Below, piece by piece: positions 1 through 64,000 of a stretch of DNA of 64,000 bases. Source of the DNA: Prosthecobacter vanneervenii (GTDB lineage: Bacteria > Verrucomicrobiota > Verrucomicrobiia > Verrucomicrobiales > Verrucomicrobiaceae); NCBI RefSeq assembly GCF_014203095.1, contig NZ_JACHIG010000007.1:62001-126000 (forward strand), in the 5' to 3' direction. The position numbers were made by a program, and so were the translations under genes. The notes beneath the pieces are model-generated. The model had not been told where the DNA came from, ran no database searches, and was given only the letters and a program-made list of their open reading frames with translations. Each line of letters opens with the position of its first letter. Positions within the stretch are counted from its first letter, which is position 1.

Positions 1-849
1 GAGGTAAACGATGCGGTTGCGGTGAGCCACGACCGGGGCGGTATCGAGGAAGAGCCTGTTGAGGATCTTGGCAAACATGGAGCTGCCCTCGTAGGGGTCC
101 CGAAGCATCATGCTGACCATCTCATAGTCGCCCGCATAACCGAGGGGTTTCTGGAAGGTACGATAGATGAAGGGAGAGCAGAGGACCAGAGGGTGAAGCT
201 GGCGTTTGATGTAGCTGCGATGCACAGGCTGCTGCTCCTGCGTGATCTCTGCAGCGGTGTGTTCAAAGCGGTCAAGAAGAGGGACGACAGCGGGAAGGAT
301 GGGGTCTTCGAGCTGTTTGATGGTTTCGCGCTCGGCCTGGATGCGGTCTCCAGAAGGCAGAGAGCGGACGCCGAGCTCCACCTGCTCCATCCAGCGACGG
401 AGGTCGGAGAGCAGGGTGTGCATGTCCGCGACGACGAGCTTGAAGTCGGGCACGACGCGGTAGTTTTTTTCTGTTTCCTTGAGGAACTCGGCAAAGTCCG
501 CGAGGAGGCGGCTTTTGTTCTGCGCCGGGGAGAGGATGTCGATGTCGATCCAGCCGTCATCTGAGAGGGAGGCCTCGCAGATGAGCATGATGCCGGTGTT
601 CACCAAGTTGGCGATGACGGCGCGGCCTGAGTAAACCACGCGCTCGTTCATCATGATCCTGAAGTCATTCAGAACTTCGGAGAGCTGGACGATGCTGTAA
701 GGATTGTAAACTTCAAAGACTCCGAGGTAGCGTGTAAGCCGGTGCAAAGTGCCCCTGACTTCAGCCCCCTGGCTGTTGCGGCAGATGATAAAGCTGAGCC
801 GCTCTCCTGTTGCGGCGATGTTAGGAAGTGAATTTTCGGTGTTCTCCAT
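1..849 (-). CDS. PhcB-like SAM-dependent methyltransferase, partial (3' end beyond window)
   Basis: The frame is open without a stop from an ATG at 849 to the window edge, giving 283 residues with the C-terminus missing. An AGAGG lies 9 nt upstream of the start. Residues 1-100 look PilZ-like, a small beta-rich part with 'SFIICRNSQGAEVRGTLHRL'. Around residue 235 comes 'RTFQKPLGYAGDYEMV'. This signature is typical of methyltransferases annotated as PhcB-like, or as extracellular-factor 3-hydroxypalmitate methyl ester synthesis proteins. The SAM-binding part would lie beyond base 1, so catalytic competence cannot be judged. It lies 142 bp downstream of the FadL-like gene on the same strand and may be co-transcribed with it. 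The family call rests on remembered motif resemblance and the substrate is unknown. Confidence 0.65.
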   Translation of the reverse strand, partial: MENTENSLPNIAATGERLSFIICRNSQGAEVRGTLHRLTRYLGVFEVYNPYSIVQLSEVLNDFRIMMNERVVYSGRAVIANLVNTGIMLICEASLSDDGWIDIDILSPAQNKSRLLADFAEFLKETEKNYRVVPDFKLVVADMHTLLSDLRRWMEQVELGVRSLPSGDRIQAERETIKQLEDPILPAVVPLLDRFEHTAAEITQEQQPVHRSYIKRQLHPLVLCSPFIYRTFQKPLGYAGDYEMVSMMLRDPYEGSSMFAKILNRLFLDTAPVVAHRNRIVYL

Positions 850-991
850 GATACGGATCCTCTGCTAGTGCACTGAGCGCCTTTTAGCTGGCATGGCTCT
901 CCTGAGAAGGGAGGACAGCGTGTTGCGGGAGGGCACTCGGAGGTGCCGCTGACATACAATCGGATTCAACATGTTGTCATTATTTAATGAA

Positions 992-2254
992 TTAAAACCG
1001 CTGTGTGACACTCAATGAGAAGACCTGCCATTGATGCCTGTAGCTGCCATCAAACTGTCCCGGAGGATTGGATGACGAACCGCTGATCACACGTGTGGGA
1101 TTGTAAACATATGCGTATGTGAAATCGACGCTGCGCGACTTGCCACGCCAGCCGACACCGAGGCTCAGGATGCTGCGGTCATTGGTGCAGACCATGGGGC
1201 TGTAGCTGTTGGCAGGCTGCGAGTTTTCAGAATACATGTAGCCGCCACGAAGCACCCAGCTTTCATTTAACTTGTAAGTCATTCCAGTCCCTAGGTCGAT
1301 GGAATTGCGCCATCCGAAAACAGAACTGGTAGCACCTCCAAGCAAGGGCTGGTTGTTGCCAATGAGAAGCGGGAGATCATCGTGAGAGGAGTTCTGGGAC
1401 CATTTGAAATCAAAGCCGATGGTGAAGCGATCCGTGACATCAAAGCCATAACCTGCTGATATAGAGCCCGGGAAGGTCATGTCAGAATTGAAGTTGCTGT
1501 TCTGGCTGAACCCAAGACCCATCAGAGCGGGCGGCATGTTGGAGGCCTTGAAGTCGCCACGGAAGCGGACTTTTACAGGCAATCTGCCTACCAAGGCAAA
1601 GCGATGTCTTTTGGCGACTGTCCAATTAACGCCTGCATAGGCTCCGACGCCCCAGCCCTGGCCGTGAATCTGGATGTCGCCCTCGGAAGCACCCGGAACG
1701 AGAGAGCCCCAGGGATAGAACTGCTTCATCTGCAGGTCTGCATACATGATGTCCATGCCGACGGCGAAGCTGAGGTCTTCGGTGACTTTGACGGCGAAAG
1801 CCGGCGTGATGTCCACGGTGATGAGGTTGGAGAGATAGGGGAGTGCGTAGCGCAGCGGGGCGCCCATGCCCTTGGGGTAGGCGGAAGCCATGCCGTAAGG
1901 CGTGCTGATGCCCAGGCCGAAGGAGAGCCTGTCATCAATGATGGGCTGGACAAGGTACATGCTGGCGGGATAAACCCATGGCCGGTTCATGTCGACAGAC
2001 TGGCCGCCGTTCTGGGTGAAGCGAATGTCTCCATGCCACATGGCGGCATTGATCAGCAGCTCTGTCTTTTTGATCTGCATGATGTTGGCCGGAGAGACGC
2101 GCACAGCGGAGGCGTCGCTGAGATTGGCGTATCTGCCGCCGACGATGCCCAGAGCTTGTGCGGAGTCCGGCACCACCGAGAGAGTCTCGGATGCATGCGT
2201 CTTTATCGCCAAAAGTGCCAGTAGGAGGACAGAGTAGTAGGCGCAGGCTTTCAT
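992..2254 (-). CDS. OmpP1/FadL/TodX-family outer-membrane transporter
   Basis: This 420-residue protein has a signal peptide ending near 'KTHASE'. A FadL-type hatch region follows, with 'DASAVRVSPANIM', 'FGLGISTPYGMASAYP' and 'ALPYLSNLITVDITPAFAVKV'. Alternating amphipathic beta strands continue to a terminal Phe in 'LSVTQRF', the usual C-terminal signature of outer-membrane barrels. FadL proteins let hydrophobic molecules such as long-chain fatty acids diffuse across the outer membrane. The length matches the family. The start lies 18 bp after the response-regulator stop, so the two are probably co-transcribed. No Shine-Dalgarno is seen. The actual ligand cannot be read from the sequence. 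Confidence 0.88.
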   Translation of the reverse strand: MKACAYYSVLLLALLAIKTHASETLSVVPDSAQALGIVGGRYANLSDASAVRVSPANIMQIKKTELLINAAMWHGDIRFTQNGGQSVDMNRPWVYPASMYLVQPIIDDRLSFGLGISTPYGMASAYPKGMGAPLRYALPYLSNLITVDITPAFAVKVTEDLSFAVGMDIMYADLQMKQFYPWGSLVPGASEGDIQIHGQGWGVGAYAGVNWTVAKRHRFALVGRLPVKVRFRGDFKASNMPPALMGLGFSQNSNFNSDMTFPGSISAGYGFDVTDRFTIGFDFKWSQNSSHDDLPLLIGNNQPLLGGATSSVFGWRNSIDLGTGMTYKLNESWVLRGGYMYSENSQPANSYSPMVCTNDRSILSLGVGWRGKSRSVDFTYAYVYNPTRVISGSSSNPPGQFDGSYRHQWQVFSLSVTQRF

Positions 2255-2272
2255 GTGGTCTTGAGGGAGGAG

Positions 2273-2920
2273 TTAAGCCAGTCCGTTGGACTGGCAGTAT
2301 CTGAGGATCTCCACAGTTCCTTTGAGACCGGTTTTGCGGCACAGGTTGTGTTTGTGCACCGCGACGGTCCGCGGACTGAGAGAGAGATCCAGAGCCACCT
2401 GCTTGAGGCTCTTGCCGCGGGCGAGCTGCATGAGGACTTCGAGCTCACGGTTGGAGAGCTTTTCATGGACCTGGCTGGCGGAACCTTTTCGGATGGAGCG
2501 GTCTGCGAACTTCTGCGCGAGCTCTCGCGAGATGTAGCTGCGTCCTTCGAGGGTGCAGCGGATGGCGTCAAAGAGCTCGTGGGGAGGGGCGTCCTTGGTG
2601 ACGTAGGAGCGCGCGCCGAGCTGCATGGTGCGGGAGACGAAAGTCTCCTCCTGATGCATGGAGACGGCGATGATCTTGGGCGGATTGGGGAGGGTGCGCA
2701 GCTCGGTGGTGAGCTCCATGCCGGAGCGGTCTCCGAGCTCGATGTCCACGAGGGCGATTTCGAAATTGTGAAGGCGCGCTTCAACCATGGCTTCTGCGCA
2801 GGAGCCAGTGGAGACGACGGTGGCCTGGGGAAACTCGCCCTTTAGCATGCTGGTGAAAGCCTCACGCACCAGTGCGTGGTCGTCGACAATCAGAATGTTG
2901 AAAGGAGGTGGAGATTGCAT
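2273..2920 (-). CDS. NarL/FixJ-type response regulator
   Basis: This 215-residue protein is a receiver plus a LuxR helix-turn-helix. The receiver has an acidic pair at D13/D14, phospho-acceptor D59 in 'ALVDIELGD' and the conserved Lys109 in 'SYVTKDAP'. The LuxR-type domain spans about residues 152-205 ('LSNRELEVLMQLARGKSLKQ' then 'LSPRTVAVHKHNL'). It should bind DNA when phosphorylated. It sits 27 bp after the kinase-like gene and 18 bp before the FadL-like gene, so FadL and the PhcB-like gene are plausible targets or co-products. The immediate kinase partner looks degenerate, so phosphate may come from another kinase in the cluster. Confidence 0.93.
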   Translation of the reverse strand: MQSPPPFNILIVDDHALVREAFTSMLKGEFPQATVVSTGSCAEAMVEARLHNFEIALVDIELGDRSGMELTTELRTLPNPPKIIAVSMHQEETFVSRTMQLGARSYVTKDAPPHELFDAIRCTLEGRSYISRELAQKFADRSIRKGSASQVHEKLSNRELEVLMQLARGKSLKQVALDLSLSPRTVAVHKHNLCRKTGLKGTVEILRYCQSNGLA

Positions 2921-2947
2921 GAAAGTGGAGTGCGTTGGGGTGAGGGG

Positions 2948-3655
2948 TCATGCTTGAAGCTGGACAGGCGCTGCGTGGGTGATGAGGCAAACTCTGGAAG
3001 TGCCTCCCGGTCCTGCGCCCATGATCTCCAAGCTGGTGCCAAGGAGAGCGCACCTGGCTTCGATGAGGGCTAGCTCCGAGCCATTGACAGGGTCTCTCCA
3101 GATGTCGTCCCCGCCATCGTGGTCGATGGTGATTTCCAGTTTGTCGGCACTGGCGCGGCAGGTGACCTCCACCCAGGAGGTGTTGGCATAGCGGACGCAG
3201 TGGTGGAGGAGGGACTGCATGATGCGGAAGAGGTTGAGGCGGCTGGCGAGGTCGAACGGAGGTTCGTCGCCGTTGATGTGCAGGACCAGAGAGCCAGCGA
3301 AGTTTTCGCCAATGGTGCGTACGAGCTGCTGCAGAGCGACATTGAGACCGAAGGCCTTGAGCACTGGCGGAAACTGTTTTTCCGTCATGTCGCGCACCAA
3401 CTGGAGCGTTTTCCTCAGGGTGGAGTCCAAGCTGCCCAGAAGGCGGCCCATGCTGGCGGTGTTGGCTCCATTTGCGAGCTCATGGCGGATCATTTCTCCG
3501 AGAGAAGCACAGGCCACCAACCCGCCGGCCATGTCTTTATGAAGAACATTGGCGAGATCCACGCGCTGTGAATCCTCCTCCTGTACCAAGAGGCGCAGGG
3601 CCTGGAGCAAGGTGGCGACTGAGTTTTTGTCCAGTTCCGGGGAGAGTGACAACAT
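2948..3655 (-). CDS. HisKA_3-type sensor kinase-like protein with degenerate ATP site
   Basis: This soluble 235-residue protein has no membrane segment or sensor domain. A NarX-like dimerisation helix surrounds His39 ('LANVLHKDMAGGL'), where most relatives have LHD after the run of basic residues. The C-terminal half has the order of a HATPase domain. However, the N-box position is His152 in 'IMQSLLHHCVRYA' instead of Asn, and the preceding Glu is Ser. The DxGxG loop reads 'DHDGGDD', and the GLGL loop is replaced by 'GSELALIEARCALLG'. It pairs with the downstream NarL-type regulator. Catalytic weakness is inferred from these missing residues. It could act as a phosphotransfer or allosteric partner. 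Confidence 0.75.
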   Translation of the reverse strand: MLSLSPELDKNSVATLLQALRLLVQEEDSQRVDLANVLHKDMAGGLVACASLGEMIRHELANGANTASMGRLLGSLDSTLRKTLQLVRDMTEKQFPPVLKAFGLNVALQQLVRTIGENFAGSLVLHINGDEPPFDLASRLNLFRIMQSLLHHCVRYANTSWVEVTCRASADKLEITIDHDGGDDIWRDPVNGSELALIEARCALLGTSLEIMGAGPGGTSRVCLITHAAPVQLQA

Positions 3656-3738
3656 GCAGCAATAAATTTAAATTAGCGGTCGGGTGATTTAGAAGAACCA
3701 CATTGCGGCTGCCCCGGCATCTAAATGTTAATTCAATA

Positions 3739-3755
3739 TTTAGGCCTGGCCTAAA
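3739..3755. promoter_or_regulatory. Inverted repeat in divergent promoter region
   Basis: TTTAGGC-CTG-GCCTAAA has perfect 7-bp arms with a 3-bp spacer. It lies in the AT-rich 207-bp region between two divergent signalling genes (starts at 3655 minus and 3863 plus), a natural place for an operator. A second repeat, CTGAAT-TTAAG-ATTCAG at 3843-3859, ends 3 bp before the plus-strand start codon. The binding protein is unknown. Confidence 0.4.
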
Positions 3756-3862
3756 CCGATTGAACGATCAGTTCTTACATTCGGATATGGTGAGTGCTTC
3801 TGATTCCTAAAATAAACCTATTTTTATTAATTTTATAGCATTCTGAATTTAAGATTCAGTGC

Positions 3863-5686
3863 ATGTACCTAAATACCATTCAGCACAACGCCACTACTTG
3901 CAGTCGGATTCTGATTGTGACCGAAGAGCGTACCGTACAAGAAGATCTACGAATTTCTCATGCCCTGCAGAACACAAGCATGGGAGGAAGCTCCTCTGCG
4001 ATGATGAGCGGGATGTCAACGTCTGCCAGCAAGACCAAGGCAGCCGCGCTGCCGCCTGAGGTGGTGTGTACTCCGAACGAGAAAGAAGTGATTGGGCTGG
4101 TGGAGGCAGCTTCACAGGAGCATCGGCCGTTCAGTCTGGTGATTATGGACGGACGCATCTTTTATGGAAAAGATTATCGTCATCTGATTGGTCGACTGTG
4201 GCAGGTGCAGCGTGATTTGCATGTGGTGTTGCATGCGGTGTCACAACTTGAGGCGTATGAGCAGATCCCCATCGACCTGGGGGCCAATCCACAACTGCTG
4301 GTGTTTAAGTTCCGACTGGTGCCCTTTGAGATCACGCAGCTGATCCGCACGCTGACGACGCGACATGCGGCGGACCAGCAGAGTTCCCACCGCTCGCTGA
4401 ATCTGAACGCGCAGCTGCTGGAGATGACCTCGCGTTTTGAGGATGTGAGCAACAGGCTGTGCCTGGAGCAGGATCACCGCCGGCAGCTGGAGGATCAGCT
4501 TTGCAAGAATCAACGATTGGAAACGGTGGGCCGCTTTGCGGCTGCCATGGGGCACTTTTTCAACAATTACCTGACAGTGATCCAAGGCCACCTGGATGTG
4601 GCGCTGAGCGGAGGAGGCACGACCTCCCAGGAGGCGATACTGAAAGAGCTTCTGATCGCCACGCAGCGTGCGGCAGGAGTGACATCCCAGTTTGTGGCAT
4701 TCAACCGACGTGAATACCTGCAGCCTGCGCCGCTGCACCTGCCGCAGATCATCGAGGCACAGGCCGAAGTGCTGCAGAAGGCCGTGGGAGAGCAGATCTC
4801 CATCCAGATTAATCATCAGACAGGGCTGCCATGCGTGATGGCGGATCAGGCTTCTTTGGAGCAGATCATTTTCAATCTGCTGATCCATGCGCGGGAGTCG
4901 ATGCCGAATGGCGGCCGACTGATGATTCAGACTAGAGAAGTGAACATCCCTGACGCAGGAGCAGCAAGCCAGCTGCATGCGGAGGCCAAGCCAGGCAATT
5001 ATGTGGTGATGAGCATCTCAGACACCGGCAGGGGACTCACCGCAGAAGAGCAGGCGGGGCTGTTTGACGCATCTAAACTTTCGTCCGGACAGGAGGGCGG
5101 AGCCGATATTGCATTGATCCTGGTGCTAGGCCTGGTGCGGATGCAGGCGGGCTGGATTGATGCACGCAGTGTGCTGGAGGTGGGAACGGAGTTCTCGATT
5201 TATCTGCCTGTTGCCTCAGGTCCGGTTCCTGAAGCGCCGGTGCCGGGCGCGTCTTTTGCAGCTATGACTGATAAAAAATTGCTGGGTCAAAAAATTGAGG
5301 AGGAGTCCTCCACGATTTTGGTGGTGGACGATGAGGATTCTGTCCGCCAGGTGATGGAGTATGTATTGACCAGCCAGGGACACAGGGTGCTGACAGCGGC
5401 GGATGCCAACGAAGCGTGGGCGATTTGGCGGGAGAAGGCTTCAGTGATCAAGCTGGCGCTGATCGATGTGAAGCTCCCCGGAGGAGTGAGCGGTTTTGAT
5501 CTAGAGAAGGCACTGGCGAATGAAGATCCGACTCTGCCTGTGATTTTTACCTGCGGGTACTCACCGACGAGCTTGAGCAACGCGAAGGAGCTGAAGGCGG
5601 GTGAAAACTTTCTTCCCAAACCGTTTGGGATGGTGGAACTGCTCAACATTGTGGGACAGGCGCTGCTAAAACCGGCCCGGTTATAG
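3863..5686 (+). CDS. Hybrid histidine kinase-like protein (pseudo-receiver, HisKA, degenerate HATPase, receiver)
   Basis: The protein has 607 residues. Residues 15-165 form a receiver-like fold ('RILIVTEERTVQEDL', 'LVIMDGRIF') without the usual acidic pair. A coiled stretch (175-225) leads to a HisKA helix with His231 in 'AMGHFFNNYLTVIQGHLD'. In the ATPase region the N-box position is His342 in 'NLLIHARESMPNGG'. The DTGRG loop at 387-391 is kept. The usual GTGLGL turn is replaced by 'GADIALILVLG'. The final receiver (about 483-605) is intact, with D489/D490, D535 in 'ALIDVKLPGG' and K586. There is no membrane segment, so it is cytoplasmic. The start at 3863 gives a plausible N-terminus but has no Shine-Dalgarno. 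It probably relays or gates signals rather than autophosphorylating efficiently, which is inference. Confidence 0.8.
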   Translation: MYLNTIQHNATTCSRILIVTEERTVQEDLRISHALQNTSMGGSSSAMMSGMSTSASKTKAAALPPEVVCTPNEKEVIGLVEAASQEHRPFSLVIMDGRIFYGKDYRHLIGRLWQVQRDLHVVLHAVSQLEAYEQIPIDLGANPQLLVFKFRLVPFEITQLIRTLTTRHAADQQSSHRSLNLNAQLLEMTSRFEDVSNRLCLEQDHRRQLEDQLCKNQRLETVGRFAAAMGHFFNNYLTVIQGHLDVALSGGGTTSQEAILKELLIATQRAAGVTSQFVAFNRREYLQPAPLHLPQIIEAQAEVLQKAVGEQISIQINHQTGLPCVMADQASLEQIIFNLLIHARESMPNGGRLMIQTREVNIPDAGAASQLHAEAKPGNYVVMSISDTGRGLTAEEQAGLFDASKLSSGQEGGADIALILVLGLVRMQAGWIDARSVLEVGTEFSIYLPVASGPVPEAPVPGASFAAMTDKKLLGQKIEEESSTILVVDDEDSVRQVMEYVLTSQGHRVLTAADANEAWAIWREKASVIKLALIDVKLPGGVSGFDLEKALANEDPTLPVIFTCGYSPTSLSNAKELKAGENFLPKPFGMVELLNIVGQALLKPARL

Positions 5687-6154
5687 ACCAGCGCTCAAAA
5701 AAACATCTCCTATGAATGACCTGGACGGCAGAGCGGCTGCCGGGGCTAAATGGACTGCATTTTGAGAAAGGATCTAAAAGCCCTTCAAGACTTGGGGCCC
5801 AAAAAGAGAGTCTTCTTCTGTTGATGCAGGCTGGGAATGACGACTGCGGAAAAGATGGTGGGCATGGTTTTTATCAACCCGCTGCCATGTCGCAATTTGG
5901 ATGCGACATAATCTTGACCTGACCGGGTGATGGCCGAGAGAATGATAGTGGCATACAAGCATAGCTTATTGCCCATCTGTTGCTTATGGTCGCATATCCC
6001 AACCAAGGTCAGGGCCTGTCTGCCCATTGCAGGACAGACGGGTGCTGTGCCATGTATAGGTTCCTCCGGGATGAAAAATGTTCAAAAATTCTCTGCTCAG
6101 CGGCGATAGTGAACTCGCAAAAAATGGGAGGGTGGGCCGGGATTTCATTTTATC
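5687..6154. other. 468-bp intergenic leader between kinase genes
   Basis: No convincing coding frame is seen. The region is less GC-rich than the flanking genes. It contains the inverted repeat at 5887-5909 and a weak CTGTC/GACAG hairpin near 6016-6037. It probably carries the promoter of the large kinase gene that starts near 6155. Confidence 0.5.
5887..5909. promoter_or_regulatory. 8-bp inverted repeat, operator candidate
   Basis: ATGTCGCA and TGCGACAT are perfect 8-bp arms separated by 7 bp (ATTTGGA). The spacing is typical of a dimeric regulator site. It lies about 250 bp upstream of the multi-PAS kinase start. No second copy was noticed in the window. Confidence 0.4.
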
Positions 6155-9100
6155 ATGAAATCTGAAGGCTCAGATTTCAGCATGAATGTGAGGGGGCAGG
6201 CTCTCGCCAGCAGCATGGTCATCCAGGCAGGGCATGATGGTGTCGTGCATTCGACGCATGGGGCATTGAAGCTGGGGCTGGCGGAGGGGGCGCAGATTCT
6301 GGGGACGGGGCCAGGCGAGGACTGCTTTGAGTTTTTTGCAACGAAATGCGAAGCTGTGTTTGAGGGTGTGGACCAGTGGGTGACTGCGCTGAGAGAAGTG
6401 CTGGGGCAGTGCTCAGCGGGAGTGAGGATCGAGTCGTGCACGACGGGAACCAAGCCTCTGCTGTGGGTGGAGCTCACAGTGCTGCCACTAACGGTGGACG
6501 GCGGCCCGGGGGCGCTGGTTACCTGCGTGGACATTTCTGTTCGCAAGAACGAGGAGCTGGAACTCCGCGCTCGTGATCTGCAGGGGCGTGCCATTGTGGA
6601 TTCCGAGCCCGAGTGTGTGAAGGTGGTGGATCGTGAAGGAAGGCTGCTCGAAATGAACCCCGCCGGACTGAAGATCATCGGCGCTGACAGCCTGGAGCAG
6701 GTGCAGGGCATGGAAATCACGAAGCTGGTGCATCGTGAAGACCAGGAAAAATTCCTGCAACTGCACCAACGTGTGATGGCCGGGGGAGCGGGGAGTGAGG
6801 TATTCCGTGTGGCCGGGATGAAAGGCAGGCTGGTCTGGGTGGAGACGCACTCGGTGCCGCTGAGAGATGCGAAGGGGCAGGTGGTCTCGGTGCTGAGCGT
6901 GTCGCGCGATATTTCTGAAACCAAAAGGGTGGAAGCAAGGCTGCGCCAGAATGAAGCGACGATGGCGGTGGCGCAGAGGATTTCACATTTTGGCAGCTGG
7001 GAGCTGGACCTGAAGGAGGAGAACGTCAACCCTACCGGCCGGCTTAGCTGGTCTGACGAGGTGTACCGGATTTTTGGCTACGAGGTGGGGGGCATCGAAA
7101 CCACGAATGAGAATTTTTTCCGTTTGGTGCATCCAGAAGATCGTGAGCAGATCCGGCTGGCGGTGAGTGAAGCGATCCGTACTCGGGGGAGGTACTCGAT
7201 CGACCACCGCATCATCCTGCCGAACGGAGAGGTGAGGTACATCCATGAGGACGCGCAGATTTTTCTGGATGAGCATACGGGCCGACCGGTGAAGATGGTG
7301 GGAACGGCGCATGACATCACGGAACGCAAACTGGCGGAGGAGGCATTCAAGAGCAGCGAGCTGCGCTTCCGGCGTGCGTTTGACAACGCGACGGTGGGCT
7401 TTGCGATCACTGACACGCGTGGTGGGATCCTGCACATCAACAAGCATTACTGCCAGATCACGGGATATGCGGAGAATGAGATGATCGGACGTAGCTTTGC
7501 GGCGATCACGCATCCGGAGGATGTGAGACGCAAGCAGGAGCTGAACAAACGGCTGCTGGCAGGGGAGATCACCGACTTTGTAGTGGAGAAGCGCTATCTG
7601 CGGAAGAACGGCAAGGTGGCGTGGGTGGAGAACAGTGTATCGGCAATCCATGACGCGACTGGCGCGGTGCAAAACATGGTGGTGCTTTGCAAGGACATCA
7701 CCAAGTCGAGGCAGGACCAGGAGCAGCTTCAACTGCTGGAGACGAGCGTTGCGCACCTGAACGACATCGTGATCATCACGGATGCGGAGCCGCTGCAGGA
7801 GCCGGGCCCGAGGATCGTGTTTGTGAACGAGGCATTTACGAAGCAGACGGGATACACGCCGGAAGAGGCGCTGGGGTGCAGCCCGCGGTTTTTGCAAGGG
7901 CCTGGAAGCGACCGCTTTGCCCTGGCGCGGATGCATGCGGCGCTGGCGCAGGGGCTGCCGATCAAGGAGGAGCTGACGAACTACCGGAAGGACGGTTCGT
8001 CGTTTGCGGTGGAGATGGACGTGGTGCCGATGGCGGATGCGAGCGGGAAGACGACGCATTTTGTGGCGGTGCAGCGTGACATCACGGCACGCAAAGAGGC
8101 GGCGGACCGGCTGTGGAAGAGCAACCTGAGGTATGAGAGGCAGCACATCGCGCTGGCACGGATGATCCGCGGAGGAGTAATGCAGGCGGTGCATCTGGAT
8201 GCGGCGTTCCGGCTGATCACGGAAGAGATTGCGCATGCGATGGAGGTGGAGCGTGTGAGCATCTGGCGGTATGACCAGAGCCGGAGCATGATCGTGTGCC
8301 AGGTGCTGTTTGAATCCGCGGCGCGGCGGCATTCGTCCGGCGCGGAGCTGCACTGCAAGGATTTTCCGGCGTATTTCCGCGCGATGGCGCAGAACGAAAC
8401 GATCGCCGCAGATGATGCGCGGAAAGATGCACGCACGTGCGAGTTTACGGAGAGCTATCTGACGCCGCTGGGCATTACGTCCATGCTGGATGCGCCGCTG
8501 CATGTGGGGGGCGTGCTGGCGGGGGTATTATGTCACGAGCATGTGGGGCCGCAGAGGACGTGGCTGCCGGAGGAGAAGAGCTTTGCCACCTCGCTGGCGC
8601 ATTTCATTTCCCTTGTGCTAGCGCAGTGGGAGCGCAGGCAGGTGGAGGAGATGCTGCGGCAGCAGGCTTCATTGCTGGACAAGGCGAACGACGCGATCCT
8701 GGTGCGTGGTCTTGACCACCGGATCACCTACTGGAACAAGAGCGCGGAGAAACTCTATGGCTGGACGGCGGAGGAGGCTTGCGGGCGCAAGGTCTCGGAG
8801 CTTCTGTATCTTGACCCTGCGCAGTTTGAGGAAAGAAACAGCAAGGTGTTGAGTCATGGTGAGTGGGCAGGAGAGGTGCAGCAGGTGTCCAAATCGGGTG
8901 TGGTAATCACGGTGGAAGGGCGCTGGACGCTGGTACGAGACATTGAGGGCAAGCCCAAGTGCATCCTGGCCATCAACACAAACATCACTGAGCAGAAGCG
9001 CCTTGAGGACCAGTTCCTGCGGGCGCAGCGGATGGAGAGCATCGGCACGCTGGCGGGCGGGATAGCCCATGACCTGAACAATGTGCTGACACCGATCCTG

Positions 9101-10153
9101 ATGTCTGTGGATCTGCTGAATCTACGAATCAAGGATGCGTCGTTCAGGGAGACACTGGACACCATCGCCGCCAGTGCACGGCGCGGGGCGGACATGCTGA
9201 ACCAGGTGCTCTCGTTTGCGCGGGGGATGGAGGGGCAGAAGACGCAGCTGCAAGTGAGCCGGTTGCTGCAGGATCTGGCGCGGATCGTTGGGGACACCTT
9301 CCCCAAAAACATCCATCTGCGGGTGAAGGACGAACTGCATGAGAGCGGAGTCGTGACCGGAGACCCCACCCAGCTCCATCAAGTGCTGCTGAATCTTTGC
9401 GTGAATGCTCGTGACGCGATGCCGGGCGGAGGCAAGCTGACGATCAGCGCGGAGCACATCCTGATCGATGCGCAGTATGCAGCCATGAACATCGAGGCAC
9501 GTGAGGGGCCGCACATCATGATCAGTGTGGAGGACGACGGGCTGGGCATCGCGCCAGAGTTGATGCCAAAGATTTTTGACCCCTTCTTCACCACCAAGGA
9601 GATGGGCAAGGGCACCGGGCTGGGGCTTTCCACCTCCCTGGCCATCATGAAAAGCCATGGCGGGTTCTTCCGTGTGTATAGCGAGCCTGGTCAGGGGTCC
9701 TGCTTCCGGGTGTACCTGCCGACGCAACCTTCGGAGATGATGGCGAGGCCAGTGGTGGACGAGCCAGTGCTGCCGCGTGGAAACAATGAACTGGTGCTGC
9801 TGGTGGATGACGAGGCAGCTGTGAGGGAGATCACACGACAGACACTGGAAGCCTATGGCTATCGAGTGCTGCTGGCTGCCGACGGTGCGGAGGCGGTTTC
9901 TGTCTATGCCAAGCAGCAGAATGAGATTGCGCTGGTGCTGACGGACATGCGCATGCCGGTCATGGACGGCTCAACCACCATTCAAGTGTTGATGAAAATG
10001 AACCCTGACGTCTGCATCATCGCGGCCAGCGGCATCAATTCCAACAACGGCGTCGCCAGGTCTGCAGGAGCGGGAGTGAGGCAGTTTCTGCCCAAGCCGT
10101 ACACGGCCGAAACGATTCTGCGTGCGCTTTATCATGCTCTGCATGGTGAATGA
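6155..10153 (+). CDS. Multi-PAS/GAF hybrid histidine kinase with C-terminal receiver
   Basis: This cytoplasmic protein has 1,332 residues and no membrane segment. In order it has a PAS-like segment (10-125), PAS (145-270), PAS with PAC (270-400), PAS (400-525), a LOV-like PAS (525-660), GAF (665-825) and PAS (828-950). HisKA follows with His972 in 'GGIAHDLNNVLTPILMS', then an intact HATPase ('NLCVNARDAMPGGG', 'DDGLGIAPEL', 'GKGTGLGLS'). The receiver ends the protein, with D1264 in 'VLTDMRMPVMDG'. The LOV-like PAS reads 'GCSPRFLQGPGSD', with Pro where photoactive LOV domains have Cys. All catalytic motifs are present, so it should autophosphorylate. A start at 6155 or at 6182 is possible. Its C-terminal half closely resembles that of the convergent kinase ending at 10173. 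Confidence 0.92.
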   Translation: MKSEGSDFSMNVRGQALASSMVIQAGHDGVVHSTHGALKLGLAEGAQILGTGPGEDCFEFFATKCEAVFEGVDQWVTALREVLGQCSAGVRIESCTTGTKPLLWVELTVLPLTVDGGPGALVTCVDISVRKNEELELRARDLQGRAIVDSEPECVKVVDREGRLLEMNPAGLKIIGADSLEQVQGMEITKLVHREDQEKFLQLHQRVMAGGAGSEVFRVAGMKGRLVWVETHSVPLRDAKGQVVSVLSVSRDISETKRVEARLRQNEATMAVAQRISHFGSWELDLKEENVNPTGRLSWSDEVYRIFGYEVGGIETTNENFFRLVHPEDREQIRLAVSEAIRTRGRYSIDHRIILPNGEVRYIHEDAQIFLDEHTGRPVKMVGTAHDITERKLAEEAFKSSELRFRRAFDNATVGFAITDTRGGILHINKHYCQITGYAENEMIGRSFAAITHPEDVRRKQELNKRLLAGEITDFVVEKRYLRKNGKVAWVENSVSAIHDATGAVQNMVVLCKDITKSRQDQEQLQLLETSVAHLNDIVIITDAEPLQEPGPRIVFVNEAFTKQTGYTPEEALGCSPRFLQGPGSDRFALARMHAALAQGLPIKEELTNYRKDGSSFAVEMDVVPMADASGKTTHFVAVQRDITARKEAADRLWKSNLRYERQHIALARMIRGGVMQAVHLDAAFRLITEEIAHAMEVERVSIWRYDQSRSMIVCQVLFESAARRHSSGAELHCKDFPAYFRAMAQNETIAADDARKDARTCEFTESYLTPLGITSMLDAPLHVGGVLAGVLCHEHVGPQRTWLPEEKSFATSLAHFISLVLAQWERRQVEEMLRQQASLLDKANDAILVRGLDHRITYWNKSAEKLYGWTAEEACGRKVSELLYLDPAQFEERNSKVLSHGEWAGEVQQVSKSGVVITVEGRWTLVRDIEGKPKCILAINTNITEQKRLEDQFLRAQRMESIGTLAGGIAHDLNNVLTPILMSVDLLNLRIKDASFRETLDTIAASARRGADMLNQVLSFARGMEGQKTQLQVSRLLQDLARIVGDTFPKNIHLRVKDELHESGVVTGDPTQLHQVLLNLCVNARDAMPGGGKLTISAEHILIDAQYAAMNIEAREGPHIMISVEDDGLGIAPELMPKIFDPFFTTKEMGKGTGLGLSTSLAIMKSHGGFFRVYSEPGQGSCFRVYLPTQPSEMMARPVVDEPVLPRGNNELVLLVDDEAAVREITRQTLEAYGYRVLLAADGAEAVSVYAKQQNEIALVLTDMRMPVMDGSTTIQVLMKMNPDVCIIAASGINSNNGVARSAGAGVRQFLPKPYTAETILRALYHALHGE
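6156..6179 (+). promoter_or_regulatory. Hairpin overlapping the alternative kinase start codons
   Basis: TGAAATCTGA and TCAGATTTCA form a perfect 10-bp stem with a 4-nt AGGC loop. The stem begins inside the first possible start codon (6155) and ends 2 nt before the second ATG (6182). In the mRNA it would sequester or present one of the starts, and neither start has a Shine-Dalgarno. Confidence 0.4.
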
Positions 10154-10172
10154 GCGCTGAGGCTGCATGGAA

Positions 10173-13100
10173 TCAGGCCGTTTTGGGGGCGTTTTGCAGC
10201 ACGTCGCTGAGTGCCTCAAGCAGGGCGTCGGCGTTGTAGGGTTTGCGCAGGAAATGCTTTACTCCGAGACTGTTGACCTGGGCCTGCATCTGGTGGCTCA
10301 GACCGCTGGCGCCGATGATCGGCAGCGAGGGATGGATCTTGAGCAGCGCCTGAATGAGGGTGGGGCCGTCCATGTTGGGCATCATCATGTCCGTGATGAG
10401 GGCAGCTGGCTTTTCCGCGCTTTTGAGGAAGGTGGCGATGGCGTCTGTGCCATCGCTGGCAGCGATGACCCGGTAGCCGAAAGTTTCCAGCGTGTGCTTG
10501 GTGGCCGTGAGGATGGCGCTTTCATCATCCACGATGAGGATGAGTTCGCCCTGGCCCATGCGGCGTGGAATTTCGACGACCTGAGCCTCTTTGATCTCGG
10601 TGTCGGTCTTGGCGGGAAGGTAAACACGGAACACCGTGCCTTTGCCCATGCGGCTGGTGAGATCGATGAAGCCGTGGTGCGATTTGACGATGCCGAGGGT
10701 GGTGGCCAGACCGAGACCGGTGCCCTTGCCCATTTCCTTGGTGGTGAAGAAAGGGTCGAAAATGCGGTCCCGAACTTCGAGCGGGATGCCGGTGCCGGTA
10801 TCCCGAACTTCGAGGACTACATGAGGTCCAGTGGTGGCGTCCGGGTGCATGCTGGCAAACTGCTCGTCCACGACCATGTTGCTGGCGGTGATGTCCAGCT
10901 CCCCGCCGGAGGGCATGGCGTCCCGGGCGTTGACGCTGAGATTGAGCAGCACCTGATGCAGCTGGGTGGGGTCTCCTTCCACATTCCAGGTGTCCTCAGC
11001 ACAGGAGATGCGGCACTTGATGAACTTGGGGAAGGTTTCGTGGATGAGCTGCTCGATCTCCTGGAGCACATCCTGCAGGCGCAGGCGCATGCTGCGGCCT
11101 TCGACTCCACGAGCGAAGCTGAGGATCTGCTTCACCATTTCCGCGCCGCGGTTGGCGCTGTTTTCCATGGCGTTGAGCAGATCAATGTCCCGCGGCTGCT
11201 GCAGCTTCATGCGCAGGATGCTCAGGGACATGAGGATGGGGGTGAGCACGTTGTTCAGGTCATGCGCCACGCCGCCTGCCAGGGTGCCGATGCTCTCCAG
11301 ACGCTGGTTGCGCAGTGACTGTGACTCCATGCGGCGTTTTTCAGTGACATCAGTCATGAAGCCTTCGAGGTGGCGGATGACGCCATCTTCGGAAGGGATG
11401 CCCTGGCCGCGCTCCCAGATCCACTTCACCGCGCCCTCGGCGGTGCGGATGCGGTAGCTGACTTCAAACCGTTTGCCTGCTGCGACGGCTTCGTTCACGA
11501 TCTGCCGCACCTGATCACGGTCCTCAGGGTGAATGAGGTCGCCGAAGAAGACGTCGCCATTGCTGGCGAACATGTCGGCTTCGTAACCTGTGAGCTCCAG
11601 GCAGCCCTCGCTGATGAACTCGAGAGTCCATTTTTCGTCGATGAGAGAGCGGTAGGCGGCGCCGGGCAGGTTTCCCATGAGCGTCGAGATCATGCGCTCG
11701 TTTTCACGAAGGGCCTCGATGGCCTGCTGGCGTTCTTTCTCGCGTTCAACGGTCTCCATGGCAAAGGAGAGGTCGTTGGCGAGAGCGCTGAGGACGCGGA
11801 TTTCCTCTTCTTGGAAGCAGTCGCGCTCGTCGGCATAGATAAGCAGCACGCCCAGAGGAGTGCCGCCGGGTTTCAGGGGGAAGGCGGCACAGGAACGGAA
11901 GCCGCGCTCCAGTGCCCGCTCGCGGAAATAGAAGGTCTCGTCGTGCTCGATGTCGTTGGAGATTTCATGCGTGCCGCTGCGGAAGACACGCCCTGCCGGG
12001 CCGCGGCCCGAGGGGTGATCTCCGCGGGTGATGAGGGTCAGGCCATCGAGGTAGCTCTGATAGCTGCCGGCGCATGCGGCGGGCTTCAGCACCTGGGATG
12101 CTTCATCGTAGAAGCCGATCCAGGCCATTTTCATGCTGCCTTTTTCCACGGCGATGTTGACGGCGGCTTCATAAAGCAGCTGGGGCTCGCGGATGCGGAC
12201 GATGGCCTCGTTGATGCTGCTGGACATGGCGTGCAGCCGGTTCAGGCGCAGAAGGCGCTGCTCGTCGAGCTTGCGTTCGTGGATGTCGAGCGCAGAGCCC
12301 GCCATGCGGTAGGGCTCGCCATTTTTGTCCCAGAGTGCCTGGCCGCGCGCCTCAAACCAGCGGTAGCCGCCCGACTTTACCTGTACACGGAATTCGATGC
12401 AGTATTCCTTGCGGTATTCCAGGTGGCTTTCGAGCGCGGCACGCACGAGCGGCAGGTCATTGGGATGCATGCGCTGCTCCCAGGCAAAAAACAAGCTGGG
12501 GAACTCCTCATGGGTGTAGCCGAGCAGCTCGCGAAAGCGCGCAGAATAATAGACGCCGCCAGTGCGGATGTCCCAGTCCCACACACCGCCTGTGGAACCG
12601 GTGGCTGCCAGTGCGTAGCGCTCCTCGCTCTGCCGGAGGGCCATCTCCGCCTGATGGCGCTCCATCTCTGCGGCGGCGCGTACTGCAAAGAGCTGAAACA
12701 TGGCCTGAAGCCTCTCCCTGTGGTCGAGGGCTTTGTCGCTAAACACCGAGATGACACCGATGACACGGCCGTCCGTGGCATGGAGGGGCATGCCCATGTA
12801 GCTGTTGGCGTCCAGCTCCTGGAGGAGCTGGTCGTCCGGGAAGTGTTTGCGCACATCGCGGTCATAGTAGCAGACGTCGCCGCTGGCTACATTGTAACAG
12901 GGAGTGCCTACCAGGGAGCAGGTCTTGTTTGGCAGGATCTTGCCATCTGCGCAGAAGCCGAGAGTACGCACCATGCGGTCGCGTTCCGGCAGGAGCATGG
13001 CGACGGCGGCGTATCTGGCCTCAACGGCACGCGCCACCTGAAGGCAGAGGGACTGGAAGAAAGTCTCGCCACTGCGTGCGTCCACGCCTTCCGCCATGGC

Positions 13101-14324
13101 GCGGAGGGCTTCCTCCACTTTTTTTTCCACGGTGATGTCCGAGGCCAAGGAGAGGATGGACTGCAGCTCCCCCTCTTCATTGAGAAGGGCGGAGTGGTGC
13201 CACTCGCAGACGATCACGCGGCCGTCGTTGGTGAAATTGCGGTTGATGCAGGTGTTGCGGGATTCGAAGCGGTTGAGGAGGCGGTTGAGCGTGGCCTCCA
13301 CACGCGGGACATCGTCAGGGTGGGTGAAATGCCAGTCTTGATGGCTGCGGCCCATGACGGAGGCTTCTTTCCAGCCAAAGATTTTTTCCGCCTGAGGAGA
13401 CCACCGGCAGATGCGCCCGCTGGTGTCATATTCCACCAGGGCCAGCGAGGTGTTTTCCAGATGGTAAAGGAGTGTGGCGTGCGCCTGCTGCTGGAGGGCC
13501 TCCTCCTGTTCACGGCGTGCGGTGAAGTCACGCAGATTTCCGATGATCGCCACCGGCCTGCCTTCGCTGTCCCTGACTATGGAGCGGTGGTCGCTGATCC
13601 ATCGGTAGCCATTATTTTTATGCTGGAAGCGGTATTCCAGCACGGACTCGAAATCCCCGTCGAGGTCGCGGGACATGAGTTTTTCAAGCCTGTCGCGTTT
13701 TTGCTGGAAGTCCTCTGGGTGAATCCGGGAGAACATGAAGCGGATTCCGCCTGCAATGCACTCCTCAATGCTGAAGCCGAGCACCTGCTCCACCGCCGGG
13801 CTGATGTAGTCGTAGGTGAGCGTGGGCAGGCTGAGGCAGTAAACGGGGTCTTTGGAGTTTCCGAGAACGGTGCGGAAGCGCTCTTCGCTACGACGGAGTT
13901 CGCTTTCGGTCTGTTTGCGCCGGGAGATGTCACGCACGGTGACGACGAGGCGCACATGGCGCAGGATCTCGACCTTTCGCATGCTCACCTCCACCCAAAA
14001 AATGCGCCCGGAGACCGAACGGGCCTGCCATTCGAAAAGCTGCGGGCCGCTTTCCGCCTTCTTCATCCACTGCAGGGCCTCCTCCAGGGTATAGGGGGGA
14101 ATGTTGACGCTGAGATCCGCTATGGACATGCGCCGTATTTCCTGGGCGCTGCAGCCATACATCTCACAGGCGCGCTGGTTGACCTCCAGGATCATTCCGG
14201 TGGCGGGGTCGTGGATGAACACGGCGTCGTTCAGGCAGTCAAAGACGCTGCGGAACCAGTCGTCCTGAAGCGTGACGTCCAGGTCATTTTTGGCTGCGGC
14301 TCTGGGCATGGTGGGAGTGATCAT
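10173..14324 (-). CDS. Multi-PAS/GAF hybrid histidine kinase with C-terminal receiver
   Basis: The protein has 1,383 residues and is cytoplasmic by lack of membrane helices. It contains PAS (20-145), PAS (145-275), PAS (277-405), GAF (405-560), PAS (561-690), GAF (690-865) and PAS (866-1000). HisKA follows with His1021 in 'GGVAHDLNNVLTPILMS', then an intact HATPase ('NLSVNARDAMPSGGEL', 'DTGTGIPLEV', 'GKGTGLGLATT'). The receiver ends the protein, with phospho-acceptor D1312 in 'LITDMMMPNMDG'. Its transmitter and receiver resemble those of the kinase ending at 10153, which suggests duplication with exchange of sensor modules. It starts 6 bp after the single-receiver gene, so the two form an operon. 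The signal is not evident. The many PAS and GAF domains suggest several small-molecule inputs. Confidence 0.92.
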   Translation of the reverse strand: MITPTMPRAAAKNDLDVTLQDDWFRSVFDCLNDAVFIHDPATGMILEVNQRACEMYGCSAQEIRRMSIADLSVNIPPYTLEEALQWMKKAESGPQLFEWQARSVSGRIFWVEVSMRKVEILRHVRLVVTVRDISRRKQTESELRRSEERFRTVLGNSKDPVYCLSLPTLTYDYISPAVEQVLGFSIEECIAGGIRFMFSRIHPEDFQQKRDRLEKLMSRDLDGDFESVLEYRFQHKNNGYRWISDHRSIVRDSEGRPVAIIGNLRDFTARREQEEALQQQAHATLLYHLENTSLALVEYDTSGRICRWSPQAEKIFGWKEASVMGRSHQDWHFTHPDDVPRVEATLNRLLNRFESRNTCINRNFTNDGRVIVCEWHHSALLNEEGELQSILSLASDITVEKKVEEALRAMAEGVDARSGETFFQSLCLQVARAVEARYAAVAMLLPERDRMVRTLGFCADGKILPNKTCSLVGTPCYNVASGDVCYYDRDVRKHFPDDQLLQELDANSYMGMPLHATDGRVIGVISVFSDKALDHRERLQAMFQLFAVRAAAEMERHQAEMALRQSEERYALAATGSTGGVWDWDIRTGGVYYSARFRELLGYTHEEFPSLFFAWEQRMHPNDLPLVRAALESHLEYRKEYCIEFRVQVKSGGYRWFEARGQALWDKNGEPYRMAGSALDIHERKLDEQRLLRLNRLHAMSSSINEAIVRIREPQLLYEAAVNIAVEKGSMKMAWIGFYDEASQVLKPAACAGSYQSYLDGLTLITRGDHPSGRGPAGRVFRSGTHEISNDIEHDETFYFRERALERGFRSCAAFPLKPGGTPLGVLLIYADERDCFQEEEIRVLSALANDLSFAMETVEREKERQQAIEALRENERMISTLMGNLPGAAYRSLIDEKWTLEFISEGCLELTGYEADMFASNGDVFFGDLIHPEDRDQVRQIVNEAVAAGKRFEVSYRIRTAEGAVKWIWERGQGIPSEDGVIRHLEGFMTDVTEKRRMESQSLRNQRLESIGTLAGGVAHDLNNVLTPILMSLSILRMKLQQPRDIDLLNAMENSANRGAEMVKQILSFARGVEGRSMRLRLQDVLQEIEQLIHETFPKFIKCRISCAEDTWNVEGDPTQLHQVLLNLSVNARDAMPSGGELDITASNMVVDEQFASMHPDATTGPHVVLEVRDTGTGIPLEVRDRIFDPFFTTKEMGKGTGLGLATTLGIVKSHHGFIDLTSRMGKGTVFRVYLPAKTDTEIKEAQVVEIPRRMGQGELILIVDDESAILTATKHTLETFGYRVIAASDGTDAIATFLKSAEKPAALITDMMMPNMDGPTLIQALLKIHPSLPIIGASGLSHQMQAQVNSLGVKHFLRKPYNADALLEALSDVLQNAPKTA

Positions 14325-14330
14325 GGCTCA

Positions 14331-14810
14331 TCAGTGGGCAGTCATTAACCGGCCTGTGCCAGTTCCAGTCGTACCCCCAGAAGGCACGGGAGACGCAGCA
14401 TCCTCCGGGCCGCAGATGGAGGTAATCTCATCTGCCAGAGCCTTGAGCCCCTGCTCCTTGGAGATGAATCCATGGACATCATGCCGGCTCAGCACCGGCA
14501 GCATGTCGGCCGCTGAGTGGCTGCTCAGAACGATGACTTTGACTTCTGGAGAGAGGAGAGAAGCGCTTTGCTCCAGCAGGTCGATAGCCGAGCCGTCTGG
14601 AAGGGTCATGTCCGCCACGACCACATTGATCCGGCGCGTCTTTAAAAGCGGCAGAGCGGCGGCCACGCAATCTGCCTCAAGCAGATCATATTCAGGCAGA
14701 TAAGCGCCCAAGGCGGCCCTGACCACATCACGATACATGTCATGATCCTCCACCAGCAGGATGATCCTGGAATTTCCTGAACGATTGGAATGCCAATTTG
14801 CCTGCTGCAT
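14331..14810 (-). CDS. Stand-alone receiver-domain response regulator
   Basis: This 159-residue protein is a single CheY-like receiver: the acidic cluster E21/D22 in 'ILLVEDHDMYRD', phospho-acceptor D67 in 'VVVADMTLPDG' and Lys118 in 'GFISKEQG'. No output domain follows, only a flexible Pro/Gly/Thr-rich tail. It lies immediately upstream of the large hybrid kinase (6-bp gap), so it is the natural phosphorelay partner. It is divergent from the 14893 kinase across an 82-bp shared promoter region. Confidence 0.88.
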   Translation of the reverse strand: MQQANWHSNRSGNSRIILLVEDHDMYRDVVRAALGAYLPEYDLLEADCVAAALPLLKTRRINVVVADMTLPDGSAIDLLEQSASLLSPEVKVIVLSSHSAADMLPVLSRHDVHGFISKEQGLKALADEITSICGPEDAASPVPSGGTTGTGTGRLMTAH

Positions 14811-14892
14811 GAATGCTCGTTAGTTTCTGAGTGTGTCTAAAATCCGCAGTAACATACAGCAAATCTGGCACGTGTAGTGTTGAAGGACGATA

Positions 14893-16128
14893 ATGAATAA
14901 TCATTTAGACCGAGCTAAATTTCATCAGCATGACGCCATGCGGCCGAGTTTTTCGTTTTTGGAAGGTACCGTCGAAGAGCGGATCGACTTTCTTGGGAGC
15001 ATGGGGCATGAACTGCGCAACCCGCTTGCGAACATGATTGCACAGGTTGAGACCCTGCTGGCGGGGGTGTACGGACCGCTGCAAAACACGCAGGAGAATG
15101 CCGTGGCGGCGATCAGGGACAGCACGCAGAGAATGCTGCGACTGGTGACGGATCTAGTGGATGTGGGCAGGATCGAGGCGGGAGTGACGCCGCTGACACC
15201 CATGCCATGCCTGGTGCGCGAGTGCTTTGAGAATGGCAAGGCCGAGGTGGAAGCACTGGCGCAGTCGCGATCCATCCAGGTGGTGGCAGATGTGCGGCCC
15301 AAGGATCTTGGGGTGGTTGCGGATGCACGGAGGCTGGAGCAGATCATCGCCGAACTGCTGGTTGCGGCGCTGCTGTCCATGAAAACGGGCGGGCTACTGA
15401 AGCTGGCCATCACGCATGAGCAGGGCGGGCTGGTGCTGCAGACGCAGTGCGGAGCCGGACAAGCAGCGGGGCATGACGGCCCAGAACAGGTCCTGGGACG
15501 TCTGGGAAAAATCCGCCCCATCGGGCTGGCGCTGCTGCAGAAACTGGTGCAGGTACATGGCGGAACTTTTGTACTGAATGAGATGACGGACCAGGATTTT
15601 GGAATGTGCATCCGCGTGCCCGTGAGCAGGTCTGGAGGGAGCATTGTGGAAGAGGTGGAGGCGGTGGCGCCACAAGCAGCGGCTGTGTCCGCCCACGCAG
15701 AGTCTGCGGCACCTCTGCCTGCACCTGCTCAGAGTTCGGCGGGCTGTCGTCAATCTTTGATTCTGATTGCTGATGACCAGCCGGCCTTGGTCGCTGTGAC
15801 GCGCAATTATTTTGAGAGCCTGGGATTTGAGGTGGTGACTGCCCAGGACGGAAGCGAGGCGGTGAAGCAGGCCTGTTTATTGCAGCCGGATCTCATCCTG
15901 ATGGATGTGCGGATGCCTGTCGTGGACGGGCTGAGCGCCATCCGGCAGATCCGTGCGTCCGAAGATCCCAAGACGCGCGACATTGCCATCGTGAGCCTTT
16001 CCGGCCATGCGACTGCGGCTGACAAGGAAAAGTGCCTGGCCGCCGGCGCCAGCGCCTATCTGAACAAGCCGTTTGGCATTCGCGAACTGGACCGGATCAT
16101 TTCGGAGTTCGTGCGCCCGGCAAGCTGA
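14893..16128 (+). CDS. Hybrid histidine kinase-like protein with eroded ATP site and intact receiver
   Basis: The protein has 411 residues. AAGGA lies 7 nt before the ATG, a clear ribosome site that fixes this start. A HisKA helix has His39 in 'GSMGHELRNPLANMIAQVE', a textbook H-box. The following ATPase-like region (about 105-245) lacks both N-box Asn residues ('IIAELLVAALLSM', with Glu154 and Ala158). It has no DxGxG aspartate ('QTQCGAGQAAG') and retains only a GLAL remnant. An Ala/Pro-rich linker (250-285) joins a complete receiver with D294/D295, D338 in 'LILMDVRMPVVDG' and K392. It probably accepts phosphate through His39 or D338 rather than from its own ATP site. That is inference. Confidence 0.82.
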   Translation: MNNHLDRAKFHQHDAMRPSFSFLEGTVEERIDFLGSMGHELRNPLANMIAQVETLLAGVYGPLQNTQENAVAAIRDSTQRMLRLVTDLVDVGRIEAGVTPLTPMPCLVRECFENGKAEVEALAQSRSIQVVADVRPKDLGVVADARRLEQIIAELLVAALLSMKTGGLLKLAITHEQGGLVLQTQCGAGQAAGHDGPEQVLGRLGKIRPIGLALLQKLVQVHGGTFVLNEMTDQDFGMCIRVPVSRSGGSIVEEVEAVAPQAAAVSAHAESAAPLPAPAQSSAGCRQSLILIADDQPALVAVTRNYFESLGFEVVTAQDGSEAVKQACLLQPDLILMDVRMPVVDGLSAIRQIRASEDPKTRDIAIVSLSGHATAADKEKCLAAGASAYLNKPFGIRELDRIISEFVRPAS

Positions 16129-16161
16129 GCGCGGAGGGACTGCTGCATGAGCCGACTGTGA

Positions 16162-16210
16162 TGCCGGAGACAAGACTCGAACCTGCACTTGTTTCCCGAC
16201 CAGATCCTAA
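16162..16210 (-). repeat. Remnant of the 3' half of tRNA-Leu(UAG), att-like
   Basis: Read on the minus strand, this holds the anticodon loop with TAG, the anticodon 3' stem, a variable arm, a TpsiC arm with GTTCGAGT and an acceptor strand ending CTCCGGCA. The 5' half of the tRNA is absent. It matches 29841-29889 with 3 mismatches in 49 bp and in the same orientation. Such 3'-half duplicates are typical of integration into tRNA genes. This copy is more decayed: the anticodon 5' stem no longer pairs well. Confidence 0.75.
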
Positions 16211-16291
16211 TCCCTGCATCAGCGGGAAGAAAGTCAGGCCTTGGAAACGGGCCTGCAACGGCTGGCCAAAAACCGGGCTCTGCGGATCAAT

Positions 16292-16312
16292 GGGGGACCA
16301 AGATGGTCCCCC
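16292..16312. terminator. Perfect hairpin between convergent genes
   Basis: GGGGGACCA-AGA-TGGTCCCCC is a 9-bp perfect stem with a 3-nt loop, between the stops of the kinase (16128, plus) and the dimethylformamidase-like gene (16337, minus). There is no T-tract, so it may be a bidirectional or repeat-type element. A related hairpin with a compensated base pair occurs at 40550-40568. Confidence 0.5.
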
Positions 16313-16336
16313 GCCAGCAGCGCACGTCGTGGATTG

Positions 16337-17896
16337 CTATGCCAGGACCTTATTCAAAAAGTTCCGGGTGATCTGCTGCACGCGCTCATCGGGGCCAAAC
16401 GGGCGAGACCAGTGTGACCAAGGCAACGTGTGGCCGGGCGGATGGCTGAGTCCCTGGCACCAGAAGATGGTTGCGGCATTGAAAATGAAGTTGCCTTTTG
16501 GTCCTGGGTAAACGGTGGCGGTGTAGTGCGAAGGCGTTTCTCCGCCGACCCACACAGGCCCTTCAGCAATGATTTCCAAGCCGGGGATCTCAGTCGCAGC
16601 GAGATTGTGATACTCCCAACCGACGAGGCCGGGAATGCGATCGCCTTTTTTCATCCCCGTGCCTTCGAAAATCCAGTGGCCGGGATTTGTCACGATCCAG
16701 TCGCCACCGCCATTGATGGGCCGTCCGTTGCGTGCGCCTATCAGCAGACCTTCGTCGGGGCCATGCTCCGGGAAGGGGCCGTTCTTTTCTTGACGGTCTT
16801 TCACATAGTCCTGCCCGCCGCCGTAGGGGCCGCCGCGGAACATGATGCGGTTTTCACGCCCGTCGAAGCCCGCGCGCATGGGCGTCACCCAGCATACCGC
16901 GTTGCCAGAGAGGAACATCAGATTCACACCCTCATCGCGCATCTTCTCGACACTGTGGAACTGGCGGATGTCCCAATACTCATCGTGGCCGACGCTGATG
17001 AATGTCCGGCACTTCAGGCCGCGATCTGGCGTAAGCATTTCGCTGTTGGAGCAATAGCTGACATCGTAGCCGTGCTGTTCCAGCCAGTAGGAGAGCGGCT
17101 GCTCAAAGGAGGTGAACTCGCCGGAGCCGACCGAGAGCGGGTCATTGACAATGCCGGTGTATTGCGACTGCCGCCCGTAAGGGCGGTCGAAACTCACATC
17201 GGCCCACGGGCCTTGGTTCCCCTTTGGATGCGTGTAGACTGAATAATGAGTGGGCCAGCGATTGTAGGCCTGCCAGGTGTTGTCCGAGCATTGAAACAGA
17301 ATGTTCGCAGGCCGCTCGTCGCGCACGATGAAGATGACGTAGGTTTGCCAATAGGGCTTGTCAGACTGCTCCGGCAGCGTGGTGAGCCTGCCAAGATAGA
17401 CGCCGCTGACCCAGTCTTCGGGAATGGCGAGTGTCGTGGTGGGTTCCCAGCGGCATTCGTGGAGGTCCTTTTCGCCCGGCTTTGGCATCGGCTGAGCCTT
17501 GCCATCGAAAGGCCCGAGCACTTTCATCAGCCGCGCTCCTTTGCCGCCGTAGTAACCGGTGCGGAAGATTTCGAGTGTGAACTTCGACTCAGGCGCTGTC
17601 GAGACCATGATGTCGATCGTCTCGCCCGCCTTTACACTCTGCCGCGAGCAGTAGCCCTCGATGAACGGCGAGCGAAAGCCGTCCGACTTGTCCAGCCGCA
17701 CACGGGAGAGCTGCCAGTCGAGGGTGCCCTCCCTGGCGTTCTCCTGGGCGATGACATTGCTCCGCGCAGACTGAGCGGCTGCATGCGCCGGCTCAGGTGC
17801 CCCTGCCAGCAGGCCGCCGCCGAGTGCGGTGGTGGCAGAGGTCTTCAAAAAGGCGCGGCGGGAAGAGGTGAAGTCGGGGTCCTTGTCAGTGCTCAT
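16337..17896 (-). CDS. N,N-dimethylformamidase large-subunit-like protein, Tat-exported
   Basis: This 519-residue protein has a twin-arginine leader ('SSRRAFLKTSATTALGGG') followed by an Ala-rich cleavage region. An N-terminal beta-sandwich-like part ('GYCSRQSVKAGETIDIMVST', 'IFRTGYYGG') precedes a catalytic-type domain with 'NTWQAYNRW', 'FISVGHDEYW' and 'LSGNAVCW'. These are motifs seen in the large subunit of N,N-dimethylformamidase and in related uncharacterised exported proteins. The known enzyme cleaves C-N bonds of small amides. The substrate here is unknown. It is the last gene of a minus-strand run of exported proteins, 48 bp after the DUF1501 gene. Confidence 0.8.
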   Translation of the reverse strand: MSTDKDPDFTSSRRAFLKTSATTALGGGLLAGAPEPAHAAAQSARSNVIAQENAREGTLDWQLSRVRLDKSDGFRSPFIEGYCSRQSVKAGETIDIMVSTAPESKFTLEIFRTGYYGGKGARLMKVLGPFDGKAQPMPKPGEKDLHECRWEPTTTLAIPEDWVSGVYLGRLTTLPEQSDKPYWQTYVIFIVRDERPANILFQCSDNTWQAYNRWPTHYSVYTHPKGNQGPWADVSFDRPYGRQSQYTGIVNDPLSVGSGEFTSFEQPLSYWLEQHGYDVSYCSNSEMLTPDRGLKCRTFISVGHDEYWDIRQFHSVEKMRDEGVNLMFLSGNAVCWVTPMRAGFDGRENRIMFRGGPYGGGQDYVKDRQEKNGPFPEHGPDEGLLIGARNGRPINGGGDWIVTNPGHWIFEGTGMKKGDRIPGLVGWEYHNLAATEIPGLEIIAEGPVWVGGETPSHYTATVYPGPKGNFIFNAATIFWCQGLSHPPGHTLPWSHWSRPFGPDERVQQITRNFLNKVLA

Positions 17897-17944
17897 GAGA
17901 GGGGAAGTTGTGCTGGAGGTCGTTGTTTAAGGTCAGGCATGGGC

Positions 17945-19381
17945 TCATGCACGGCGATAGCTCAGCTCGGGAATGAGCCGGCCATTCGTCACGATTGGCA
18001 CCGGGCGGCCGTTGAAGTCGTTGATCGTGGTCCTGGCGGAGTCGATCCCGAGGTGATGGTAGATCGTGGCGAGGAAATCGTGCGCACTGCACGGGCGCTC
18101 GATGACATCTTCGCCGCGCTTGTCAGTGGCGCCGATCACGCCGCCAGTCTGGATGCCGCCGCCTGCCCAGAGATTGGAGAAGGCACGCGGCCAGTGGTCG
18201 CGGCCTGGCTGCAGCGTGCCAGCGGGGCCGCTGGCATCTCCTGCGCCGGTGCTGCGGTCAAAGGTGATGCGCGGTGTGCGGCCAAACTCGCCGGTGACGA
18301 CTACCAGCACGCGTTTGTCGAGCCCGCGTGCATGAATATCCTCGATCAGCGCGGCCACGGCCTGATCGTAGTAGCCCATACGAAAGCGCAGTGCCTCAAA
18401 GATGTGATGATCCACCGCGTGATCGTCCCACACCTGGGTGCGTCCGCACAACGGCCCGTGCAGGCTGCTGGTGATGATCTCGACGCCGGCCTCCACCAGA
18501 CGCCGCGCCAGCAGGAGCTGCTGGCCCCAGCGGTTGCGACCGTAGCGGTCGCGCGTCTTGGCATCCTCATTACCGAGGTCAAAGGCATCGCGTGCCTCCG
18601 GTGCGGTGAGCAGCGAGGCGGCCTGCGCTTCAAACTCGTCCAGAGCCTGCAGCTCGTGCTGACGGTCAAACGCGCGCTCCAGGCGGTCGAGGCTCTTGCG
18701 CAACGCAATGCGGTCGCTGAGGCGTCGCGTCTCTGCGTCATCGGCAAGACCGATGTTGGGCACCTGAAACTGCGGACGGTTCGGGTCCTCGGTGACGGAG
18801 AAAGCGCTGAACGCATCGCCGAGATAAGCCGGGCCGCAGTAGGAGCCATTGATGGGATTGACGCTCGTGTAATTTGGCAGCGCATTCGTGCGCTGTCCTT
18901 CCTTCGAGCGCAAATAGTGTGCTACTGACATCCAATCAGGCAGGCGTGGCTGCGGTTTGTCCCGGGTGTCGGTGTCGCCAGAGAGCATCTGCATCGTGCC
19001 AGCGGGATGCCCGCCCGCCGTCTGATACATGGAGCGCAGCACGGTGAACTTGTCCGCGATCTTCGCCTGCAAAGGCATCAGCTCTGTGAAGCGCAGCCCG
19101 GGAACCTTTGTTGCGATCGTTTTGAACGGCCCGCGATACTCGCTGCTCGCATCCGGCTTGGGATCGTAGGTGTCAATATGCGACTGCCCGCCGGGCAGGA
19201 AGACAAAGATGACCGCCGTGCGTTCCGATTTTGGTTTGAGCGCATTCTGCGCACGCAGCCGCATCAATCCTGGCCAGCTCATGGAGGCCATGCCGCTAAG
19301 TCCGATCTGCATGAAGCTCCTGCGCGAGGTCAGCGGACCCGTGCAACGAATGCGTGGTGGTGTGGGAGGCTCCGAACTCAT
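17945..19381 (-). CDS. DUF1501 protein (sulfatase/alkaline-phosphatase-like fold), Tat-type leader
   Basis: This 478-residue protein starts with 'TSRRSFMQIGLSGMASMSWP', a twin-arginine type leader characteristic of DUF1501. The body shows the family pattern: 'VIFVFLPGGQSHIDTYDPKP', 'GGHPAGTMQMLSGD', 'VVTGEFGRTPRI' and 'GRDHWPRAFSNLWAGGG'. These are the metal-binding and fold-defining stretches of this alkaline-phosphatase-superfamily group. DUF1501 proteins are abundant in Planctomycetes and Verrucomicrobia, often near other degradation genes, and their activity is not established. Length is normal and no lesions are visible. Confidence 0.88.
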   Translation of the reverse strand: MSSEPPTPPRIRCTGPLTSRRSFMQIGLSGMASMSWPGLMRLRAQNALKPKSERTAVIFVFLPGGQSHIDTYDPKPDASSEYRGPFKTIATKVPGLRFTELMPLQAKIADKFTVLRSMYQTAGGHPAGTMQMLSGDTDTRDKPQPRLPDWMSVAHYLRSKEGQRTNALPNYTSVNPINGSYCGPAYLGDAFSAFSVTEDPNRPQFQVPNIGLADDAETRRLSDRIALRKSLDRLERAFDRQHELQALDEFEAQAASLLTAPEARDAFDLGNEDAKTRDRYGRNRWGQQLLLARRLVEAGVEIITSSLHGPLCGRTQVWDDHAVDHHIFEALRFRMGYYDQAVAALIEDIHARGLDKRVLVVVTGEFGRTPRITFDRSTGAGDASGPAGTLQPGRDHWPRAFSNLWAGGGIQTGGVIGATDKRGEDVIERPCSAHDFLATIYHHLGIDSARTTINDFNGRPVPIVTNGRLIPELSYRRA

Positions 19382-19462
19382 GGCTAGATCTACCTACGCA
19401 ACAACCATGCAGGATTCCGTTCGCAGATTAACAAACCTGGCACGGTGGTCGTAAAACAGGCC

Positions 19463-20872
19463 TCATGGCGCGGCGTGCACGCTCTGCAGCAGCTCCAGAG
19501 CTTTGGCGGTGATCTTGACAGACGCCTCGCGCTCGACGCGATTGGTGCCGAGCCATGTTTCGTAGCCGCCGAGGTCGTGCTGACGCGGTGTGGGGAGATA
19601 GCCGTTGCTGCCTGAAGCAAGCTCGATGGTGAAGGTGTCTTTGAAGGGGCTCTTGGCTTTGATCTCAAGCCCTGTTTCGGTGAAGACCTCAAAGGGAATG
19701 GACGTGATGCCGAGATCGCCGATGCGAAAGGCTTGAATGTAAGCCTGGATCGTGTCGGGCTTGGCTCTCTTCACTTCCATCACACGTTCGGCGTAGGGCT
19801 GTTCGAGGCGGTGCACAGGCGTGGCATCTTTTGGCTTGGCGAGTACAGCTTCTGCCCACTTCACCATCTCTGGAGTCGGACGGCGAACGGCGAGCTCCAG
19901 ATCGCTGGCGGCTGCTTGCAGGGGCACCCAGTCCTGATGCTTGAGGTTTTTGTGCACACGCAGCACCTCCTGCGCGAGGTCGCCTGCGACGACTTTGATC
20001 TTTTCATACGGCTTGTAATTCACCGCGGGGGTTTTGCCGCTGTAGTCGTTGCTGTTTACATCACCGCAGGGACCGTTGGGAAGGAGGCCAACGCACGGCG
20101 CTCCGAGAGACTGCTCGATGCGGCGGCAGAACTCGCCGAAATAATCTGCCGACAAGTCCTCGCGTGGCACGCCGCCGACATAGTGCAGCCAGTAATTTGC
20201 CATCAGTGCGATCTGGCGGCCATCAGTGGCCTGCAGGGAGAGGCAATAGACCTCGGGGTTCGTCGGGCCAGCGGGTCCTTCCAGACGCGGAATGAGCATA
20301 CTACTCGGATTCATCACAGCGCGGTCTTGTCCGCCAAAAGGATTGGGATTGGTGACACCTTCTTTCAGAATCCAGCGGCGGTTGCCGACCCACTGCGGCA
20401 GCTTGCCCGTGCCCCAGGCGATGCGGGCAGGTTCGAGGTTGTTCAGCGCGCGCTTCACGCCATCCACCACGCGGGAGATGACGAGGCTGCGGTAGTCGAA
20501 CCCTGCCTCTTTGTTGTTGATGGCGGACACGCTGGAGTGCGTGTGGGTGGCGGAGAACATCATGTGAGATGCCGGGATCCCCGTGTCAGCCTCCAGCTTC
20601 TTCCTGGCTTCGTCCCAGACATCACGTGCCAGATGAAGATTGTCCGCCACGGCAAAGACCAGCTTTGTCTTGCCGTCATCAAGCGCGAGACAGCGCACAT
20701 GCAGCTCGTCGTGCACCTGCTTTGAGATGGGCTGCGGAGCAAAGTTGCCCACGATCGTCATGCCGATTGGCGGAGTGATGTTGCTGGTGGCGGCACCGGC
20801 TTTGAAGATTTTGTCCTGTGCCGTGGTGACGATGGGGAGAAGGGCAAGGCAGATGAGGAGCGTGTTTTTCAT
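19463..20872 (-). CDS. Neutral/alkaline ceramidase-like secreted hydrolase
   Basis: The start at 20872 gives a clean signal peptide ('KNTLLICLALLPIVTTAQ'). A longer upstream reading would place it internally. The mature protein begins with 'FKAGAATSNITPPIGMTI', the usual opening of neutral-ceramidase N-terminal domains. It carries zinc-ligand-type motifs 'SATHTHSSVSA' and 'ANYWLHYVGG', then 'IPFEVFTETGLEIK' and 'SNGYLPTPRQHD'. At 469 residues it lacks the C-terminal immunoglobulin-like domain of canonical ceramidases. It may hydrolyse an amide-linked acyl chain, but many such Verrucomicrobia/Planctomycetes proteins have no known substrate. The start lies 16 bp after the propeller-like gene. 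Confidence 0.82.
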   Translation of the reverse strand: MKNTLLICLALLPIVTTAQDKIFKAGAATSNITPPIGMTIVGNFAPQPISKQVHDELHVRCLALDDGKTKLVFAVADNLHLARDVWDEARKKLEADTGIPASHMMFSATHTHSSVSAINNKEAGFDYRSLVISRVVDGVKRALNNLEPARIAWGTGKLPQWVGNRRWILKEGVTNPNPFGGQDRAVMNPSSMLIPRLEGPAGPTNPEVYCLSLQATDGRQIALMANYWLHYVGGVPREDLSADYFGEFCRRIEQSLGAPCVGLLPNGPCGDVNSNDYSGKTPAVNYKPYEKIKVVAGDLAQEVLRVHKNLKHQDWVPLQAAASDLELAVRRPTPEMVKWAEAVLAKPKDATPVHRLEQPYAERVMEVKRAKPDTIQAYIQAFRIGDLGITSIPFEVFTETGLEIKAKSPFKDTFTIELASGSNGYLPTPRQHDLGGYETWLGTNRVEREASVKITAKALELLQSVHAAP

Positions 20873-20888
20873 GGTTGAGTCAATGCGT

Positions 20889-21680
20889 TCAGGGCTTGTC
20901 GATGACCAGCCCGGCCTTTTCGTCGACGCGGGCAATGACGACGCGCGCCTCGTTGGCCTTGGTTTTGCCATCGTCGCCTTTGATGGCCGTGTTTTGGGCG
21001 ATGAGGAAACGACCGCCGCTGATCGGTGCGATGCCGACGGAGGCGTTGAAATCCCATTTGCCGGTGAACTGGAATTTTTCATCTGCCCGCAGCAGCACTG
21101 CGGGCTTGCCATAGCAGCCAAACCACCACGAGCCATTGGCATAGGCCACCGTCTGGATGCCCATGAGCGTGTAGCCGCTGGCGAGCACGTGGCGTTTTTG
21201 AAAGTGGAAACCCTCGTCGTATTCGTAGAGGTAGTTTTCGTTCACGCCGGGCGGCAGCCCGCCGATGACGATGAACTTTCCGTCGTGATGCTCCATGCCG
21301 CCCGCGCCGTGAACCAGTTCGGGCAGGGGGTGTTTCGCAAGCTCCGCGAGAGTGTCGGCATCATAGACATAGACCCACGAATCCGCCGCACCGGCAGGCT
21401 GGTTGAACTTTCCAAGGTTCGTCGCTACATAGACGCGGCCGTCGTGGTAGCAGAGATCTCCGTGATGATTGGCCACAGGCACTTTCTTGAGCACACGGCC
21501 GCTGGCGTCGGTCTTCACCAGCGCATCGGTCCAGCACCAGTAAATGCAGCCCTTGCCATCGGTGCAGATGCCCTGGAGATGGCGCGGGTAGCTGCCTTCG
21601 CAGGCGGTGGCATGAAAGTCATCAGCGGCACGAAGGCCGTGCAGGCTGAGAAGAAGGGAAACAAAAAGGATAAGCCTCAT
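20889..21680 (-). CDS. Secreted beta-propeller-like protein of unknown function
   Basis: With the start at 21680 this is 263 residues, beginning with the signal peptide 'MRLILFVSLLLSLHGLRA'. The body has repeats of the type 'GICTDGKGCIYWCWTDALVK', 'DLCYHDGRVYVATNLG', 'HHDGKFIVIGGL' and 'GGRFLIAQN', as in NHL/SMP-30-like propellers. Only four or five blades would fit. It lies between two ceramidase-like genes on the same strand, so a role in the same degradation process is likely. No catalytic residues can be assigned. Confidence 0.65.
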   Translation of the reverse strand: MRLILFVSLLLSLHGLRAADDFHATACEGSYPRHLQGICTDGKGCIYWCWTDALVKTDASGRVLKKVPVANHHGDLCYHDGRVYVATNLGKFNQPAGAADSWVYVYDADTLAELAKHPLPELVHGAGGMEHHDGKFIVIGGLPPGVNENYLYEYDEGFHFQKRHVLASGYTLMGIQTVAYANGSWWFGCYGKPAVLLRADEKFQFTGKWDFNASVGIAPISGGRFLIAQNTAIKGDDGKTKANEARVVIARVDEKAGLVIDKP

Positions 21681-21785
21681 GGGATTGGATATGGGATGGT
21701 GCACGCACCGGTTACGTGAAGAGGACGAGTGAATTGGAAATGGCGCGTGCGTGCTGCTCGGTTTCTGCTTCGTGGAGTCGTTCTC

Positions 21786-23237
21786 TCATTTGCTGGTCTC
21801 TTTTGCATCGGGTGCGGGCCAGAGGTCGTTGAAGGCCTTCACGGTTTCATCCACCAGCGCCTGGCCGCCTTCGGGGCCGACCCGGCTGCTTTGAATGATG
21901 GCGCTGTAGCTGCCTCCGGCCACGGCGCGGGGTGTCGGCAGGTAGCCGCCCGAGCCGGTCAGCTGAATGAGAAAGGTCTGCACTGCAGGACTACGGGCCT
22001 TCATCTGCACGCCGTAGTCGGTGAAGAGTTCAAACTCATTGGTGGCGATGGCCACATCTCCGAGGCGAAGGGCATGCAGCTCCATCTGGAAGACTCCGGC
22101 CTTCCCGGATTTCTCAGTTTCGTAGCGGTCCACCACACCTTGATTCCAAAGGTACTTCCATTGCTCCTTAGGGTCGTCCTTGTATTGCTCGACGGCTTTC
22201 TGCGCATCGGCCAGCTCCTTCTCCGTCACCTTTCGCCAGGGCAGGTCGATCTTCTTCGTCTGGTGCTGCAGCACCGCACCGGTCACCGGCTCCAGCTTCG
22301 CTCCTTCATAGGCCTCCTCCCAGCCACGCACGACACGGCGTGCGACTTCTTCCAGCCGTGTGAGGCCGCGAAGACGGCGCATGCGCTCATCCGCCGCCTT
22401 GCCATACATCGGGCGCGGCACCTGGTCTCCTCCGGCTCCGGTCCAGGCCAGGATGTGGAGATCCTTGCCATGACGCTCGCGTAGCTGGCGGCGTACCGGA
22501 TCCCAGAAGTCGGCGTGGATCACTTTGAGCCCCTCGACTTCCTGGGAAGGGCATGGGACATTCACCGCCGTGGCGATGAGCGTGTTGTTCAGATCCCAGA
22601 AGAACAGCACTTCGAGATTGTGATCCTCATATCCTTCGATGCCGCGAAACTCCGGCACGTTGGTGGGGCCGTACATTTTCGCGGTTCCGTCCGCGTAGGT
22701 CGCACGGCGGTTCTGAGCGATCACCGCCTGTCCCTGGCCCCAGCCTGCTTTGGCGGGCTTGCGCTGTTCCCAGCTTTGCGCCGCAGCTGCCACGATACGC
22801 TCCACCAGGAAGTCGGTGTATTCCATCGGCAGCATCACTTTTTTGCCCAGCAGGCTGTAGCGATCCCCCTTCATCGTCACCGGCGCGGTGTGAGTGTGCG
22901 TGGCATTGAGGACGAGCTTGTTGAGATCAAATCCGGGCAGCCTGTCCCTGGCCTTCTCGCGCACCAGCTCGATGAGCCCTTCGCGGATGGCCACGATGTC
23001 ACAGGAAACCATGATGGCCTGATCCAGCACCCGGTCTCCCTCGCGCGATTCCAGGCCCAGTGCGGTGGCAAAGATATGCGTCTCGGGTTTTTCAGAGATG
23101 CGCACGTGCATTTGTCCGTCGAGTGCCACGGGACGATCTGGCGTGATGTCCACCGTGGTCGCGCCCACATGAAGATCTGATGCGGAGGTAGAAGCGGCAA
23201 GGCTTGCGATGCAAAGAGAGAACAGGAAAAGACGCAT
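21786..23237 (-). CDS. Neutral/alkaline ceramidase-like secreted hydrolase, second paralogue
   Basis: The start at 23237 gives a signal peptide ('MRLFLFSLCIASLAASTSAS') and a 483-residue protein. It opens with 'HVGATTVDITPDRPVALDGQ' and contains 'LVLNATHTHTAP', matching the first histidine pair of neutral ceramidases. It also has 'ATNEFELFTDYGVQMK' and 'GSGGYLPTPRAV'. At the position of the second zinc-ligand His it has 'NVPCPSQEVEG', so a Cys/Pro replaces His. That suggests altered metal binding. The start is preceded by a perfect GGGGTA-A-TACCCC palindrome. It heads the five-gene minus-strand run and is divergent from the alpha/beta hydrolase gene. Confidence 0.8.
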   Translation of the reverse strand: MRLFLFSLCIASLAASTSASDLHVGATTVDITPDRPVALDGQMHVRISEKPETHIFATALGLESREGDRVLDQAIMVSCDIVAIREGLIELVREKARDRLPGFDLNKLVLNATHTHTAPVTMKGDRYSLLGKKVMLPMEYTDFLVERIVAAAAQSWEQRKPAKAGWGQGQAVIAQNRRATYADGTAKMYGPTNVPEFRGIEGYEDHNLEVLFFWDLNNTLIATAVNVPCPSQEVEGLKVIHADFWDPVRRQLRERHGKDLHILAWTGAGGDQVPRPMYGKAADERMRRLRGLTRLEEVARRVVRGWEEAYEGAKLEPVTGAVLQHQTKKIDLPWRKVTEKELADAQKAVEQYKDDPKEQWKYLWNQGVVDRYETEKSGKAGVFQMELHALRLGDVAIATNEFELFTDYGVQMKARSPAVQTFLIQLTGSGGYLPTPRAVAGGSYSAIIQSSRVGPEGGQALVDETVKAFNDLWPAPDAKETSK

Positions 23238-23238
23238 T

Positions 23239-23251
23239 GGGGTAATACCCC
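23239..23251. promoter_or_regulatory. 13-bp palindrome next to start codon
   Basis: GGGGTAATACCCC is a perfect 6+1+6 palindrome one base upstream of the minus-strand ceramidase-like start, inside the 158-bp divergent promoter region shared with the alpha/beta hydrolase. It is a candidate operator or leader hairpin. Confidence 0.35.
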
Positions 23252-23395
23252 TCACCCACAAGATTCTTGTCATGGTTTTTGCTCTGAGGCCGATACCACA
23301 ATCGGCTTTGGTTCCAATAGACACGATAAGCGTCACCAACAGAGTGCGTAGAGTCATGCCTCGTCTGACAAGACACGCCCTCCACTACCCTACTG

Positions 23396-25408
23396 ATGAG
23401 CCTCATTGTCTCCCGAATCATCATCGCCGTTTTCTTCATCGGCCTGGCTCATGCGGAAGTCAGCCGCATCGAGATCACCGGACACTCGCCGTTTGCTGCG
23501 GGCAAGGTCTTTGGAGCCGTAGGCGCCTACGAGCGTCTTGAAGGGCGGATGTATTTTGAAACGGACCCACGCAATGTGGCCAATGAGCGCATCAGCGACC
23601 TTCAGCGGGCACCGCGCAACGCCAGTGGCCGTGTGGAGAGCTGGGCGGACTTCTTTCTGCTGAAACCGATCGACGCAACGAAGGGCAACGGCGTGCTTCT
23701 GTATGACGTGAACAATCGCGGCAACATGCTCGCCCTTTGGACCTTCAACGATGGCGAGCGCACGAACGATCCGAAGTCCGAGTCGCATGCGGGCCATGGC
23801 TTCCTCATGAAGCACGGCTTTTCCGTGCTGTGGTGCGGCTGGAACGGCGAGGTGCAGGCCGATGACACACGGCGTCTGCTCTGCGGACTGCCGGTGGCCA
23901 CCGAGTGCGGTCGGACGATCACTGGGCGGGCGCATCTGGAGATCAGCACCACGGAAAAAGTTTTCAGCAGGGCCTTTTCATGGAGTCCCTGGGGCATCGG
24001 CGCGGCTTTTCCTTCCGTGAGCCTCGACAATGCGGACGCGACGCTCACGATGCGCCCGCAGCGCGATGCTGAAGGCATCGAGATTCCTCACAGCGAGTGG
24101 GCGTTTGGACGCATGGAGGATGGGAAATTCATCCCGGATGCCACGCATGTTTATGTGAAAGCCGGTCTGCGCCCCGGCTGGCTGTACGATCTCGTGTACA
24201 CGGCGAAAGAGCCTCGCGTGACCGGGCTCGGTCTCACGGCCCTGCGAGACTGCGCGGCGTTTTTCCGTCACGGCGCGGCGAAGGAAAATCCGCTGGCAGG
24301 CGCGGTGCAAAAAGCCTGCGTGTTCGGCATCTCCCAGTCGGGCCGCGTCATTCATCACTTCCTGCATGAGGGGCTGAACACCGACGAGCAGGGCCGCGCG
24401 GTCTTCGACGGCGCATTGATCCATGTCGCGGGCTCCGGTAAGGGCATGTTCAACCATCGTTTCCGCATGAGCACGGAGTTCGGCACGCAGCACGAAGGGC
24501 ATCTTTCCGGCAGCGAATTCTTCCCGCTGGCCCCGCTGCCGCAGACGGATCCCATCACGGGCGCATCAGGAGACTCGCTGGCCCGTTCCCGAAAGTCCGG
24601 CCACACACCGCGTCTGCTTTTCACACAAAGCTCCACCGAGTACTGGAGCCGCGCCGCCTCGCTGCTGCACACCGATGTGGAAGGGAAAAGCGATCTCACG
24701 CTGCCCGACGATGTGCGCGTGTACCTCGTGGCCGGGGCGCAGCATCTCGGCAAGAGCGACGGCACCACCGGCATCTGCCAGCAGCCGCGCAACACGCTCG
24801 ATGATCGTGGCCCCGTCCTGCGGGCCATGCTGCTGCACCTCGTCGATTGGGTGAAGCATGGCAAAACACCGCCGCCAAGCCGATATCCGCGCATGGAAGA
24901 TCACACGCTGGTGAGCTTTGATGCATGGAAGGCGCAGTTCCCCAAGATCCCGGGCTGCCAACTGCCCACGCAGGCCTACCAGCCACCGAGGCTTGATTTC
25001 GGACCGCGTTTTCACAGCGAAGGCATCGCCGACATCATCCCGCCCAAAGTCGGAAAGCCGTTTCGCACGCTGCTGCCCGCCGTGAATGCCGATGGCAATG
25101 AAACAAGTGGCATCGTCCTCCCAGAAGTCGCCGTGCCTCGTGGCACCTACACTGGCTGGAACCTCCGCTCGCCGCAGGCAGGTGCTGAAACGATGCTCTC
25201 GTCGCTTGACGGCATGTTCCTCCCTTTCGCCAAAACCAAAGCCGAACGCGAAAAGACCGGCGACCCGCGTCTCTCACTGGAAGAACGCTACCCGACACGA
25301 GAAGCCTACCTTGCCCGTCTCAAGAAAGCGGCGGAGAAGCTCCAGGAAGAGGGCTTTTTGCTGGAGGAGGACGTGGCGAGGATCATCGAGCGGGCTTCAG
25401 CGCAGTAG
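23396..25408 (+). CDS. Secreted alpha/beta hydrolase domain protein
   Basis: This 670-residue protein has an N-terminal hydrophobic signal ('SLIVSRIIIAVFFIGLAHA'). A nucleophile elbow 'FGISQSGRVIHHFL' marks the probable catalytic Ser. 'AGAQHLGKSDG' lies near where a catalytic His is expected, and the C-terminal 'PRGTYTGWNLRSPQAG' is typical of the Abhydrolase_10-type proteins common in Verrucomicrobia and Bryobacter relatives. The family has esterase-like members but few characterised ones. It is divergent from the ceramidase-like operon, and its stop lies 25 bp from that of the convergent PHP-like gene. The start has no Shine-Dalgarno. Confidence 0.8.
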   Translation: MSLIVSRIIIAVFFIGLAHAEVSRIEITGHSPFAAGKVFGAVGAYERLEGRMYFETDPRNVANERISDLQRAPRNASGRVESWADFFLLKPIDATKGNGVLLYDVNNRGNMLALWTFNDGERTNDPKSESHAGHGFLMKHGFSVLWCGWNGEVQADDTRRLLCGLPVATECGRTITGRAHLEISTTEKVFSRAFSWSPWGIGAAFPSVSLDNADATLTMRPQRDAEGIEIPHSEWAFGRMEDGKFIPDATHVYVKAGLRPGWLYDLVYTAKEPRVTGLGLTALRDCAAFFRHGAAKENPLAGAVQKACVFGISQSGRVIHHFLHEGLNTDEQGRAVFDGALIHVAGSGKGMFNHRFRMSTEFGTQHEGHLSGSEFFPLAPLPQTDPITGASGDSLARSRKSGHTPRLLFTQSSTEYWSRAASLLHTDVEGKSDLTLPDDVRVYLVAGAQHLGKSDGTTGICQQPRNTLDDRGPVLRAMLLHLVDWVKHGKTPPPSRYPRMEDHTLVSFDAWKAQFPKIPGCQLPTQAYQPPRLDFGPRFHSEGIADIIPPKVGKPFRTLLPAVNADGNETSGIVLPEVAVPRGTYTGWNLRSPQAGAETMLSSLDGMFLPFAKTKAEREKTGDPRLSLEERYPTREAYLARLKKAAEKLQEEGFLLEEDVARIIERASAQ

Positions 25409-25433
25409 CCGTCTCGTTGCTTCCAGAAAGAAC

Positions 25434-27005
25434 TTACACCCGGCGCAGCGGCTGGGAAAAGATCATGTCCACAATCGGTATTGGCGTGCGCAGGGCCGGA
25501 GCGGTGCTGGCAAAGGCGGGGCCGAGCAGGGCCTTCTGGTCATGCAGCAGCGAGATGTCATGCACGCTCATGCCACGCAGCATGTCTGCGGTGAGCGGCT
25601 GGCCGCGCTGATGGGTCTCCGGATAAGCGAAGGCTTCCACCCGCACAAATGCCGCTTCGAGCCGGCCGCTGCTATCTCGTTTCAGCGGAAACTCCGCCTG
25701 TGCGCCATCCACGATGCTGGCGATGCCTTGATCCGTGATGAAGCGGATCTGCAGCTTGGGGCGTTTGGCGTCGTTGCCAGCCACGGTGACGTGGAGGGTG
25801 TCGTTTTGCACGACGATGTGGCTGAAGCGAAAGCCGCTGCGATCATACGGCGCCACCACTTCTCCCGCTTCGCTCGCTGCGAGCGAGGCCACGGAGCCAA
25901 AGAACGTTCCCTGGCGATACGCACGCAGCGCGGCAGATTCGCGACTGTCAGCAGGCATGGCAGCGAGCTTTGGCACGAGCAGCACATTCCGGCCACGGCC
26001 GTAAGTGTTGTGGTCTTTGACAAAGAAGCCCCAGCAGCGCCGCCCGGTGCGCAGGATCTCATCCCAAAGCTGGTAGAAGTGCAGAGTGGGCGCGCCGCTG
26101 TCGTCATAGAAGCCACGGCTGGAACCAAAGCCGGAGGTCAGCTGATTCCACACCTCAATGCCCAGCACCCGGGGGTCAAAGTCCAGCATCGGCAGATAGT
26201 CCGCCAGCTTTCCGGTGGGATGATTCAGCGTCATGCCTCCGCCATCGGAGTATTGCAGATTGTCGAAGGCTTCACGGAAGACATCCCGCCACGGGCGGTT
26301 CGTGCCCTGCATGAGACGGTACTGCGTCACTGACACGGCAGCGGCATCAAACTCGAGCTTGGCGTCGATGCTGTCCCTCGTGGCACGCAGATAGATCGTG
26401 TGGCTGCCGGACGGGAGTTTGCGCTCATGCACCGATCCCTTGTCCGCGAAGCCATTGCGAAAATCACACTCATGCGCGCCATCGAGGCTGAGCGTGGCCA
26501 TGGCTTTGGCATCTTTGGCGGCGAGCCGCACGTCCAGCCGGTAAACGCCTATCCAGGGCTTTGAGGCATCGAACACATTCAGTTTTTCAAAGCGGTGAGA
26601 AACAGGCGACGAGGCACATTTTGCAGCGCTCACCGAACTGCCGTAACCCGTGGCGAGCAGGCTCCCCAGCGCATTGGCATGCAGGCCGGTGTCCGTGTAG
26701 GAGTGATGCTCCGCATTGGGCGCGGCGATGAGTTGAGGATGCTTCGCTGCATATTCCGCTGGCAGCGGATAGGTCGGCGCGGAGGGGTAGTAGTTGCTGA
26801 AGGCAAAATGGCCGTAGCCCATGCCGAGGAAGCCATCGCGCGAGGCATCGTTCTGCCCCTGGTGCTGATGCGACATCGAGTGCAGGCACTCCCAGGAGTC
26901 CCAATCCACCGCCGCATACGGATTTTCCAGCTCACGACCCGCTCCCACGCTCCACGAGGTGGCGGGCATGGCGGCGAGAGTGGCGAGGAGCTTGCGGCGG
27001 TTCAT
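25434..27005 (-). CDS. PHP-superfamily-like metallohydrolase, exported
   Basis: The protein has 523 residues. The leader 'MNRRKLLATLAAMPATSWSV' resembles a Tat or Sec signal. The PHP-like pattern is 'HSMSHQHQG' (metal-binding His pair), 'MTLNHPTGK', 'GIEVWNQ' and the closing 'WDEILRTGRRCWGFFVKDHN', where PHP domains carry a final Asp-His. A beta-sandwich-like insert (about 145-240) and a C-terminal beta domain surround it. PHP domains hydrolyse phosphoesters or related bonds using metals. The substrate is unknown. The opposite end of the gene faces the Gfo/Idh gene across a 96-bp divergent promoter region. Confidence 0.65.
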   Translation of the reverse strand: MNRRKLLATLAAMPATSWSVGAGRELENPYAAVDWDSWECLHSMSHQHQGQNDASRDGFLGMGYGHFAFSNYYPSAPTYPLPAEYAAKHPQLIAAPNAEHHSYTDTGLHANALGSLLATGYGSSVSAAKCASSPVSHRFEKLNVFDASKPWIGVYRLDVRLAAKDAKAMATLSLDGAHECDFRNGFADKGSVHERKLPSGSHTIYLRATRDSIDAKLEFDAAAVSVTQYRLMQGTNRPWRDVFREAFDNLQYSDGGGMTLNHPTGKLADYLPMLDFDPRVLGIEVWNQLTSGFGSSRGFYDDSGAPTLHFYQLWDEILRTGRRCWGFFVKDHNTYGRGRNVLLVPKLAAMPADSRESAALRAYRQGTFFGSVASLAASEAGEVVAPYDRSGFRFSHIVVQNDTLHVTVAGNDAKRPKLQIRFITDQGIASIVDGAQAEFPLKRDSSGRLEAAFVRVEAFAYPETHQRGQPLTADMLRGMSVHDISLLHDQKALLGPAFASTAPALRTPIPIVDMIFSQPLRRV

Positions 27006-27101
27006 CCATGCAAGTCGGCGGCGGCACTACAAACCTTTCATCTGTCATCGGCGGCAACACGTCAGAAGAATGTCGCGCAGGACGGCGTATTGCATCACCG
27101 C

Positions 27102-28505
27102 ATGAATCCTGCTCCGAGCACCTCCCGCCGACATTTCCTCAAGACCACCGCCGCTGCAGTGACAGCATTCAACATCGTTCCCCGGCATGTTCTGGGCGGG
27201 CCGCGGTTTGTGCCGCCGAGCGAAAAGGTGAACGTGGCCATCATCGGGACCGGTGGGCAGGGTCGCACTAATGTACGGAATCTCCTGCCGCTTGAGGATT
27301 GCCAGATCATCGCCGTGGCAGATCCGGCAGAGTCGTTCAGTCTTGAAAATTTTTACTTCAAAGGCATGGGCGGCCGCCTGCCGGTGAAGGCGGAGATCGA
27401 GAAGCACTACGCCACCAAGACACCGAACTTCCGCTGCGCAGACTACATCGACTTCCGCGAGATGCTTGAGAAGGAGAAAAGCATCGACGCCGTGCTCATT
27501 GCCACGCCAGACCATCTGCACGCCTACTGCTCGGTCATCGCCATGCGGGCCGGAAAGCACGTCTATTGCGAGAAGCCGCTCACGCACAACATCTGGGAGG
27601 CACGCCACGTGGCGAAGGTGGCAGCAGAGACCGGCGTGGCCACCCAGCTCGGCAGCCAGGGGCATTCGTCTCTCGGCACACGCGAGACGATCGAGTACAT
27701 CCAGGACGGCGCCATCGGCGCGGTGAAGGAGATCCATGTGTGGGTGGGCGCAAAGCGCTGGAATCCCACCCTCGCCGGAAAGCCCACCGACACACCACCA
27801 GTGCCTGCGGGCCTGAACTGGGACCTGTGGCTGGGCCCGCGCCAGGAGCGGCCGTTTCATCCGGCCTACTTCCCCGTGGCGTGGCGTGATTTCTGGGACT
27901 TTGGTTGCACAGGCATCGGCGACTTCGCCTGCCACGACATGAACACTGCCGTGCGCGCTTTTGATCTGCCGGTGCCCTCACGTATCGAGGCGCACGCAGC
28001 AGGTTTGATGACGAGCGACATCGCTGGGCATGGCGCGCTCATTTATTACACCTTCCCCGCAGCGGGCTCGCGGCCGGAGATCCGCATGACCTGGTATGAT
28101 GGCGGCATGATGCCGCCCACGCCCGAGGCGCTGGGAGGTTTCCCACTGCCAAAACGCGGCTGCCTTTTCATCGGCGAGAAAGGTGTGATCCAGTGCGATG
28201 GCGGCGGCGGACCTCCACGTCTCTTCCCCGAAAAGCGACGCATGGAATACCAGAAGCCCGCGCCACGGCTGAAACGCTCCAATGGCCATCATCGCGACTG
28301 GATCGATGCATGCAAAGGCGGCGAGCCCGCGACGAGTCCCTTTGCCTATGCTGCCCACCTCACGGAGATCGCGTTGCTGGGCGTGCTCTCGCTCCGTGCG
28401 CAAAAGCCCATCGAGTGGGACGCCGCAGCGATGAAGGCCAAAGGCCTGCCTGCCGCAGACGCCTTCACCAAAGAACAATACCGCAAAGGCTGGGAGATTG
28501 TCTAA
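27102..28505 (+). CDS. Gfo/Idh/MocA-family oxidoreductase, Tat-exported
   Basis: The start at 27102 places a twin-arginine leader ('TSRRHFLKTTAAAVTAFN') at the N-terminus. The open frame extends further upstream, but without that logic. The 467-residue protein has a Rossmann motif 'VNVAIIGTGGQGRTNVRNLL', the 'ATPDHLHAYCSVIAMRAGKH' segment, and the family signature 'VYCEKPLTHN' with the conserved Lys. Exported members of this family with bacterial-type C-terminal extensions are typical of Verrucomicrobia and Planctomycetes. They usually act on sugars or cyclitols with NAD(P). The GNAT gene begins 3 bp after its stop, so they are translationally coupled. Confidence 0.9.
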   Translation: MNPAPSTSRRHFLKTTAAAVTAFNIVPRHVLGGPRFVPPSEKVNVAIIGTGGQGRTNVRNLLPLEDCQIIAVADPAESFSLENFYFKGMGGRLPVKAEIEKHYATKTPNFRCADYIDFREMLEKEKSIDAVLIATPDHLHAYCSVIAMRAGKHVYCEKPLTHNIWEARHVAKVAAETGVATQLGSQGHSSLGTRETIEYIQDGAIGAVKEIHVWVGAKRWNPTLAGKPTDTPPVPAGLNWDLWLGPRQERPFHPAYFPVAWRDFWDFGCTGIGDFACHDMNTAVRAFDLPVPSRIEAHAAGLMTSDIAGHGALIYYTFPAAGSRPEIRMTWYDGGMMPPTPEALGGFPLPKRGCLFIGEKGVIQCDGGGGPPRLFPEKRRMEYQKPAPRLKRSNGHHRDWIDACKGGEPATSPFAYAAHLTEIALLGVLSLRAQKPIEWDAAAMKAKGLPAADAFTKEQYRKGWEIV

Positions 28506-28508
28506 GCC

Positions 28509-29444
28509 ATGAGCGAGCACATTGCCTTCACGGCCCTCACCGCATCCGACCGCGAACCCATCGCCCGCCTTCTGCACCGGGCGCTGGTGCACTGGTATGA
28601 AAGTCGCCTCGGCCAGGGCTCTCGCTTTGGCGGAAGCCATGAGCCCTTCACCCTCTTTCCGGACGTCTATGAGGCGCTCGACCCCGGCGAATGCGTCACT
28701 GCCCGCACAGCCAGCGGCGAGATCGTCGGCGTGTGCTTCTCGCATGAGCGTGAAACGCATGTCTCTGTGGGCATCGTCGCCACCGCGCCAGATGCTGGGG
28801 GGCGTGGGATCGCGAAGAGGATGATGTCGCTCGTCCTGGACAAGGCGAAACGCCTTGGCAAGCCCGCACGGCTTGTTTCGAGCCTGCTGAACCTCGACTC
28901 CTTCTCGCTCTACACGCGGCTCGGATTCGTCCCCGGGGCCATGTATCAAGATTTGCTCATCACCGTTCCCGAAACCGGCCTGGCCGCCGCCGCGCCTGCG
29001 GGCATCGCACATGTGCGTGAAGCTGTTTTGGCCGATGCGCCGCGAATCTCCGACTTCGAGTACTCTCAGCAGGGCATTCGTCGCGAAAAGGACTTCACAT
29101 TTTTCATTCGCAACGAAGTCGGTGCCTGGCGTGTGCTCGTTTCCGAGGCCGCAGATGGCAGCGTGAACGGCTTCCTCGCCATGAGTGTGCACCCATCGTT
29201 CACCATGATCGGTCCTGGTGTCGCCAGCGATGAGACAACCGCCATCGTCTTGCTCTGGCGCGCTCTCGACAGCCTGCGTGGTCAGACGCTCGTCTTCCTC
29301 GCGCCCTGCGCAGCGTCCTCCCTCGTGCGCACTGCTTACTCCTGGGGTGCTCGGAATGTGGAGCTGCATGTCGCGCAATCAACTGCTCCTGTCGCTGGTG
29401 CGAAAGGCATCGTCTTTCCAACCTTCATGCCGGAGACGGCTTGA
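28509..29444 (+). CDS. Tandem GNAT-fold acetyltransferase
   Basis: The protein has 311 residues with two GNAT folds. The N-terminal one is complete, with the acetyl-CoA pyrophosphate loop in 'VATAPDAGGRGIAKRMM' and the C-terminal 'SLYTRLGFVPGAM'. The second (about 160-305) has 'ASDETTAIVLLWRALDSLRG' and lacks a clear Gly-rich loop, so it is probably non-catalytic. It is cytoplasmic, although its coupled neighbour is exported. The acceptor substrate is unknown. Confidence 0.8.
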   Translation: MSEHIAFTALTASDREPIARLLHRALVHWYESRLGQGSRFGGSHEPFTLFPDVYEALDPGECVTARTASGEIVGVCFSHERETHVSVGIVATAPDAGGRGIAKRMMSLVLDKAKRLGKPARLVSSLLNLDSFSLYTRLGFVPGAMYQDLLITVPETGLAAAAPAGIAHVREAVLADAPRISDFEYSQQGIRREKDFTFFIRNEVGAWRVLVSEAADGSVNGFLAMSVHPSFTMIGPGVASDETTAIVLLWRALDSLRGQTLVFLAPCAASSLVRTAYSWGARNVELHVAQSTAPVAGAKGIVFPTFMPETA

Positions 29445-29840
29445 GGTCCTGGCTGCGTATCGAAAGAAATCTCATCTGAGTGGCTGAGATGCTCAGGAAC
29501 TTCGTATAAATCAGAGATGAGTTGAGCAGATCGTTGACTCGTCGCGTCATGGGACGGCCTTCATGATCCGGCGCAAAGATCTAGCCTCGATTGATGAGGG
29601 GCGAATAGTGGGTTCGTCGTGGCAGGTATGGGGACTGGAAACGCCGGGGATAAAGACGACCGCTACAAATATGATAACGTCAAAGCAGGGTGAGTTTGCA
29701 GTTCACCTCGTGGGGCAGGCCGTAAATTGAGATGTCAAAAAGGGAAACTAGCCATGAAAACGCCTCTTTGTGCTGCTCCGCCAAAAGTGGCCGGGTAAAT
29801 ATTTCCCCGCCCCTGAAAATTGTCATTTCTCCTTCGTAAG
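29445..29840. other. Intergenic region at the putative island edge
   Basis: No gene is well supported on either strand apart from the doubtful small frame at 29680-29826. Base composition is less GC-rich than in the preceding genes. The region ends at the tRNA-Leu remnant. Confidence 0.5.
29680..29826 (-). CDS. Possible 48-residue small protein
   Basis: A frame starts 14 bp outside the tRNA remnant and runs away from it. AAGGAG lies upstream of the ATG, but only 2 nt away, which is closer than normal. The peptide opens 'MTIFRGGEIFTRPLLAEQHK' and has a hydrophobic middle. There is no family resemblance, and it may be a chance frame. Confidence 0.22.
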   Translation of the reverse strand: MTIFRGGEIFTRPLLAEQHKEAFSWLVSLFDISIYGLPHEVNCKLTLL

Positions 29841-29889
29841 TGCCGGAGACAGGACTCGAACCTGCACTTGTTTCCAAACCAGATCCTAA
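29841..29889 (-). repeat. Remnant of the 3' half of tRNA-Leu(UAG), att site beside integrase
   Basis: On the minus strand AGA-CTTAGGA-TCT forms an anticodon arm with TAG in the loop. It is followed by a variable arm, a TpsiC arm (GCAGG-TTCGAGT-CCTGT) and the acceptor end CTCCGGCA. The 5' half is missing: homology to a tRNA stops just before the anticodon arm. It lies 43 bp from the recombinase reading frame. It matches 16162-16210 at 46 of 49 positions. Confidence 0.82.
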
Positions 29890-29932
29890 GTCTCGTTGTT
29901 GCGGGTTTCGCCAAGTTTGCTAATGTTCGCTT

Positions 29933-31387
29933 ATGGTCGGCGCAGTTCATTATGAATCAATGACTCCAGAGTCATCTGGTGAGGTCATGAGCGAACGCGC
30001 GCGTTCAAACATGGACCAGAAAAGTGGCCAAGAAGTGGCCAAGGTTGTTCCGAGAGAAAAGAAGACGAAGACGCTGCCGAAGACTGATTCGCGATACTGG
30101 CTGGCTCGCTTGTTTCGAAACAGCTATCAAAACGGAGGCGAAACAGCTCTTACGCGGGATTGGTGCGCGCGCATTTCCCGCGCAGGCAGACGCGAAACGT
30201 TCAACCTCGGTTCACCGAACCGGGATGCGGCAGCACGCACCGCCCAGAAGATCTACACATCTCTTCTCACCCAGGGATGGGAAAAGACCCTTGCGGAATT
30301 CAAACCGAAGGCAGCGAAACCGACGCACATCGCCACCGTTGGAGAATTTTTGGCTGAAGTGAAGGCAACCGCAGGTTTTCGCGCATCCACATTCACAGTC
30401 TATTCTCAGAGCTTGCGACAAATAACCGCAGAGATCTGCGACATCGGGGACCAACCGGCTCTCGATGAAAACGGCCAACCCAAGCGCGACCGCAAAAAAC
30501 GGATCGTTTATCTTTCGCGCCGCGACCATCAAACAGGGGGACGCCAGGCCTGGGTGGCGAAAGTGGAGGCGCAAACACTGGATGTTTTAACAGCTGCTGC
30601 AGTGCAACGCTGGAAACTTGCATACATCGAAAAAGCAGGCACGGCGCCTGACGCAGTTCGAAGAGCCACCAACACGGCCGGATCTATCCTCAGAAGCGCC
30701 AGAGCGTTGTTCTCAGAGCGCGCGCTCAAATACGTGCTGGAAACGCTTACCCTGCCCACTCCACTCCCGTTTGCCGGGCTCAAAATACCCAAAATGGGGG
30801 GCACTCGTTACGTCTCCCGGATCAACACCCACTCACTGATCAAGACGGCCCGTCTCGAACTGAGCGGCGAGCCATTCAAGATTTTTTGCCTTGGTTTGCT
30901 TTGCGGTCTGCGAAAGCGCGAGATCGACACGCTCCTGTGGCGACAGGTTGATTTTCACAGCGGTCAGATTTGCATCGAGGCCACTGAGCTTTTTCAACCC
31001 AAGAGCGAGGAATCTTTCGGAGCTATAGATCTGGATGCCGAGCTTCTGGGGCTCATGCGAGCCTGGAAGGCGAAGGACAAAGGCGAATTTGTCATAGCAC
31101 CGGATCTCAAGCCGCAGAAACATGTTTCTCGATCCAATTACCGCTGCACCCGGCACTTCAAAACGTTGTACGCTTGGCTGAAGGGGCATGGTGTCAGCGA
31201 CACCAAAAAGCTGCACACATTGCGAAAAGAACTGGGAGCAGTCCTTGCATCGGAGCAGGGCATTTTCGCTGCTCAGAGCGTCCTCAGACACGCGCAAATC
31301 AGCACAACAGCATCCTATTATACGGATAAAAAGAAACGCATCACCGCTGGCCTTGGATTGATGCTCGTTGATCCTGACAAAGCATGA
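29933..31387 (+). CDS. Tyrosine recombinase (phage/island-type integrase)
   Basis: With this start the protein has 484 residues. Starts at 29960 or 29987 are also possible, and the last follows GGTGAGG. An SAM-like core-binding segment (about 125-255) is interrupted by an unusual basic insertion ('NGQPKRDRKKRIVYLSRR'). The catalytic domain shows Arg in 'CGLRKREIDTLL', 'LHTLRKELGAVLA' for the HxxR motif, 'VLRHAQIS' for the second His and Tyr in 'TTASYYTD'. All key residues are present, so it should be active. Its position next to the tRNA-Leu remnant marks it as the enzyme that integrated the element to its right. Confidence 0.93.
   Translation: MVGAVHYESMTPESSGEVMSERARSNMDQKSGQEVAKVVPREKKTKTLPKTDSRYWLARLFRNSYQNGGETALTRDWCARISRAGRRETFNLGSPNRDAAARTAQKIYTSLLTQGWEKTLAEFKPKAAKPTHIATVGEFLAEVKATAGFRASTFTVYSQSLRQITAEICDIGDQPALDENGQPKRDRKKRIVYLSRRDHQTGGRQAWVAKVEAQTLDVLTAAAVQRWKLAYIEKAGTAPDAVRRATNTAGSILRSARALFSERALKYVLETLTLPTPLPFAGLKIPKMGGTRYVSRINTHSLIKTARLELSGEPFKIFCLGLLCGLRKREIDTLLWRQVDFHSGQICIEATELFQPKSEESFGAIDLDAELLGLMRAWKAKDKGEFVIAPDLKPQKHVSRSNYRCTRHFKTLYAWLKGHGVSDTKKLHTLRKELGAVLASEQGIFAAQSVLRHAQISTTASYYTDKKKRITAGLGLMLVDPDKA
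29960..29975. promoter_or_regulatory. Palindrome at the 5' end of the integrase gene
   Basis: ATGACTC-CA-GAGTCAT has perfect 7-bp arms. If the gene really starts at 29987, this lies directly upstream of the ribosome site and would be a good operator. It could also be an integrase arm-type or excisionase site. Confidence 0.35.
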
Positions 31388-31417
31388 GCCTCCACACTTT
31401 TCTAGACACTGCTTACA

Positions 31418-32197
31418 ATGCAACCTGTCAATACAGCGCCCCAAAATGTTCCCGGTCTCTTTATCTTTGACCTTGGGTTCAACGGCCAATACGAAGCCCG
31501 GCTGCATCCCGACCTTCAAAGCAAATATGACAAGCTCTCTTTGAAAGCAGGAGTGGAAGTTCAAATGCTCTCGTGGGCCTTATCGTTGGTCCCAAAAATT
31601 TCGTCTTCAAATCTGGACTTGTTAATACCTCAAAATTTGTACAGGATTTTTCAACTGCCGGATCAAGAGTCACAGGAGGAATTTGGGAATTCAATCGAAC
31701 CAACCGCAAGGATCGAATTGGTGAATACCATGGCAGAATGCTGTAGAATCGTGATGCAGCTGCAATTCACATGCGGAAAGGAGTTGAATGAGCTATCCGC
31801 CGTTAAGTCCCTCCTTGAAAAGGAAGAATCCAAAGAAAAGCTAAAGAAACGGTTCGGCTCAGCACTAAAACTTTTTCAGTTGGAAAAAATCAATCACGGC
31901 AATGCGGACACCGTTAAGGTTACGCATAAAAACGGATTTTCCTCACATGTCACCATACCTAGAAGAGCCATCGAAGTTGCGTTGGAATTGGCAAATCAAC
32001 ACTTGAGAGCCCCGTCAAGGTTGGAAGTGCAAACCAGCATGGAAAGCCAACATGATGAGCTGAAATTCAACACCTTTAACTGGTCGGTGATTTTTAAAAA
32101 GGCTGGACTGACCGCCTTAGCCAAGCAGGCTCCATGGAGGGGCAACTCAAAAGCTGTCAAGATAATTGTCCCTACCAAAAAAGATAAAAGTGCATAA
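31418..32197 (+). CDS. Uncharacterised element protein
   Basis: This 259-residue protein begins 30 bp after the integrase stop. I recognise no domain. It is mixed alpha/beta with a Lys/Glu-rich helix ('SLLEKEESKEKLKKRFGSAL') and a basic C-terminus. There is no signal peptide or membrane segment. The DNA is clearly more AT-rich than the flanking chromosome, which fits acquired origin. Its position between the integrase and the excisionase-like gene suggests a role in the element's own biology. Confidence 0.6.
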   Translation: MQPVNTAPQNVPGLFIFDLGFNGQYEARLHPDLQSKYDKLSLKAGVEVQMLSWALSLVPKISSSNLDLLIPQNLYRIFQLPDQESQEEFGNSIEPTARIELVNTMAECCRIVMQLQFTCGKELNELSAVKSLLEKEESKEKLKKRFGSALKLFQLEKINHGNADTVKVTHKNGFSSHVTIPRRAIEVALELANQHLRAPSRLEVQTSMESQHDELKFNTFNWSVIFKKAGLTALAKQAPWRGNSKAVKIIVPTKKDKSA

Positions 32198-32245
32198 TGA
32201 ATAGCAATTCGCCTGCGAGCGAATTGGAGGAACTTTGAGGGTCTT

Positions 32246-32431
32246 GTGAAAACACCTGACCTCCCCTCTCCTTGGCTTACCGCCCGCTGCCTAGCTCAAC
32301 GGTGGCAGATCACGACCAAAACCCTCCGCATCTGGAGGAAAAGTGGAAAACTTCACGCGTACCATTTTGGGCGCGGGGTCAGGTTTGCTCTGGCCGAAAT
32401 TGAACAGATCGAAAGAGAGTCGCGAGCGTAA
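32246..32431 (+). CDS. Excisionase/MerR-like helix-turn-helix protein
   Basis: This 61-residue protein starts at GTG, with TTGAGG upstream at good spacing. 'LTARCLAQRWQITTKTLRIW' followed by 'RKSGKLHAYHFGRGVRFALA' is the winged-helix pattern of excisionase and AlpA-type proteins. These bind DNA and steer integrase towards excision or activate element genes. It is close to the integrase on the same strand, as expected for a Xis. Its small size is normal for the group. Confidence 0.75.
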   Translation: MKTPDLPSPWLTARCLAQRWQITTKTLRIWRKSGKLHAYHFGRGVRFALAEIEQIERESRA

Positions 32432-32483
32432 AAACGCCCGTTTTGGGTTCCCCATACCGGCCACAATTTTCCCTGCGATCCCC

Positions 32484-34340
32484 ATGTCTGTCGTCCGCTT
32501 CAACCCTCCCCTGGTCAACAACAACCCCCGCGCGCCACGCGAGAAAAAGCGCCAAGCCAAGCCGGAAGAACCGGTGGGATCGCGCGAGCTGGTGGCACCT
32601 CGGCTGCAGGACTTCCCCTCGATGAACAGCCCGCTCTATAACCAAGGGCTGGAGAAGATTCGCAAAGCACTGGGAACCAACGCTTTCGTGGTGATGAGCG
32701 AGCTCGGCAACAACCTGCCCGGGTTCCAGCTGACACAGGCCCGCGTCGCCGAGCGCACCCAGCTCAGCCGGTACGCATGCGACAAAGCCATCCAGTCCCT
32801 TGTCAATGCCGGCTACATCGAGCGGGTGGAGTGCCGCAAGGCGGGCCGGCGCTTCGGGAATGTCCTGCACTCCTGCCTGGCCGGGAACATCCAGAAACTG
32901 AACGGGTACGTGACCCACTACTCGGTCGAGGCCAACACCAAGGAAGCAGCCATGCGTGAAGTGCGCCGGAAGGAGATCCGCGCCTCCCACAACCCCAGCA
33001 ACCCAGACCGGCCTGGAAAGGGCGGGAAACGCAAGCGCCGGGCAGTCGGTGACGAGACCGTGCAGGTAGCTGACACTTTCCAAGAACCGGAAACCCTGGG
33101 GCCCCCAGAAATTGGCACCCCAGGAGCTGATCCCTCGTACCCTTATAATGGTAATGTAACAGAGGAAGAGGAGAAGGAAATCCTCCTACCTCCTTTTCCG
33201 GGGGAAAAGGAGGTGCCCAATCTTGTTTCTCCAGAAGGTTCGGCGGTTGGGACTTCGTCGGTTGAACCCGGCGCCTCCGGCGCTCCAGACGCCTCCGGCG
33301 CGGAAGAGGGCGCTTGGGACGAAGAGTTCGACAAGCTCATTTTCGACATCTGCCCGGTTGTGCACCCCGAGCTCCGCTCCAGCCTGAACAACGCGATGGT
33401 GCGGGCGCTGGTCGCGCCCGAGTATGGTGAAGGTGCGCATGTCGGCTACGATCTGTTTGCGCCCATGGCCCCGGCGGCGTTTGAAACGCCGATTGCGGAC
33501 GAGTGTCTGCACGGGCTGCCGCTGGGCCTGGAAGAAATCCCTCGCACCGAGCTCAACGGCGACGGTGCGAAGCTGTGGCTGATGTCGCACAAGATCGGCA
33601 TTGTGATCATGCAGTGCTTCAAGGATTTCGATGACGTGACCAACCTGGAGGCGCTCCAGATCGTGAAGAAGCTTCGCAGCGGCAAAATGAACCGCGCCTT
33701 CGTTTTCAAAACGTGGGCCGAAGTCGTCTCCGGTGCGCGCAAGCCGTTCACGGCTGCGCAGGATTTCCTGCAGGCTTGGTACGATCGAGTCCTGCCAGAT
33801 CCGTGTGCCGATTACGATCTCCGCAATTTGATCGAGTATCTGGAGCACAACAGCGGCAGCTTGCTGCTGGAGGAAGCGAAGGCGGAGTGCGATGCCGAGG
33901 AAACTTGGGCTGAATTGCTCGAAGAAGGCCGGGAGGTTTACGAGTTCGTGAAAGAGATGTCGCCTTACAACCTGTCGATGCGTGGCAGGATTGAGTGTTA
34001 CGTGGAGAATCAGAAATGCGACAAAATGCCGAAAAGTCGCAGGACCGTCCTGCGGGCTACGATGGCGATGTGGGTGCACGCCAAGACGCAGGGTGACGAA
34101 GTCATGCTGGCGGACCTGCGCTGTGATTGCTCACTCGCGTGGACGAGGCAGTGCATGCTGGTGACATCAACCGGGCGGCGTGTGGTGCGCGGCATTCAGA
34201 AGCTGCACAAGGCTGGTGAGGTAAATTTCTGCCTCGCCACGGAGGCGGGCTGGCACAGCTTCTCGGAATACGACGTTCTGGCCAAGTTCCATGTTGTCGC
34301 CGCCGACGAGGCGCTGCGACTGTTGAACCGCAATTTTTGA
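32484..34340 (+). CDS. Winged-helix protein of unknown function (possible replication or regulation protein)
   Basis: The start at 32484 avoids overlap with the upstream gene. An in-frame start at 32343 would overlap it. The 618-residue protein has a basic N-terminal tail and then a winged-helix DNA-binding domain (about 55-125: 'FVVMSELGNNLPGFQLTQAR', 'RVAERTQLSRYACDKAIQSL'). A basic low-complexity linker ('GKGGKRKRRA') and an acidic, Gly/Ala/Ser-rich spacer follow, then a large domain I do not recognise. The layout recalls plasmid or phage replication initiators, but no catalytic motif is visible. It is more GC-rich than its neighbours, so the element may be mosaic. Confidence 0.55.
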   Translation: MSVVRFNPPLVNNNPRAPREKKRQAKPEEPVGSRELVAPRLQDFPSMNSPLYNQGLEKIRKALGTNAFVVMSELGNNLPGFQLTQARVAERTQLSRYACDKAIQSLVNAGYIERVECRKAGRRFGNVLHSCLAGNIQKLNGYVTHYSVEANTKEAAMREVRRKEIRASHNPSNPDRPGKGGKRKRRAVGDETVQVADTFQEPETLGPPEIGTPGADPSYPYNGNVTEEEEKEILLPPFPGEKEVPNLVSPEGSAVGTSSVEPGASGAPDASGAEEGAWDEEFDKLIFDICPVVHPELRSSLNNAMVRALVAPEYGEGAHVGYDLFAPMAPAAFETPIADECLHGLPLGLEEIPRTELNGDGAKLWLMSHKIGIVIMQCFKDFDDVTNLEALQIVKKLRSGKMNRAFVFKTWAEVVSGARKPFTAAQDFLQAWYDRVLPDPCADYDLRNLIEYLEHNSGSLLLEEAKAECDAEETWAELLEEGREVYEFVKEMSPYNLSMRGRIECYVENQKCDKMPKSRRTVLRATMAMWVHAKTQGDEVMLADLRCDCSLAWTRQCMLVTSTGRRVVRGIQKLHKAGEVNFCLATEAGWHSFSEYDVLAKFHVVAADEALRLLNRNF

Positions 34341-34497
34341 TCCCTATGGCACACGTCCCACATTACCAGAAAGACATGGCAGAGATGAACCAGCGGCCGG
34401 CTGCTAACGGTGCGTTTTCTGAGAATTGTCCTAATGAAAATTAACTGAAGCAAAGCGGCAAACGCAAAAAGCGATGCGCATTTAAGCACTAATTACC

Positions 34498-36057
34498 ATG
34501 GAACAACAAACGCCCGTTCAATCCGACCCACCCGCGAAAGCAGAGTCAAAAAATGTCGATCAAAGATCGGTCAAAGATCCTGATGAATTTTTTGGATCGC
34601 ATATTGAAAGCATTGCGGCCTATCACCGAATTAATCCCGGAGATGTCGCCCTTAGCATCGCGAGCGTAGTGGCGAATATCTCTGGCCCGTACGCTGGATT
34701 TGTTGATCCGTTCGGACGGAAATATCATCCACATTTGAACCTCGTGCGGATTGATGGCGATTCTCCGAATGCCAATGACCTCGAAGCAGCATTGTTCGAA
34801 CCGTTGCAAAAGCGCCTTCGATGGCTGCGACATGCGGCCACTTGTCAGTCAAAACTTCTCTCGGACAGAAACACGTTTGGCGATCACTCCGTGGATCAAT
34901 ACCAGCCGCTTCAAAATTCACTCCATCCATGGATTAAAGACAATGATCACCGCCTGGCGCAGGAGCAGCAGGAAATGTTGAGCTTGAATTATCTTCCAAG
35001 GCAAGAGTTCAATGAAATGGCTTTGGTGAAGAGCCATTATCTGGGAAGCAGAAGAGTTCCAGTTCGTGCTTCACCCGGCATCTCCTATTTGCCCACCCTT
35101 ATGGCCGAGGGAGTTTTCGTTGATCAAATTGGCGGGGCTTTGAATGAAGCACTGCATCGCCAATTGTTCGTTTTTAATCCCAGCGGTGGCATTTTTAATC
35201 TAGCTTCCAAGAAAGCTGTCAGCGATGAAAATACAGCTGCTAATCTTTGCTCCTTTTTGCAAGGAAGAGATCTGTCATTTGCACCACACCACCGTGATCA
35301 AGGGCGCGGCACCTTGGAGTTTGCAAGGATCCAAATGGTCGCCAAATCCACACTCCTACGCATAGGCGGCGTTCTTCAAAACCCAGGTTCCAATTGGAAC
35401 GAAGTCATCAAGACCTGCCTGCTTTGGGAAGGGGCTCCATGGAAGTCGCCAACGATTCCCGGGAATGCCCTCATGGCTGCGTGGCAGCGCTATGAGCAAG
35501 TGATTCAGGAGCTCATTGAGCTACGCTGTTTTAATCCGAATCATGCGCAAAAGCGGCTCTCTCTTCCCCAGGACTGCAACCAGTCCTATATTAAGCTCCG
35601 CATGGAATATTCCAAGGCGCTCCAAGCTGTGAAGGGCGTTGATGGGAACTTCACCGCACAGTTTTTTGATCTCCCTGAACGCCTTCTATGGGTGTTCATG
35701 CAGTTTCACCAAGAGCACGAGCCATTTTGGTGCGTTCAAACCGCGTTCTATTCGGCGGTTTACGCTATTCGAAAGCAACAGCAATTGCTTCACAAAGCAC
35801 GCACGACTCTAGCCAAAGAAAATGCGACCAAGTCAATGGCAGCAGTGACTGCCATCTTGCGGGACAAGGGCCCCTGCAATGTGCGGCAGATGCAGCGCTC
35901 CACCAAAAGCCGGGCAGCGTCGTTTTTCAAAACCGGGATAAGCATCCTGGAAAAAGAAGGCCGAGTAAAAAAGCATGCCGACAACCGGTATGAACTCCTG
36001 CAAGCCGAAACTGACAGTGGAAGCGTCAGGGAACCACAATATGCCGCCCACAATTAA
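34498..36057 (+). CDS. Uncharacterised element protein, DUF3987-like layout with C-terminal winged helix
   Basis: This 519-residue protein has an N-terminal part ('DVALSIASVVANISGPYAGF' then 'HLNLVRIDGDSPNANDLEAA') resembling the start of the ATPase-like region in DUF3987 proteins, but the place of the Walker A lacks GKS/T. The C-terminus ('ILRDKGPCNVRQMQRSTKSR', then 'ILEKEGRVKKHADNRYELL') is a winged helix. The next gene has the same layout. It lacks a signal peptide and is AT-rich. A function in replication or DNA maintenance of the element is inference. Confidence 0.5.
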   Translation: MEQQTPVQSDPPAKAESKNVDQRSVKDPDEFFGSHIESIAAYHRINPGDVALSIASVVANISGPYAGFVDPFGRKYHPHLNLVRIDGDSPNANDLEAALFEPLQKRLRWLRHAATCQSKLLSDRNTFGDHSVDQYQPLQNSLHPWIKDNDHRLAQEQQEMLSLNYLPRQEFNEMALVKSHYLGSRRVPVRASPGISYLPTLMAEGVFVDQIGGALNEALHRQLFVFNPSGGIFNLASKKAVSDENTAANLCSFLQGRDLSFAPHHRDQGRGTLEFARIQMVAKSTLLRIGGVLQNPGSNWNEVIKTCLLWEGAPWKSPTIPGNALMAAWQRYEQVIQELIELRCFNPNHAQKRLSLPQDCNQSYIKLRMEYSKALQAVKGVDGNFTAQFFDLPERLLWVFMQFHQEHEPFWCVQTAFYSAVYAIRKQQQLLHKARTTLAKENATKSMAAVTAILRDKGPCNVRQMQRSTKSRAASFFKTGISILEKEGRVKKHADNRYELLQAETDSGSVREPQYAAHN

Positions 36058-36073
36058 AACCAACTGATAAACC

Positions 36074-37516
36074 ATGAACTACGACACCTCGATCAGACCG
36101 TTTGAATTTGGCAAAGGTGAAACTTTTGATGATGTTCGTCAATGTTTGCCACCTCGCCTTTTTGCGCTTGCCGAAAAATCTCAGGACCTGCTTGGCATTG
36201 ACGCCCGGACTGCGGCAATGGGTGGATTAGCTCATCTGGCCGCAGCAATGGGACGTGGTGTCTTCCTTGATGATGGAACCACGCGAATCCCCCCATGTTT
36301 TAGTCTGGCCGTGATTTCTGACAGCACTTCACCGGGTGAATGGCTGGCAACCCTTGGAAGAGGATGGCTTGAGGAAGCAAAAGGCATTTCCAATTTTTGG
36401 ACATCTGATCAAGCCAAGCTCGTTCTGCAGAGGCATTTGCGGGACGCAGCCGCTCAGGATACCAACACTCGATCAAGCGATCCCCAGATTGACCAGCTTG
36501 TGAATTCCATTCCAGTCGATGCATTGAAGATGGTTCACACACAATATTTAACAACCAGGACTGATCCAACAGCGGCAGGCCTTGCCATCGTCCAAAACAG
36601 CGGTCGAACAACGACCATGATTAATGGGGCCAGAGACCCACTGATTGAGTGGGGACAATTGAAACCCATCTTGCAACGGCAATTTAACGAGATGCTCATT
36701 CTTGGCTGGTTGTGCAAACCCATGCCTGTCACACCCCAAAGAACAGAAATTCCAGCATCGCTCACCTGCCTTTGGCAAACCCGTACGCAGTCCTTGCAGC
36801 AAACGTGGTTTTCTAATCGCAGCATCTGCGCTCACGATCCGCCACCCGTGCTACTATTTAAATTCACAGGTTCTCCCAAACGCCTGCCTGATGTCAATGC
36901 CCCTGAATTCGCGGATTGGGCACAGCTCCTAAAAATCGCATTCCAGTGCCGACGAGTGATCAATGGGGCTTCGGACATCGCTTTGGAGCAAAGCGTGAAA
37001 GTGATTGCCGAATTGTTTTATAAACAGTTCGATTCCGCGACCGCCACTCTGCCGAAGGAAATGCAGCCATGGCTCCAGTGGATTCCTGATCTCGCTCTAC
37101 GTATGTATCACCTGCAGCTAATCGCACACTCTCTTGAGCAAACAATCGTTGCCACCGCAATGGGAAAAGGCCAAAAACAACCAACTGAATTTACCATTCA
37201 GCAGAAGCAACAGGCCATGATGAGCGCTGTGCGTCTTACGCGCTGGGCTGCAAACGAACACTTTCAAGTGCTCCTCGGATTCATGGGAAAGTCAGAGGTG
37301 GCAAGACTTTCGACAGGTTCCGACAATACCGACACACAGCGGCTTGAGGAAGGCATTTTGCAGAAGCTCAAAGATAATGGCCCTCAATCACCCCGGGAAT
37401 TGCAACGCAGTTTCCATGAATTGCGCGCCCAGGCCCGTGATGAGGCTCTCCTCAGGCTCAAAAGCAAGGGGGCGGTGACCAAAGACTCCAAAGGAAGGTT
37501 TGAAGTGGCGGCTTAA
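36074..37516 (+). CDS. Uncharacterised element protein, apparent paralogue of preceding gene
   Basis: This 480-residue protein starts 16 bp after the previous stop, clearly co-transcribed. It has the same plan: 'TAAMGGLAHLAAAMGRGVFL' and 'PPCFSLAVISDSTSPGEWLA' at the position of a DUF3987-type nucleotide loop, without a canonical Walker Lys. A helical middle follows, then a C-terminal winged helix ('ILQKLKDNGPQSPRELQRSF' to 'SKGAVTKDSKGRFEV'). The two proteins may form a heteromer. No enzymatic activity can be assigned. Confidence 0.5.
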   Translation: MNYDTSIRPFEFGKGETFDDVRQCLPPRLFALAEKSQDLLGIDARTAAMGGLAHLAAAMGRGVFLDDGTTRIPPCFSLAVISDSTSPGEWLATLGRGWLEEAKGISNFWTSDQAKLVLQRHLRDAAAQDTNTRSSDPQIDQLVNSIPVDALKMVHTQYLTTRTDPTAAGLAIVQNSGRTTTMINGARDPLIEWGQLKPILQRQFNEMLILGWLCKPMPVTPQRTEIPASLTCLWQTRTQSLQQTWFSNRSICAHDPPPVLLFKFTGSPKRLPDVNAPEFADWAQLLKIAFQCRRVINGASDIALEQSVKVIAELFYKQFDSATATLPKEMQPWLQWIPDLALRMYHLQLIAHSLEQTIVATAMGKGQKQPTEFTIQQKQQAMMSAVRLTRWAANEHFQVLLGFMGKSEVARLSTGSDNTDTQRLEEGILQKLKDNGPQSPRELQRSFHELRAQARDEALLRLKSKGAVTKDSKGRFEVAA

Positions 37517-37687
37517 ACGAGGTCAGGCGCTGAATGTCAGCGTGTCAGCGCATGGTAAAACGCCTATTACGCGATGCTGGCTTGGAAGGCGGTGACAAGT
37601 CCGACCTCGCGGCTCCGGCCTGCAGAGTTGCCCAATCTGCATGACGCAATAATGACAGCTCCATTGGGAAGACCTCCTCTCCTCCTC

Positions 37688-37706
37688 CTGCCCAGAAGGG
37701 GGGCAG
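37688..37706. terminator. Hairpin between convergent genes
   Basis: CTGCCC-AGAAGGG-GGGCAG lies in the 274-bp region between the stops at 37516 (plus) and 37791 (minus). The 6-bp GC stem is followed by AAAA rather than T on the plus strand, so it is only a weak terminator candidate. Nothing else was seen in this gap. Confidence 0.3.
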
Positions 37707-37790
37707 AAAATGCGAGTCCACCCGAATTTAAATGCGTCCTGCTTATGCAACCATAGCCAGCCGTAGAGGTGCTGTTGAAGCATGCACTGC

Positions 37791-38189
37791 TTATCTCGAT
37801 TGATAGCTGGGAACGATGGGCTTGGTTGAATTGGCGCTTCTCTGTGCGTCCAGCCAGGTTTTCTTCCAAATGAAAATTGCCATAGCCAGCCAGATGAATG
37901 GTTTGCTGCGTTTCCACAACACGAGTGCATAGACGATGCCGCAAAATATGGCGGTCCAAAAGATGACTGGCAGCCAGGATGTGACTGCTACAGTTTCGTA
38001 TTTTGGAAAAAGGATTCCTGGCTCAACCAGCCTTTGTTCCTGGCTTACAAAGACGAAATTTGAAAGCACCAACACCGAGAGAATGAGGGCCGCGCATGCA
38101 GCTGCCAAAGCACATCCGGCATTTGGATGTCTAACAGGCTGTGGAACTGGCGGATAGCCGCCTTGGGTTTGTGCATTTTGATCGCTCAT
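37791..38189 (-). CDS. Small multi-span membrane protein
   Basis: With the start at 38189 this is 132 residues. A Pro/Gln/Gly-rich N-terminal tail ('SDQNAQTQGGYPPVPQP') is followed by three hydrophobic segments: 'CALAAACAALILSVLVLSNF', 'SWLPVIFWTAIFCGIVYALV' and 'FIWLAMAIFIW'. The layout is like DUF4190-type or other tail-plus-helices proteins, but there is no firm family. It lies 65 bp downstream of the secreted protein gene on the same strand. Confidence 0.6.
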   Translation of the reverse strand: MSDQNAQTQGGYPPVPQPVRHPNAGCALAAACAALILSVLVLSNFVFVSQEQRLVEPGILFPKYETVAVTSWLPVIFWTAIFCGIVYALVLWKRSKPFIWLAMAIFIWKKTWLDAQRSANSTKPIVPSYQSR

Positions 38190-38254
38190 GATTAGCCAGC
38201 TTTTGTGGGGGAATGGCGAGGTATTTTTTTGCCTCGCCATTAAACCTGTTGTTG

Positions 38255-39088
38255 TTATTTCCCGCCCAGAAGGCCTTTGATGGCCGCTTCTCCCAAAAAT
38301 GAGCCCACCCCAAGAAGGGCATTATTTACGTCCTTGTTGGTCGTCCCTGTGCTTTCGACAATCTCAGCGGATGTGACGGCATTAAGTTTGACATTGTAGG
38401 CAAAGCGCAATTTTGTCGTTCCTGTGGGCCTGAGAATCCCCTGCCAGTATAAAACACAATTGAGGCGAAATTTGTTAATGTCTTCATAGCACCTGCTCTG
38501 TGTGTCGGCAATCCAGTCCACATCAAGGCTCTCAACCCAAATGCTGATCCCTGCTCCTGCAGGATGAATCGATTTAAACAGGTCCTGAGCACCTGGAATG
38601 TCTGTTCCGTCCGCCTGTTTGACAGGATCGTTCAAGCTGGTTTCAAGAACCATTTTGAGCAGGCTGAGGGTGACGTTCGCATTGCAAGGCGCGCCGGCTT
38701 TTCGGCTGCCCTCCGGCGCTACACTCCATTCCCCATTTTGTTGCGGCATCCCTCCCTGTGCGTCGATATAATATTCCCCGGACAGTTTCCCATCCTGAAC
38801 GTCCCCCTGCCACTTGATGATCAGCCCTGTGTAATCTGTGGTATTAAACCGGAATTTCATTCCACTGCGTGTGCCGGCGATTTTTCCTCCGCCTCTCAGC
38901 CAGCCGCTCACTGACACGAAGCCACCGAGCTTGCCACCTTCCTCACTGAACACGATCTTTAAATGACCATCAGCGTTTCCTGTCACGTTGTGACACGTCC
39001 CCGAGAGAGCCGCCATATCGATAGTGTCGGCGTGTGAAGTGCACAGCCAAAAGCTAAAGATCAAAATCAGGAATGTGGGCGATTTCAT
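38255..39088 (-). CDS. Secreted protein of unknown function
   Basis: This 277-residue protein has a signal peptide ('SPTFLILIFSFWLCTSHA'). The mature part starts with a small beta-rich domain with Gly-rich turns ('GGKLGGFVSVSGWLRGGG', 'DGKLSGEYYIDAQGGMPQQN'), then an alpha/beta half ending in a Gly-rich hydrophobic helix ('LLGVGSFLGEAAIKGLLGGK'). No family is recognised. With its neighbour it forms a two-gene envelope unit, divergent from the Cro/C1-type regulator. Confidence 0.55.
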   Translation of the reverse strand: MKSPTFLILIFSFWLCTSHADTIDMAALSGTCHNVTGNADGHLKIVFSEEGGKLGGFVSVSGWLRGGGKIAGTRSGMKFRFNTTDYTGLIIKWQGDVQDGKLSGEYYIDAQGGMPQQNGEWSVAPEGSRKAGAPCNANVTLSLLKMVLETSLNDPVKQADGTDIPGAQDLFKSIHPAGAGISIWVESLDVDWIADTQSRCYEDINKFRLNCVLYWQGILRPTGTTKLRFAYNVKLNAVTSAEIVESTGTTNKDVNNALLGVGSFLGEAAIKGLLGGK

Positions 39089-39259
39089 AACGGTCGTGTT
39101 TCGGTGATTGTGAGCTTTTGAAGCTATTCGCTGCTGCGTATTGGTCGAACGAAGGCACCGGTCGCTGATATCGTTCTGGTCTCCGATGCGACCTGGCTGG
39201 TTTGGATCGTGTCACTTCACTGAGCATTCAATTCAGCACTCTACACACGTCAAGCCATT

Positions 39260-39279
39260 TTGCTCCGATATCGGAGCAA
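39260..39279. promoter_or_regulatory. 20-bp perfect palindrome upstream of Cro/C1-type regulator
   Basis: TTGCTCCGATATCGGAGCAA is perfectly self-complementary. It lies 39 bp upstream of the regulator start and 171 bp upstream of the divergent secreted-protein gene, an ideal autoregulatory operator for a dimeric HTH protein. Confidence 0.6.
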
Positions 39280-39318
39280 TCAAAGGGCCACCACTCCCTA
39301 CTATTTGCGGCCAGAAAC

Positions 39319-39579
39319 ATGGCGCAGCAGAACATCATTGGCTCAGCAGTTCGGCGCATTCGCGTCGAAAAAGAACTGACGCAGGATGCTTTTGCAGCTC
39401 GCTGCCAGCTTGCCGGCTGGGACTTGTCCCGTGAAACCCTGTCCAAGATCGAGGCCTGCATTCGTCGGGTGAACGATGCTGAAGTCATGATGCTTGCCAA
39501 AATTCTCGGCTGCAAAATCACTGACCTTTTCCCAGCAACCACCAAGGCGGTTCTGCCAGTGCTTCGTCACAGCAAGTGA
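39319..39579 (+). CDS. Cro/C1-type (XRE) helix-turn-helix regulator
   Basis: With the start at 39319 the protein has 86 residues. The HTH_3 core is 'AVRRIRVEKELTQDAFAARC' followed by 'LSRETLSKIEACIRRVNDAE' and 'MMLAKILGCKITDLFP'. This is essentially the whole protein, so it is a small dimeric repressor. The upstream palindrome at 39260-39279 is its likely operator. It could control the divergent envelope genes or mark the right edge of the integrated element. Confidence 0.85.
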   Translation: MAQQNIIGSAVRRIRVEKELTQDAFAARCQLAGWDLSRETLSKIEACIRRVNDAEVMMLAKILGCKITDLFPATTKAVLPVLRHSK

Positions 39580-39864
39580 AGCGTGGTTGACCGGAGTGTG
39601 AATGACGCTTCCTTCCGTTCATGTGCGGTCGCCTGAGCTCGTTCGCCACGCTTCAAAGCCTGGCTCTAGGGGCAAGGAACTGGGTGTTCAGCGGCGAAAA
39701 AATAGGCCCCACGAAGACCGGCGGTCCGAGGTTCCTGTCGTGAACAATATCTGTCCCACCGATTATGCCGACAGCTGTTTCTCGTGAAGCGGCGTTGTTC
39801 TTTTTACTCTCATATTCCTACTTGCCCTGTGGGGCTTGGGGCTGCATACTCATGGGCACAAACC

Positions 39865-40395
39865 ATGCGACTGACCAAACGAGGTGAATATGCGCTGCGC
39901 ACCCTGATCCGGCTGGGCATTGCCGAGCGCCAGCAGGAGGGGGTCATTTCTGTTTCCACCCTGGCGGAGCAGGAGCATCTGCCGTTCAAGTTTTTGGAGG
40001 CCATTCTCTTTGAGCTGCGCACCGCCGGCTATGTGGAAAGCCTGCGTGGCAAGTACGGTGGCACCCGGCTGGCCAAGCCGATGAAAGCCATCAAGATGGG
40101 CGAGGTGGTGCGCCTGATCGACGGCAAGCTGGCACCCATCGGCTGCGCCAGTGAGACGGAGTATGAAAAGTGCACCTGCCCGGACGAGACGCACTGCGGC
40201 CTGCGCATGCTCATGATCGATGTGCGCAATGCCATTGCCAACATTCTGGACCGTTACACCCTGGAAAACGTGGTGGAGGTGACGCTGAGAAAGCAGCAGG
40301 CTGCCAAAAAGACGGCCAAGAAGAAGACGGGACGCGAAAAGCATGCGGACCCTGCGGATGGCTTTCTGGCCACGCTGCTGGATTCGGTGGCTTAG
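39865..40395 (+). CDS. Rrf2-family transcriptional regulator with cysteine cluster
   Basis: The start at 39865 gives the canonical Rrf2 opening 'MRLTKRGEYALRTLIRLG'. The winged helix continues with 'STLAEQEHLPFKFLEAILFE' and 'LRGKYGGTRLAKP'. The family's effector region has four cysteines ('GCASETEYEKCTCPDETHCG'), a set that could ligate an Fe-S cluster as in IscR/NsrR-type sensors. A Lys-rich tail ('KKTAKKKTGREK') is unusual. It has 176 residues. No suf/isc operon is visible in the window, so the target is unknown. A 285-bp gap precedes it, with no other gene seen. Confidence 0.88.
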   Translation: MRLTKRGEYALRTLIRLGIAERQQEGVISVSTLAEQEHLPFKFLEAILFELRTAGYVESLRGKYGGTRLAKPMKAIKMGEVVRLIDGKLAPIGCASETEYEKCTCPDETHCGLRMLMIDVRNAIANILDRYTLENVVEVTLRKQQAAKKTAKKKTGREKHADPADGFLATLLDSVA

Positions 40396-40549
40396 ACACA
40401 CCACAATCTGCTGAAAACGGGGATCATCATCCGTGGTGGCCCGCACTCATGCGGCCTGTCAGCGCTCCGGCGGAGTGGAATCGTCCCGATCCCACACGTT
40501 TTAGCATCGCCCAGCGTGTTCGATTCGTCTGTAAACATGCTGCAGGTGT

Positions 40550-40568
40550 GGGGATCAAGATGATCCCC
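40550..40568. terminator. Hairpin between convergent genes, sister of 16292-16312
   Basis: GGGGATCA-AGA-TGATCCCC is an 8-bp perfect stem with the same AGA loop and the same layout as the hairpin at 16292, with a C-G pair replaced by T-A on both sides. It lies between the stops at 40395 (plus) and 40635 (minus). No T-tract follows. Confidence 0.5.
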
Positions 40569-40634
40569 CTCCGTTGGCTTGTGCTTTTGCTCCCAGACCG
40601 GGAGCGCGGCGTGTTTTGGCTGCTATTGTGTCAT

Positions 40635-41306
40635 TCACTTGTCCCACTGCGCCATGCGCTGGGCGGCAGCGTAGGCGGACCAGCCCCATTTGGAGCGGAA
40701 GAGCTGTTCCTCATAGGTGAGGCCCCGCTGCAGGCGGGTGTTGGTGTTTGTATCTGACACGGGGCCGGTGCCAGAGGTGGCTGTGTCGGTGGCGGCAGAG
40801 CTGGCCGTTGTCTGTGTGGTGGATGGTGCTGCGGAGGCTGGAGTCAGGGAGAGATCCAGGGCCAGGCCTCTGCCGGGTCCGGCGGGCTCATATCCCTGGA
40901 CGGCCACCTGCTGATTTCCCGACCAGAAGTGATTCGATGGGAGGTGAGGATCGACGGGGATGGCCGGGGCCGCCTGTGCTGCCGAGGCAGGTGCTGAAGC
41001 CGGTGGCGGAGATGCCAGCGGGAGTCCGGAGGCCAATCCTGATGAGCGCACGGGCGGCTCTGGCGCAGCGGCGGGTGAGGCTGCTGTTGCCCAGGAGGCC
41101 GCCTGCAGGTCCGGTCGTGATTGTGCAGGCACCGCTGGCGCAGGCTGGGGCTTCACGGTTTCAGTCGAGGCGGTGACACGAGATCCCGCAGCGCCTCCAG
41201 CCCCCAGGCTCCAGCCGATGAGGCCGGTGGTCAGCACGAGGGCCAGGCCGGCTGCCCATCGGTGCAGCGGGAGGGCGGTGATTTTGGGGGGGAGTCCGAT
41301 GCGCAT
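40635..41306 (-). CDS. Pro/Ala-rich single-span membrane protein
   Basis: This 223-residue protein has a short basic N-terminus, a membrane anchor ('WAAGLALVLTTGLIGWSLGA') and a long Ala/Pro/Ser/Thr-rich low-complexity periplasmic region. It ends in a compact conserved-looking tail ('GLTYEEQLFRSKWGWSAYAA', 'QRMAQWDK'). No family is recognised. It lies 105 bp after the secreted-protein gene but beyond the intrinsic terminator at 41355-41385, so it probably has its own promoter. Confidence 0.6.
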   Translation of the reverse strand: MRIGLPPKITALPLHRWAAGLALVLTTGLIGWSLGAGGAAGSRVTASTETVKPQPAPAVPAQSRPDLQAASWATAASPAAAPEPPVRSSGLASGLPLASPPPASAPASAAQAAPAIPVDPHLPSNHFWSGNQQVAVQGYEPAGPGRGLALDLSLTPASAAPSTTQTTASSAATDTATSGTGPVSDTNTNTRLQRGLTYEEQLFRSKWGWSAYAAAQRMAQWDK

Positions 41307-41354
41307 GATGCCGGGAAAAAAGGGGGAGAGTGGGCCGGGCGCTCAGCAGACAAA

Positions 41355-41385
41355 AGCCGTTGTGGATGCGATACCCACAACGGCT
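41355..41385 (-). terminator. Intrinsic terminator after the 41412-42779 gene
   Basis: On the minus strand AGCCGTTGTGG and CCACAACGGCT form a perfect 11-bp stem around a 9-nt loop, followed directly by TTTTG. It begins 27 bp after the stop at 41412. This is the clearest Rho-independent terminator in the window. Confidence 0.82.
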
Positions 41386-41411
41386 GATGTTCCTGAACCA
41401 GGAGTTTGAGA

Positions 41412-42779
41412 TTAGTAGAAGGTGGGGATGACCAGACCGCCGTCCGTGTAGCGAGCCACGCGGAAGGTGGAGTCGATCAGGATGCCGCCGCCGTTGGTGG
41501 CGTCCACATTCAGGATCTGATCACGCAGCGCATTGGCAAAGTCGCGCACGGTGCTGGCGGCGGAGCTGGGGTCAGCAGCGGAGCCGGGGCGGCGGATGAT
41601 GCGGTTGTACACCCAGGCGGTGTAGGAGCCGTTTTTCACATTGGCGGCGGAGTAGGGGACGCCGTTGTACCTCAGCGCCACACCTTGATTGGCGGTGGGG
41701 ATGCTGGCATTGACCACGCTGGCGTTGCCGTCAGAGGGGGTCAGGTAGCCGATGTAGAAGCCACCGAGGGCGTCCGTGTTGCCACCGGTTTGGGCAGCAG
41801 CCGTGGAGAGGGTGGTGGTGAGCGTGGGAGCCAGCGTGGCACCGGTGGGGTAGCCGCCATTGCCGATGTCTGTCACGGGCAGGTAGATGGAGTTGCTGGT
41901 GCCCACGGGCCAGAGCTGCTGGGAGCCCACCACGCCGCCGTAGGTCAGAGAGCCGGAGACGGTCTGTGGGGTGGAAAAGGTGGGCAGCCAGACGCTGACG
42001 GCGGTGGTGGTGCCCAGGCCGAGCTCGGTGTAGGCGCCAAAGCGCTGGCCGGCATCCGTGTTGCGGCCGATGGCGAATACGGTGTACTTTTCATGCGCAC
42101 TGTCGCCGGTGAACTGGGACAGGCGGATGACGCCGGTGGTGTAGAGCAGCTGGCCCAGCTGGGTGGTGATGTTGGGCAGGTACGTTCCGTTGGCGTAGGT
42201 GGCGCCGAAGCTGTTGACCGGAGAGCCGGGGAAGCCGGGGCTGGCGTAGAAGATCAGCGGAGACACGCCCACCACTTCCTCGATGAGGGTGGCGTAGGAG
42301 GTGCCGAGGTAGGTGCCCTGGAAGGGAGAGGTGCTCTGGAAGTTCGTGGAAAAACCAAAGTCCGGCTTGGCGACTTCATAGTCGGTGCCCAGCACGGAGG
42401 TGTTCGCCGTCGGGTCCGCCACGGCACCGGTGCCGGTGCCATTGCTCACGACATAGCGTGCGTCCAGATTTCCGGCCACGGAGGCCACACCGGCCAGGGC
42501 ACCTGCGAAGGAGACCTTGATGATGACCGGGTTGCCGTTCCAGGTGCCGTTATAGGCACCGTAGTTGGAAGAGAGGGCATTGGCCGTGGAGGCCGAGGTT
42601 GCGTTGCCTTTATTTCCCTGGAAAACCCAGCCGCTGGCCAGGAGTTTGGTGATGGCGGACTGCGTGGCAGCGCGGTCGCCATTGGAGCCGGTGATGCGGA
42701 TGGTCGTCGTGACCGCAGAGGCGGGCGTGATCATGGCCATGCCGAGCAGGCCGAAGAGAATGGATTTGAAAGCTTTCAT
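41412..42779 (-). CDS. Secreted protein, possibly periplasmic-binding-protein-like
   Basis: This 455-residue protein has a clear signal peptide ('MKAFKSILFGLLGMAMITPA'). The mature N-terminus 'TTIRITGSNGDRAATQSAIT' followed by 'NGNPVIIKVSFAGALAGVAS' resembles the opening of phosphate-binding-like proteins found in Verrucomicrobia/Planctomycetes. The rest is Gly/Thr/Ser-rich. The resemblance is weak, so binding of phosphate or any ligand is only a suggestion. It starts 40 bp after the PEP-CTERM gene and ends at a strong terminator, so the two form an operon. Confidence 0.55.
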   Translation of the reverse strand: MKAFKSILFGLLGMAMITPASAVTTTIRITGSNGDRAATQSAITKLLASGWVFQGNKGNATSASTANALSSNYGAYNGTWNGNPVIIKVSFAGALAGVASVAGNLDARYVVSNGTGTGAVADPTANTSVLGTDYEVAKPDFGFSTNFQSTSPFQGTYLGTSYATLIEEVVGVSPLIFYASPGFPGSPVNSFGATYANGTYLPNITTQLGQLLYTTGVIRLSQFTGDSAHEKYTVFAIGRNTDAGQRFGAYTELGLGTTTAVSVWLPTFSTPQTVSGSLTYGGVVGSQQLWPVGTSNSIYLPVTDIGNGGYPTGATLAPTLTTTLSTAAAQTGGNTDALGGFYIGYLTPSDGNASVVNASIPTANQGVALRYNGVPYSAANVKNGSYTAWVYNRIIRRPGSAADPSSAASTVRDFANALRDQILNVDATNGGGILIDSTFRVARYTDGGLVIPTFY

Positions 42780-42819
42780 AAGGCTTGAAATGAGTTGGAA
42801 TTAAAGATGGAGTGGGGGA

Positions 42820-43647
42820 TCAGGCGCGGGCGGCTGGGCGGCGGCGGCGCAGGAGCATGGCTGCCATGCCCAGCATGCCAAAGAGCGCGCGGGAGGGCTC
42901 CGGCACGGCGGACGTTCCCGTGAAGGTCAGCACACCGCTGTTGCTGATGGTGAAGGTGCCCAGATTCGAGGGTGTCGAAGACGAGTTGAACTGGAAGAGA
43001 TCCAGCGCCGTGCCTGCGGAACCGTTGGCAAAGTTTCCTTCCAGGCTGCTGGTCGTCCACTGGCTCAGGGTGCCGAAGGCTGTGCCGCCGTTGGTCACCT
43101 GATAGTTGTAGCTGGCGGAGTTCAGCGCATTGGTCTGGATGAAGGCCTTGGTGCTGTTGGCGGTGGCCGTGGCGGTGGCAAAGGTGGCCGTCACGGAGGC
43201 GATCTGGTTGCGGGTGCCGTTTCTGGCCGTGGTATTCAGCGCAGCCCAGGGAGAGGCAGGCGTGCCCACGGTGGTCTCCGCTTTGGAGGCCCAGATGCTG
43301 GCCGGACTGAGGCTGTCCTTGCCAAAGAGGCTCCAGGAGAGATCACTGCGGTTGTACCATTCCGTGGAGCTGCCCGCCCCGGTGCCAAAGGTGGCCACCA
43401 GATCCGCCCCGAGGTTTCCGAGCGAGTTCAGGGTGTTGACATTGATGGAGCCTGTGACTCCGGTGAACTGCGAGACGTTGCCAATGTCCACGAGGTAGGT
43501 CTGGGTGTTTCCCACGCCGGCTGTGGCGCGCACCGCCAGCACGATGTCTCCATCGCTGTAGGTGATGGCGGCTGATGCAGGAACCTGCAGCACCGCTACG
43601 GCTGCCAGCGCCAGGGCCGCCAGCCAAGTTTGCTTGTGTTTTTTCAT
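42820..43647 (-). CDS. PEP-CTERM sorted surface/extracellular protein
   Basis: The start at 43647 gives 275 residues with a signal peptide ('KKHKQTWLAALALAAVAVLQ'). The C-terminus has 'VPEPSRALFGMLGMAAMLLR' followed by an Arg run, the tripartite PEP-CTERM signal handled by exosortase: PEP motif, hydrophobic helix and basic tail. The mature part is Thr/Ser/Asn-rich with a uniform beta-type pattern and no recognised catalytic domain. Such proteins are linked to extracellular matrix in exosortase-bearing bacteria. No exosortase is in the window. Confidence 0.88.
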   Translation of the reverse strand: MKKHKQTWLAALALAAVAVLQVPASAAITYSDGDIVLAVRATAGVGNTQTYLVDIGNVSQFTGVTGSINVNTLNSLGNLGADLVATFGTGAGSSTEWYNRSDLSWSLFGKDSLSPASIWASKAETTVGTPASPWAALNTTARNGTRNQIASVTATFATATATANSTKAFIQTNALNSASYNYQVTNGGTAFGTLSQWTTSSLEGNFANGSAGTALDLFQFNSSSTPSNLGTFTISNSGVLTFTGTSAVPEPSRALFGMLGMAAMLLRRRRPAARA

Positions 43648-43971
43648 AGGAATGATGAGTCTGGTTGCTGGAGCGCGGAGAGGCGTCGTCCGGTTTGGCT
43701 GCGGATGGAGCTGCGGCGCCGTCTCCAGTGAGGTTGCTAGGGCGGGACGCTCCAGGCAGGAGTGGTCCGGTGTTGATGGATTCTTGGTCTGGCAGGGCTC
43801 TTTCCCGGCTGGGAAAGCGGCCTGCCGCATCGGGCCTTCCGTGGTCCGGATCAGCCGCAGCCCCCTGGCGTCAACACCTCAGGAACTAAACTCATACTAC
43901 GTGAGTGTGATTTAGGTAGCGTTTTAAGTCCACCTGTCCAGTATGATTTTGAAATATTTCCACCCTTCTTT
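43648..43971 (-). promoter_or_regulatory. 324-bp leader with long hairpin upstream of PEP-CTERM gene
   Basis: No gene is supported here. At 43791-43826 an outer GGCAGG/CCTGCC stem encloses an inner CTTTCCC-GGCT-GGGAAAG stem, with a three-base internal mismatch on each side. It could be a terminator for the upstream adhesin operon without a T-tract, or a leader structure of the PEP-CTERM mRNA. The part near 43900-43970 is AT-rich and may hold the promoter. Confidence 0.4.
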
Positions 43972-45705
43972 TCAGAGGGCTTTCTGGAGGAATGCCTGCT
44001 CCTCCGCCATGAGCAGGCGCGGAGAGATTTTCTCCGCCAGCTGGAAGGCGCGCGCCTGGTCTCCCAGCACGGCCAGCAGCCCGGCGTAAACTGCGCGCTG
44101 GCCGGCCTCCAGCACGGCCGTGCCCTGCGCTGCGGCCAGCAGCTCGGCGGCCTGCCGCCTGTCTCCCAGGCGGTAGGCTTTCAGTGCGGAGAGAATGGCG
44201 GGCGCGCCGGGGCCGCCTGCCGTGGATGACACCGACTCGATCTCCTCCCCGCGCAGCAGGCGCAGGTAGTCCAGGCGCTGCGCATAGAGAGCGCTGGTGG
44301 GGCGCAGGGTGCTCTGCCGGCGTGCGGTGTCCAGCAGAAGGGTGGAGTCTCCCAGGTGCGTGGCCGCCTGCCAGCATTTCTCCAGCATCTCCAGTTCATG
44401 CCCGGCCTTGGGCTGTGCCAGAAGCTGGTAGCCCTCCAGGGCCAGCTCCCAGAGCTCCAGATCCTCCGCCACCTGGGCGGCGGCGCGCAGCGGTCCGTAG
44501 TTTCCGGTGGCGGCGGCCCGCTTGATGGCCGTCTTGAGCTGCACCTGGGCTTCGTTCATGTCTGGCTGCAGGCGGCTGGCTGCCAGCGCGCGCCACACGG
44601 CCAGCCCTTCCTCGCTCATGGGCAGGGTGTGCTGCCGCAGCACCTCGCTCATCTGCTGCCAGCGCCCGGCTTCTGCCAGGGACTGGATGGCGATGGGGAA
44701 GAGATCTTCGGACTTCAGCACGACCTCCCATGGGATCAGCCGCTCCAGCATTTCATGCTCGCGCTCGGCGGCCAGCCAGCGTGCCAGCACCAGCTTCACC
44801 TCCAGGCTGCTGCTCTGGTGCCGGGCCACGAGGTCCCCGATCTGGCTGCTGCGCTGCGCTGGCTCCAGCCGGAGCTGCGCGGAAAGCACCGCCAGCTGGT
44901 CCGCCAGTCCGGCCTCACGGTGTGCCTGCACCTTGTGCGCCAGCTCCTGCACCTGCGGTGGTGTCAGCCCGGGCTGCGCCACCAGGAAACGCATGGCCGC
45001 CAGTCCCGCTTTGTCTGTGCGCTCAGCCAGGGTCCACAGCCGTTCCATGCCTGAGGCACGCTGCACCGAGTGCACGCTCTCCGCATCCAGCACTGCTGCC
45101 CTGACGGCGGCCAGCGGATCATCCGCCGTGCGTTCGGCGGCCAGATGCTGCAGCTTGAGAGCCTGATCGTCTCCGCCTTCCTGCTGAAGGATGGCGGCCT
45201 TCAGTTCCAGGGCCTCCGGCGTGGCCTGCAGGTCTGCGGGCAGTTTTTCCAGAAGGGTGCGCGCCCCGGCCACATCGCCACTGCGCAGGCTGGCGCGCCC
45301 GGCCACCCACAGGTCCGCCGGCTCTCTCTGCCCGGCCTCGTGCAGCCGCCGCAGCGCCTGCAGCTGAAAGGCGGGATCCAGCCCCGTCTTGTCCAGATAC
45401 TCCACCATCACACGCAGCAGTGTCAGGTCATCCGGCTCAGCCTCCCGGGCCTGGCGGATGTTTTCAGCCGCCACGGTCCAGTCCTGCCTGGAGATGGCCT
45501 CCCGCGCTGTCTTCAGCAGGCTGGCGCTGCTGGCATGAGTGCGTGCGTCCCAGGCCTTCTTTCCAAAGACAAGCGCCGCCACCAAGAGCACCAGCAGCAC
45601 GCCGAGAAATTTGACCGAGCTGCCAAAGCCGCCGGGCAGGGTCATCTCTGTAGGCTCCCGGCGGGTGACGGCAGGTGCGGAGGTTTTGTCAGTTTCGTCA
45701 GCCAT
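43972..45705 (-). CDS. Membrane-anchored TPR-like helical repeat protein
   Basis: This 577-residue protein has one membrane segment ('SVKFLGVLLVLLVAALVFGK') after a short cytoplasmic N-terminus. It then has about 500 residues of Ala/Leu-rich helical hairpins such as 'AREAISRQDWTVAAENIRQA' and 'AGRASLRSGDVAGARTLLEK', of TPR type. The helical part should face the periplasm. It starts 11 bp after the giant adhesin stop and is the last gene of the secretion operon. A scaffold or assembly role is inferred from position. Confidence 0.7.
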   Translation of the reverse strand: MADETDKTSAPAVTRREPTEMTLPGGFGSSVKFLGVLLVLLVAALVFGKKAWDARTHASSASLLKTAREAISRQDWTVAAENIRQAREAEPDDLTLLRVMVEYLDKTGLDPAFQLQALRRLHEAGQREPADLWVAGRASLRSGDVAGARTLLEKLPADLQATPEALELKAAILQQEGGDDQALKLQHLAAERTADDPLAAVRAAVLDAESVHSVQRASGMERLWTLAERTDKAGLAAMRFLVAQPGLTPPQVQELAHKVQAHREAGLADQLAVLSAQLRLEPAQRSSQIGDLVARHQSSSLEVKLVLARWLAAEREHEMLERLIPWEVVLKSEDLFPIAIQSLAEAGRWQQMSEVLRQHTLPMSEEGLAVWRALAASRLQPDMNEAQVQLKTAIKRAAATGNYGPLRAAAQVAEDLELWELALEGYQLLAQPKAGHELEMLEKCWQAATHLGDSTLLLDTARRQSTLRPTSALYAQRLDYLRLLRGEEIESVSSTAGGPGAPAILSALKAYRLGDRRQAAELLAAAQGTAVLEAGQRAVYAGLLAVLGDQARAFQLAEKISPRLLMAEEQAFLQKAL

Positions 45706-45716
45706 GGCGGTGGGGG

Positions 45717-48700
45717 TTATTCAGCTCCTGTGTTTTTGCGCTCGTCATCGTCATCATCGCCACCGCCGTAGCCCAGCACCTCGACGGTGATGATGGAGGG
45801 CAGCTCCTGGCGCGGCAGCGGCTGCTGCGTCTGCGCGGCAGACTGTGCCATGGAGGCATTGGCGGTGGCGGCGCCCGCGCTGGCGGCGGAGCTGACCGCG
45901 CCCATGTTTGGCGCGGAGACCGAGGCCACCGGAGTGCCGGAGGTGGTGCCGCCGGCGACGATGTTGCTGGAGTTCAGCACCTGCACGGCGGCGATGTTCA
46001 GATTTCCCGTGGCGCGGATGCCGGCATCGCCTGCATCCACCACACCCACGGGCGCAATGAGGTCCACGCTTCCCGGCGGCACACCTTTCACGGAGGCCAG
46101 CACGCCGATGCCGCCGCCCGTGGCCAGGCCTGCGAGGTCGGTGGCCACATTGGCGCTCTGCGGGTCCACGATCACGCGAGTGGGCGGCGCGGCCTGCACC
46201 GTCTTGGAAGAGGCCCCGGCGGCGATGTCTCCCGTGCTGGACCAGATGGTGATGTCCCCGCCTTTGAGTGTGAAAATACGCGAGATGCCGAGGTTCACGC
46301 TGTCTTTGGCAAAGACGGAGACGCTGCCGCCGGAATCGGTGATGATGCCCGGCGGGGTGAGCGGAGAGCCGATCACGCTGCTGGCCAGCTGCAGACCGCC
46401 GCCGGGGGCCAGCAGGCTGATGTCTCCGCCATTGAGCGTGCGGATGTCGCGCGACTGGGTGTTGATGCTGCCGCTCCAGGTGGTACTGGGAAAGAGCGCG
46501 GCGATGGCCGCAAAACCCTGCGCGTAGCTGCGGTAGCCTGCGCTGTCCGGATCATTGTAGTCACGCCCGGTGTCCCGCAGCACGCGGTAAAAGATGGCCA
46601 GCGCCAGCTTTTTCTGCGTCTCGGCGGGCAGCAGGGAGAAGGATGTGGCGGTGAGCGGCGCGCCCGGAGTGGGAGACACCTCGGCCAGATACTTGGCTCC
46701 AGCCGGGCTGAGTACAAAGCCGCTGATGAAGGCGGAGAAATCCATCCCGCTGCCGGTCAGGCTGGTGGCCGCGCCCACGCCTGCTCCGGCGATGATGCTG
46801 GCTCCGGCGTAGGGAAGGTAGGGATTGCGTGTGTTGCCGATGCTGGTGATCCCCGCGCCGGTGCCGTTGCTGTTCGTGGCGCCGCTGCCCAGATCCAGAT
46901 TCCGGCCCGCCAGCACCTCCAGCGTGCCACCGCCGCCGATCTGGATGTCTCCGGCCAGAGGCACCGCGCCCAGCGCGCTGGCAGTGGAGACCACGATATT
47001 GCCCGTCTGCGCCGCCAGCAGCCGCAGCGCTGAGCTGGCGTTGTAGGCGCTGATGTCGCGGCCTGCGGCCACGATGCTGGTGTCCTGTGTGCTGGTGTTT
47101 TGCAGGTAGAGGGAGACATCGGTGATGTCCCGCGCCGCATAGATCTGGCTCACCTTGGGGGAGAAGAGCATCAGCCCGGAGATGTCCCCTCCGGCGGCGT
47201 AGAGCCTGATGGGCTGGGAGTCGCCCGCATGCAGCAGGCCGGCCTTGTGCAGTGTCTGGCGTGCCTCCACCGTGGTGCCGCTGGTGGCGCCGGTCTCGCT
47301 GAAGAGCTGGTCGATGGAGGAGAGAAAGCTGCTGCGCGTGGTGGCCGCCTGGGCGGTGACAGTTCCTACCACCGCCTGGTAGGCAAACGGGGTGTTCACT
47401 CCCGGCAGGGACTGAGGATTGGCGTCAGACACATTGATGGAGGCCGCGCCCCAGGCGGTGTAAAAAGTGCCTGTCACGGGGGAATACAGGCCGTTGGGCT
47501 GCAGGCCGTTGATGCTGGTGCGGGCCAGCAGCTCCAGCGTGCCGGTGGGGGAGGGGGAGAGCGTGATGTTTCCCGCGATGTTGATGCCGCCGCTGTAGGA
47601 GGTGGCGCGCAGCGTCGGCGCCATGAGTGCGAGCGCGGTGGCAAAGGGGGTGACCTGGGTCTCGGCCAGGCGCAGCCACGGCTGGTAGTTGGAGCTGGAG
47701 CTGTTGGTGCGCAGCTGCTGGCTGGAGGCCCACAGCAGAAGGAGCGGCTGGAAGGTGTTGTTCACGGTGGCGCCCTCCCGCAGCGTCACACTTCCCCCGA
47801 GGGAGGACACATTGACATAACTGCTGGCAGCGTAGGTGGAGAAGTAGCTTTTGAGGCGGTAGGTGTTGTTCACGCCCTGCGGCAGCAGCATGGCATTGGC
47901 CACCGGGCCCAGCAGCACGCTGCCGCGCGCGCTGACATCAAAGCCCCCCCTGCCCACAAAGAGCGTGGTCGGCAGCCAGGTGTTGGAATCCTGCACGGCA
48001 TTGACTCCGGTGGTGATGTTGATGCTGCCGGTGGAGCGGGTGGCATTCGTGGTGATCTGGCCTCCGGCAAACAGCGTGCCCTGGCCGCGCTCCACGTAGT
48101 AAACGCCTGCGTCGATGTTGTTGCCCGCATAGACCTTGAGGTCTCCGCCGCCCAGCTCCAGCAGCGTCTGGTTCACCGCCAGCGGATTGGCCGTGGTGCC
48201 TTTGCTCATGCGCGCATTGGTGGGCGCCACGGCGTCCACATTGGTGATGTTGTTTCCGGCACGCAGGCTCACATTCCCGCCGCCCAGCGCGCCCACGCCT
48301 TCAAAGAAGTTGCTGTAGTCCACCCACCAGGAGGTGGAGGTGATGGCGCTGCCAAAGCTGGAGAGATCAAAGGCGCCCGTGGTGGGGTTCACGTAGCCAC
48401 GGCGGTAGAGCCAGTTATTCGGCAGTTCGCGGGAGGAGCTGGAGCCGGTGCGCTCGATGTTCTGCCCGGCGGCCAGCGTCACATTGCCGCCCGCCACGCC
48501 GAAGTACATGCCGTAGCCCTGCTGCGCCGCGCCCAGCTGCGTGGTGCCGCCCGCCTGGCTGAAGGTGGACACATCAAAGGTGCCGCCCAGCGTGGGGTCC
48601 GCCACCTGCGCGCCCGCCGTGTAGATGGTGGCAAACTGGTTGGCCAGCTGGATGCTGCGCCCGGCATTGACGTCGATGTCTCCGCTGCCCGTGCGCACCA

Positions 48701-51700
48701 CCTGGTAGAGACCGCGCCCGGTGCCGGAGGTGGCGCTGATCACCGCCGAGGTCACTCCATTGATGCCCGTGGTGGTGATCATGAGGCCGCCGTTTTTGCC
48801 AATGATCACCGACCCCGCGCTGCTGCCCAGGGAGGCCAGCGGCAGCGCCTGGCGGAAGTCCGCCGCCAGCACGTCCGCACCGGCGGTGATGCGGTAGGAC
48901 CACGACTGCGTGTTCACCGGCAGCGCGGTGTTTTGCGCGCTCAGCGGCGCCAGCCACAGCCAGTCGGACTGCGTGCGGGTGCTGGCCAGCGTGGGTGTGA
49001 AGCCATCGCTCAGGGCGTTGAAAAAGTTGATGTTTCCAGAGGCGCGCAGCGTCAGCACGCCGGGCGCGCTTTTGGCTCCGAAGCGGAAGCCGGAGAGATC
49101 CCAGTCTGCTGCGGTGGTGGTGGCGGCGGTGCCCAGGGAGATGTCTCCGCCGCGATTGACGATCTCCACGCCCGGGGCCAGCACAAAGACGGAGCTCAGC
49201 GAGGAGTTGTTGGCCAGCAGGCGGTTCGTCATGGCCGTGTAATTGGCCGAGGTGCTGCCCGCCGCGCCGAGGAAAGTGTTGGCATTCGTCTGCAGCGTGG
49301 TGGTGGTGATGGCTTCGCTGGCGATCGCGGTGCTGCCGGCGCGGATGATGGCGTTGGCCTGGTTGAAGCTGTAAAGCCGGTAGCCTTCCACCAGGATGCT
49401 GGAGGCGTCGATGATGGTGCCGTTGATCGGGTTCACCAGCACGTCATTGAAGGTGCTGTTCTGCGGGGCGCGGATGTGCAGCCTGCCGCTGAACTGCCCC
49501 TGATACGCACTGGAGCCCACGACGGTCTGAGCTCCCGCCACCTTGGCCGCCACGGAGAGATCCAGCGTGGAGCCGGTGCGGATGTCCACCGAGCCCGTGC
49601 CTGCCACGCCATTGCGCTGCGTGCCAGACTCCAGCGTGATGTCTCCGCCCTTGCCGGCATTGTTGAAATTCTGCCCCGCCACCGTGAGCAGCGATCCGCT
49701 GCTGAGCGTCACACTGCCATTGGCCGCCAGATCAATGCTGCCGCCGGTGGTGCCTGCGGCATTGATCGTGCCGGTCACGGTGATGCTTCCCTGGTCCACC
49801 GCCAGATTATAGGTGGAGGCCTTCACCACGCCGTCCACCGTCACGCTGCCGGTGCGCACGCGGATGGTCTGGCTGAGCGTGAAGGAGGCGCTGGAGAGCG
49901 CCGCCGCCAGAGCGCTGGTGGTGGGCAGTGCGGAGGTGTCCAGCGAGAAGCTGCCGCTGCTGCCGCCAGCGCCGCCCTGCGCCTGGAGTGTGCCGCTGCT
50001 GCTGAAGGTGCCGTTCACCACAGAGACGGTGAGGCTGCCTGCATTGCCCCCGCCGCTGCTGGCCGCCACACTCAGCCCGCCCTGGGCGGTGATGTCCACG
50101 CTGCCTGCGTCCGCCGTCAGCAGCACGGAGCCGCCGTCAGAGTACTTGGTCTTGTCAAAAAAGGTCTGCGCCATGCCGGAGACATCCAGCAGCGCGCCCA
50201 CGCTCACGTTCCCACTGGTGGCACGCACGGAGAGCACGCCGCTGGGCAGGCTGACTGGCGCAGAGAGCGTCACACCAGATCCTGCCATCCCCAGCGTGGC
50301 ACCCAGGCCCGGTGTGACTCCCACCGGACCGGCGGAGGAGATCAGCGCCAGATTGCCCGAGGCGGCCAGCGTGCGCGCCGCACCTGCGGCGGCGGTGAGC
50401 AGCGGCGTCTGCACATTCAGCACGCCCTGCACGGCCACGCCGCCTGCGCCTTCGCCAATGACGCCTGCGGCACCGAGGAAGTTGACGGTGGAAAACTGGT
50501 CCAGCGCCACCTGGTTCATGCCCAGGCGCAGGATGCCGGCATTGAGCGTCAGCATGCCAGTGGCGGCGGTCACACTGCCGGGGATGGTGCTGACTCCGGC
50601 CTGATTGTTCAGCAGAAGAGTCTGCGCCATGAACTGCGCGGTACCCCCGGCCTGGTTGAAGCCGCGAATTTCTCCCGTGCTCAGGGTCAGGGAGGCCAGA
50701 CCCGCACTGCCCAGCGTGCCAGTGCCATACACATCAATGGACGAATAGCTCAGCAGCGAGATGGCGCTCGCATTCTGCAGGCTGCTGAGGAAGGCGCTGC
50801 TGATCACCAGCCCCGGAGAGGACTGCAGCGTGCCGGGATTTCCCAGCTGGATGCTGATGCGCCCGCTGTTGATGGCATAGGCGGAGGCGCTGACCACCGC
50901 CGTGGGATCCAGGGTGGCGGTGCCGGTGGTGTCCAACGTGGCGCTGGTGCCCTGCACCCGTGCATTGGCGCCGATGTTGATGGCGGGGCCGGAGCCGCTG
51001 GTGGCACCGCTGCGGGTGAGGGTGGCGGCGGTGCTCTGCGCCACACGGATGAGAGAGCCATTGCCGCTGACGCTGAAATTAGCCGCCGTGCTGGCGAGCG
51101 CGCCCGTGGAGATGATCTGCGCATTCGCCGCCAGGGTGATCACTCCCGTGGTGGCCAGGGTCAGGTCCTTGGCACTGAGCGCGGAGCCCGCATTGTCCAC
51201 CGTGATGCCGGTGCTCATCACCGTAAGGGTGGTGCCGCTGCTGCTCACGGTGCGTTTGCCGCCGATGATGAGGCTCTCTGCGCCAAAGGCGCTGAGCGCC
51301 GCCGCATTCAGCGAGATGGTGCCCGGAGTGGAGGAGCTGGCGGCATTGGTGATGGAGAAATTCAGCGGTGCAGCAATGTCGATGTTTGCACCGCGTCCGG
51401 CACCGCCCAGAGAGGCGGAGGCCACCTGGCCCAGCAGGCTCATGGACTGCGATGCCTGGAAGAGCAGATAGCCCGAATCCTGCGGCAGCTGCGTCGTGCC
51501 GGTGCTGGTCTTGAGGAAGCTGCTGGCGTAGAGCAGCGTGTAGTCGGAGCGCTGGTGGATCACGCTCTGGCCGATGACCTCAAAGCTGCTGGTCAGCGTG
51601 GGCACGGTGCGTGTGGAATTCAGGTCATTAAACTGATAGCCTGACACATAGCTGGCACCACCCGGAAGCTCCTGCGTGCCGGTGGGCAGGCTGGAAGTGA

Positions 51701-54700
51701 CAGGCGTGACCAGCACTGCGCCCGGCAGCAGGGCATAGCGTGCGGGCAGCAGCGTGTAGTAGCCTGCTGCCAGAGTGCTGCTGCCGGCGAGATAGATGCG
51801 GTCTCCTGCATGCAGCGTGCCATTCACATAGCCGGAGCCGCCGGAGTAGATGAGGTTGGTGGCCACGTTGTTCGGATTGTAGGCTCCGTACGGGGCGGTG
51901 TCTGACTGGTAGCCGGGGATCACGGCATAGCTGCCATCTGTGTCCAGGATGTCGGTGGTGCCGCCATTGCCCTCGGTCCAGCGGTAGGCCATCAGATCCC
52001 CGCCGCCGCGCAGGTCCACGCTGGCGCTGTTGTTCATGGAGATGCTGCCCGCCTTGATGTTGATCGTTTTCACCGGCAGCCCGCCTGCGGTGATGTCCAC
52101 GCCGCGCGGGTCGATCCATGAGGTGCCGTCAAAGCTGGCTCCGTAGGGAATGACGATGCCTGCGCCCGTGAGGGGATCGACGGCGGAGACGGAGGTGATG
52201 CTGCCCGCGCCGAGCGTGAGCTGCGTCGTGACCGGAAAGGCCAGCGTGGTGCCGGTGAGCAGCTCGGTGGGCGCAGTGCCCGTGCCGTCCCAGCCGAGAT
52301 TGATCGTGCCGAAGGGCGCGCGCAGCACGCCGAGCTGATTGATCGTGGCGGCATAGAGGCTCAGCGTGCTGCCCGCCGAGAGCGGGAGCTGCCGCAGCCC
52401 GCCGGAAAGCTGCGTGGTGATGGAGCCGCCTGCGCCATATGCCACTGCGGTGAACTGCGTGGCGGTGGGCGCGTAGATCTGGCCCGCCGTGAGTGTCAGC
52501 GCGCCTGAGACCGCCAGGATACCATCTCCTACCAGATCGCCATTCACCGCTGCCAGCGAGGCGGAGGAGATGTTTTGCAGCGTGAGCGTGCCCACCTCCA
52601 CATGACCGGCGCTCACGCTGAGGCTGCCGGAGCCGGAGGTGGAGGCCACGCCGGAAAACGGCAGCTGCCCGGCGAGATCCTCCGGACGCACCGGCGGTGC
52701 AAAGGCCAGCCCCACCGAGACGGCGGCGGCGCTCAGGCTCACGGCGGCATCGGCAAAGAGCACGCCGCCATCCGCCAGCGTGATGGAGCCGCGCGCATTG
52801 ATGCTGGTGGCTCCGGAGAACTGCACCTTGCCACCGAGCACGAGCGAATCCATGCCGCTTTGTGCAAAGGCATTGGCGCTGAAATAGCCCCGGCTGATGA
52901 GCGGTGTGCCGCCGGTGCTGAGCAGCGTGCGGCCGATGGCCGTGGCATTGGCAGGCAGCGGCACCGGAATGTTCAGGCCGCTCTGCTTGACCTGCAGGGT
53001 GGTGTCCAGCACCGGAGGAATGGTGCCTGCGGTGTAGAAGCGGCCCGATGAAAGTGAGAGCGTGCCGCCGAGCGCCGTGGGGCCTCCGGCATTGCCGCGC
53101 AGCGTGGCATCGGTAAAGAGCATCTGCCCGCCCTGCAGCGTGATGCTTCCGCCGCTGCTGTCCACCTGCGTGCGCACGGCGTAGAGGCTGGAGACTGGAG
53201 AAGTGACACCGCTGCCCGGCGTGGGCTGGCTGGTGACGGTGGGGTCTGTCTGCGCCGGAGTCAGGTCCAGCACGTCGGTGGTGCCGGAGACATCCAGCAG
53301 CGCTCCTGCGGCGGCCACGATGTTGCCAGACACCTTGATGTCTCCGCCAGCCAGCACCTGGCCGAGCAGACGCAGGCCGTAGGGATCCGGCACCAGCAGC
53401 CGTGTGCCCGCCGCAGAGAGCACGCTCTGCGGGCCGATGAAAACTGTCGTCAGCCCCTGGGTCTGCCCATCGGCAAAGAGCAGCGCTGTGGAGTCATCCC
53501 CGCCGCTGATGGTGATGTTTCCTCCGGGGGCGATGATGGTGCCCAGCACGGCGGCTGTCTGCCCCTTGAGAGTCACATGCGCCTGCGGGTCGGTGGTGAT
53601 GACCGCGCCTGTGTCCAGCACGATGCCACCGCGCACCGCCTGCCCAAACACACCCGGGCCAGCCGGAGCACCCGCAGAGCCGGGCGCGTCAAACTCGATG
53701 CTCATGGGGCTGCGCAGGCCCACGGGCTTGCGCACGAGAGTGGTGGCCAGCGTGGTGCCTGCGGCCACCGCCAGGTTGTCTGCCACCGGCTGGATGGTCG
53801 TGCCGCTGGCGACGTAAACGCCCGGCAGGAACTGCCCGGACACGCCCGTGGACTCACCGGTGCCGCTGATCTTGTAGCTGGTGAAACCACCCTGCTGGAA
53901 GAAAGAGGGCTGCAGCACCAGAGAGTTGGCGCTGAGTGCCGTGCCGCCCACCTGCACCAGCGGGGCGGAGACTGACAGCGTGCCGCCCACGGCCCCGGAG
54001 TAGCCCAGCAGCGTGGCGCTGAACTGGGTGAACTGCCCGCCGAGAAAATACGGCAGCTGCGGATCATGCCCGGCCTGGATGGTCAGCGTGCCGGCGTTGC
54101 CAAATTTGGCCGTGCCTGCCGCGTTCATGTAGATCCCGCCGGACACATCCAGAATGCTGCCTGCGGCCAGGCTGGCGCTGTAGGCCTTCAGAGTCACCGT
54201 GCCGCCGCCGAGCACATGGGCCTGCTGCAGCGCACCTGCGGACAGGCGGTCATCCGTCAGCGTGCCGGCGGTGGTCACCAGGGCGGTGCTGCCCAGCGTG
54301 AGCAGGCCGCGCCCGGTGTAGGGAGTGATGACGCTCAAATCTCCCGCGCTCTCCACGGCGGCCAGCTGCTGCGGGGAGATCTCCAGCGCCATGAGTGTGA
54401 TGCTGCCGCCCGGTGCGCTCAGCTGGCCGAAGATGTCCAGATTGGCACCCGTCAGCGAGAGGGTGCCATGCAGCCCCGCCGTGAGCGCCACACTGCTGGG
54501 TACGACGATGCGCCCTTCGGCATTGACCACGCTGAGGCTGCCAAAGCCGGAGGTCGTCAGCAGTTCAGGAGCCAGGGACACTGCAGCCAGACGGCCAGCG
54601 CTGAGAGCCGCCAGGGGATTGCCGCTGGCATCCACGCTGAAGGCGGCCACCGGGGTGGGCGCGGTCCCGGATTGAAACGTCACCGTGGGTGGAGTGGGGG

Positions 54701-57008
54701 AGTAAGGCGTGAGCTGGTTGTTGATCAGCTGCTGGGCCTGAAAGTTGACACTGAACTTGCCGAGGGCCGGTCCGCTGACGAGCTGGTCCAGCCCATAGAA
54801 AGTGCTGCCTAGAAAGCTGCCGTCCAGCGCCATGCCCGGCGCCGTGATGCTGAGCTGACCGCCATCTCCTGAATGCAGCAGGCCGGGATCGTAGTAGGAG
54901 GCCGCCGGGCTGGTGGAGTGGTAGAAGGTGGTGGCGACATTCCACGTCAGGTCCGTCTGCGTCGTGGAGGGTGAGTAGATACCACTGTATACCAGATCCG
55001 GCGTGGCCTGCGAGATGTCGATGATCGTGCCGCCGGTGATGACCTTGGTCGTCTGCACCGTGCCGCCGGTGTAGTTGATCCAGCCTGCGGAGGTGTTGAT
55101 CTGCGCGCCGTTCTGCACCACCACCGAGCCGCCGGCATTGAGGTTCACGGTGCCGCCTGCGGTCGTCAGCTCGCCGACGGTGCGCTGGATGAGGCTGGCG
55201 TAGCCGGAGATGTTTGCCAGCGGCGTGCCCACCCACGTTTTGCCGTTGTAGGTGCCGGTCTCGCGGATGTCCACCGTGATCGTCTGGCCGCGCAGCACGC
55301 CATCGCGCTGCAGCGGGGAATCCGCCAGCTCTGCGGCACGCAGTTGCAGGGTGATGAGATTCTGCGTCACCGGTACGTTCACATCCGTGGAGCCCGCCAC
55401 ATTGATCACCGCGCTGGCATCCAGATAGATCTGCCCGCCGCTGAGGACGAAGAGGCTCTGGGGCGGGCTCGTCGCGGCGGCCTGCCACACGCCGGCATTG
55501 AGGTTCACCACCGCATTCGGAGCCAGCACGATGGCGCCCGCGCCCAGGTGCACGGTCAGACCCTGCATGTTGATCTGGGAGCGCAGTGCCAGCTCTGTCC
55601 CGGTCACGGTCTCGGTGCTGCTCCACTCAGGGAGGATCTGCGTCACGCTGCCCGCCGCCACCTCCACCTGCCCGGTGGACTGCAGCAGGAAGGGTGGGAT
55701 GTTAGGATACAGCACAGAATCATACTTTGTGTTGGTGATGGCATTGTAGCTGGCCAGCAGGTCGATTCGGCCGTTCAGAGACACCGAGGTGGTGCTGTCG
55801 ATCGCGCCCGCCTGCACCACGGTTTTTCCCGTCATGGTCACATCGCCGCGCGGTGCCTCGATTTCGCCGGTGTTGGTGGCGGTGCCTGCATACGGTGGGA
55901 TCAATGAAGCCGGGTCCACCACGGCACCCACATAGACATCCAGGCCGCGCAGGCTGGGATCGCTGCTGCTGTGCGCGACAAAGCCCACCTGCAGACCGGC
56001 GGCAAGGATGGTCTGGCCGTCGGGCGTGGAGATGGTGCCGTTGTTGGTCACATTGGGTCCCACCAGCACCACGCGTCCGCCCACGCTGGCATCCGTGGTG
56101 GGGGCCTCGATCTGCGCACCGGCCTGCACCGTCACATCGCCGATCTTTCCTCCGGCGGGCGCGGCAGGCGGCGTGAAGCCATTGGTGGGGCCGCTGGTGC
56201 CTGCGGGCAGCGCCAGCGCTGAAAAGAGAAACTGCGCATCCGGATTGTTCAGAAGGCCGCGCGAGATGAGGTTCGTATTGATCGGCAGGGAGGAGGCCAC
56301 CAGCGTGTGCACATCCACCTGGCTGGAACCGCCGAAGATGATGCCGTTTTGATTGATCACATACACCTGCCCGGCGGCCTGGATGGAGCCCAGAATTTGC
56401 GTGGGGTTGCCGGTGGGATCATTGATCATGTTGAAGGCGATCCACTTGCCCACATCCGGGCCTCCGGCGCTCTGGTCAAAGGCCAGCGTGGTGTCCTTGC
56501 CCACATTGAAGGTCTGCCAGGAAAGCAGCGCCTGGGCGGCGTTTTGCTGCACGGTGACGGTGGTGTGGCCTGCGCTGCTCGTCTGCGTGGGCAGCGCTGC
56601 ACCTGACCACGTGGCCGTGCCAGCCGAGACACCAGGATCTACCACGAGGCCGCCTGCGGTCAGGCCATTCGGCACATCTGGCAGCCCTGTCGCGAGATGA
56701 TTGGGCCCGCTGACCGCCAGAGCGCGCGCGGCATCCTGCATGAGCTGCACGTTGTGTGCGGCATCGGCGGCACGCACGAGGATGTCGCTGGCATTGGCGC
56801 GTCCCTGATTGACCACCTGCGCTGTGGCCACCGGGTCCACACCGGGCGTGGTGACGGCAGCCGGGCCTCCGACACCGCCGGGGCGCAGCACGTCCGCATG
56901 CACTGCCACAGGGTGCAGCGCCACCAGCAGGGAGAGGCAGAAGACGGCGGCGGCGTGCACGGCGGCATGGCGTTTCCTGTGCAGGCGGAGATGGTTGGAA
57001 AGATTCAT
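45717..57008 (-). CDS. Giant filamentous-haemagglutinin-type adhesin (two-partner secretion TpsA)
   Basis: The protein has 3,763 residues in an uninterrupted frame. It has an extended basic signal region ('HLRLHRKRHAAVHAAAVFCL') ending near 'VAVHADV'. The TPS/haemagglutination domain follows at roughly 130-290: 'VQQNAAQALLSWQTFNVGKD' then 'GQVYVINQNGIIFGGSSQVD', the hallmark NxNGI-type stretch. Thousands of Gly/Ala/Ser/Thr-rich beta-helix residues follow. The C-terminal third resembles the DUF3739-type region of filamentous-haemagglutinin family proteins ('SYSGGINIAGNITLSPSPTG'). It ends with 'ELPSIITVEVLGYGGGDDDD', an acidic tail. It is expected to cross the outer membrane through the TpsB partner at 63654-64000 and act in adhesion or matrix building. 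Confidence 0.92.
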   Translation of the reverse strand: MNLSNHLRLHRKRHAAVHAAAVFCLSLLVALHPVAVHADVLRPGGVGGPAAVTTPGVDPVATAQVVNQGRANASDILVRAADAAHNVQLMQDAARALAVSGPNHLATGLPDVPNGLTAGGLVVDPGVSAGTATWSGAALPTQTSSAGHTTVTVQQNAAQALLSWQTFNVGKDTTLAFDQSAGGPDVGKWIAFNMINDPTGNPTQILGSIQAAGQVYVINQNGIIFGGSSQVDVHTLVASSLPINTNLISRGLLNNPDAQFLFSALALPAGTSGPTNGFTPPAAPAGGKIGDVTVQAGAQIEAPTTDASVGGRVVLVGPNVTNNGTISTPDGQTILAAGLQVGFVAHSSSDPSLRGLDVYVGAVVDPASLIPPYAGTATNTGEIEAPRGDVTMTGKTVVQAGAIDSTTSVSLNGRIDLLASYNAITNTKYDSVLYPNIPPFLLQSTGQVEVAAGSVTQILPEWSSTETVTGTELALRSQINMQGLTVHLGAGAIVLAPNAVVNLNAGVWQAAATSPPQSLFVLSGGQIYLDASAVINVAGSTDVNVPVTQNLITLQLRAAELADSPLQRDGVLRGQTITVDIRETGTYNGKTWVGTPLANISGYASLIQRTVGELTTAGGTVNLNAGGSVVVQNGAQINTSAGWINYTGGTVQTTKVITGGTIIDISQATPDLVYSGIYSPSTTQTDLTWNVATTFYHSTSPAASYYDPGLLHSGDGGQLSITAPGMALDGSFLGSTFYGLDQLVSGPALGKFSVNFQAQQLINNQLTPYSPTPPTVTFQSGTAPTPVAAFSVDASGNPLAALSAGRLAAVSLAPELLTTSGFGSLSVVNAEGRIVVPSSVALTAGLHGTLSLTGANLDIFGQLSAPGGSITLMALEISPQQLAAVESAGDLSVITPYTGRGLLTLGSTALVTTAGTLTDDRLSAGALQQAHVLGGGTVTLKAYSASLAAGSILDVSGGIYMNAAGTAKFGNAGTLTIQAGHDPQLPYFLGGQFTQFSATLLGYSGAVGGTLSVSAPLVQVGGTALSANSLVLQPSFFQQGGFTSYKISGTGESTGVSGQFLPGVYVASGTTIQPVADNLAVAAGTTLATTLVRKPVGLRSPMSIEFDAPGSAGAPAGPGVFGQAVRGGIVLDTGAVITTDPQAHVTLKGQTAAVLGTIIAPGGNITISGGDDSTALLFADGQTQGLTTVFIGPQSVLSAAGTRLLVPDPYGLRLLGQVLAGGDIKVSGNIVAAAGALLDVSGTTDVLDLTPAQTDPTVTSQPTPGSGVTSPVSSLYAVRTQVDSSGGSITLQGGQMLFTDATLRGNAGGPTALGGTLSLSSGRFYTAGTIPPVLDTTLQVKQSGLNIPVPLPANATAIGRTLLSTGGTPLISRGYFSANAFAQSGMDSLVLGGKVQFSGATSINARGSITLADGGVLFADAAVSLSAAAVSVGLAFAPPVRPEDLAGQLPFSGVASTSGSGSLSVSAGHVEVGTLTLQNISSASLAAVNGDLVGDGILAVSGALTLTAGQIYAPTATQFTAVAYGAGGSITTQLSGGLRQLPLSAGSTLSLYAATINQLGVLRAPFGTINLGWDGTGTAPTELLTGTTLAFPVTTQLTLGAGSITSVSAVDPLTGAGIVIPYGASFDGTSWIDPRGVDITAGGLPVKTINIKAGSISMNNSASVDLRGGGDLMAYRWTEGNGGTTDILDTDGSYAVIPGYQSDTAPYGAYNPNNVATNLIYSGGSGYVNGTLHAGDRIYLAGSSTLAAGYYTLLPARYALLPGAVLVTPVTSSLPTGTQELPGGASYVSGYQFNDLNSTRTVPTLTSSFEVIGQSVIHQRSDYTLLYASSFLKTSTGTTQLPQDSGYLLFQASQSMSLLGQVASASLGGAGRGANIDIAAPLNFSITNAASSSTPGTISLNAAALSAFGAESLIIGGKRTVSSSGTTLTVMSTGITVDNAGSALSAKDLTLATTGVITLAANAQIISTGALASTAANFSVSGNGSLIRVAQSTAATLTRSGATSGSGPAINIGANARVQGTSATLDTTGTATLDPTAVVSASAYAINSGRISIQLGNPGTLQSSPGLVISSAFLSSLQNASAISLLSYSSIDVYGTGTLGSAGLASLTLSTGEIRGFNQAGGTAQFMAQTLLLNNQAGVSTIPGSVTAATGMLTLNAGILRLGMNQVALDQFSTVNFLGAAGVIGEGAGGVAVQGVLNVQTPLLTAAAGAARTLAASGNLALISSAGPVGVTPGLGATLGMAGSGVTLSAPVSLPSGVLSVRATSGNVSVGALLDVSGMAQTFFDKTKYSDGGSVLLTADAGSVDITAQGGLSVAASSGGGNAGSLTVSVVNGTFSSSGTLQAQGGAGGSSGSFSLDTSALPTTSALAAALSSASFTLSQTIRVRTGSVTVDGVVKASTYNLAVDQGSITVTGTINAAGTTGGSIDLAANGSVTLSSGSLLTVAGQNFNNAGKGGDITLESGTQRNGVAGTGSVDIRTGSTLDLSVAAKVAGAQTVVGSSAYQGQFSGRLHIRAPQNSTFNDVLVNPINGTIIDASSILVEGYRLYSFNQANAIIRAGSTAIASEAITTTTLQTNANTFLGAAGSTSANYTAMTNRLLANNSSLSSVFVLAPGVEIVNRGGDISLGTAATTTAADWDLSGFRFGAKSAPGVLTLRASGNINFFNALSDGFTPTLASTRTQSDWLWLAPLSAQNTALPVNTQSWSYRITAGADVLAADFRQALPLASLGSSAGSVIIGKNGGLMITTTGINGVTSAVISATSGTGRGLYQVVRTGSGDIDVNAGRSIQLANQFATIYTAGAQVADPTLGGTFDVSTFSQAGGTTQLGAAQQGYGMYFGVAGGNVTLAAGQNIERTGSSSSRELPNNWLYRRGYVNPTTGAFDLSSFGSAITSTSWWVDYSNFFEGVGALGGGNVSLRAGNNITNVDAVAPTNARMSKGTTANPLAVNQTLLELGGGDLKVYAGNNIDAGVYYVERGQGTLFAGGQITTNATRSTGSINITTGVNAVQDSNTWLPTTLFVGRGGFDVSARGSVLLGPVANAMLLPQGVNNTYRLKSYFSTYAASSYVNVSSLGGSVTLREGATVNNTFQPLLLLWASSQQLRTNSSSSNYQPWLRLAETQVTPFATALALMAPTLRATSYSGGINIAGNITLSPSPTGTLELLARTSINGLQPNGLYSPVTGTFYTAWGAASINVSDANPQSLPGVNTPFAYQAVVGTVTAQAATTRSSFLSSIDQLFSETGATSGTTVEARQTLHKAGLLHAGDSQPIRLYAAGGDISGLMLFSPKVSQIYAARDITDVSLYLQNTSTQDTSIVAAGRDISAYNASSALRLLAAQTGNIVVSTASALGAVPLAGDIQIGGGGTLEVLAGRNLDLGSGATNSNGTGAGITSIGNTRNPYLPYAGASIIAGAGVGAATSLTGSGMDFSAFISGFVLSPAGAKYLAEVSPTPGAPLTATSFSLLPAETQKKLALAIFYRVLRDTGRDYNDPDSAGYRSYAQGFAAIAALFPSTTWSGSINTQSRDIRTLNGGDISLLAPGGGLQLASSVIGSPLTPPGIITDSGGSVSVFAKDSVNLGISRIFTLKGGDITIWSSTGDIAAGASSKTVQAAPPTRVIVDPQSANVATDLAGLATGGGIGVLASVKGVPPGSVDLIAPVGVVDAGDAGIRATGNLNIAAVQVLNSSNIVAGGTTSGTPVASVSAPNMGAVSSAASAGAATANASMAQSAAQTQQPLPRQELPSIITVEVLGYGGGDDDDDERKNTGAE

Positions 57009-57028
57009 GGCAATGAGGGGGCGGAGGT

Positions 57029-57862
57029 TCAGTGCGCCGCCCCAGGCAGCACCCGTGCGAGCGCCGTCTGGTCGAGCACGATGGGGTTCTCTTTCAGCAG
57101 CCGAGCGAGATAGGCCTCGGTGTTTTCACGCAGGCGCTCGCTGCGTAGCGCGGCACGCAGCCGCGACCGCACCTGGTCCAGTGTGGGGGTGTGGGCTTCG
57201 CGCATCTCCAGCACTTTCAGAATGTGCCAGCCGTCATCCAGCCGGATGGGCGGGGAGACAGCTCCGGGTTTCAGCACCGGCATCCTGCCACGGATCTCGG
57301 GCTGGATCTGGCTTTCGGACAGCCAGCCGATTTCCACGAGCTTTGGGTCGGCGGGCATGCGGGCTGCGGCTGCGTGGATTTTTTCCTCCGCCTGCTGCTG
57401 CGCTTGTGGTGTTGCATCCTTTTCCAGCGGTACAAAAAGCTGCGCCAGCCGGTAGGTGCGCGGCACCAGCAGCGCGGCCTGGCTTTTGGCATAGGCGGCC
57501 TTCAGATCTTCTTCATCCGGGTAGTGCGCCGGAGGCTGGGCCACGGATTCCAGAAAACTCTGCGTCAGCGCGGTGTCATGCGCACGCTTCAGCCGCGCAA
57601 TTACCTCGGGCTCCTCGTTCCATTTGCGCTCCAGCGCCTGCTGCAGCACCAGACGCTGGGCGATGAAGGAGCGCACCACCTGCTCCAGCAGCGTCTTGTC
57701 CTCGCGCACGGCCGTGAGCTGGCGCGCATCCAGCGTCTCCAGCGAGGCGCGCACATCCTCCACCGTGATCTCCGCCCCGCCCGCGCGCACCAGCAGCCCC
57801 TCATCAGCCGCCGTGGCGGCCGTGAGCATCAGCAGCGGCAGCAGATGGAGCACGCATTTCAT
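57029..57862 (-). CDS. Periplasmic parvulin-type peptidyl-prolyl isomerase
   Basis: This 277-residue protein has a signal peptide ('KCVLHLLPLLMLTAATAA'). A SurA/PrsA-like N-terminal chaperone helix region (25-135) has 'AEITVEDVRASLETL'. A rotamase-like domain (about 140-235) has 'RLAQLFVPLEKDATP', 'LVEIGWLSESQIQPEIRGRM' and 'VSPPIRLDDGWHILKVLE'. These match parvulin strands. It lies 20 bp upstream of the giant adhesin gene, so it is the likely chaperone that keeps the adhesin or the barrel proteins folding-competent. It overlaps the preceding gene by 4 bp. Confidence 0.85.
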   Translation of the reverse strand: MKCVLHLLPLLMLTAATAADEGLLVRAGGAEITVEDVRASLETLDARQLTAVREDKTLLEQVVRSFIAQRLVLQQALERKWNEEPEVIARLKRAHDTALTQSFLESVAQPPAHYPDEEDLKAAYAKSQAALLVPRTYRLAQLFVPLEKDATPQAQQQAEEKIHAAAARMPADPKLVEIGWLSESQIQPEIRGRMPVLKPGAVSPPIRLDDGWHILKVLEMREAHTPTLDQVRSRLRAALRSERLRENTEAYLARLLKENPIVLDQTALARVLPGAAH

Positions 57863-58587
57863 GGCCTGGTGGCGGCAGTGGTGGGTGCCGCCGCAGGCTT
57901 GGCGGCAGGCTTTGCATCCGGCGCAGGTTTGCCGGTTTCATCATGAAAGGGGCTGTGTTTGTTGTCCTGCAGCTTGTCGGCGTAGTCCTGCACCAGCTCC
58001 TTGAGCTTGACCGTGGTGGTGCCGGTGAAAGGCTCGCGCGCCAGCAGCGCCTTGCCGAGACCGAAATTTTTGTAGCGCTCCAGGATCTCGCTGCCGATCT
58101 CGTAGAGCTCCAGGTTTTTGCGTTCGCGGTCGGCCAGCTTCTGCTGCAGCTCGATCACGCTCCCGGCGGCTTGGGCGCGCTCCGCCTCCTTGGCCCTGGC
58201 CACGGCGGCGGCTTTGTTGAAGCCATCCTTCCATTTTTCCAGCGCCTTCTGGTACTGCGCGTTTTCATTCTCGCGCACCTCCAGCTTGGCGGTAAGCGCG
58301 TCGATGGACTTGCGCGCGGCAGCCTGGTCTGCGGCGGCCTGCTTGGCCGAGGCGCTCAGCTTCTTCTTCAGCGCCTCGATCTCCTCGGCCTGCTGCTTGA
58401 TCGTGACTTCGCTCTGCGCCTGCGCCGCTTGAAGATTCACACGATCCGTCTCTGCGGCCCGCAGACGCACGGCGATGCTTTTCAAGGATTCGCGCAGCCG
58501 CTGCTCCGTGGGGCTGGCGTCCTCCGCAAGCAGCGGCGCGCCACTGTTGAGGAACATGAGGGCGAAGATGAGATGGGTGGGTTTCAT
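57859..58587 (-). CDS. Periplasmic coiled-coil protein
   Basis: This 242-residue protein has a signal peptide ('KPTHLIFALMFLNSGAPLLA'). A long Ala/Glu/Lys/Gln-rich coiled coil spans about 30-170, followed by a short conserved-looking part ('ILERYKNFGLGKALLAREPF') and a Pro/Ala tail. It lies between the porin and parvulin genes with a 4-bp overlap. It could be a spacer or periplasmic adaptor linking the inner-membrane Ton complex to outer-membrane partners. Function is unknown. Confidence 0.65.
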   Translation of the reverse strand: MKPTHLIFALMFLNSGAPLLAEDASPTEQRLRESLKSIAVRLRAAETDRVNLQAAQAQSEVTIKQQAEEIEALKKKLSASAKQAAADQAAARKSIDALTAKLEVRENENAQYQKALEKWKDGFNKAAAVARAKEAERAQAAGSVIELQQKLADRERKNLELYEIGSEILERYKNFGLGKALLAREPFTGTTTVKLKELVQDYADKLQDNKHSPFHDETGKPAPDAKPAAKPAAAPTTAATRP

Positions 58588-58589
58588 GA

Positions 58590-60620
58590 TCAGAACTTGG
58601 CGTTGATGTCGAACATAAAGATGTCGGACTTGAACTGCGGCCCGGCGATCTGGCTGGCGCTCATGAAGCGCACGGCGGCATTCACCCGGTGGGAGAGCGC
58701 CATGGCCGCGCCGACGGTGTAGCCTTCCAGATTGGTGCCGCCGCCGCCGAAATTTTGGTCGTTGAAGCCGTCCACCACGGAGTCGGATTCACGGTGCGTG
58801 TAGCCGATGTAGGTCATCCAGTCGCCACGCTTCTGCATGCCGGCGGTGCCAAAGCGCAGGTTGAGGTCCCAGGCTTTGTTGCCTCCGGCAAATCCGTTGG
58901 CATCCAGGTTGTTCACCGCCACCGCGCCGGCGGCGGATTTGTTGAAGGCAAAGTTCTGCAGATACTCCGCCAGCAGCGAGATCTGGAAAGGCTCAAACCC
59001 GTCGTAGTCGATGCGCGCCGTCACCGTGCCCACGCGGAATGACGAGGCGAGGCCGTAGTACTGGAACTGATTGATGGTGCCGAAGCCGTTGCTGGCATTC
59101 GAGATGATCTTGCGCAGGGCGCGGTAGCTGTTTCCCTTCTGCGCAAAGGTCGGGCGTGTGCTGTCGGTGTTTCCAGCATCTTCTGCATTCTGCGGCGCAT
59201 AGGGGTTGGAGAGCTGCCCCTGCACGTTTTGGAAGTAGTAGTACGCGCTGGCGATCTTGGCATGCCAGTCCTTGTTGATCTTCCAGTCCACGCCCACCTG
59301 GCTGGCGTGCAGCCATTTGTCGTGGCTGGCAAACTTGGCCGGCTGGTTGGAGGCCACGTTGTAGTCCGTGTTGAAGATCGGGAAAGTGCCCAGCGTGAGG
59401 AAGGGCTCCACGCCTTCATTCACCTTGTAGCGGCTTTTGATCACGATGCCGTCAAAGCCGATGTCATCTGACCAGATGGCATTGGTGGAGAAGAACGGAT
59501 TGTCAAAGCGGCCGATGGTGAAGGCAAACGAATCGACTGGATCCCATCGCAGGAAGGCGCGGTCCAGCCAGATGGCGTATTTGGCAAACTGGCCGCCCTG
59601 CTGGCTGAAGTTTCCACCAGGGGCGGTGTTGGTGCTGCCGAGCGTCTGGTTGCCGGAGACGGGAGAGTTGCTGTCTCCGGTGCCCACGCGCACACCCAGG
59701 GTGAAGTTTTCTCCGAGGTCCACTTCCGTGCCCAGGCGCAGACGCATGCGGATGCGCTCGCGGTTCTGGTTGCTGTTGAGCTGCGGGGCAAACTGCTTGC
59801 TGCTCGTGTCGTAGGGCTGCCCGCTGTTGATGACGTTGAAGTTCGGGAAAGCGCCGCTGACATCATTGCCGGAGGGAAAGCTGTCGTACTCATACCGCAT
59901 GCGGAAATCCACAAACGGCTTCCACGCGCTGACCCACTCCGGCAGCAGGGTGGGGGCAAGGATGCCGCCCTTTTTGGCCTCCAGCACCAGCTCGTCTTTG
60001 ATCTGGTCGCGCAGCTCCTTCTTCACAAATTCCGGCACGTAGCTGACACGGATTTTTTCACCGGTGGCATCCGTTCCGGCTCCCGCGCCGCCTGGGGCTC
60101 CTGGCAAGGGTGTACCCGTGGCGAGCGCGATCTCCTGCGCCGCCGCCTTGCGCTCGCGGCGTTTCGCCTTGGCGGCGGCCACATCCGCCTCGGCCACGCG
60201 GAAGAGATCTTTGGCATCCTCCGGGCTCATCATACCACGCTCTACCATGCGTTTGACGAGGTTGACGGCCAGGCTCTCCGCCATGCTGGGCTCATCATCC
60301 TCTTCCTCCACCGGCGGGGGCGGGGTGGGGGCAGCCGTGGGCACCGGCAGCCCGTTGCTGTCAAAAAGCTGGCTTGGCGGCAGGTCCTTGAGGCTGGGGC
60401 CTGCTGCGGCAGCGCTGGCTTCTGCGACCGTGATCTTGGCCGGCAGGGGCAGCGCGGCATCTGCCTGGGCTGCGGCGGTCGGGGCAGGGGAGGCGGGCGC
60501 ATTCTTTCCGCTCGCTGTTTGAGACCACGCCGAGGCAGTGGTCAGTGACAGCAGGCCGGGAAGCACCAGGTGATAAATGCGTGTGTTCAGCATTGGGAAT
60601 AAAGGAGCGCGTGGTTTCAT
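58590..60620 (-). CDS. Outer-membrane porin-like protein with N-terminal low-complexity region
   Basis: The protein has 676 residues, and a start at 60593 (giving 'MLNTRIYHLVLPGLLSLTTA' as signal) is equally plausible. A Pro/Ala-rich acidic segment (50-120) and a charged helix ('AKAKRRERKAAAQEIAL') precede a beta-barrel from about 220. The barrel has 'FVDFRMRYEYDSFPSGND', 'RIRMRLRLGTEVDLGENFTL', 'AFLRWDPVDSFAFTIGRFDN' and a terminal Phe in 'DINAKF'. This matches putative porins of the Porin_5 type. It is located 3 bp after tonB, suggesting gated uptake or an accessory channel. Confidence 0.82.
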   Translation of the reverse strand: MKPRAPLFPMLNTRIYHLVLPGLLSLTTASAWSQTASGKNAPASPAPTAAAQADAALPLPAKITVAEASAAAAGPSLKDLPPSQLFDSNGLPVPTAAPTPPPPVEEEDDEPSMAESLAVNLVKRMVERGMMSPEDAKDLFRVAEADVAAAKAKRRERKAAAQEIALATGTPLPGAPGGAGAGTDATGEKIRVSYVPEFVKKELRDQIKDELVLEAKKGGILAPTLLPEWVSAWKPFVDFRMRYEYDSFPSGNDVSGAFPNFNVINSGQPYDTSSKQFAPQLNSNQNRERIRMRLRLGTEVDLGENFTLGVRVGTGDSNSPVSGNQTLGSTNTAPGGNFSQQGGQFAKYAIWLDRAFLRWDPVDSFAFTIGRFDNPFFSTNAIWSDDIGFDGIVIKSRYKVNEGVEPFLTLGTFPIFNTDYNVASNQPAKFASHDKWLHASQVGVDWKINKDWHAKIASAYYYFQNVQGQLSNPYAPQNAEDAGNTDSTRPTFAQKGNSYRALRKIISNASNGFGTINQFQYYGLASSFRVGTVTARIDYDGFEPFQISLLAEYLQNFAFNKSAAGAVAVNNLDANGFAGGNKAWDLNLRFGTAGMQKRGDWMTYIGYTHRESDSVVDGFNDQNFGGGGTNLEGYTVGAAMALSHRVNAAVRFMSASQIAGPQFKSDIFMFDINAKF

Positions 60621-60623
60621 GCC

Positions 60624-61343
60624 TCAGTTCGGCTGGCGCGCGGACAGGCGCAGGTTGATGGGCATGGGCATGTCAGAGGGGGGCGGCTCATTGAGCACAA
60701 GCCCGGCGAGCACTTCGTTTTCGATGGCAGCGTCCACTGACTTGCTGCCAGTGCTGGAGCGCAGCCTGACACGGGTGATCCGGCCGCTGGAGTCGCTCCA
60801 GATGCGGACCACATTGGAGAATCCGGCATTGCGTGTGAGCGGGTGGGAGCGCAGCGCATCGGCGATGCGGTTCTGCACCTGCCCGGCGTACCAGCCCCAC
60901 TTGGAGCCGCCTTTGCCGCCGCCGCCAGTGCCGCCGATCATGCCGCCACCTCCTCCGCCGCCCAGACCAAGGCCGCTGCCGTCTCCACCACCGATGGCGG
61001 TGCCCAAAGGTTCATCGGCGGGCTTGTCCGCAGGCTTGTCGTCGGGCTTTTGTTCGTCAGGCTTTACTTCCTCCTGCGCGATCATTTCCTCCACCTTCTC
61101 CTCAGGCGGGGGCTCTTCCTTCTTCTCTGGAGGTGGTGGGGGCGGAGGGGGAGGCGGTGGCGGAGGCAGGGAGATGGAGATCACCTCCAACTTCCGCTTG
61201 GGCGCAGCCTTTGAAGGCGTGCGATTGGCCAGGAAATAGCCGCCCACTGAGAGCACCAGACCGCCGATGATGATGAGCACGAAGTTCCGTTTGAAGAAGC
61301 CGGGTTCTTCATCTTCTTCGTTTTCTATGTGAGGAGATGGCAT
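60624..61343 (-). CDS. tonB: TonB-family energy transducer
   Basis: With the start at 61343 the protein has 239 residues. A short acidic cytoplasmic N-terminus ('PSPHIENEEDEEPGFFKRN') is followed by one membrane helix ('FVLIIIGGLVLSVGGYFLAN'). Then come a run of 13 prolines, a Glu/Lys/Pro-rich spacer, a Gly-rich segment and a TonB_C domain ('QVQNRIADALRSHPLTRNAG', 'VVRIWSDSSGRITRVRLRSS'). TonB carries energy from ExbB-ExbD to outer-membrane receptors. It is flanked by exbD and a porin gene in one operon. No TonB-dependent receptor with a plug domain is in the window, so the client is unclear. Confidence 0.9.
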   Translation of the reverse strand: MPSPHIENEEDEEPGFFKRNFVLIIIGGLVLSVGGYFLANRTPSKAAPKRKLEVISISLPPPPPPPPPPPPPEKKEEPPPEEKVEEMIAQEEVKPDEQKPDDKPADKPADEPLGTAIGGGDGSGLGLGGGGGGGMIGGTGGGGKGGSKWGWYAGQVQNRIADALRSHPLTRNAGFSNVVRIWSDSSGRITRVRLRSSTGSKSVDAAIENEVLAGLVLNEPPPSDMPMPINLRLSARQPN

Positions 61344-61368
61344 GGTGTAGTGGTTCCTGCTGGTTTGG

Positions 61369-61773
61369 TCAGCGTTTCGCAGCCTGTGTGGCCAGGCCGA
61401 TGTTGGTAAACCCGGCACGGCCCACGGCGGTGAGCACGTCCATGATGGTCTGGTACTGCGTGGCGCTGTCTCCGCGCACCACGATGGGGGAGTCCGGTGT
61501 GGCGGCCTTGATGGCCTCCAGCTTGCTGGCCAGCTCGTCCAGAGTCACAGCGGTGGCGTTGAGCTTGATGTTCCCCTGGTTGTCCACGGTCACAGCCTGC
61601 ATCTTCGGCCCTTCAATGGGCTTGGAGGTGGACGGACCGCCACGTGGCAGGTTCACCTTCACGCCCTGCACCCCGGCGGTGGTCATGATGATGAAGATCA
61701 GCAGCAGCACCAGGTAGAGGTCCACCATGGGCGTGACGTTGATGTCATCGTAGGATTTGCTGTCGGCCTGCAT
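61369..61773 (-). CDS. exbD: ExbD/TolR biopolymer transport protein
   Basis: This 134-residue protein is normal length for the family. The N-terminal 'INVTPMVDLYLVLLLIFIIM' holds the essential membrane Asp of ExbD/TolR, which conducts protons with ExbB. A periplasmic domain follows, with 'DNQGNIKLNATAVTLDELAS' and 'VVRGDSATQYQTIMDVLTAV'. It starts 6 bp after the ExbB-like gene and 25 bp before tonB. It should work with those two proteins at the inner membrane. Confidence 0.95.
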   Translation of the reverse strand: MQADSKSYDDINVTPMVDLYLVLLLIFIIMTTAGVQGVKVNLPRGGPSTSKPIEGPKMQAVTVDNQGNIKLNATAVTLDELASKLEAIKAATPDSPIVVRGDSATQYQTIMDVLTAVGRAGFTNIGLATQAAKR

Positions 61774-61779
61774 ATGAGG

Positions 61780-63627
61780 TTACTCCTTGTAGTGTTCGGC
61801 CATCTTGGTGACGAACTCGTCGATGAAGGTCTCCATGTTGGAGACCACGTCCTTGATGCGTGAGCTCAGGTAGCTGTAGATGAACAGCGCCGGGATGGCG
61901 ACAGCCAGGCCGGCCACCGTGGCAAGAAGAGCGCCTGCGATACCAGGAGCGATGGAGTTCACCTCCACTTCACCGCTTTTCGCGATCACGGCGAAGGTGA
62001 TCATCACACCGATCACGGTGCCGAGCAGGCCGAGGTAGGGGCCACCGGCGATGCCGATGGTGAGGAAGACCAGTTTGCCATTGAGCTTCTGCACCTCGCG
62101 CACCATGCCGCCGTGCAGCGTGGCCTTGATGGCCTGGATGGAGCGCCCGGAGAGGCTGAGCACCTGGGTCGTTTTCTTTTGTGCAGGATCAAATGTGATC
62201 TGCCGGAAAGACTTCATGCGGTTGCTGATCTCCTGCGCGCCCAGGTGGTAGAGCTGATACAGCGGGGAATGGTACATGAGCTTCTGCACCTTGCCGCTGA
62301 CACTGCCGCCCAGGTTTTTCACGCTCTCGGCGTCTTCGGTGTCGATGGCGGTCAGGTCGCTGGAGATTTTTTCCCAGCGTTTCATGAATTCGGCGGAGGC
62401 CTTCTCAATCGTGTTGAGATAGATCACTTTTCCCACTGCAATGCCCCAGCCCACCACGGCCAGCAGGGTGCAGAGGAAGATCACCACCCAGCCGTCAAAG
62501 GTCAGGTCTTTGGAAATGTCCGAGATGAGGGTGAGATGCTTCATGATCTCGCCCTCTTCTTCATGATCGGAGGCTTCCTCAGAGCCCAGCGTGACGAGCT
62601 TGGCCGCATCCGAGGTGCTGCCCTGGTTCACCGCAGCAAAGCGGATGAATCCAGCCGGGCGTGCGGTCTTGGCGATCTGCAGTTCGTCAATTTCTCCCGT
62701 GAAGCCCACGAGATCCGTGGTGGTGCTGTCCTTGTCGATCTCCACCGGAGTCTTGATGGAGGGAATGGCAGCACTCACGGCACCGTAGGATTTGCCATCG
62801 AGATAGACGGTGATGGTGCCTGCATCTGCCACTGCGGCGATGTGGTGCCAGCCACCTGCGGCGATGGGTGCGCCGTCGCTGCTGCGCTGCTTGTTCACTT
62901 CCACAAAGGGAATGCCATTGTTCAGCCCGAGGATGAAGGCATTCGCGCCATCGCGGCGGCTGATGATGACCGCATTGGGCTGCAGCGCGCTGGGCTTGAC
63001 CCAGACAGAGACGGTGAGCGGAGCACCGGGGGCAAACTCAGGCAGCGGAGGTGCGGGCACCTTGATGGGGGCCTGGCCAAACACACGTAGCCCCGCGCCG
63101 ATGAGGGAGCCCGCCGCCGGAGCAGGTGCGCCTTCGGCATTGGCACCGGTGGGAGAGGAATCCTTGCCGGAATCTGTGAAGTGATAGACCAGCGTGGTGT
63201 TGGCCTCATAGGTTTCCTTGGCAGCTTCAGGTGCGGGAGCTTCACCATTGCCGTAGTAGAGCCAGATGGTGCTGGCAGCGGCGGGCTTGAGGTCCGGCAC
63301 CTGCACCCAGACGTAGGCTTCATTCAGCAGTGCGTCCCACTTTTCCACATGGTGCTTGAGCACCGTCTTGTGATCGTCCGCCACAAAGCGCAGGTCTCCA
63401 CCGTCCTCCCTGGCGGAGAGAAATGAAAACACGCCTTCGTGCAGGCGCACCAGCACGGCGCTGGTGCCGATGGGCTCGGCGATGGCGACGCCCTTGCCGC
63501 TGGTGTCAATTGTGATCTCCTTGCGGAGGGTCCACTTGCCGTCTCCCCACCAGTTTTTTTCAGCCGAGAGCGCGGAGGCTGTCAGCAGCAGAAAGAGGAC
63601 GAAGGATTGCAGAAGGCGTTGGTTCAT
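61780..63627 (-). CDS. exbB: ExbB/TolQ/MotA channel protein fused to DUF2341-like and LamG-like domains
   Basis: The protein has 615 residues. A signal sequence ('LLQSFVLFLLLTASALSAE') leads to a DUF2341-like domain (28-130: 'VPDLKPAAASTIWLYYGNGE') and a LamG/concanavalin-like domain (165-345: 'PLTVSVWVKPSA', 'GGWHHIAAVADAGTITVYLD'). An acidic linker follows, then a classical MotA/TolQ/ExbB module with a helix near 375-400 ('GWVVIFLCTLLAVVGWGIAV') and the paired helices ('LGLLGTVIGVMITFAVIA', 'GIAGALLATVAGLAVAIPAL'). Canonical ExbB has no such large periplasmic domain. The lectin-like part may bind glycan or a cell-wall or adhesin ligand. It starts 26 bp after the TpsB gene. Confidence 0.9.
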   Translation of the reverse strand: MNQRLLQSFVLFLLLTASALSAEKNWWGDGKWTLRKEITIDTSGKGVAIAEPIGTSAVLVRLHEGVFSFLSAREDGGDLRFVADDHKTVLKHHVEKWDALLNEAYVWVQVPDLKPAAASTIWLYYGNGEAPAPEAAKETYEANTTLVYHFTDSGKDSSPTGANAEGAPAPAAGSLIGAGLRVFGQAPIKVPAPPLPEFAPGAPLTVSVWVKPSALQPNAVIISRRDGANAFILGLNNGIPFVEVNKQRSSDGAPIAAGGWHHIAAVADAGTITVYLDGKSYGAVSAAIPSIKTPVEIDKDSTTTDLVGFTGEIDELQIAKTARPAGFIRFAAVNQGSTSDAAKLVTLGSEEASDHEEEGEIMKHLTLISDISKDLTFDGWVVIFLCTLLAVVGWGIAVGKVIYLNTIEKASAEFMKRWEKISSDLTAIDTEDAESVKNLGGSVSGKVQKLMYHSPLYQLYHLGAQEISNRMKSFRQITFDPAQKKTTQVLSLSGRSIQAIKATLHGGMVREVQKLNGKLVFLTIGIAGGPYLGLLGTVIGVMITFAVIAKSGEVEVNSIAPGIAGALLATVAGLAVAIPALFIYSYLSSRIKDVVSNMETFIDEFVTKMAEHYKE

Positions 63628-63653
63628 GCGCGTTGGGTTTGAAAAAGTGGAGA

Positions 63654-64000
63654 TTAAAAATCCGCCCAGAAACGGATCGTCACGAGCACCTCGCCGGTGC
63701 GTGTCACCCCCTGGGTGACCAAGGGCACGCCGACATCGGCGGAGCCATTCAGATGGCCGAGCAGGTGGAAGCGGCTGCCGCCTCCCACGCTGAAGAGGTC
63801 AAAGGTGGACTGCTGCCCCGGCAGTGCGTTCCGCATGATCAGACGGCCGCCATCGGCGAAGAGGTGAAAGCGCCAGGAGTCGCCACCGGCGCTGCTGTCT
63901 TTGCTGCTGTTGATCAGAGATGGAGAGCGCAGCTCCAGCGTGCCAAACGCGCCGCTGTCTCCCAGCACGGTGGATTCGAGGTAGCCGCGCACCGTGGCCA
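63654..64000 (-). CDS. TpsB (FhaC/ShlB-type) outer-membrane transporter, C-terminal fragment
   Basis: The frame is open to the window end, so only the last 115 or so residues are seen. 'VRGYLESTVLGDSGAFGTLE' is the strongly conserved motif of the Omp85/TpsB barrel (VRGY). Further barrel strands follow ('WRFHLFADGGRL', 'GHLNGSADVGVPL'), ending in 'VLVTIRFWADF' with a terminal Phe. TpsB proteins export their TpsA partner, here almost certainly the giant adhesin in the same operon. Periplasmic POTRA domains would lie beyond the window. Confidence 0.85.
   Translation of the reverse strand, partial: ATVRGYLESTVLGDSGAFGTLELRSPSLINSSKDSSAGGDSWRFHLFADGGRLIMRNALPGQQSTFDLFSVGGGSRFHLLGHLNGSADVGVPLVTQGVTRTGEVLVTIRFWADF

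Follow-up and report, generated by a model that had tools for sequence, protein, structure and literature searches.

How did two truncated copies of a tRNA-Leu(UAG) gene come to lie 13.6 kb apart in Prosthecobacter vanneervenii, next to an integrase gene? The stretch of DNA that was analysed (the window) is 64 kb long and belongs to contig C7 of an assembly of 6.66 Mb (33 contigs, 97% complete). A preliminary description of the window had reported two 49-bp remnants of that gene and had proposed serial integration at it, with an older island between the remnants, a newer integrase element to their right, and the intact tRNA further to the right. Both remnants were found, at 16162-16210 (A) and 29841-29889 (B), in the same orientation and with 46/49 positions in common. 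The features considered below are the following; G-numbers denote the other genomes searched, G002 being of the same genus.

14893-16128, + strand: histidine kinase/response regulator gene (Pfam HisKA, Response_reg), the final gene of the chromosome before the islands begin on its right; its orthologue comes right after the intact tRNA-Leu in G002
16159-16210, − strand: remnant A, with which block 1 begins on the left; it consists of the 3′ half of tRNA-Leu(UAG) and of what was once the CCA and now reads TCA; 48/52 positions agree with the intact G002 tRNA and 46/49 with the intact gene of the source genome
16211-29840, no strand assigned: block 1, putative older, CIME-like island with DMFA2_C, DUF1501, ceramidase-like, Abhydrolase_10, Gfo/Idh/MocA and GNAT genes; absent between tRNA and kinase gene in G002
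29602-29840, − strand: putative decayed arm from the tRNA side of the older element, adjoining B on the left and recognised by aligning it with the arm that lies beyond the intact tRNA
29841-29889, − strand: remnant B, with which the newer element begins on the left; 3′ half of tRNA-Leu(UAG), identical to the intact locus over 29827-29893
29841-64000, no strand assigned: the newer 71-kb element as far as the window covers it, its far end being the intact tRNA-Leu(UAG); from the tRNA copies, the 23-bp repeat and the arm alignment
29933-31387, + strand: tyrosine integrase gene (PF00589, E 3.4e-10)
30020-30042, − strand: tandem arm repeat of 23 bp, present twice in 141 kb; the second copy, beyond the intact tRNA, is at window-equivalent 100715-100737
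31418-37516, + strand: integrase-end ORFs 31418-32197, 32343-34340 (winged helix), 34498-36057 and 36074-37516
39784-64000, no strand assigned: cargo, namely an Rrf2 regulator, a DUF3739 giant protein (45717-57008), a porin, TonB, ExbD and ExbB; continues past the window

When the 25-base 3′ end of the tRNA was searched for in the whole genome at up to three mismatches, the 3′ half turned up three times, as A, as B and within one intact gene. The latter lies at C7:162795-162877 (window-equivalent 100795-100877), that is, 36.8 kb to the right of the window, where the preliminary description had expected it, and on the same strand as A and B. Judged against this gene, the remnants span the anticodon loop, the variable arm, the T arm and the 3′ acceptor strand; as had been claimed, the 5′ half is missing, and ARAGORN detects no complete tRNA in the 64-kb window. 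An Rfam scan of the window gave no matches. As none of 100 dinucleotide-preserving shuffled windows contained a remnant match at three mismatches or fewer, a chance or tRNA-like coincidence was ruled out. Remnant A differs from the intact gene of its own genome at 3/49 positions and remnant B at 0/49; B and the intact locus are identical over 67 bp, an interval that starts 4 bp ahead of the 49 and runs 14 bp past the tRNA end. The encoded CCA of the intact tRNA is now CTT, a footprint that can be used in searches.

The left border was determined by comparison with relatives, among which the preliminary description had proposed to look for an empty site. In G002, the intact tRNA-Leu directly adjoins the orthologue of the histidine kinase gene that here abuts A, with no intervening DNA, and the two sides of this site are matched by A and by the intact gene of the source genome. 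As the G002 arrangement represents an empty site, a total of 84.6 kb was inserted at a single tRNA gene. G002 serves as empty site for both layers together; the only counterpart that concerns the newer element by itself is the parallel pair G029/G027. A larger insertion, reaching from the tRNA to window position −4.7 kb, had been suggested by G004, G008, G011 and G032, and was dropped because G002 places the border at A. A sensor-kinase cluster (window −4.5 to 16.1 kb) is missing in those four genomes.

The most suitable reading of the DNA between B and the intact gene is a single 71-kb element, since in an interval of 141 kb its two ends alone bear the 23-bp repeat: both copies are exact, no further copy exists in that interval at up to five mismatches, and none appeared in 100 shuffled windows. 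The integrase gene, whose frame is intact, is the sole PF00589 match on contig C7. Relatives of the ORF 34498-36057 are found in G012:C15, G013:C86 and G008:C4. At its tRNA end, the element carries a clamp/ligase/nuclease module, and it also holds an encapsulin operon (family-2A encapsulin and cysteine desulfurase). Presence of dnaN- and cysteine-synthase-like genes had raised the possibility that the 71-kb interval is not a single element; this was dropped in view of the end repeats, of the fact that the clamp is an accessory paralogue (C2 and C1 hold more copies, and C3 has a distant, core-like match), and of the encapsulin gene occurring in only 3/34 genomes searched, the source genome counted. 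Pfam scans covering 41 of the 42 genes considered, two of them in part, identified neither relaxase or conjugation genes nor capsid, portal, terminase or tail genes. Among the 10 proteins submitted to PHROGs, named matches were to replication and integration families; PADLOC, run on 10 proteins, returned the nuclease as Cas4-like and the WGR part of the ligase as type-XIII-candidate, with no others, which we take as domain resemblance. Searches of phages, plasmids and viral contigs yielded, respectively, one ligase match (30%), 39 records with distant clamps and one weak locus.

Block 1 contains no PF00589 match, and Pfam recognises no integration or transfer genes among its larger ORFs. Its right end is informative: when aligned with the arm found beyond the intact tRNA, the DNA left of B scores 145, as compared with 26.9 (sd 4.8, maximum 50, n = 300) in shuffled sequences. 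The chromosome left of A shows no such likeness (28 vs 28.1 in shuffles). Arm-like DNA is what would be expected left of B if the 16.2-29.8 kb block was already there when the integrase element entered, which agrees with the relative ages proposed earlier for both, as does the perfect match of B to the intact gene. The element proposed at 29.9 kb stands, and runs far beyond the window. At the A end of block 1, an integrase-side arm does not rise above chance (score 25 vs 23.7). With an element-like arm at its B side, block 1 resembles an older, decayed, CIME-like island, att sites being present at both its ends (A, and B with the arm on its left).

These results make it probable that the locus is a two-layer array in which two elements integrated site-specifically, one after the other, at the same tRNA-Leu(UAG) gene. 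A first element would have entered the gene by a crossover in the shared segment starting at the anticodon loop. The incoming DNA would have rebuilt the 3′ half of the tRNA, the host's own 3′ half being left next to the histidine kinase gene as remnant A, at the left extreme of the array. This first element would subsequently have lost its integrase and replication module, the 13.6-kb block 1 being what survives, with an arm recognisable only at the tRNA side. Later, the related 71-kb element would have entered the rebuilt gene, presumably through the action of its own integrase and with a putative role of the 23-bp repeat; it would have rebuilt the 3′ half once more and displaced the prior one as B, with the old arm joined on its left. 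The serial integration model is supported by the tRNA order, the G002 empty site, the arm-like DNA left of B and the greater divergence of A than of B. Also in its favour are a second element of the same plan in this genome, the stacking seen in G027 and G029 (both described below), and block-1 DNA beside a module-gene fragment in G012. An integrase belonging to block 1 was not found.

The absence from block 1 of an integrase and of an integrase-side arm at A counts against two steps, and two further genomes have to be weighed. In G026, an intact, CCA-bearing tRNA-Leu is followed by block-1 DNA in four stretches, of which two are inverted, and no remnant was found in about 30 kb; this comes near to the case, named beforehand as contrary to the model, of block-1 genes lying in place without remnants. 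In G027, an integrase 89% identical to that of the window lies beside a tRNA-Leu remnant on a different older block, and that block alone directly follows the intact tRNA in G029; tRNA and remnant are on different contigs in G027, so that it was not retained as one fully linked element. The G027/G029 pair means that stepwise stacking happens in the genus, which argues against block 1 and the 71-kb element having been stacked in another cell and acquired as an 84.6-kb composite in one integration at the tRNA. This alternative we consider unlikely. Tandem transfer of a CIME with an element has been described in other systems (PMC5704250), and in G012 block-1 DNA also adjoins an element of a related subfamily. 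The different divergence of A and B from the intact gene speaks against a composite, but A is host-derived and might differ for that reason.

It is much less probable that only the 71-kb element integrated and that block 1 is other DNA, such as chromosomal genes brought between the remnants by recombination. The missing integrase and arm at A, and the G026 arrangement, would fit such an origin, as would the relatives of block-1 genes located elsewhere in other genomes, with no tRNA found in the stretches examined of G008, G009, G011 and G016. Against it, the tRNA-side end of block 1 is an element arm, the tRNA 3′ half is present at both ends, and the block is absent from the G002 empty site. 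Least credible of all is an origin of the three tRNA copies without an integrase, through duplication of a segment or through repeats undergoing homologous recombination. Related element copies that could recombine exist in the genome (the C2 module, at 91.6% DNA identity), but the B arm and the arm of the intact gene are the same in no more than 177/270 aligned columns, which excludes a recent duplication; what is common is the tRNA 3′ half with the arm, no long shared flanks being seen, and there are an integrase gene and paired repeats at the ends.

The preferred reading, successive integration, invokes a known mechanism. Islander islands are defined by an intact tRNA and a displaced 3′ fragment in the same orientation, starting at the anticodon, with the integrase between them (PMC4383910); the newer element conforms to this plan, whereas here two fragments correspond to one tRNA. 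The same paper requires every member of a tandem array to have its own integrase and fragment, so that the outer block, lacking an integrase, would not count as tandem by that rule. The array also resembles CIME tandem accretion, in which the att sites of a decayed element persist, its integration genes are lost, and a second element enters beside it at the tRNA end (PMC5704250, citing Pavlovic et al. 2004). The accretion treated there concerns ICEs/IMEs with conjugation genes, whereas no conjugation genes are recognised here.

The tRNA-Leu gene is a stacking site in the genus, as shown by an empty site and a parallel case. As the remnants give exact borders, 71 kb of genes can be assigned to a mobile element and not to the chromosome, among them the encapsulin/cysteine-desulfurase operon, the giant surface proteins and the extra clamp and ligase. 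The element belongs to a little-described mobile family, with a sulfur-storage operon in its cargo; no description of such elements was found among the papers listed for the genus. A family-2A encapsulin (srpI) with cysteine desulfurase is likewise carried by mobile DNA, a sulfur-regulated plasmid, in Synechococcus elongatus (PMC8049743), whereas the operon here lies on a chromosomally integrated element.

A second element of the same plan occurs in the source genome at tRNA-Leu(CAA) (C1:92494-125086), and the related C2 module is at a tRNA-Tyr; C2 contains no PF00589 match, nor is there a remnant in 100 kb at the far end of that copy at up to 13/48 mismatches. We tentatively suggest, at somewhat less than even confidence, that Prosthecobacter may host an undescribed family of large integrative elements. 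Its members would follow a common plan, which runs from the intact tRNA through an arm with two 11-bp repeats, variable cargo, the integrase and a matching arm repeat to the tRNA remnant; most would also have a kit at the tRNA end (sliding-clamp paralogue, WGR-type ATP-dependent DNA ligase, Cas4-like nuclease, DUF932). Their targets would be more than one tRNA gene, namely Leu-UAG, Leu-CAA and probably Tyr. They would insert next to the decayed remnants of one another, carry cargo such as the encapsulin sulfur operon, and replicate their excised form with their own clamp and ligase.

The 6.66-Mb assembly of our genome (33 contigs) was searched with the 25-base 3′ end of tRNA-Leu(UAG), allowing ≤3 mismatches. 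Three sites were obtained, all on the minus strand: remnants A and B, which bracket a block of ~13.6 kb (block 1), and C7:162796-162820, within a complete gene (the window is C7:62001-126000; window-equivalent positions carry its numbering past its edges along contig C7).

16162-16210, minus (as tRNA): remnant A, tRNA-Leu(UAG) 3′ half, 49 bp
29841-29889, minus (as tRNA): remnant B, tRNA-Leu(UAG) 3′ half, 49 bp
C7:162795-162877 (window-equivalent 100795-100877), minus: intact tRNA-Leu(UAG), complete gene outside the window

As the preliminary description had claimed, A and B are like-oriented 3′ halves of tRNA-Leu(UAG), identical at 46 of 49 positions, and the intact gene that it predicted further right does lie there, on the same strand. 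ARAGORN found no complete tRNA in the window, and 100 window shuffles gave no match to the 49-bp segment at ≤3 mismatches.

We then searched 56 genomes, 35 of them in the window's genus (our own is included in both counts). The 49-mer occurs at ≤3 mismatches in 24 of the 56, as a single copy in 22, twice in relative G027 and three times in our genome. The empty site that the preliminary description proposed to look for is found in G002, where the intact tRNA-Leu, followed by CCA, directly adjoins the orthologue of the histidine kinase encoded at 14893-16128, while the other side of the tRNA carries the genes that flank our own intact gene. In the base-level alignment with G002, the match of A extends from the CCA position over the tRNA 3′ half (48/52) and breaks off at the anticodon loop, while that of our intact gene takes in the whole tRNA and continues past it (182/205). 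Because A and the intact gene match the two sides of the G002 site, the 84.6 kb from A to the intact gene is an insertion relative to G002. In G004, G008, G011 and G032 the tRNA is located 1.4–2.6 kb from the gene found in our genome at window positions −6105 to −4678, and the sensor-kinase cluster is absent between the two. This sensor kinase/response regulator cluster (window −4500 to 16128) is common to the near clade.

The right-hand part of the insertion, from B to the intact gene, is delimited by 67 bp identical at B and at the intact locus, and by a 23-bp tandem repeat with only two sites (≤5 mismatches) in a 141-kb stretch that includes the window.

30020-30042: TTGGCCACTTCTTGGCCACTTTT copy 1, within the integrase gene
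window-equivalent 100715-100737: TTGGCCACTTCTTGGCCACTTTT copy 2, ~60 bp past the intact tRNA

In G027, TTGGCCACTTCTTGGCCACTTTT is found exactly both beside the integrase-side remnant and beside the intact tRNA. An element of G012, with an integrase 57% identical to that of the window, has its own repeat pair, GTGTGCACTTTGTGTGCACTTTT, with two copies in a 110-kb contig (at 37870 and 95507) which, by eye, adjoin two copies of the apparent 3′ half of another tRNA. We infer that these repeats are putative arm-type integrase sites; they join B and the intact gene as the two ends of one 71-kb element.

For this element 42 genes were counted (37 by our own simple gene finder, plus 5 ORFs that it missed). 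The Pfam scan covered 41 of the 42, two of them in part, leaving out one 82-aa ORF.

29933-31387: integrase (PF00589), integrase end
Integrase end: winged-helix protein, weak matches to phage replication initiators
Cargo: Rrf2 regulator
Cargo: giant DUF3739 protein with porin, TonB, ExbD, ExbB and ShlB-type transporter
Cargo: NMT1-type ABC transporter
Cargo: PATR-repeat protein, 3132 aa
Cargo: PSCyt/DUF1501 genes
C7:148170-152363 (L005:3170-7363), outside the window: cargo, family-2A encapsulin operon (shell, cysteine desulfurase, rhodanese, hexapeptide transferase)
After the encapsulin operon: cargo, PLP enzyme of the cysteine-synthase kind
window-equivalent 93842-100615: module at the tRNA end (DUF932, sliding-clamp paralogue, WGR plus ATP-dependent DNA ligase, PD-(D/E)XK nuclease, 200-aa protein)

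The searches assigned no family to the further ORFs of the integrase end, and among the 41 genes scanned (two in part) Pfam detected no family of relaxases, of type IV secretion or of virions. The cysteine desulfurase matches the encapsulin-cargo model below that model's cut-off; the shell gene is present in 3 of 34 genomes searched, our own included. DNA resembling the 44–64 kb cargo occurs at other places in many genomes, and once, at 90%, in our own (C1:272655-275573), hence this cargo is not element-specific. The latter copy corresponds to the ExbB end of the DUF3739 cluster. Two giant surface-type proteins are encoded on the element, at 45717-57008 (3763 aa, DUF3739) and at C7:132932-142330 (PATR repeats).

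If block 1 is older than this element, the DNA left of B is expected to be a tRNA-side element arm. Aligned with the arm past the intact tRNA, the 261 bp left of B scored 145, the 300 simple shuffles giving a mean of 26.9 (sd 4.8, maximum 50); the chromosome left of A scored 28 against 28.1 for its shuffles. As only 177 of 270 aligned columns agree, the two arms derive from related elements rather than from a recent copy. Just a part of the arm repeat is still visible, by eye, left of B. Block 1 contains neither integrase nor module genes, its genes are metabolic in appearance, and at its A end an integrase-side arm did not score above chance (25 vs 23.7; 22 vs 23.3). DNA of window 19463-29494 is found in pieces, at 90.8–92.0% identity, in G012 (C15:19464-31729), where it lies left of that genome's element, next to a DUF932 fragment (72 aa, 54%); this supports, without proving, that block 1 is cargo of such elements. 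Relatives carrying block-1 genes at this place without remnants, the case that would speak against the preliminary description, are approached by G026: four block-1 stretches (80–82% identity, two inverted) follow an intact, CCA-bearing tRNA-Leu, and no remnant is present at ≤14/49 mismatches in the ~30 kb fetched after it, but their order is broken and the contig stops short of the flanking gene. Relatives of the gene at 23396-25408 in block 1 occur in 12 of the 34 genomes searched, ours among them; the DNA fetched from G008, G009, G011 and G016 showed no tRNA.

Block 1 and the newer element might also have arrived jointly, as a stacked pair, a form of transfer described for other systems (PMC5704250). 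We favour the serial entry of two elements at one tRNA-Leu, as proposed in the preliminary description, because A carries 3/49 mismatches, with CCA now TCA, versus 0/49 in B, and because of the pair G027 and G029; the differences in A may partly be old host differences. In G029 a 30.4-kb block fills the space between the intact tRNA and the histidine-kinase orthologue. This block recurs in G027 (main pieces 80–85% identical at the DNA level), there preceded by a tRNA-Leu remnant with an integrase alongside, 89% identical to that of the window, so that one kind of element sits on block 1 here and on a different older block in the G027 species. The ends of the G027 element are on different contigs, C33 (L055, L079-L081) and C64 (L056), a split due to rearrangement or misassembly, and DNA ~48 kb past its tRNA is present in 8/8 genomes tested, our own included; on both counts the linkage of tRNA and remnant in G027 is putative.

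The mechanism itself is known, from tRNA-targeting islands (PMC4383910) and from CIME accretion (PMC5704250); among the open-licence papers listed by our searches, none was seen to describe such elements in Prosthecobacter. Among 24 intact tRNA-Leu(UAG) genes (our own, C7:162795-162877, and loci L008-L034), the bases that follow are CCA in 13, CTT in 9 (own included), CCC in 1 and CTG in 1. Since our intact gene is followed by CTT and others by CCA, the encoded CCA seems to be replaced when an element of this family integrates; if so, CCA addition should fall to the enzyme.

The module is also present in the G012 element, after the intact tRNA-Leu of G027, and next to tRNA-Tyr both in G013 and in our own genome (C2:78876-85913; L091, L093; 91.6% DNA identity), where neither remnant nor integrase was found with the C2 copy. 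A second element of our genome, C1:92494-125086 (L092, L097, L098), follows the same plan as the newer element: in order, an intact tRNA-Leu(CAA), a repeat, the integrase, a second repeat and a remnant that agrees at 54/55 positions, with a tandem arm repeat pair of its own and the clamp/ligase module inside, in opposite orientation.
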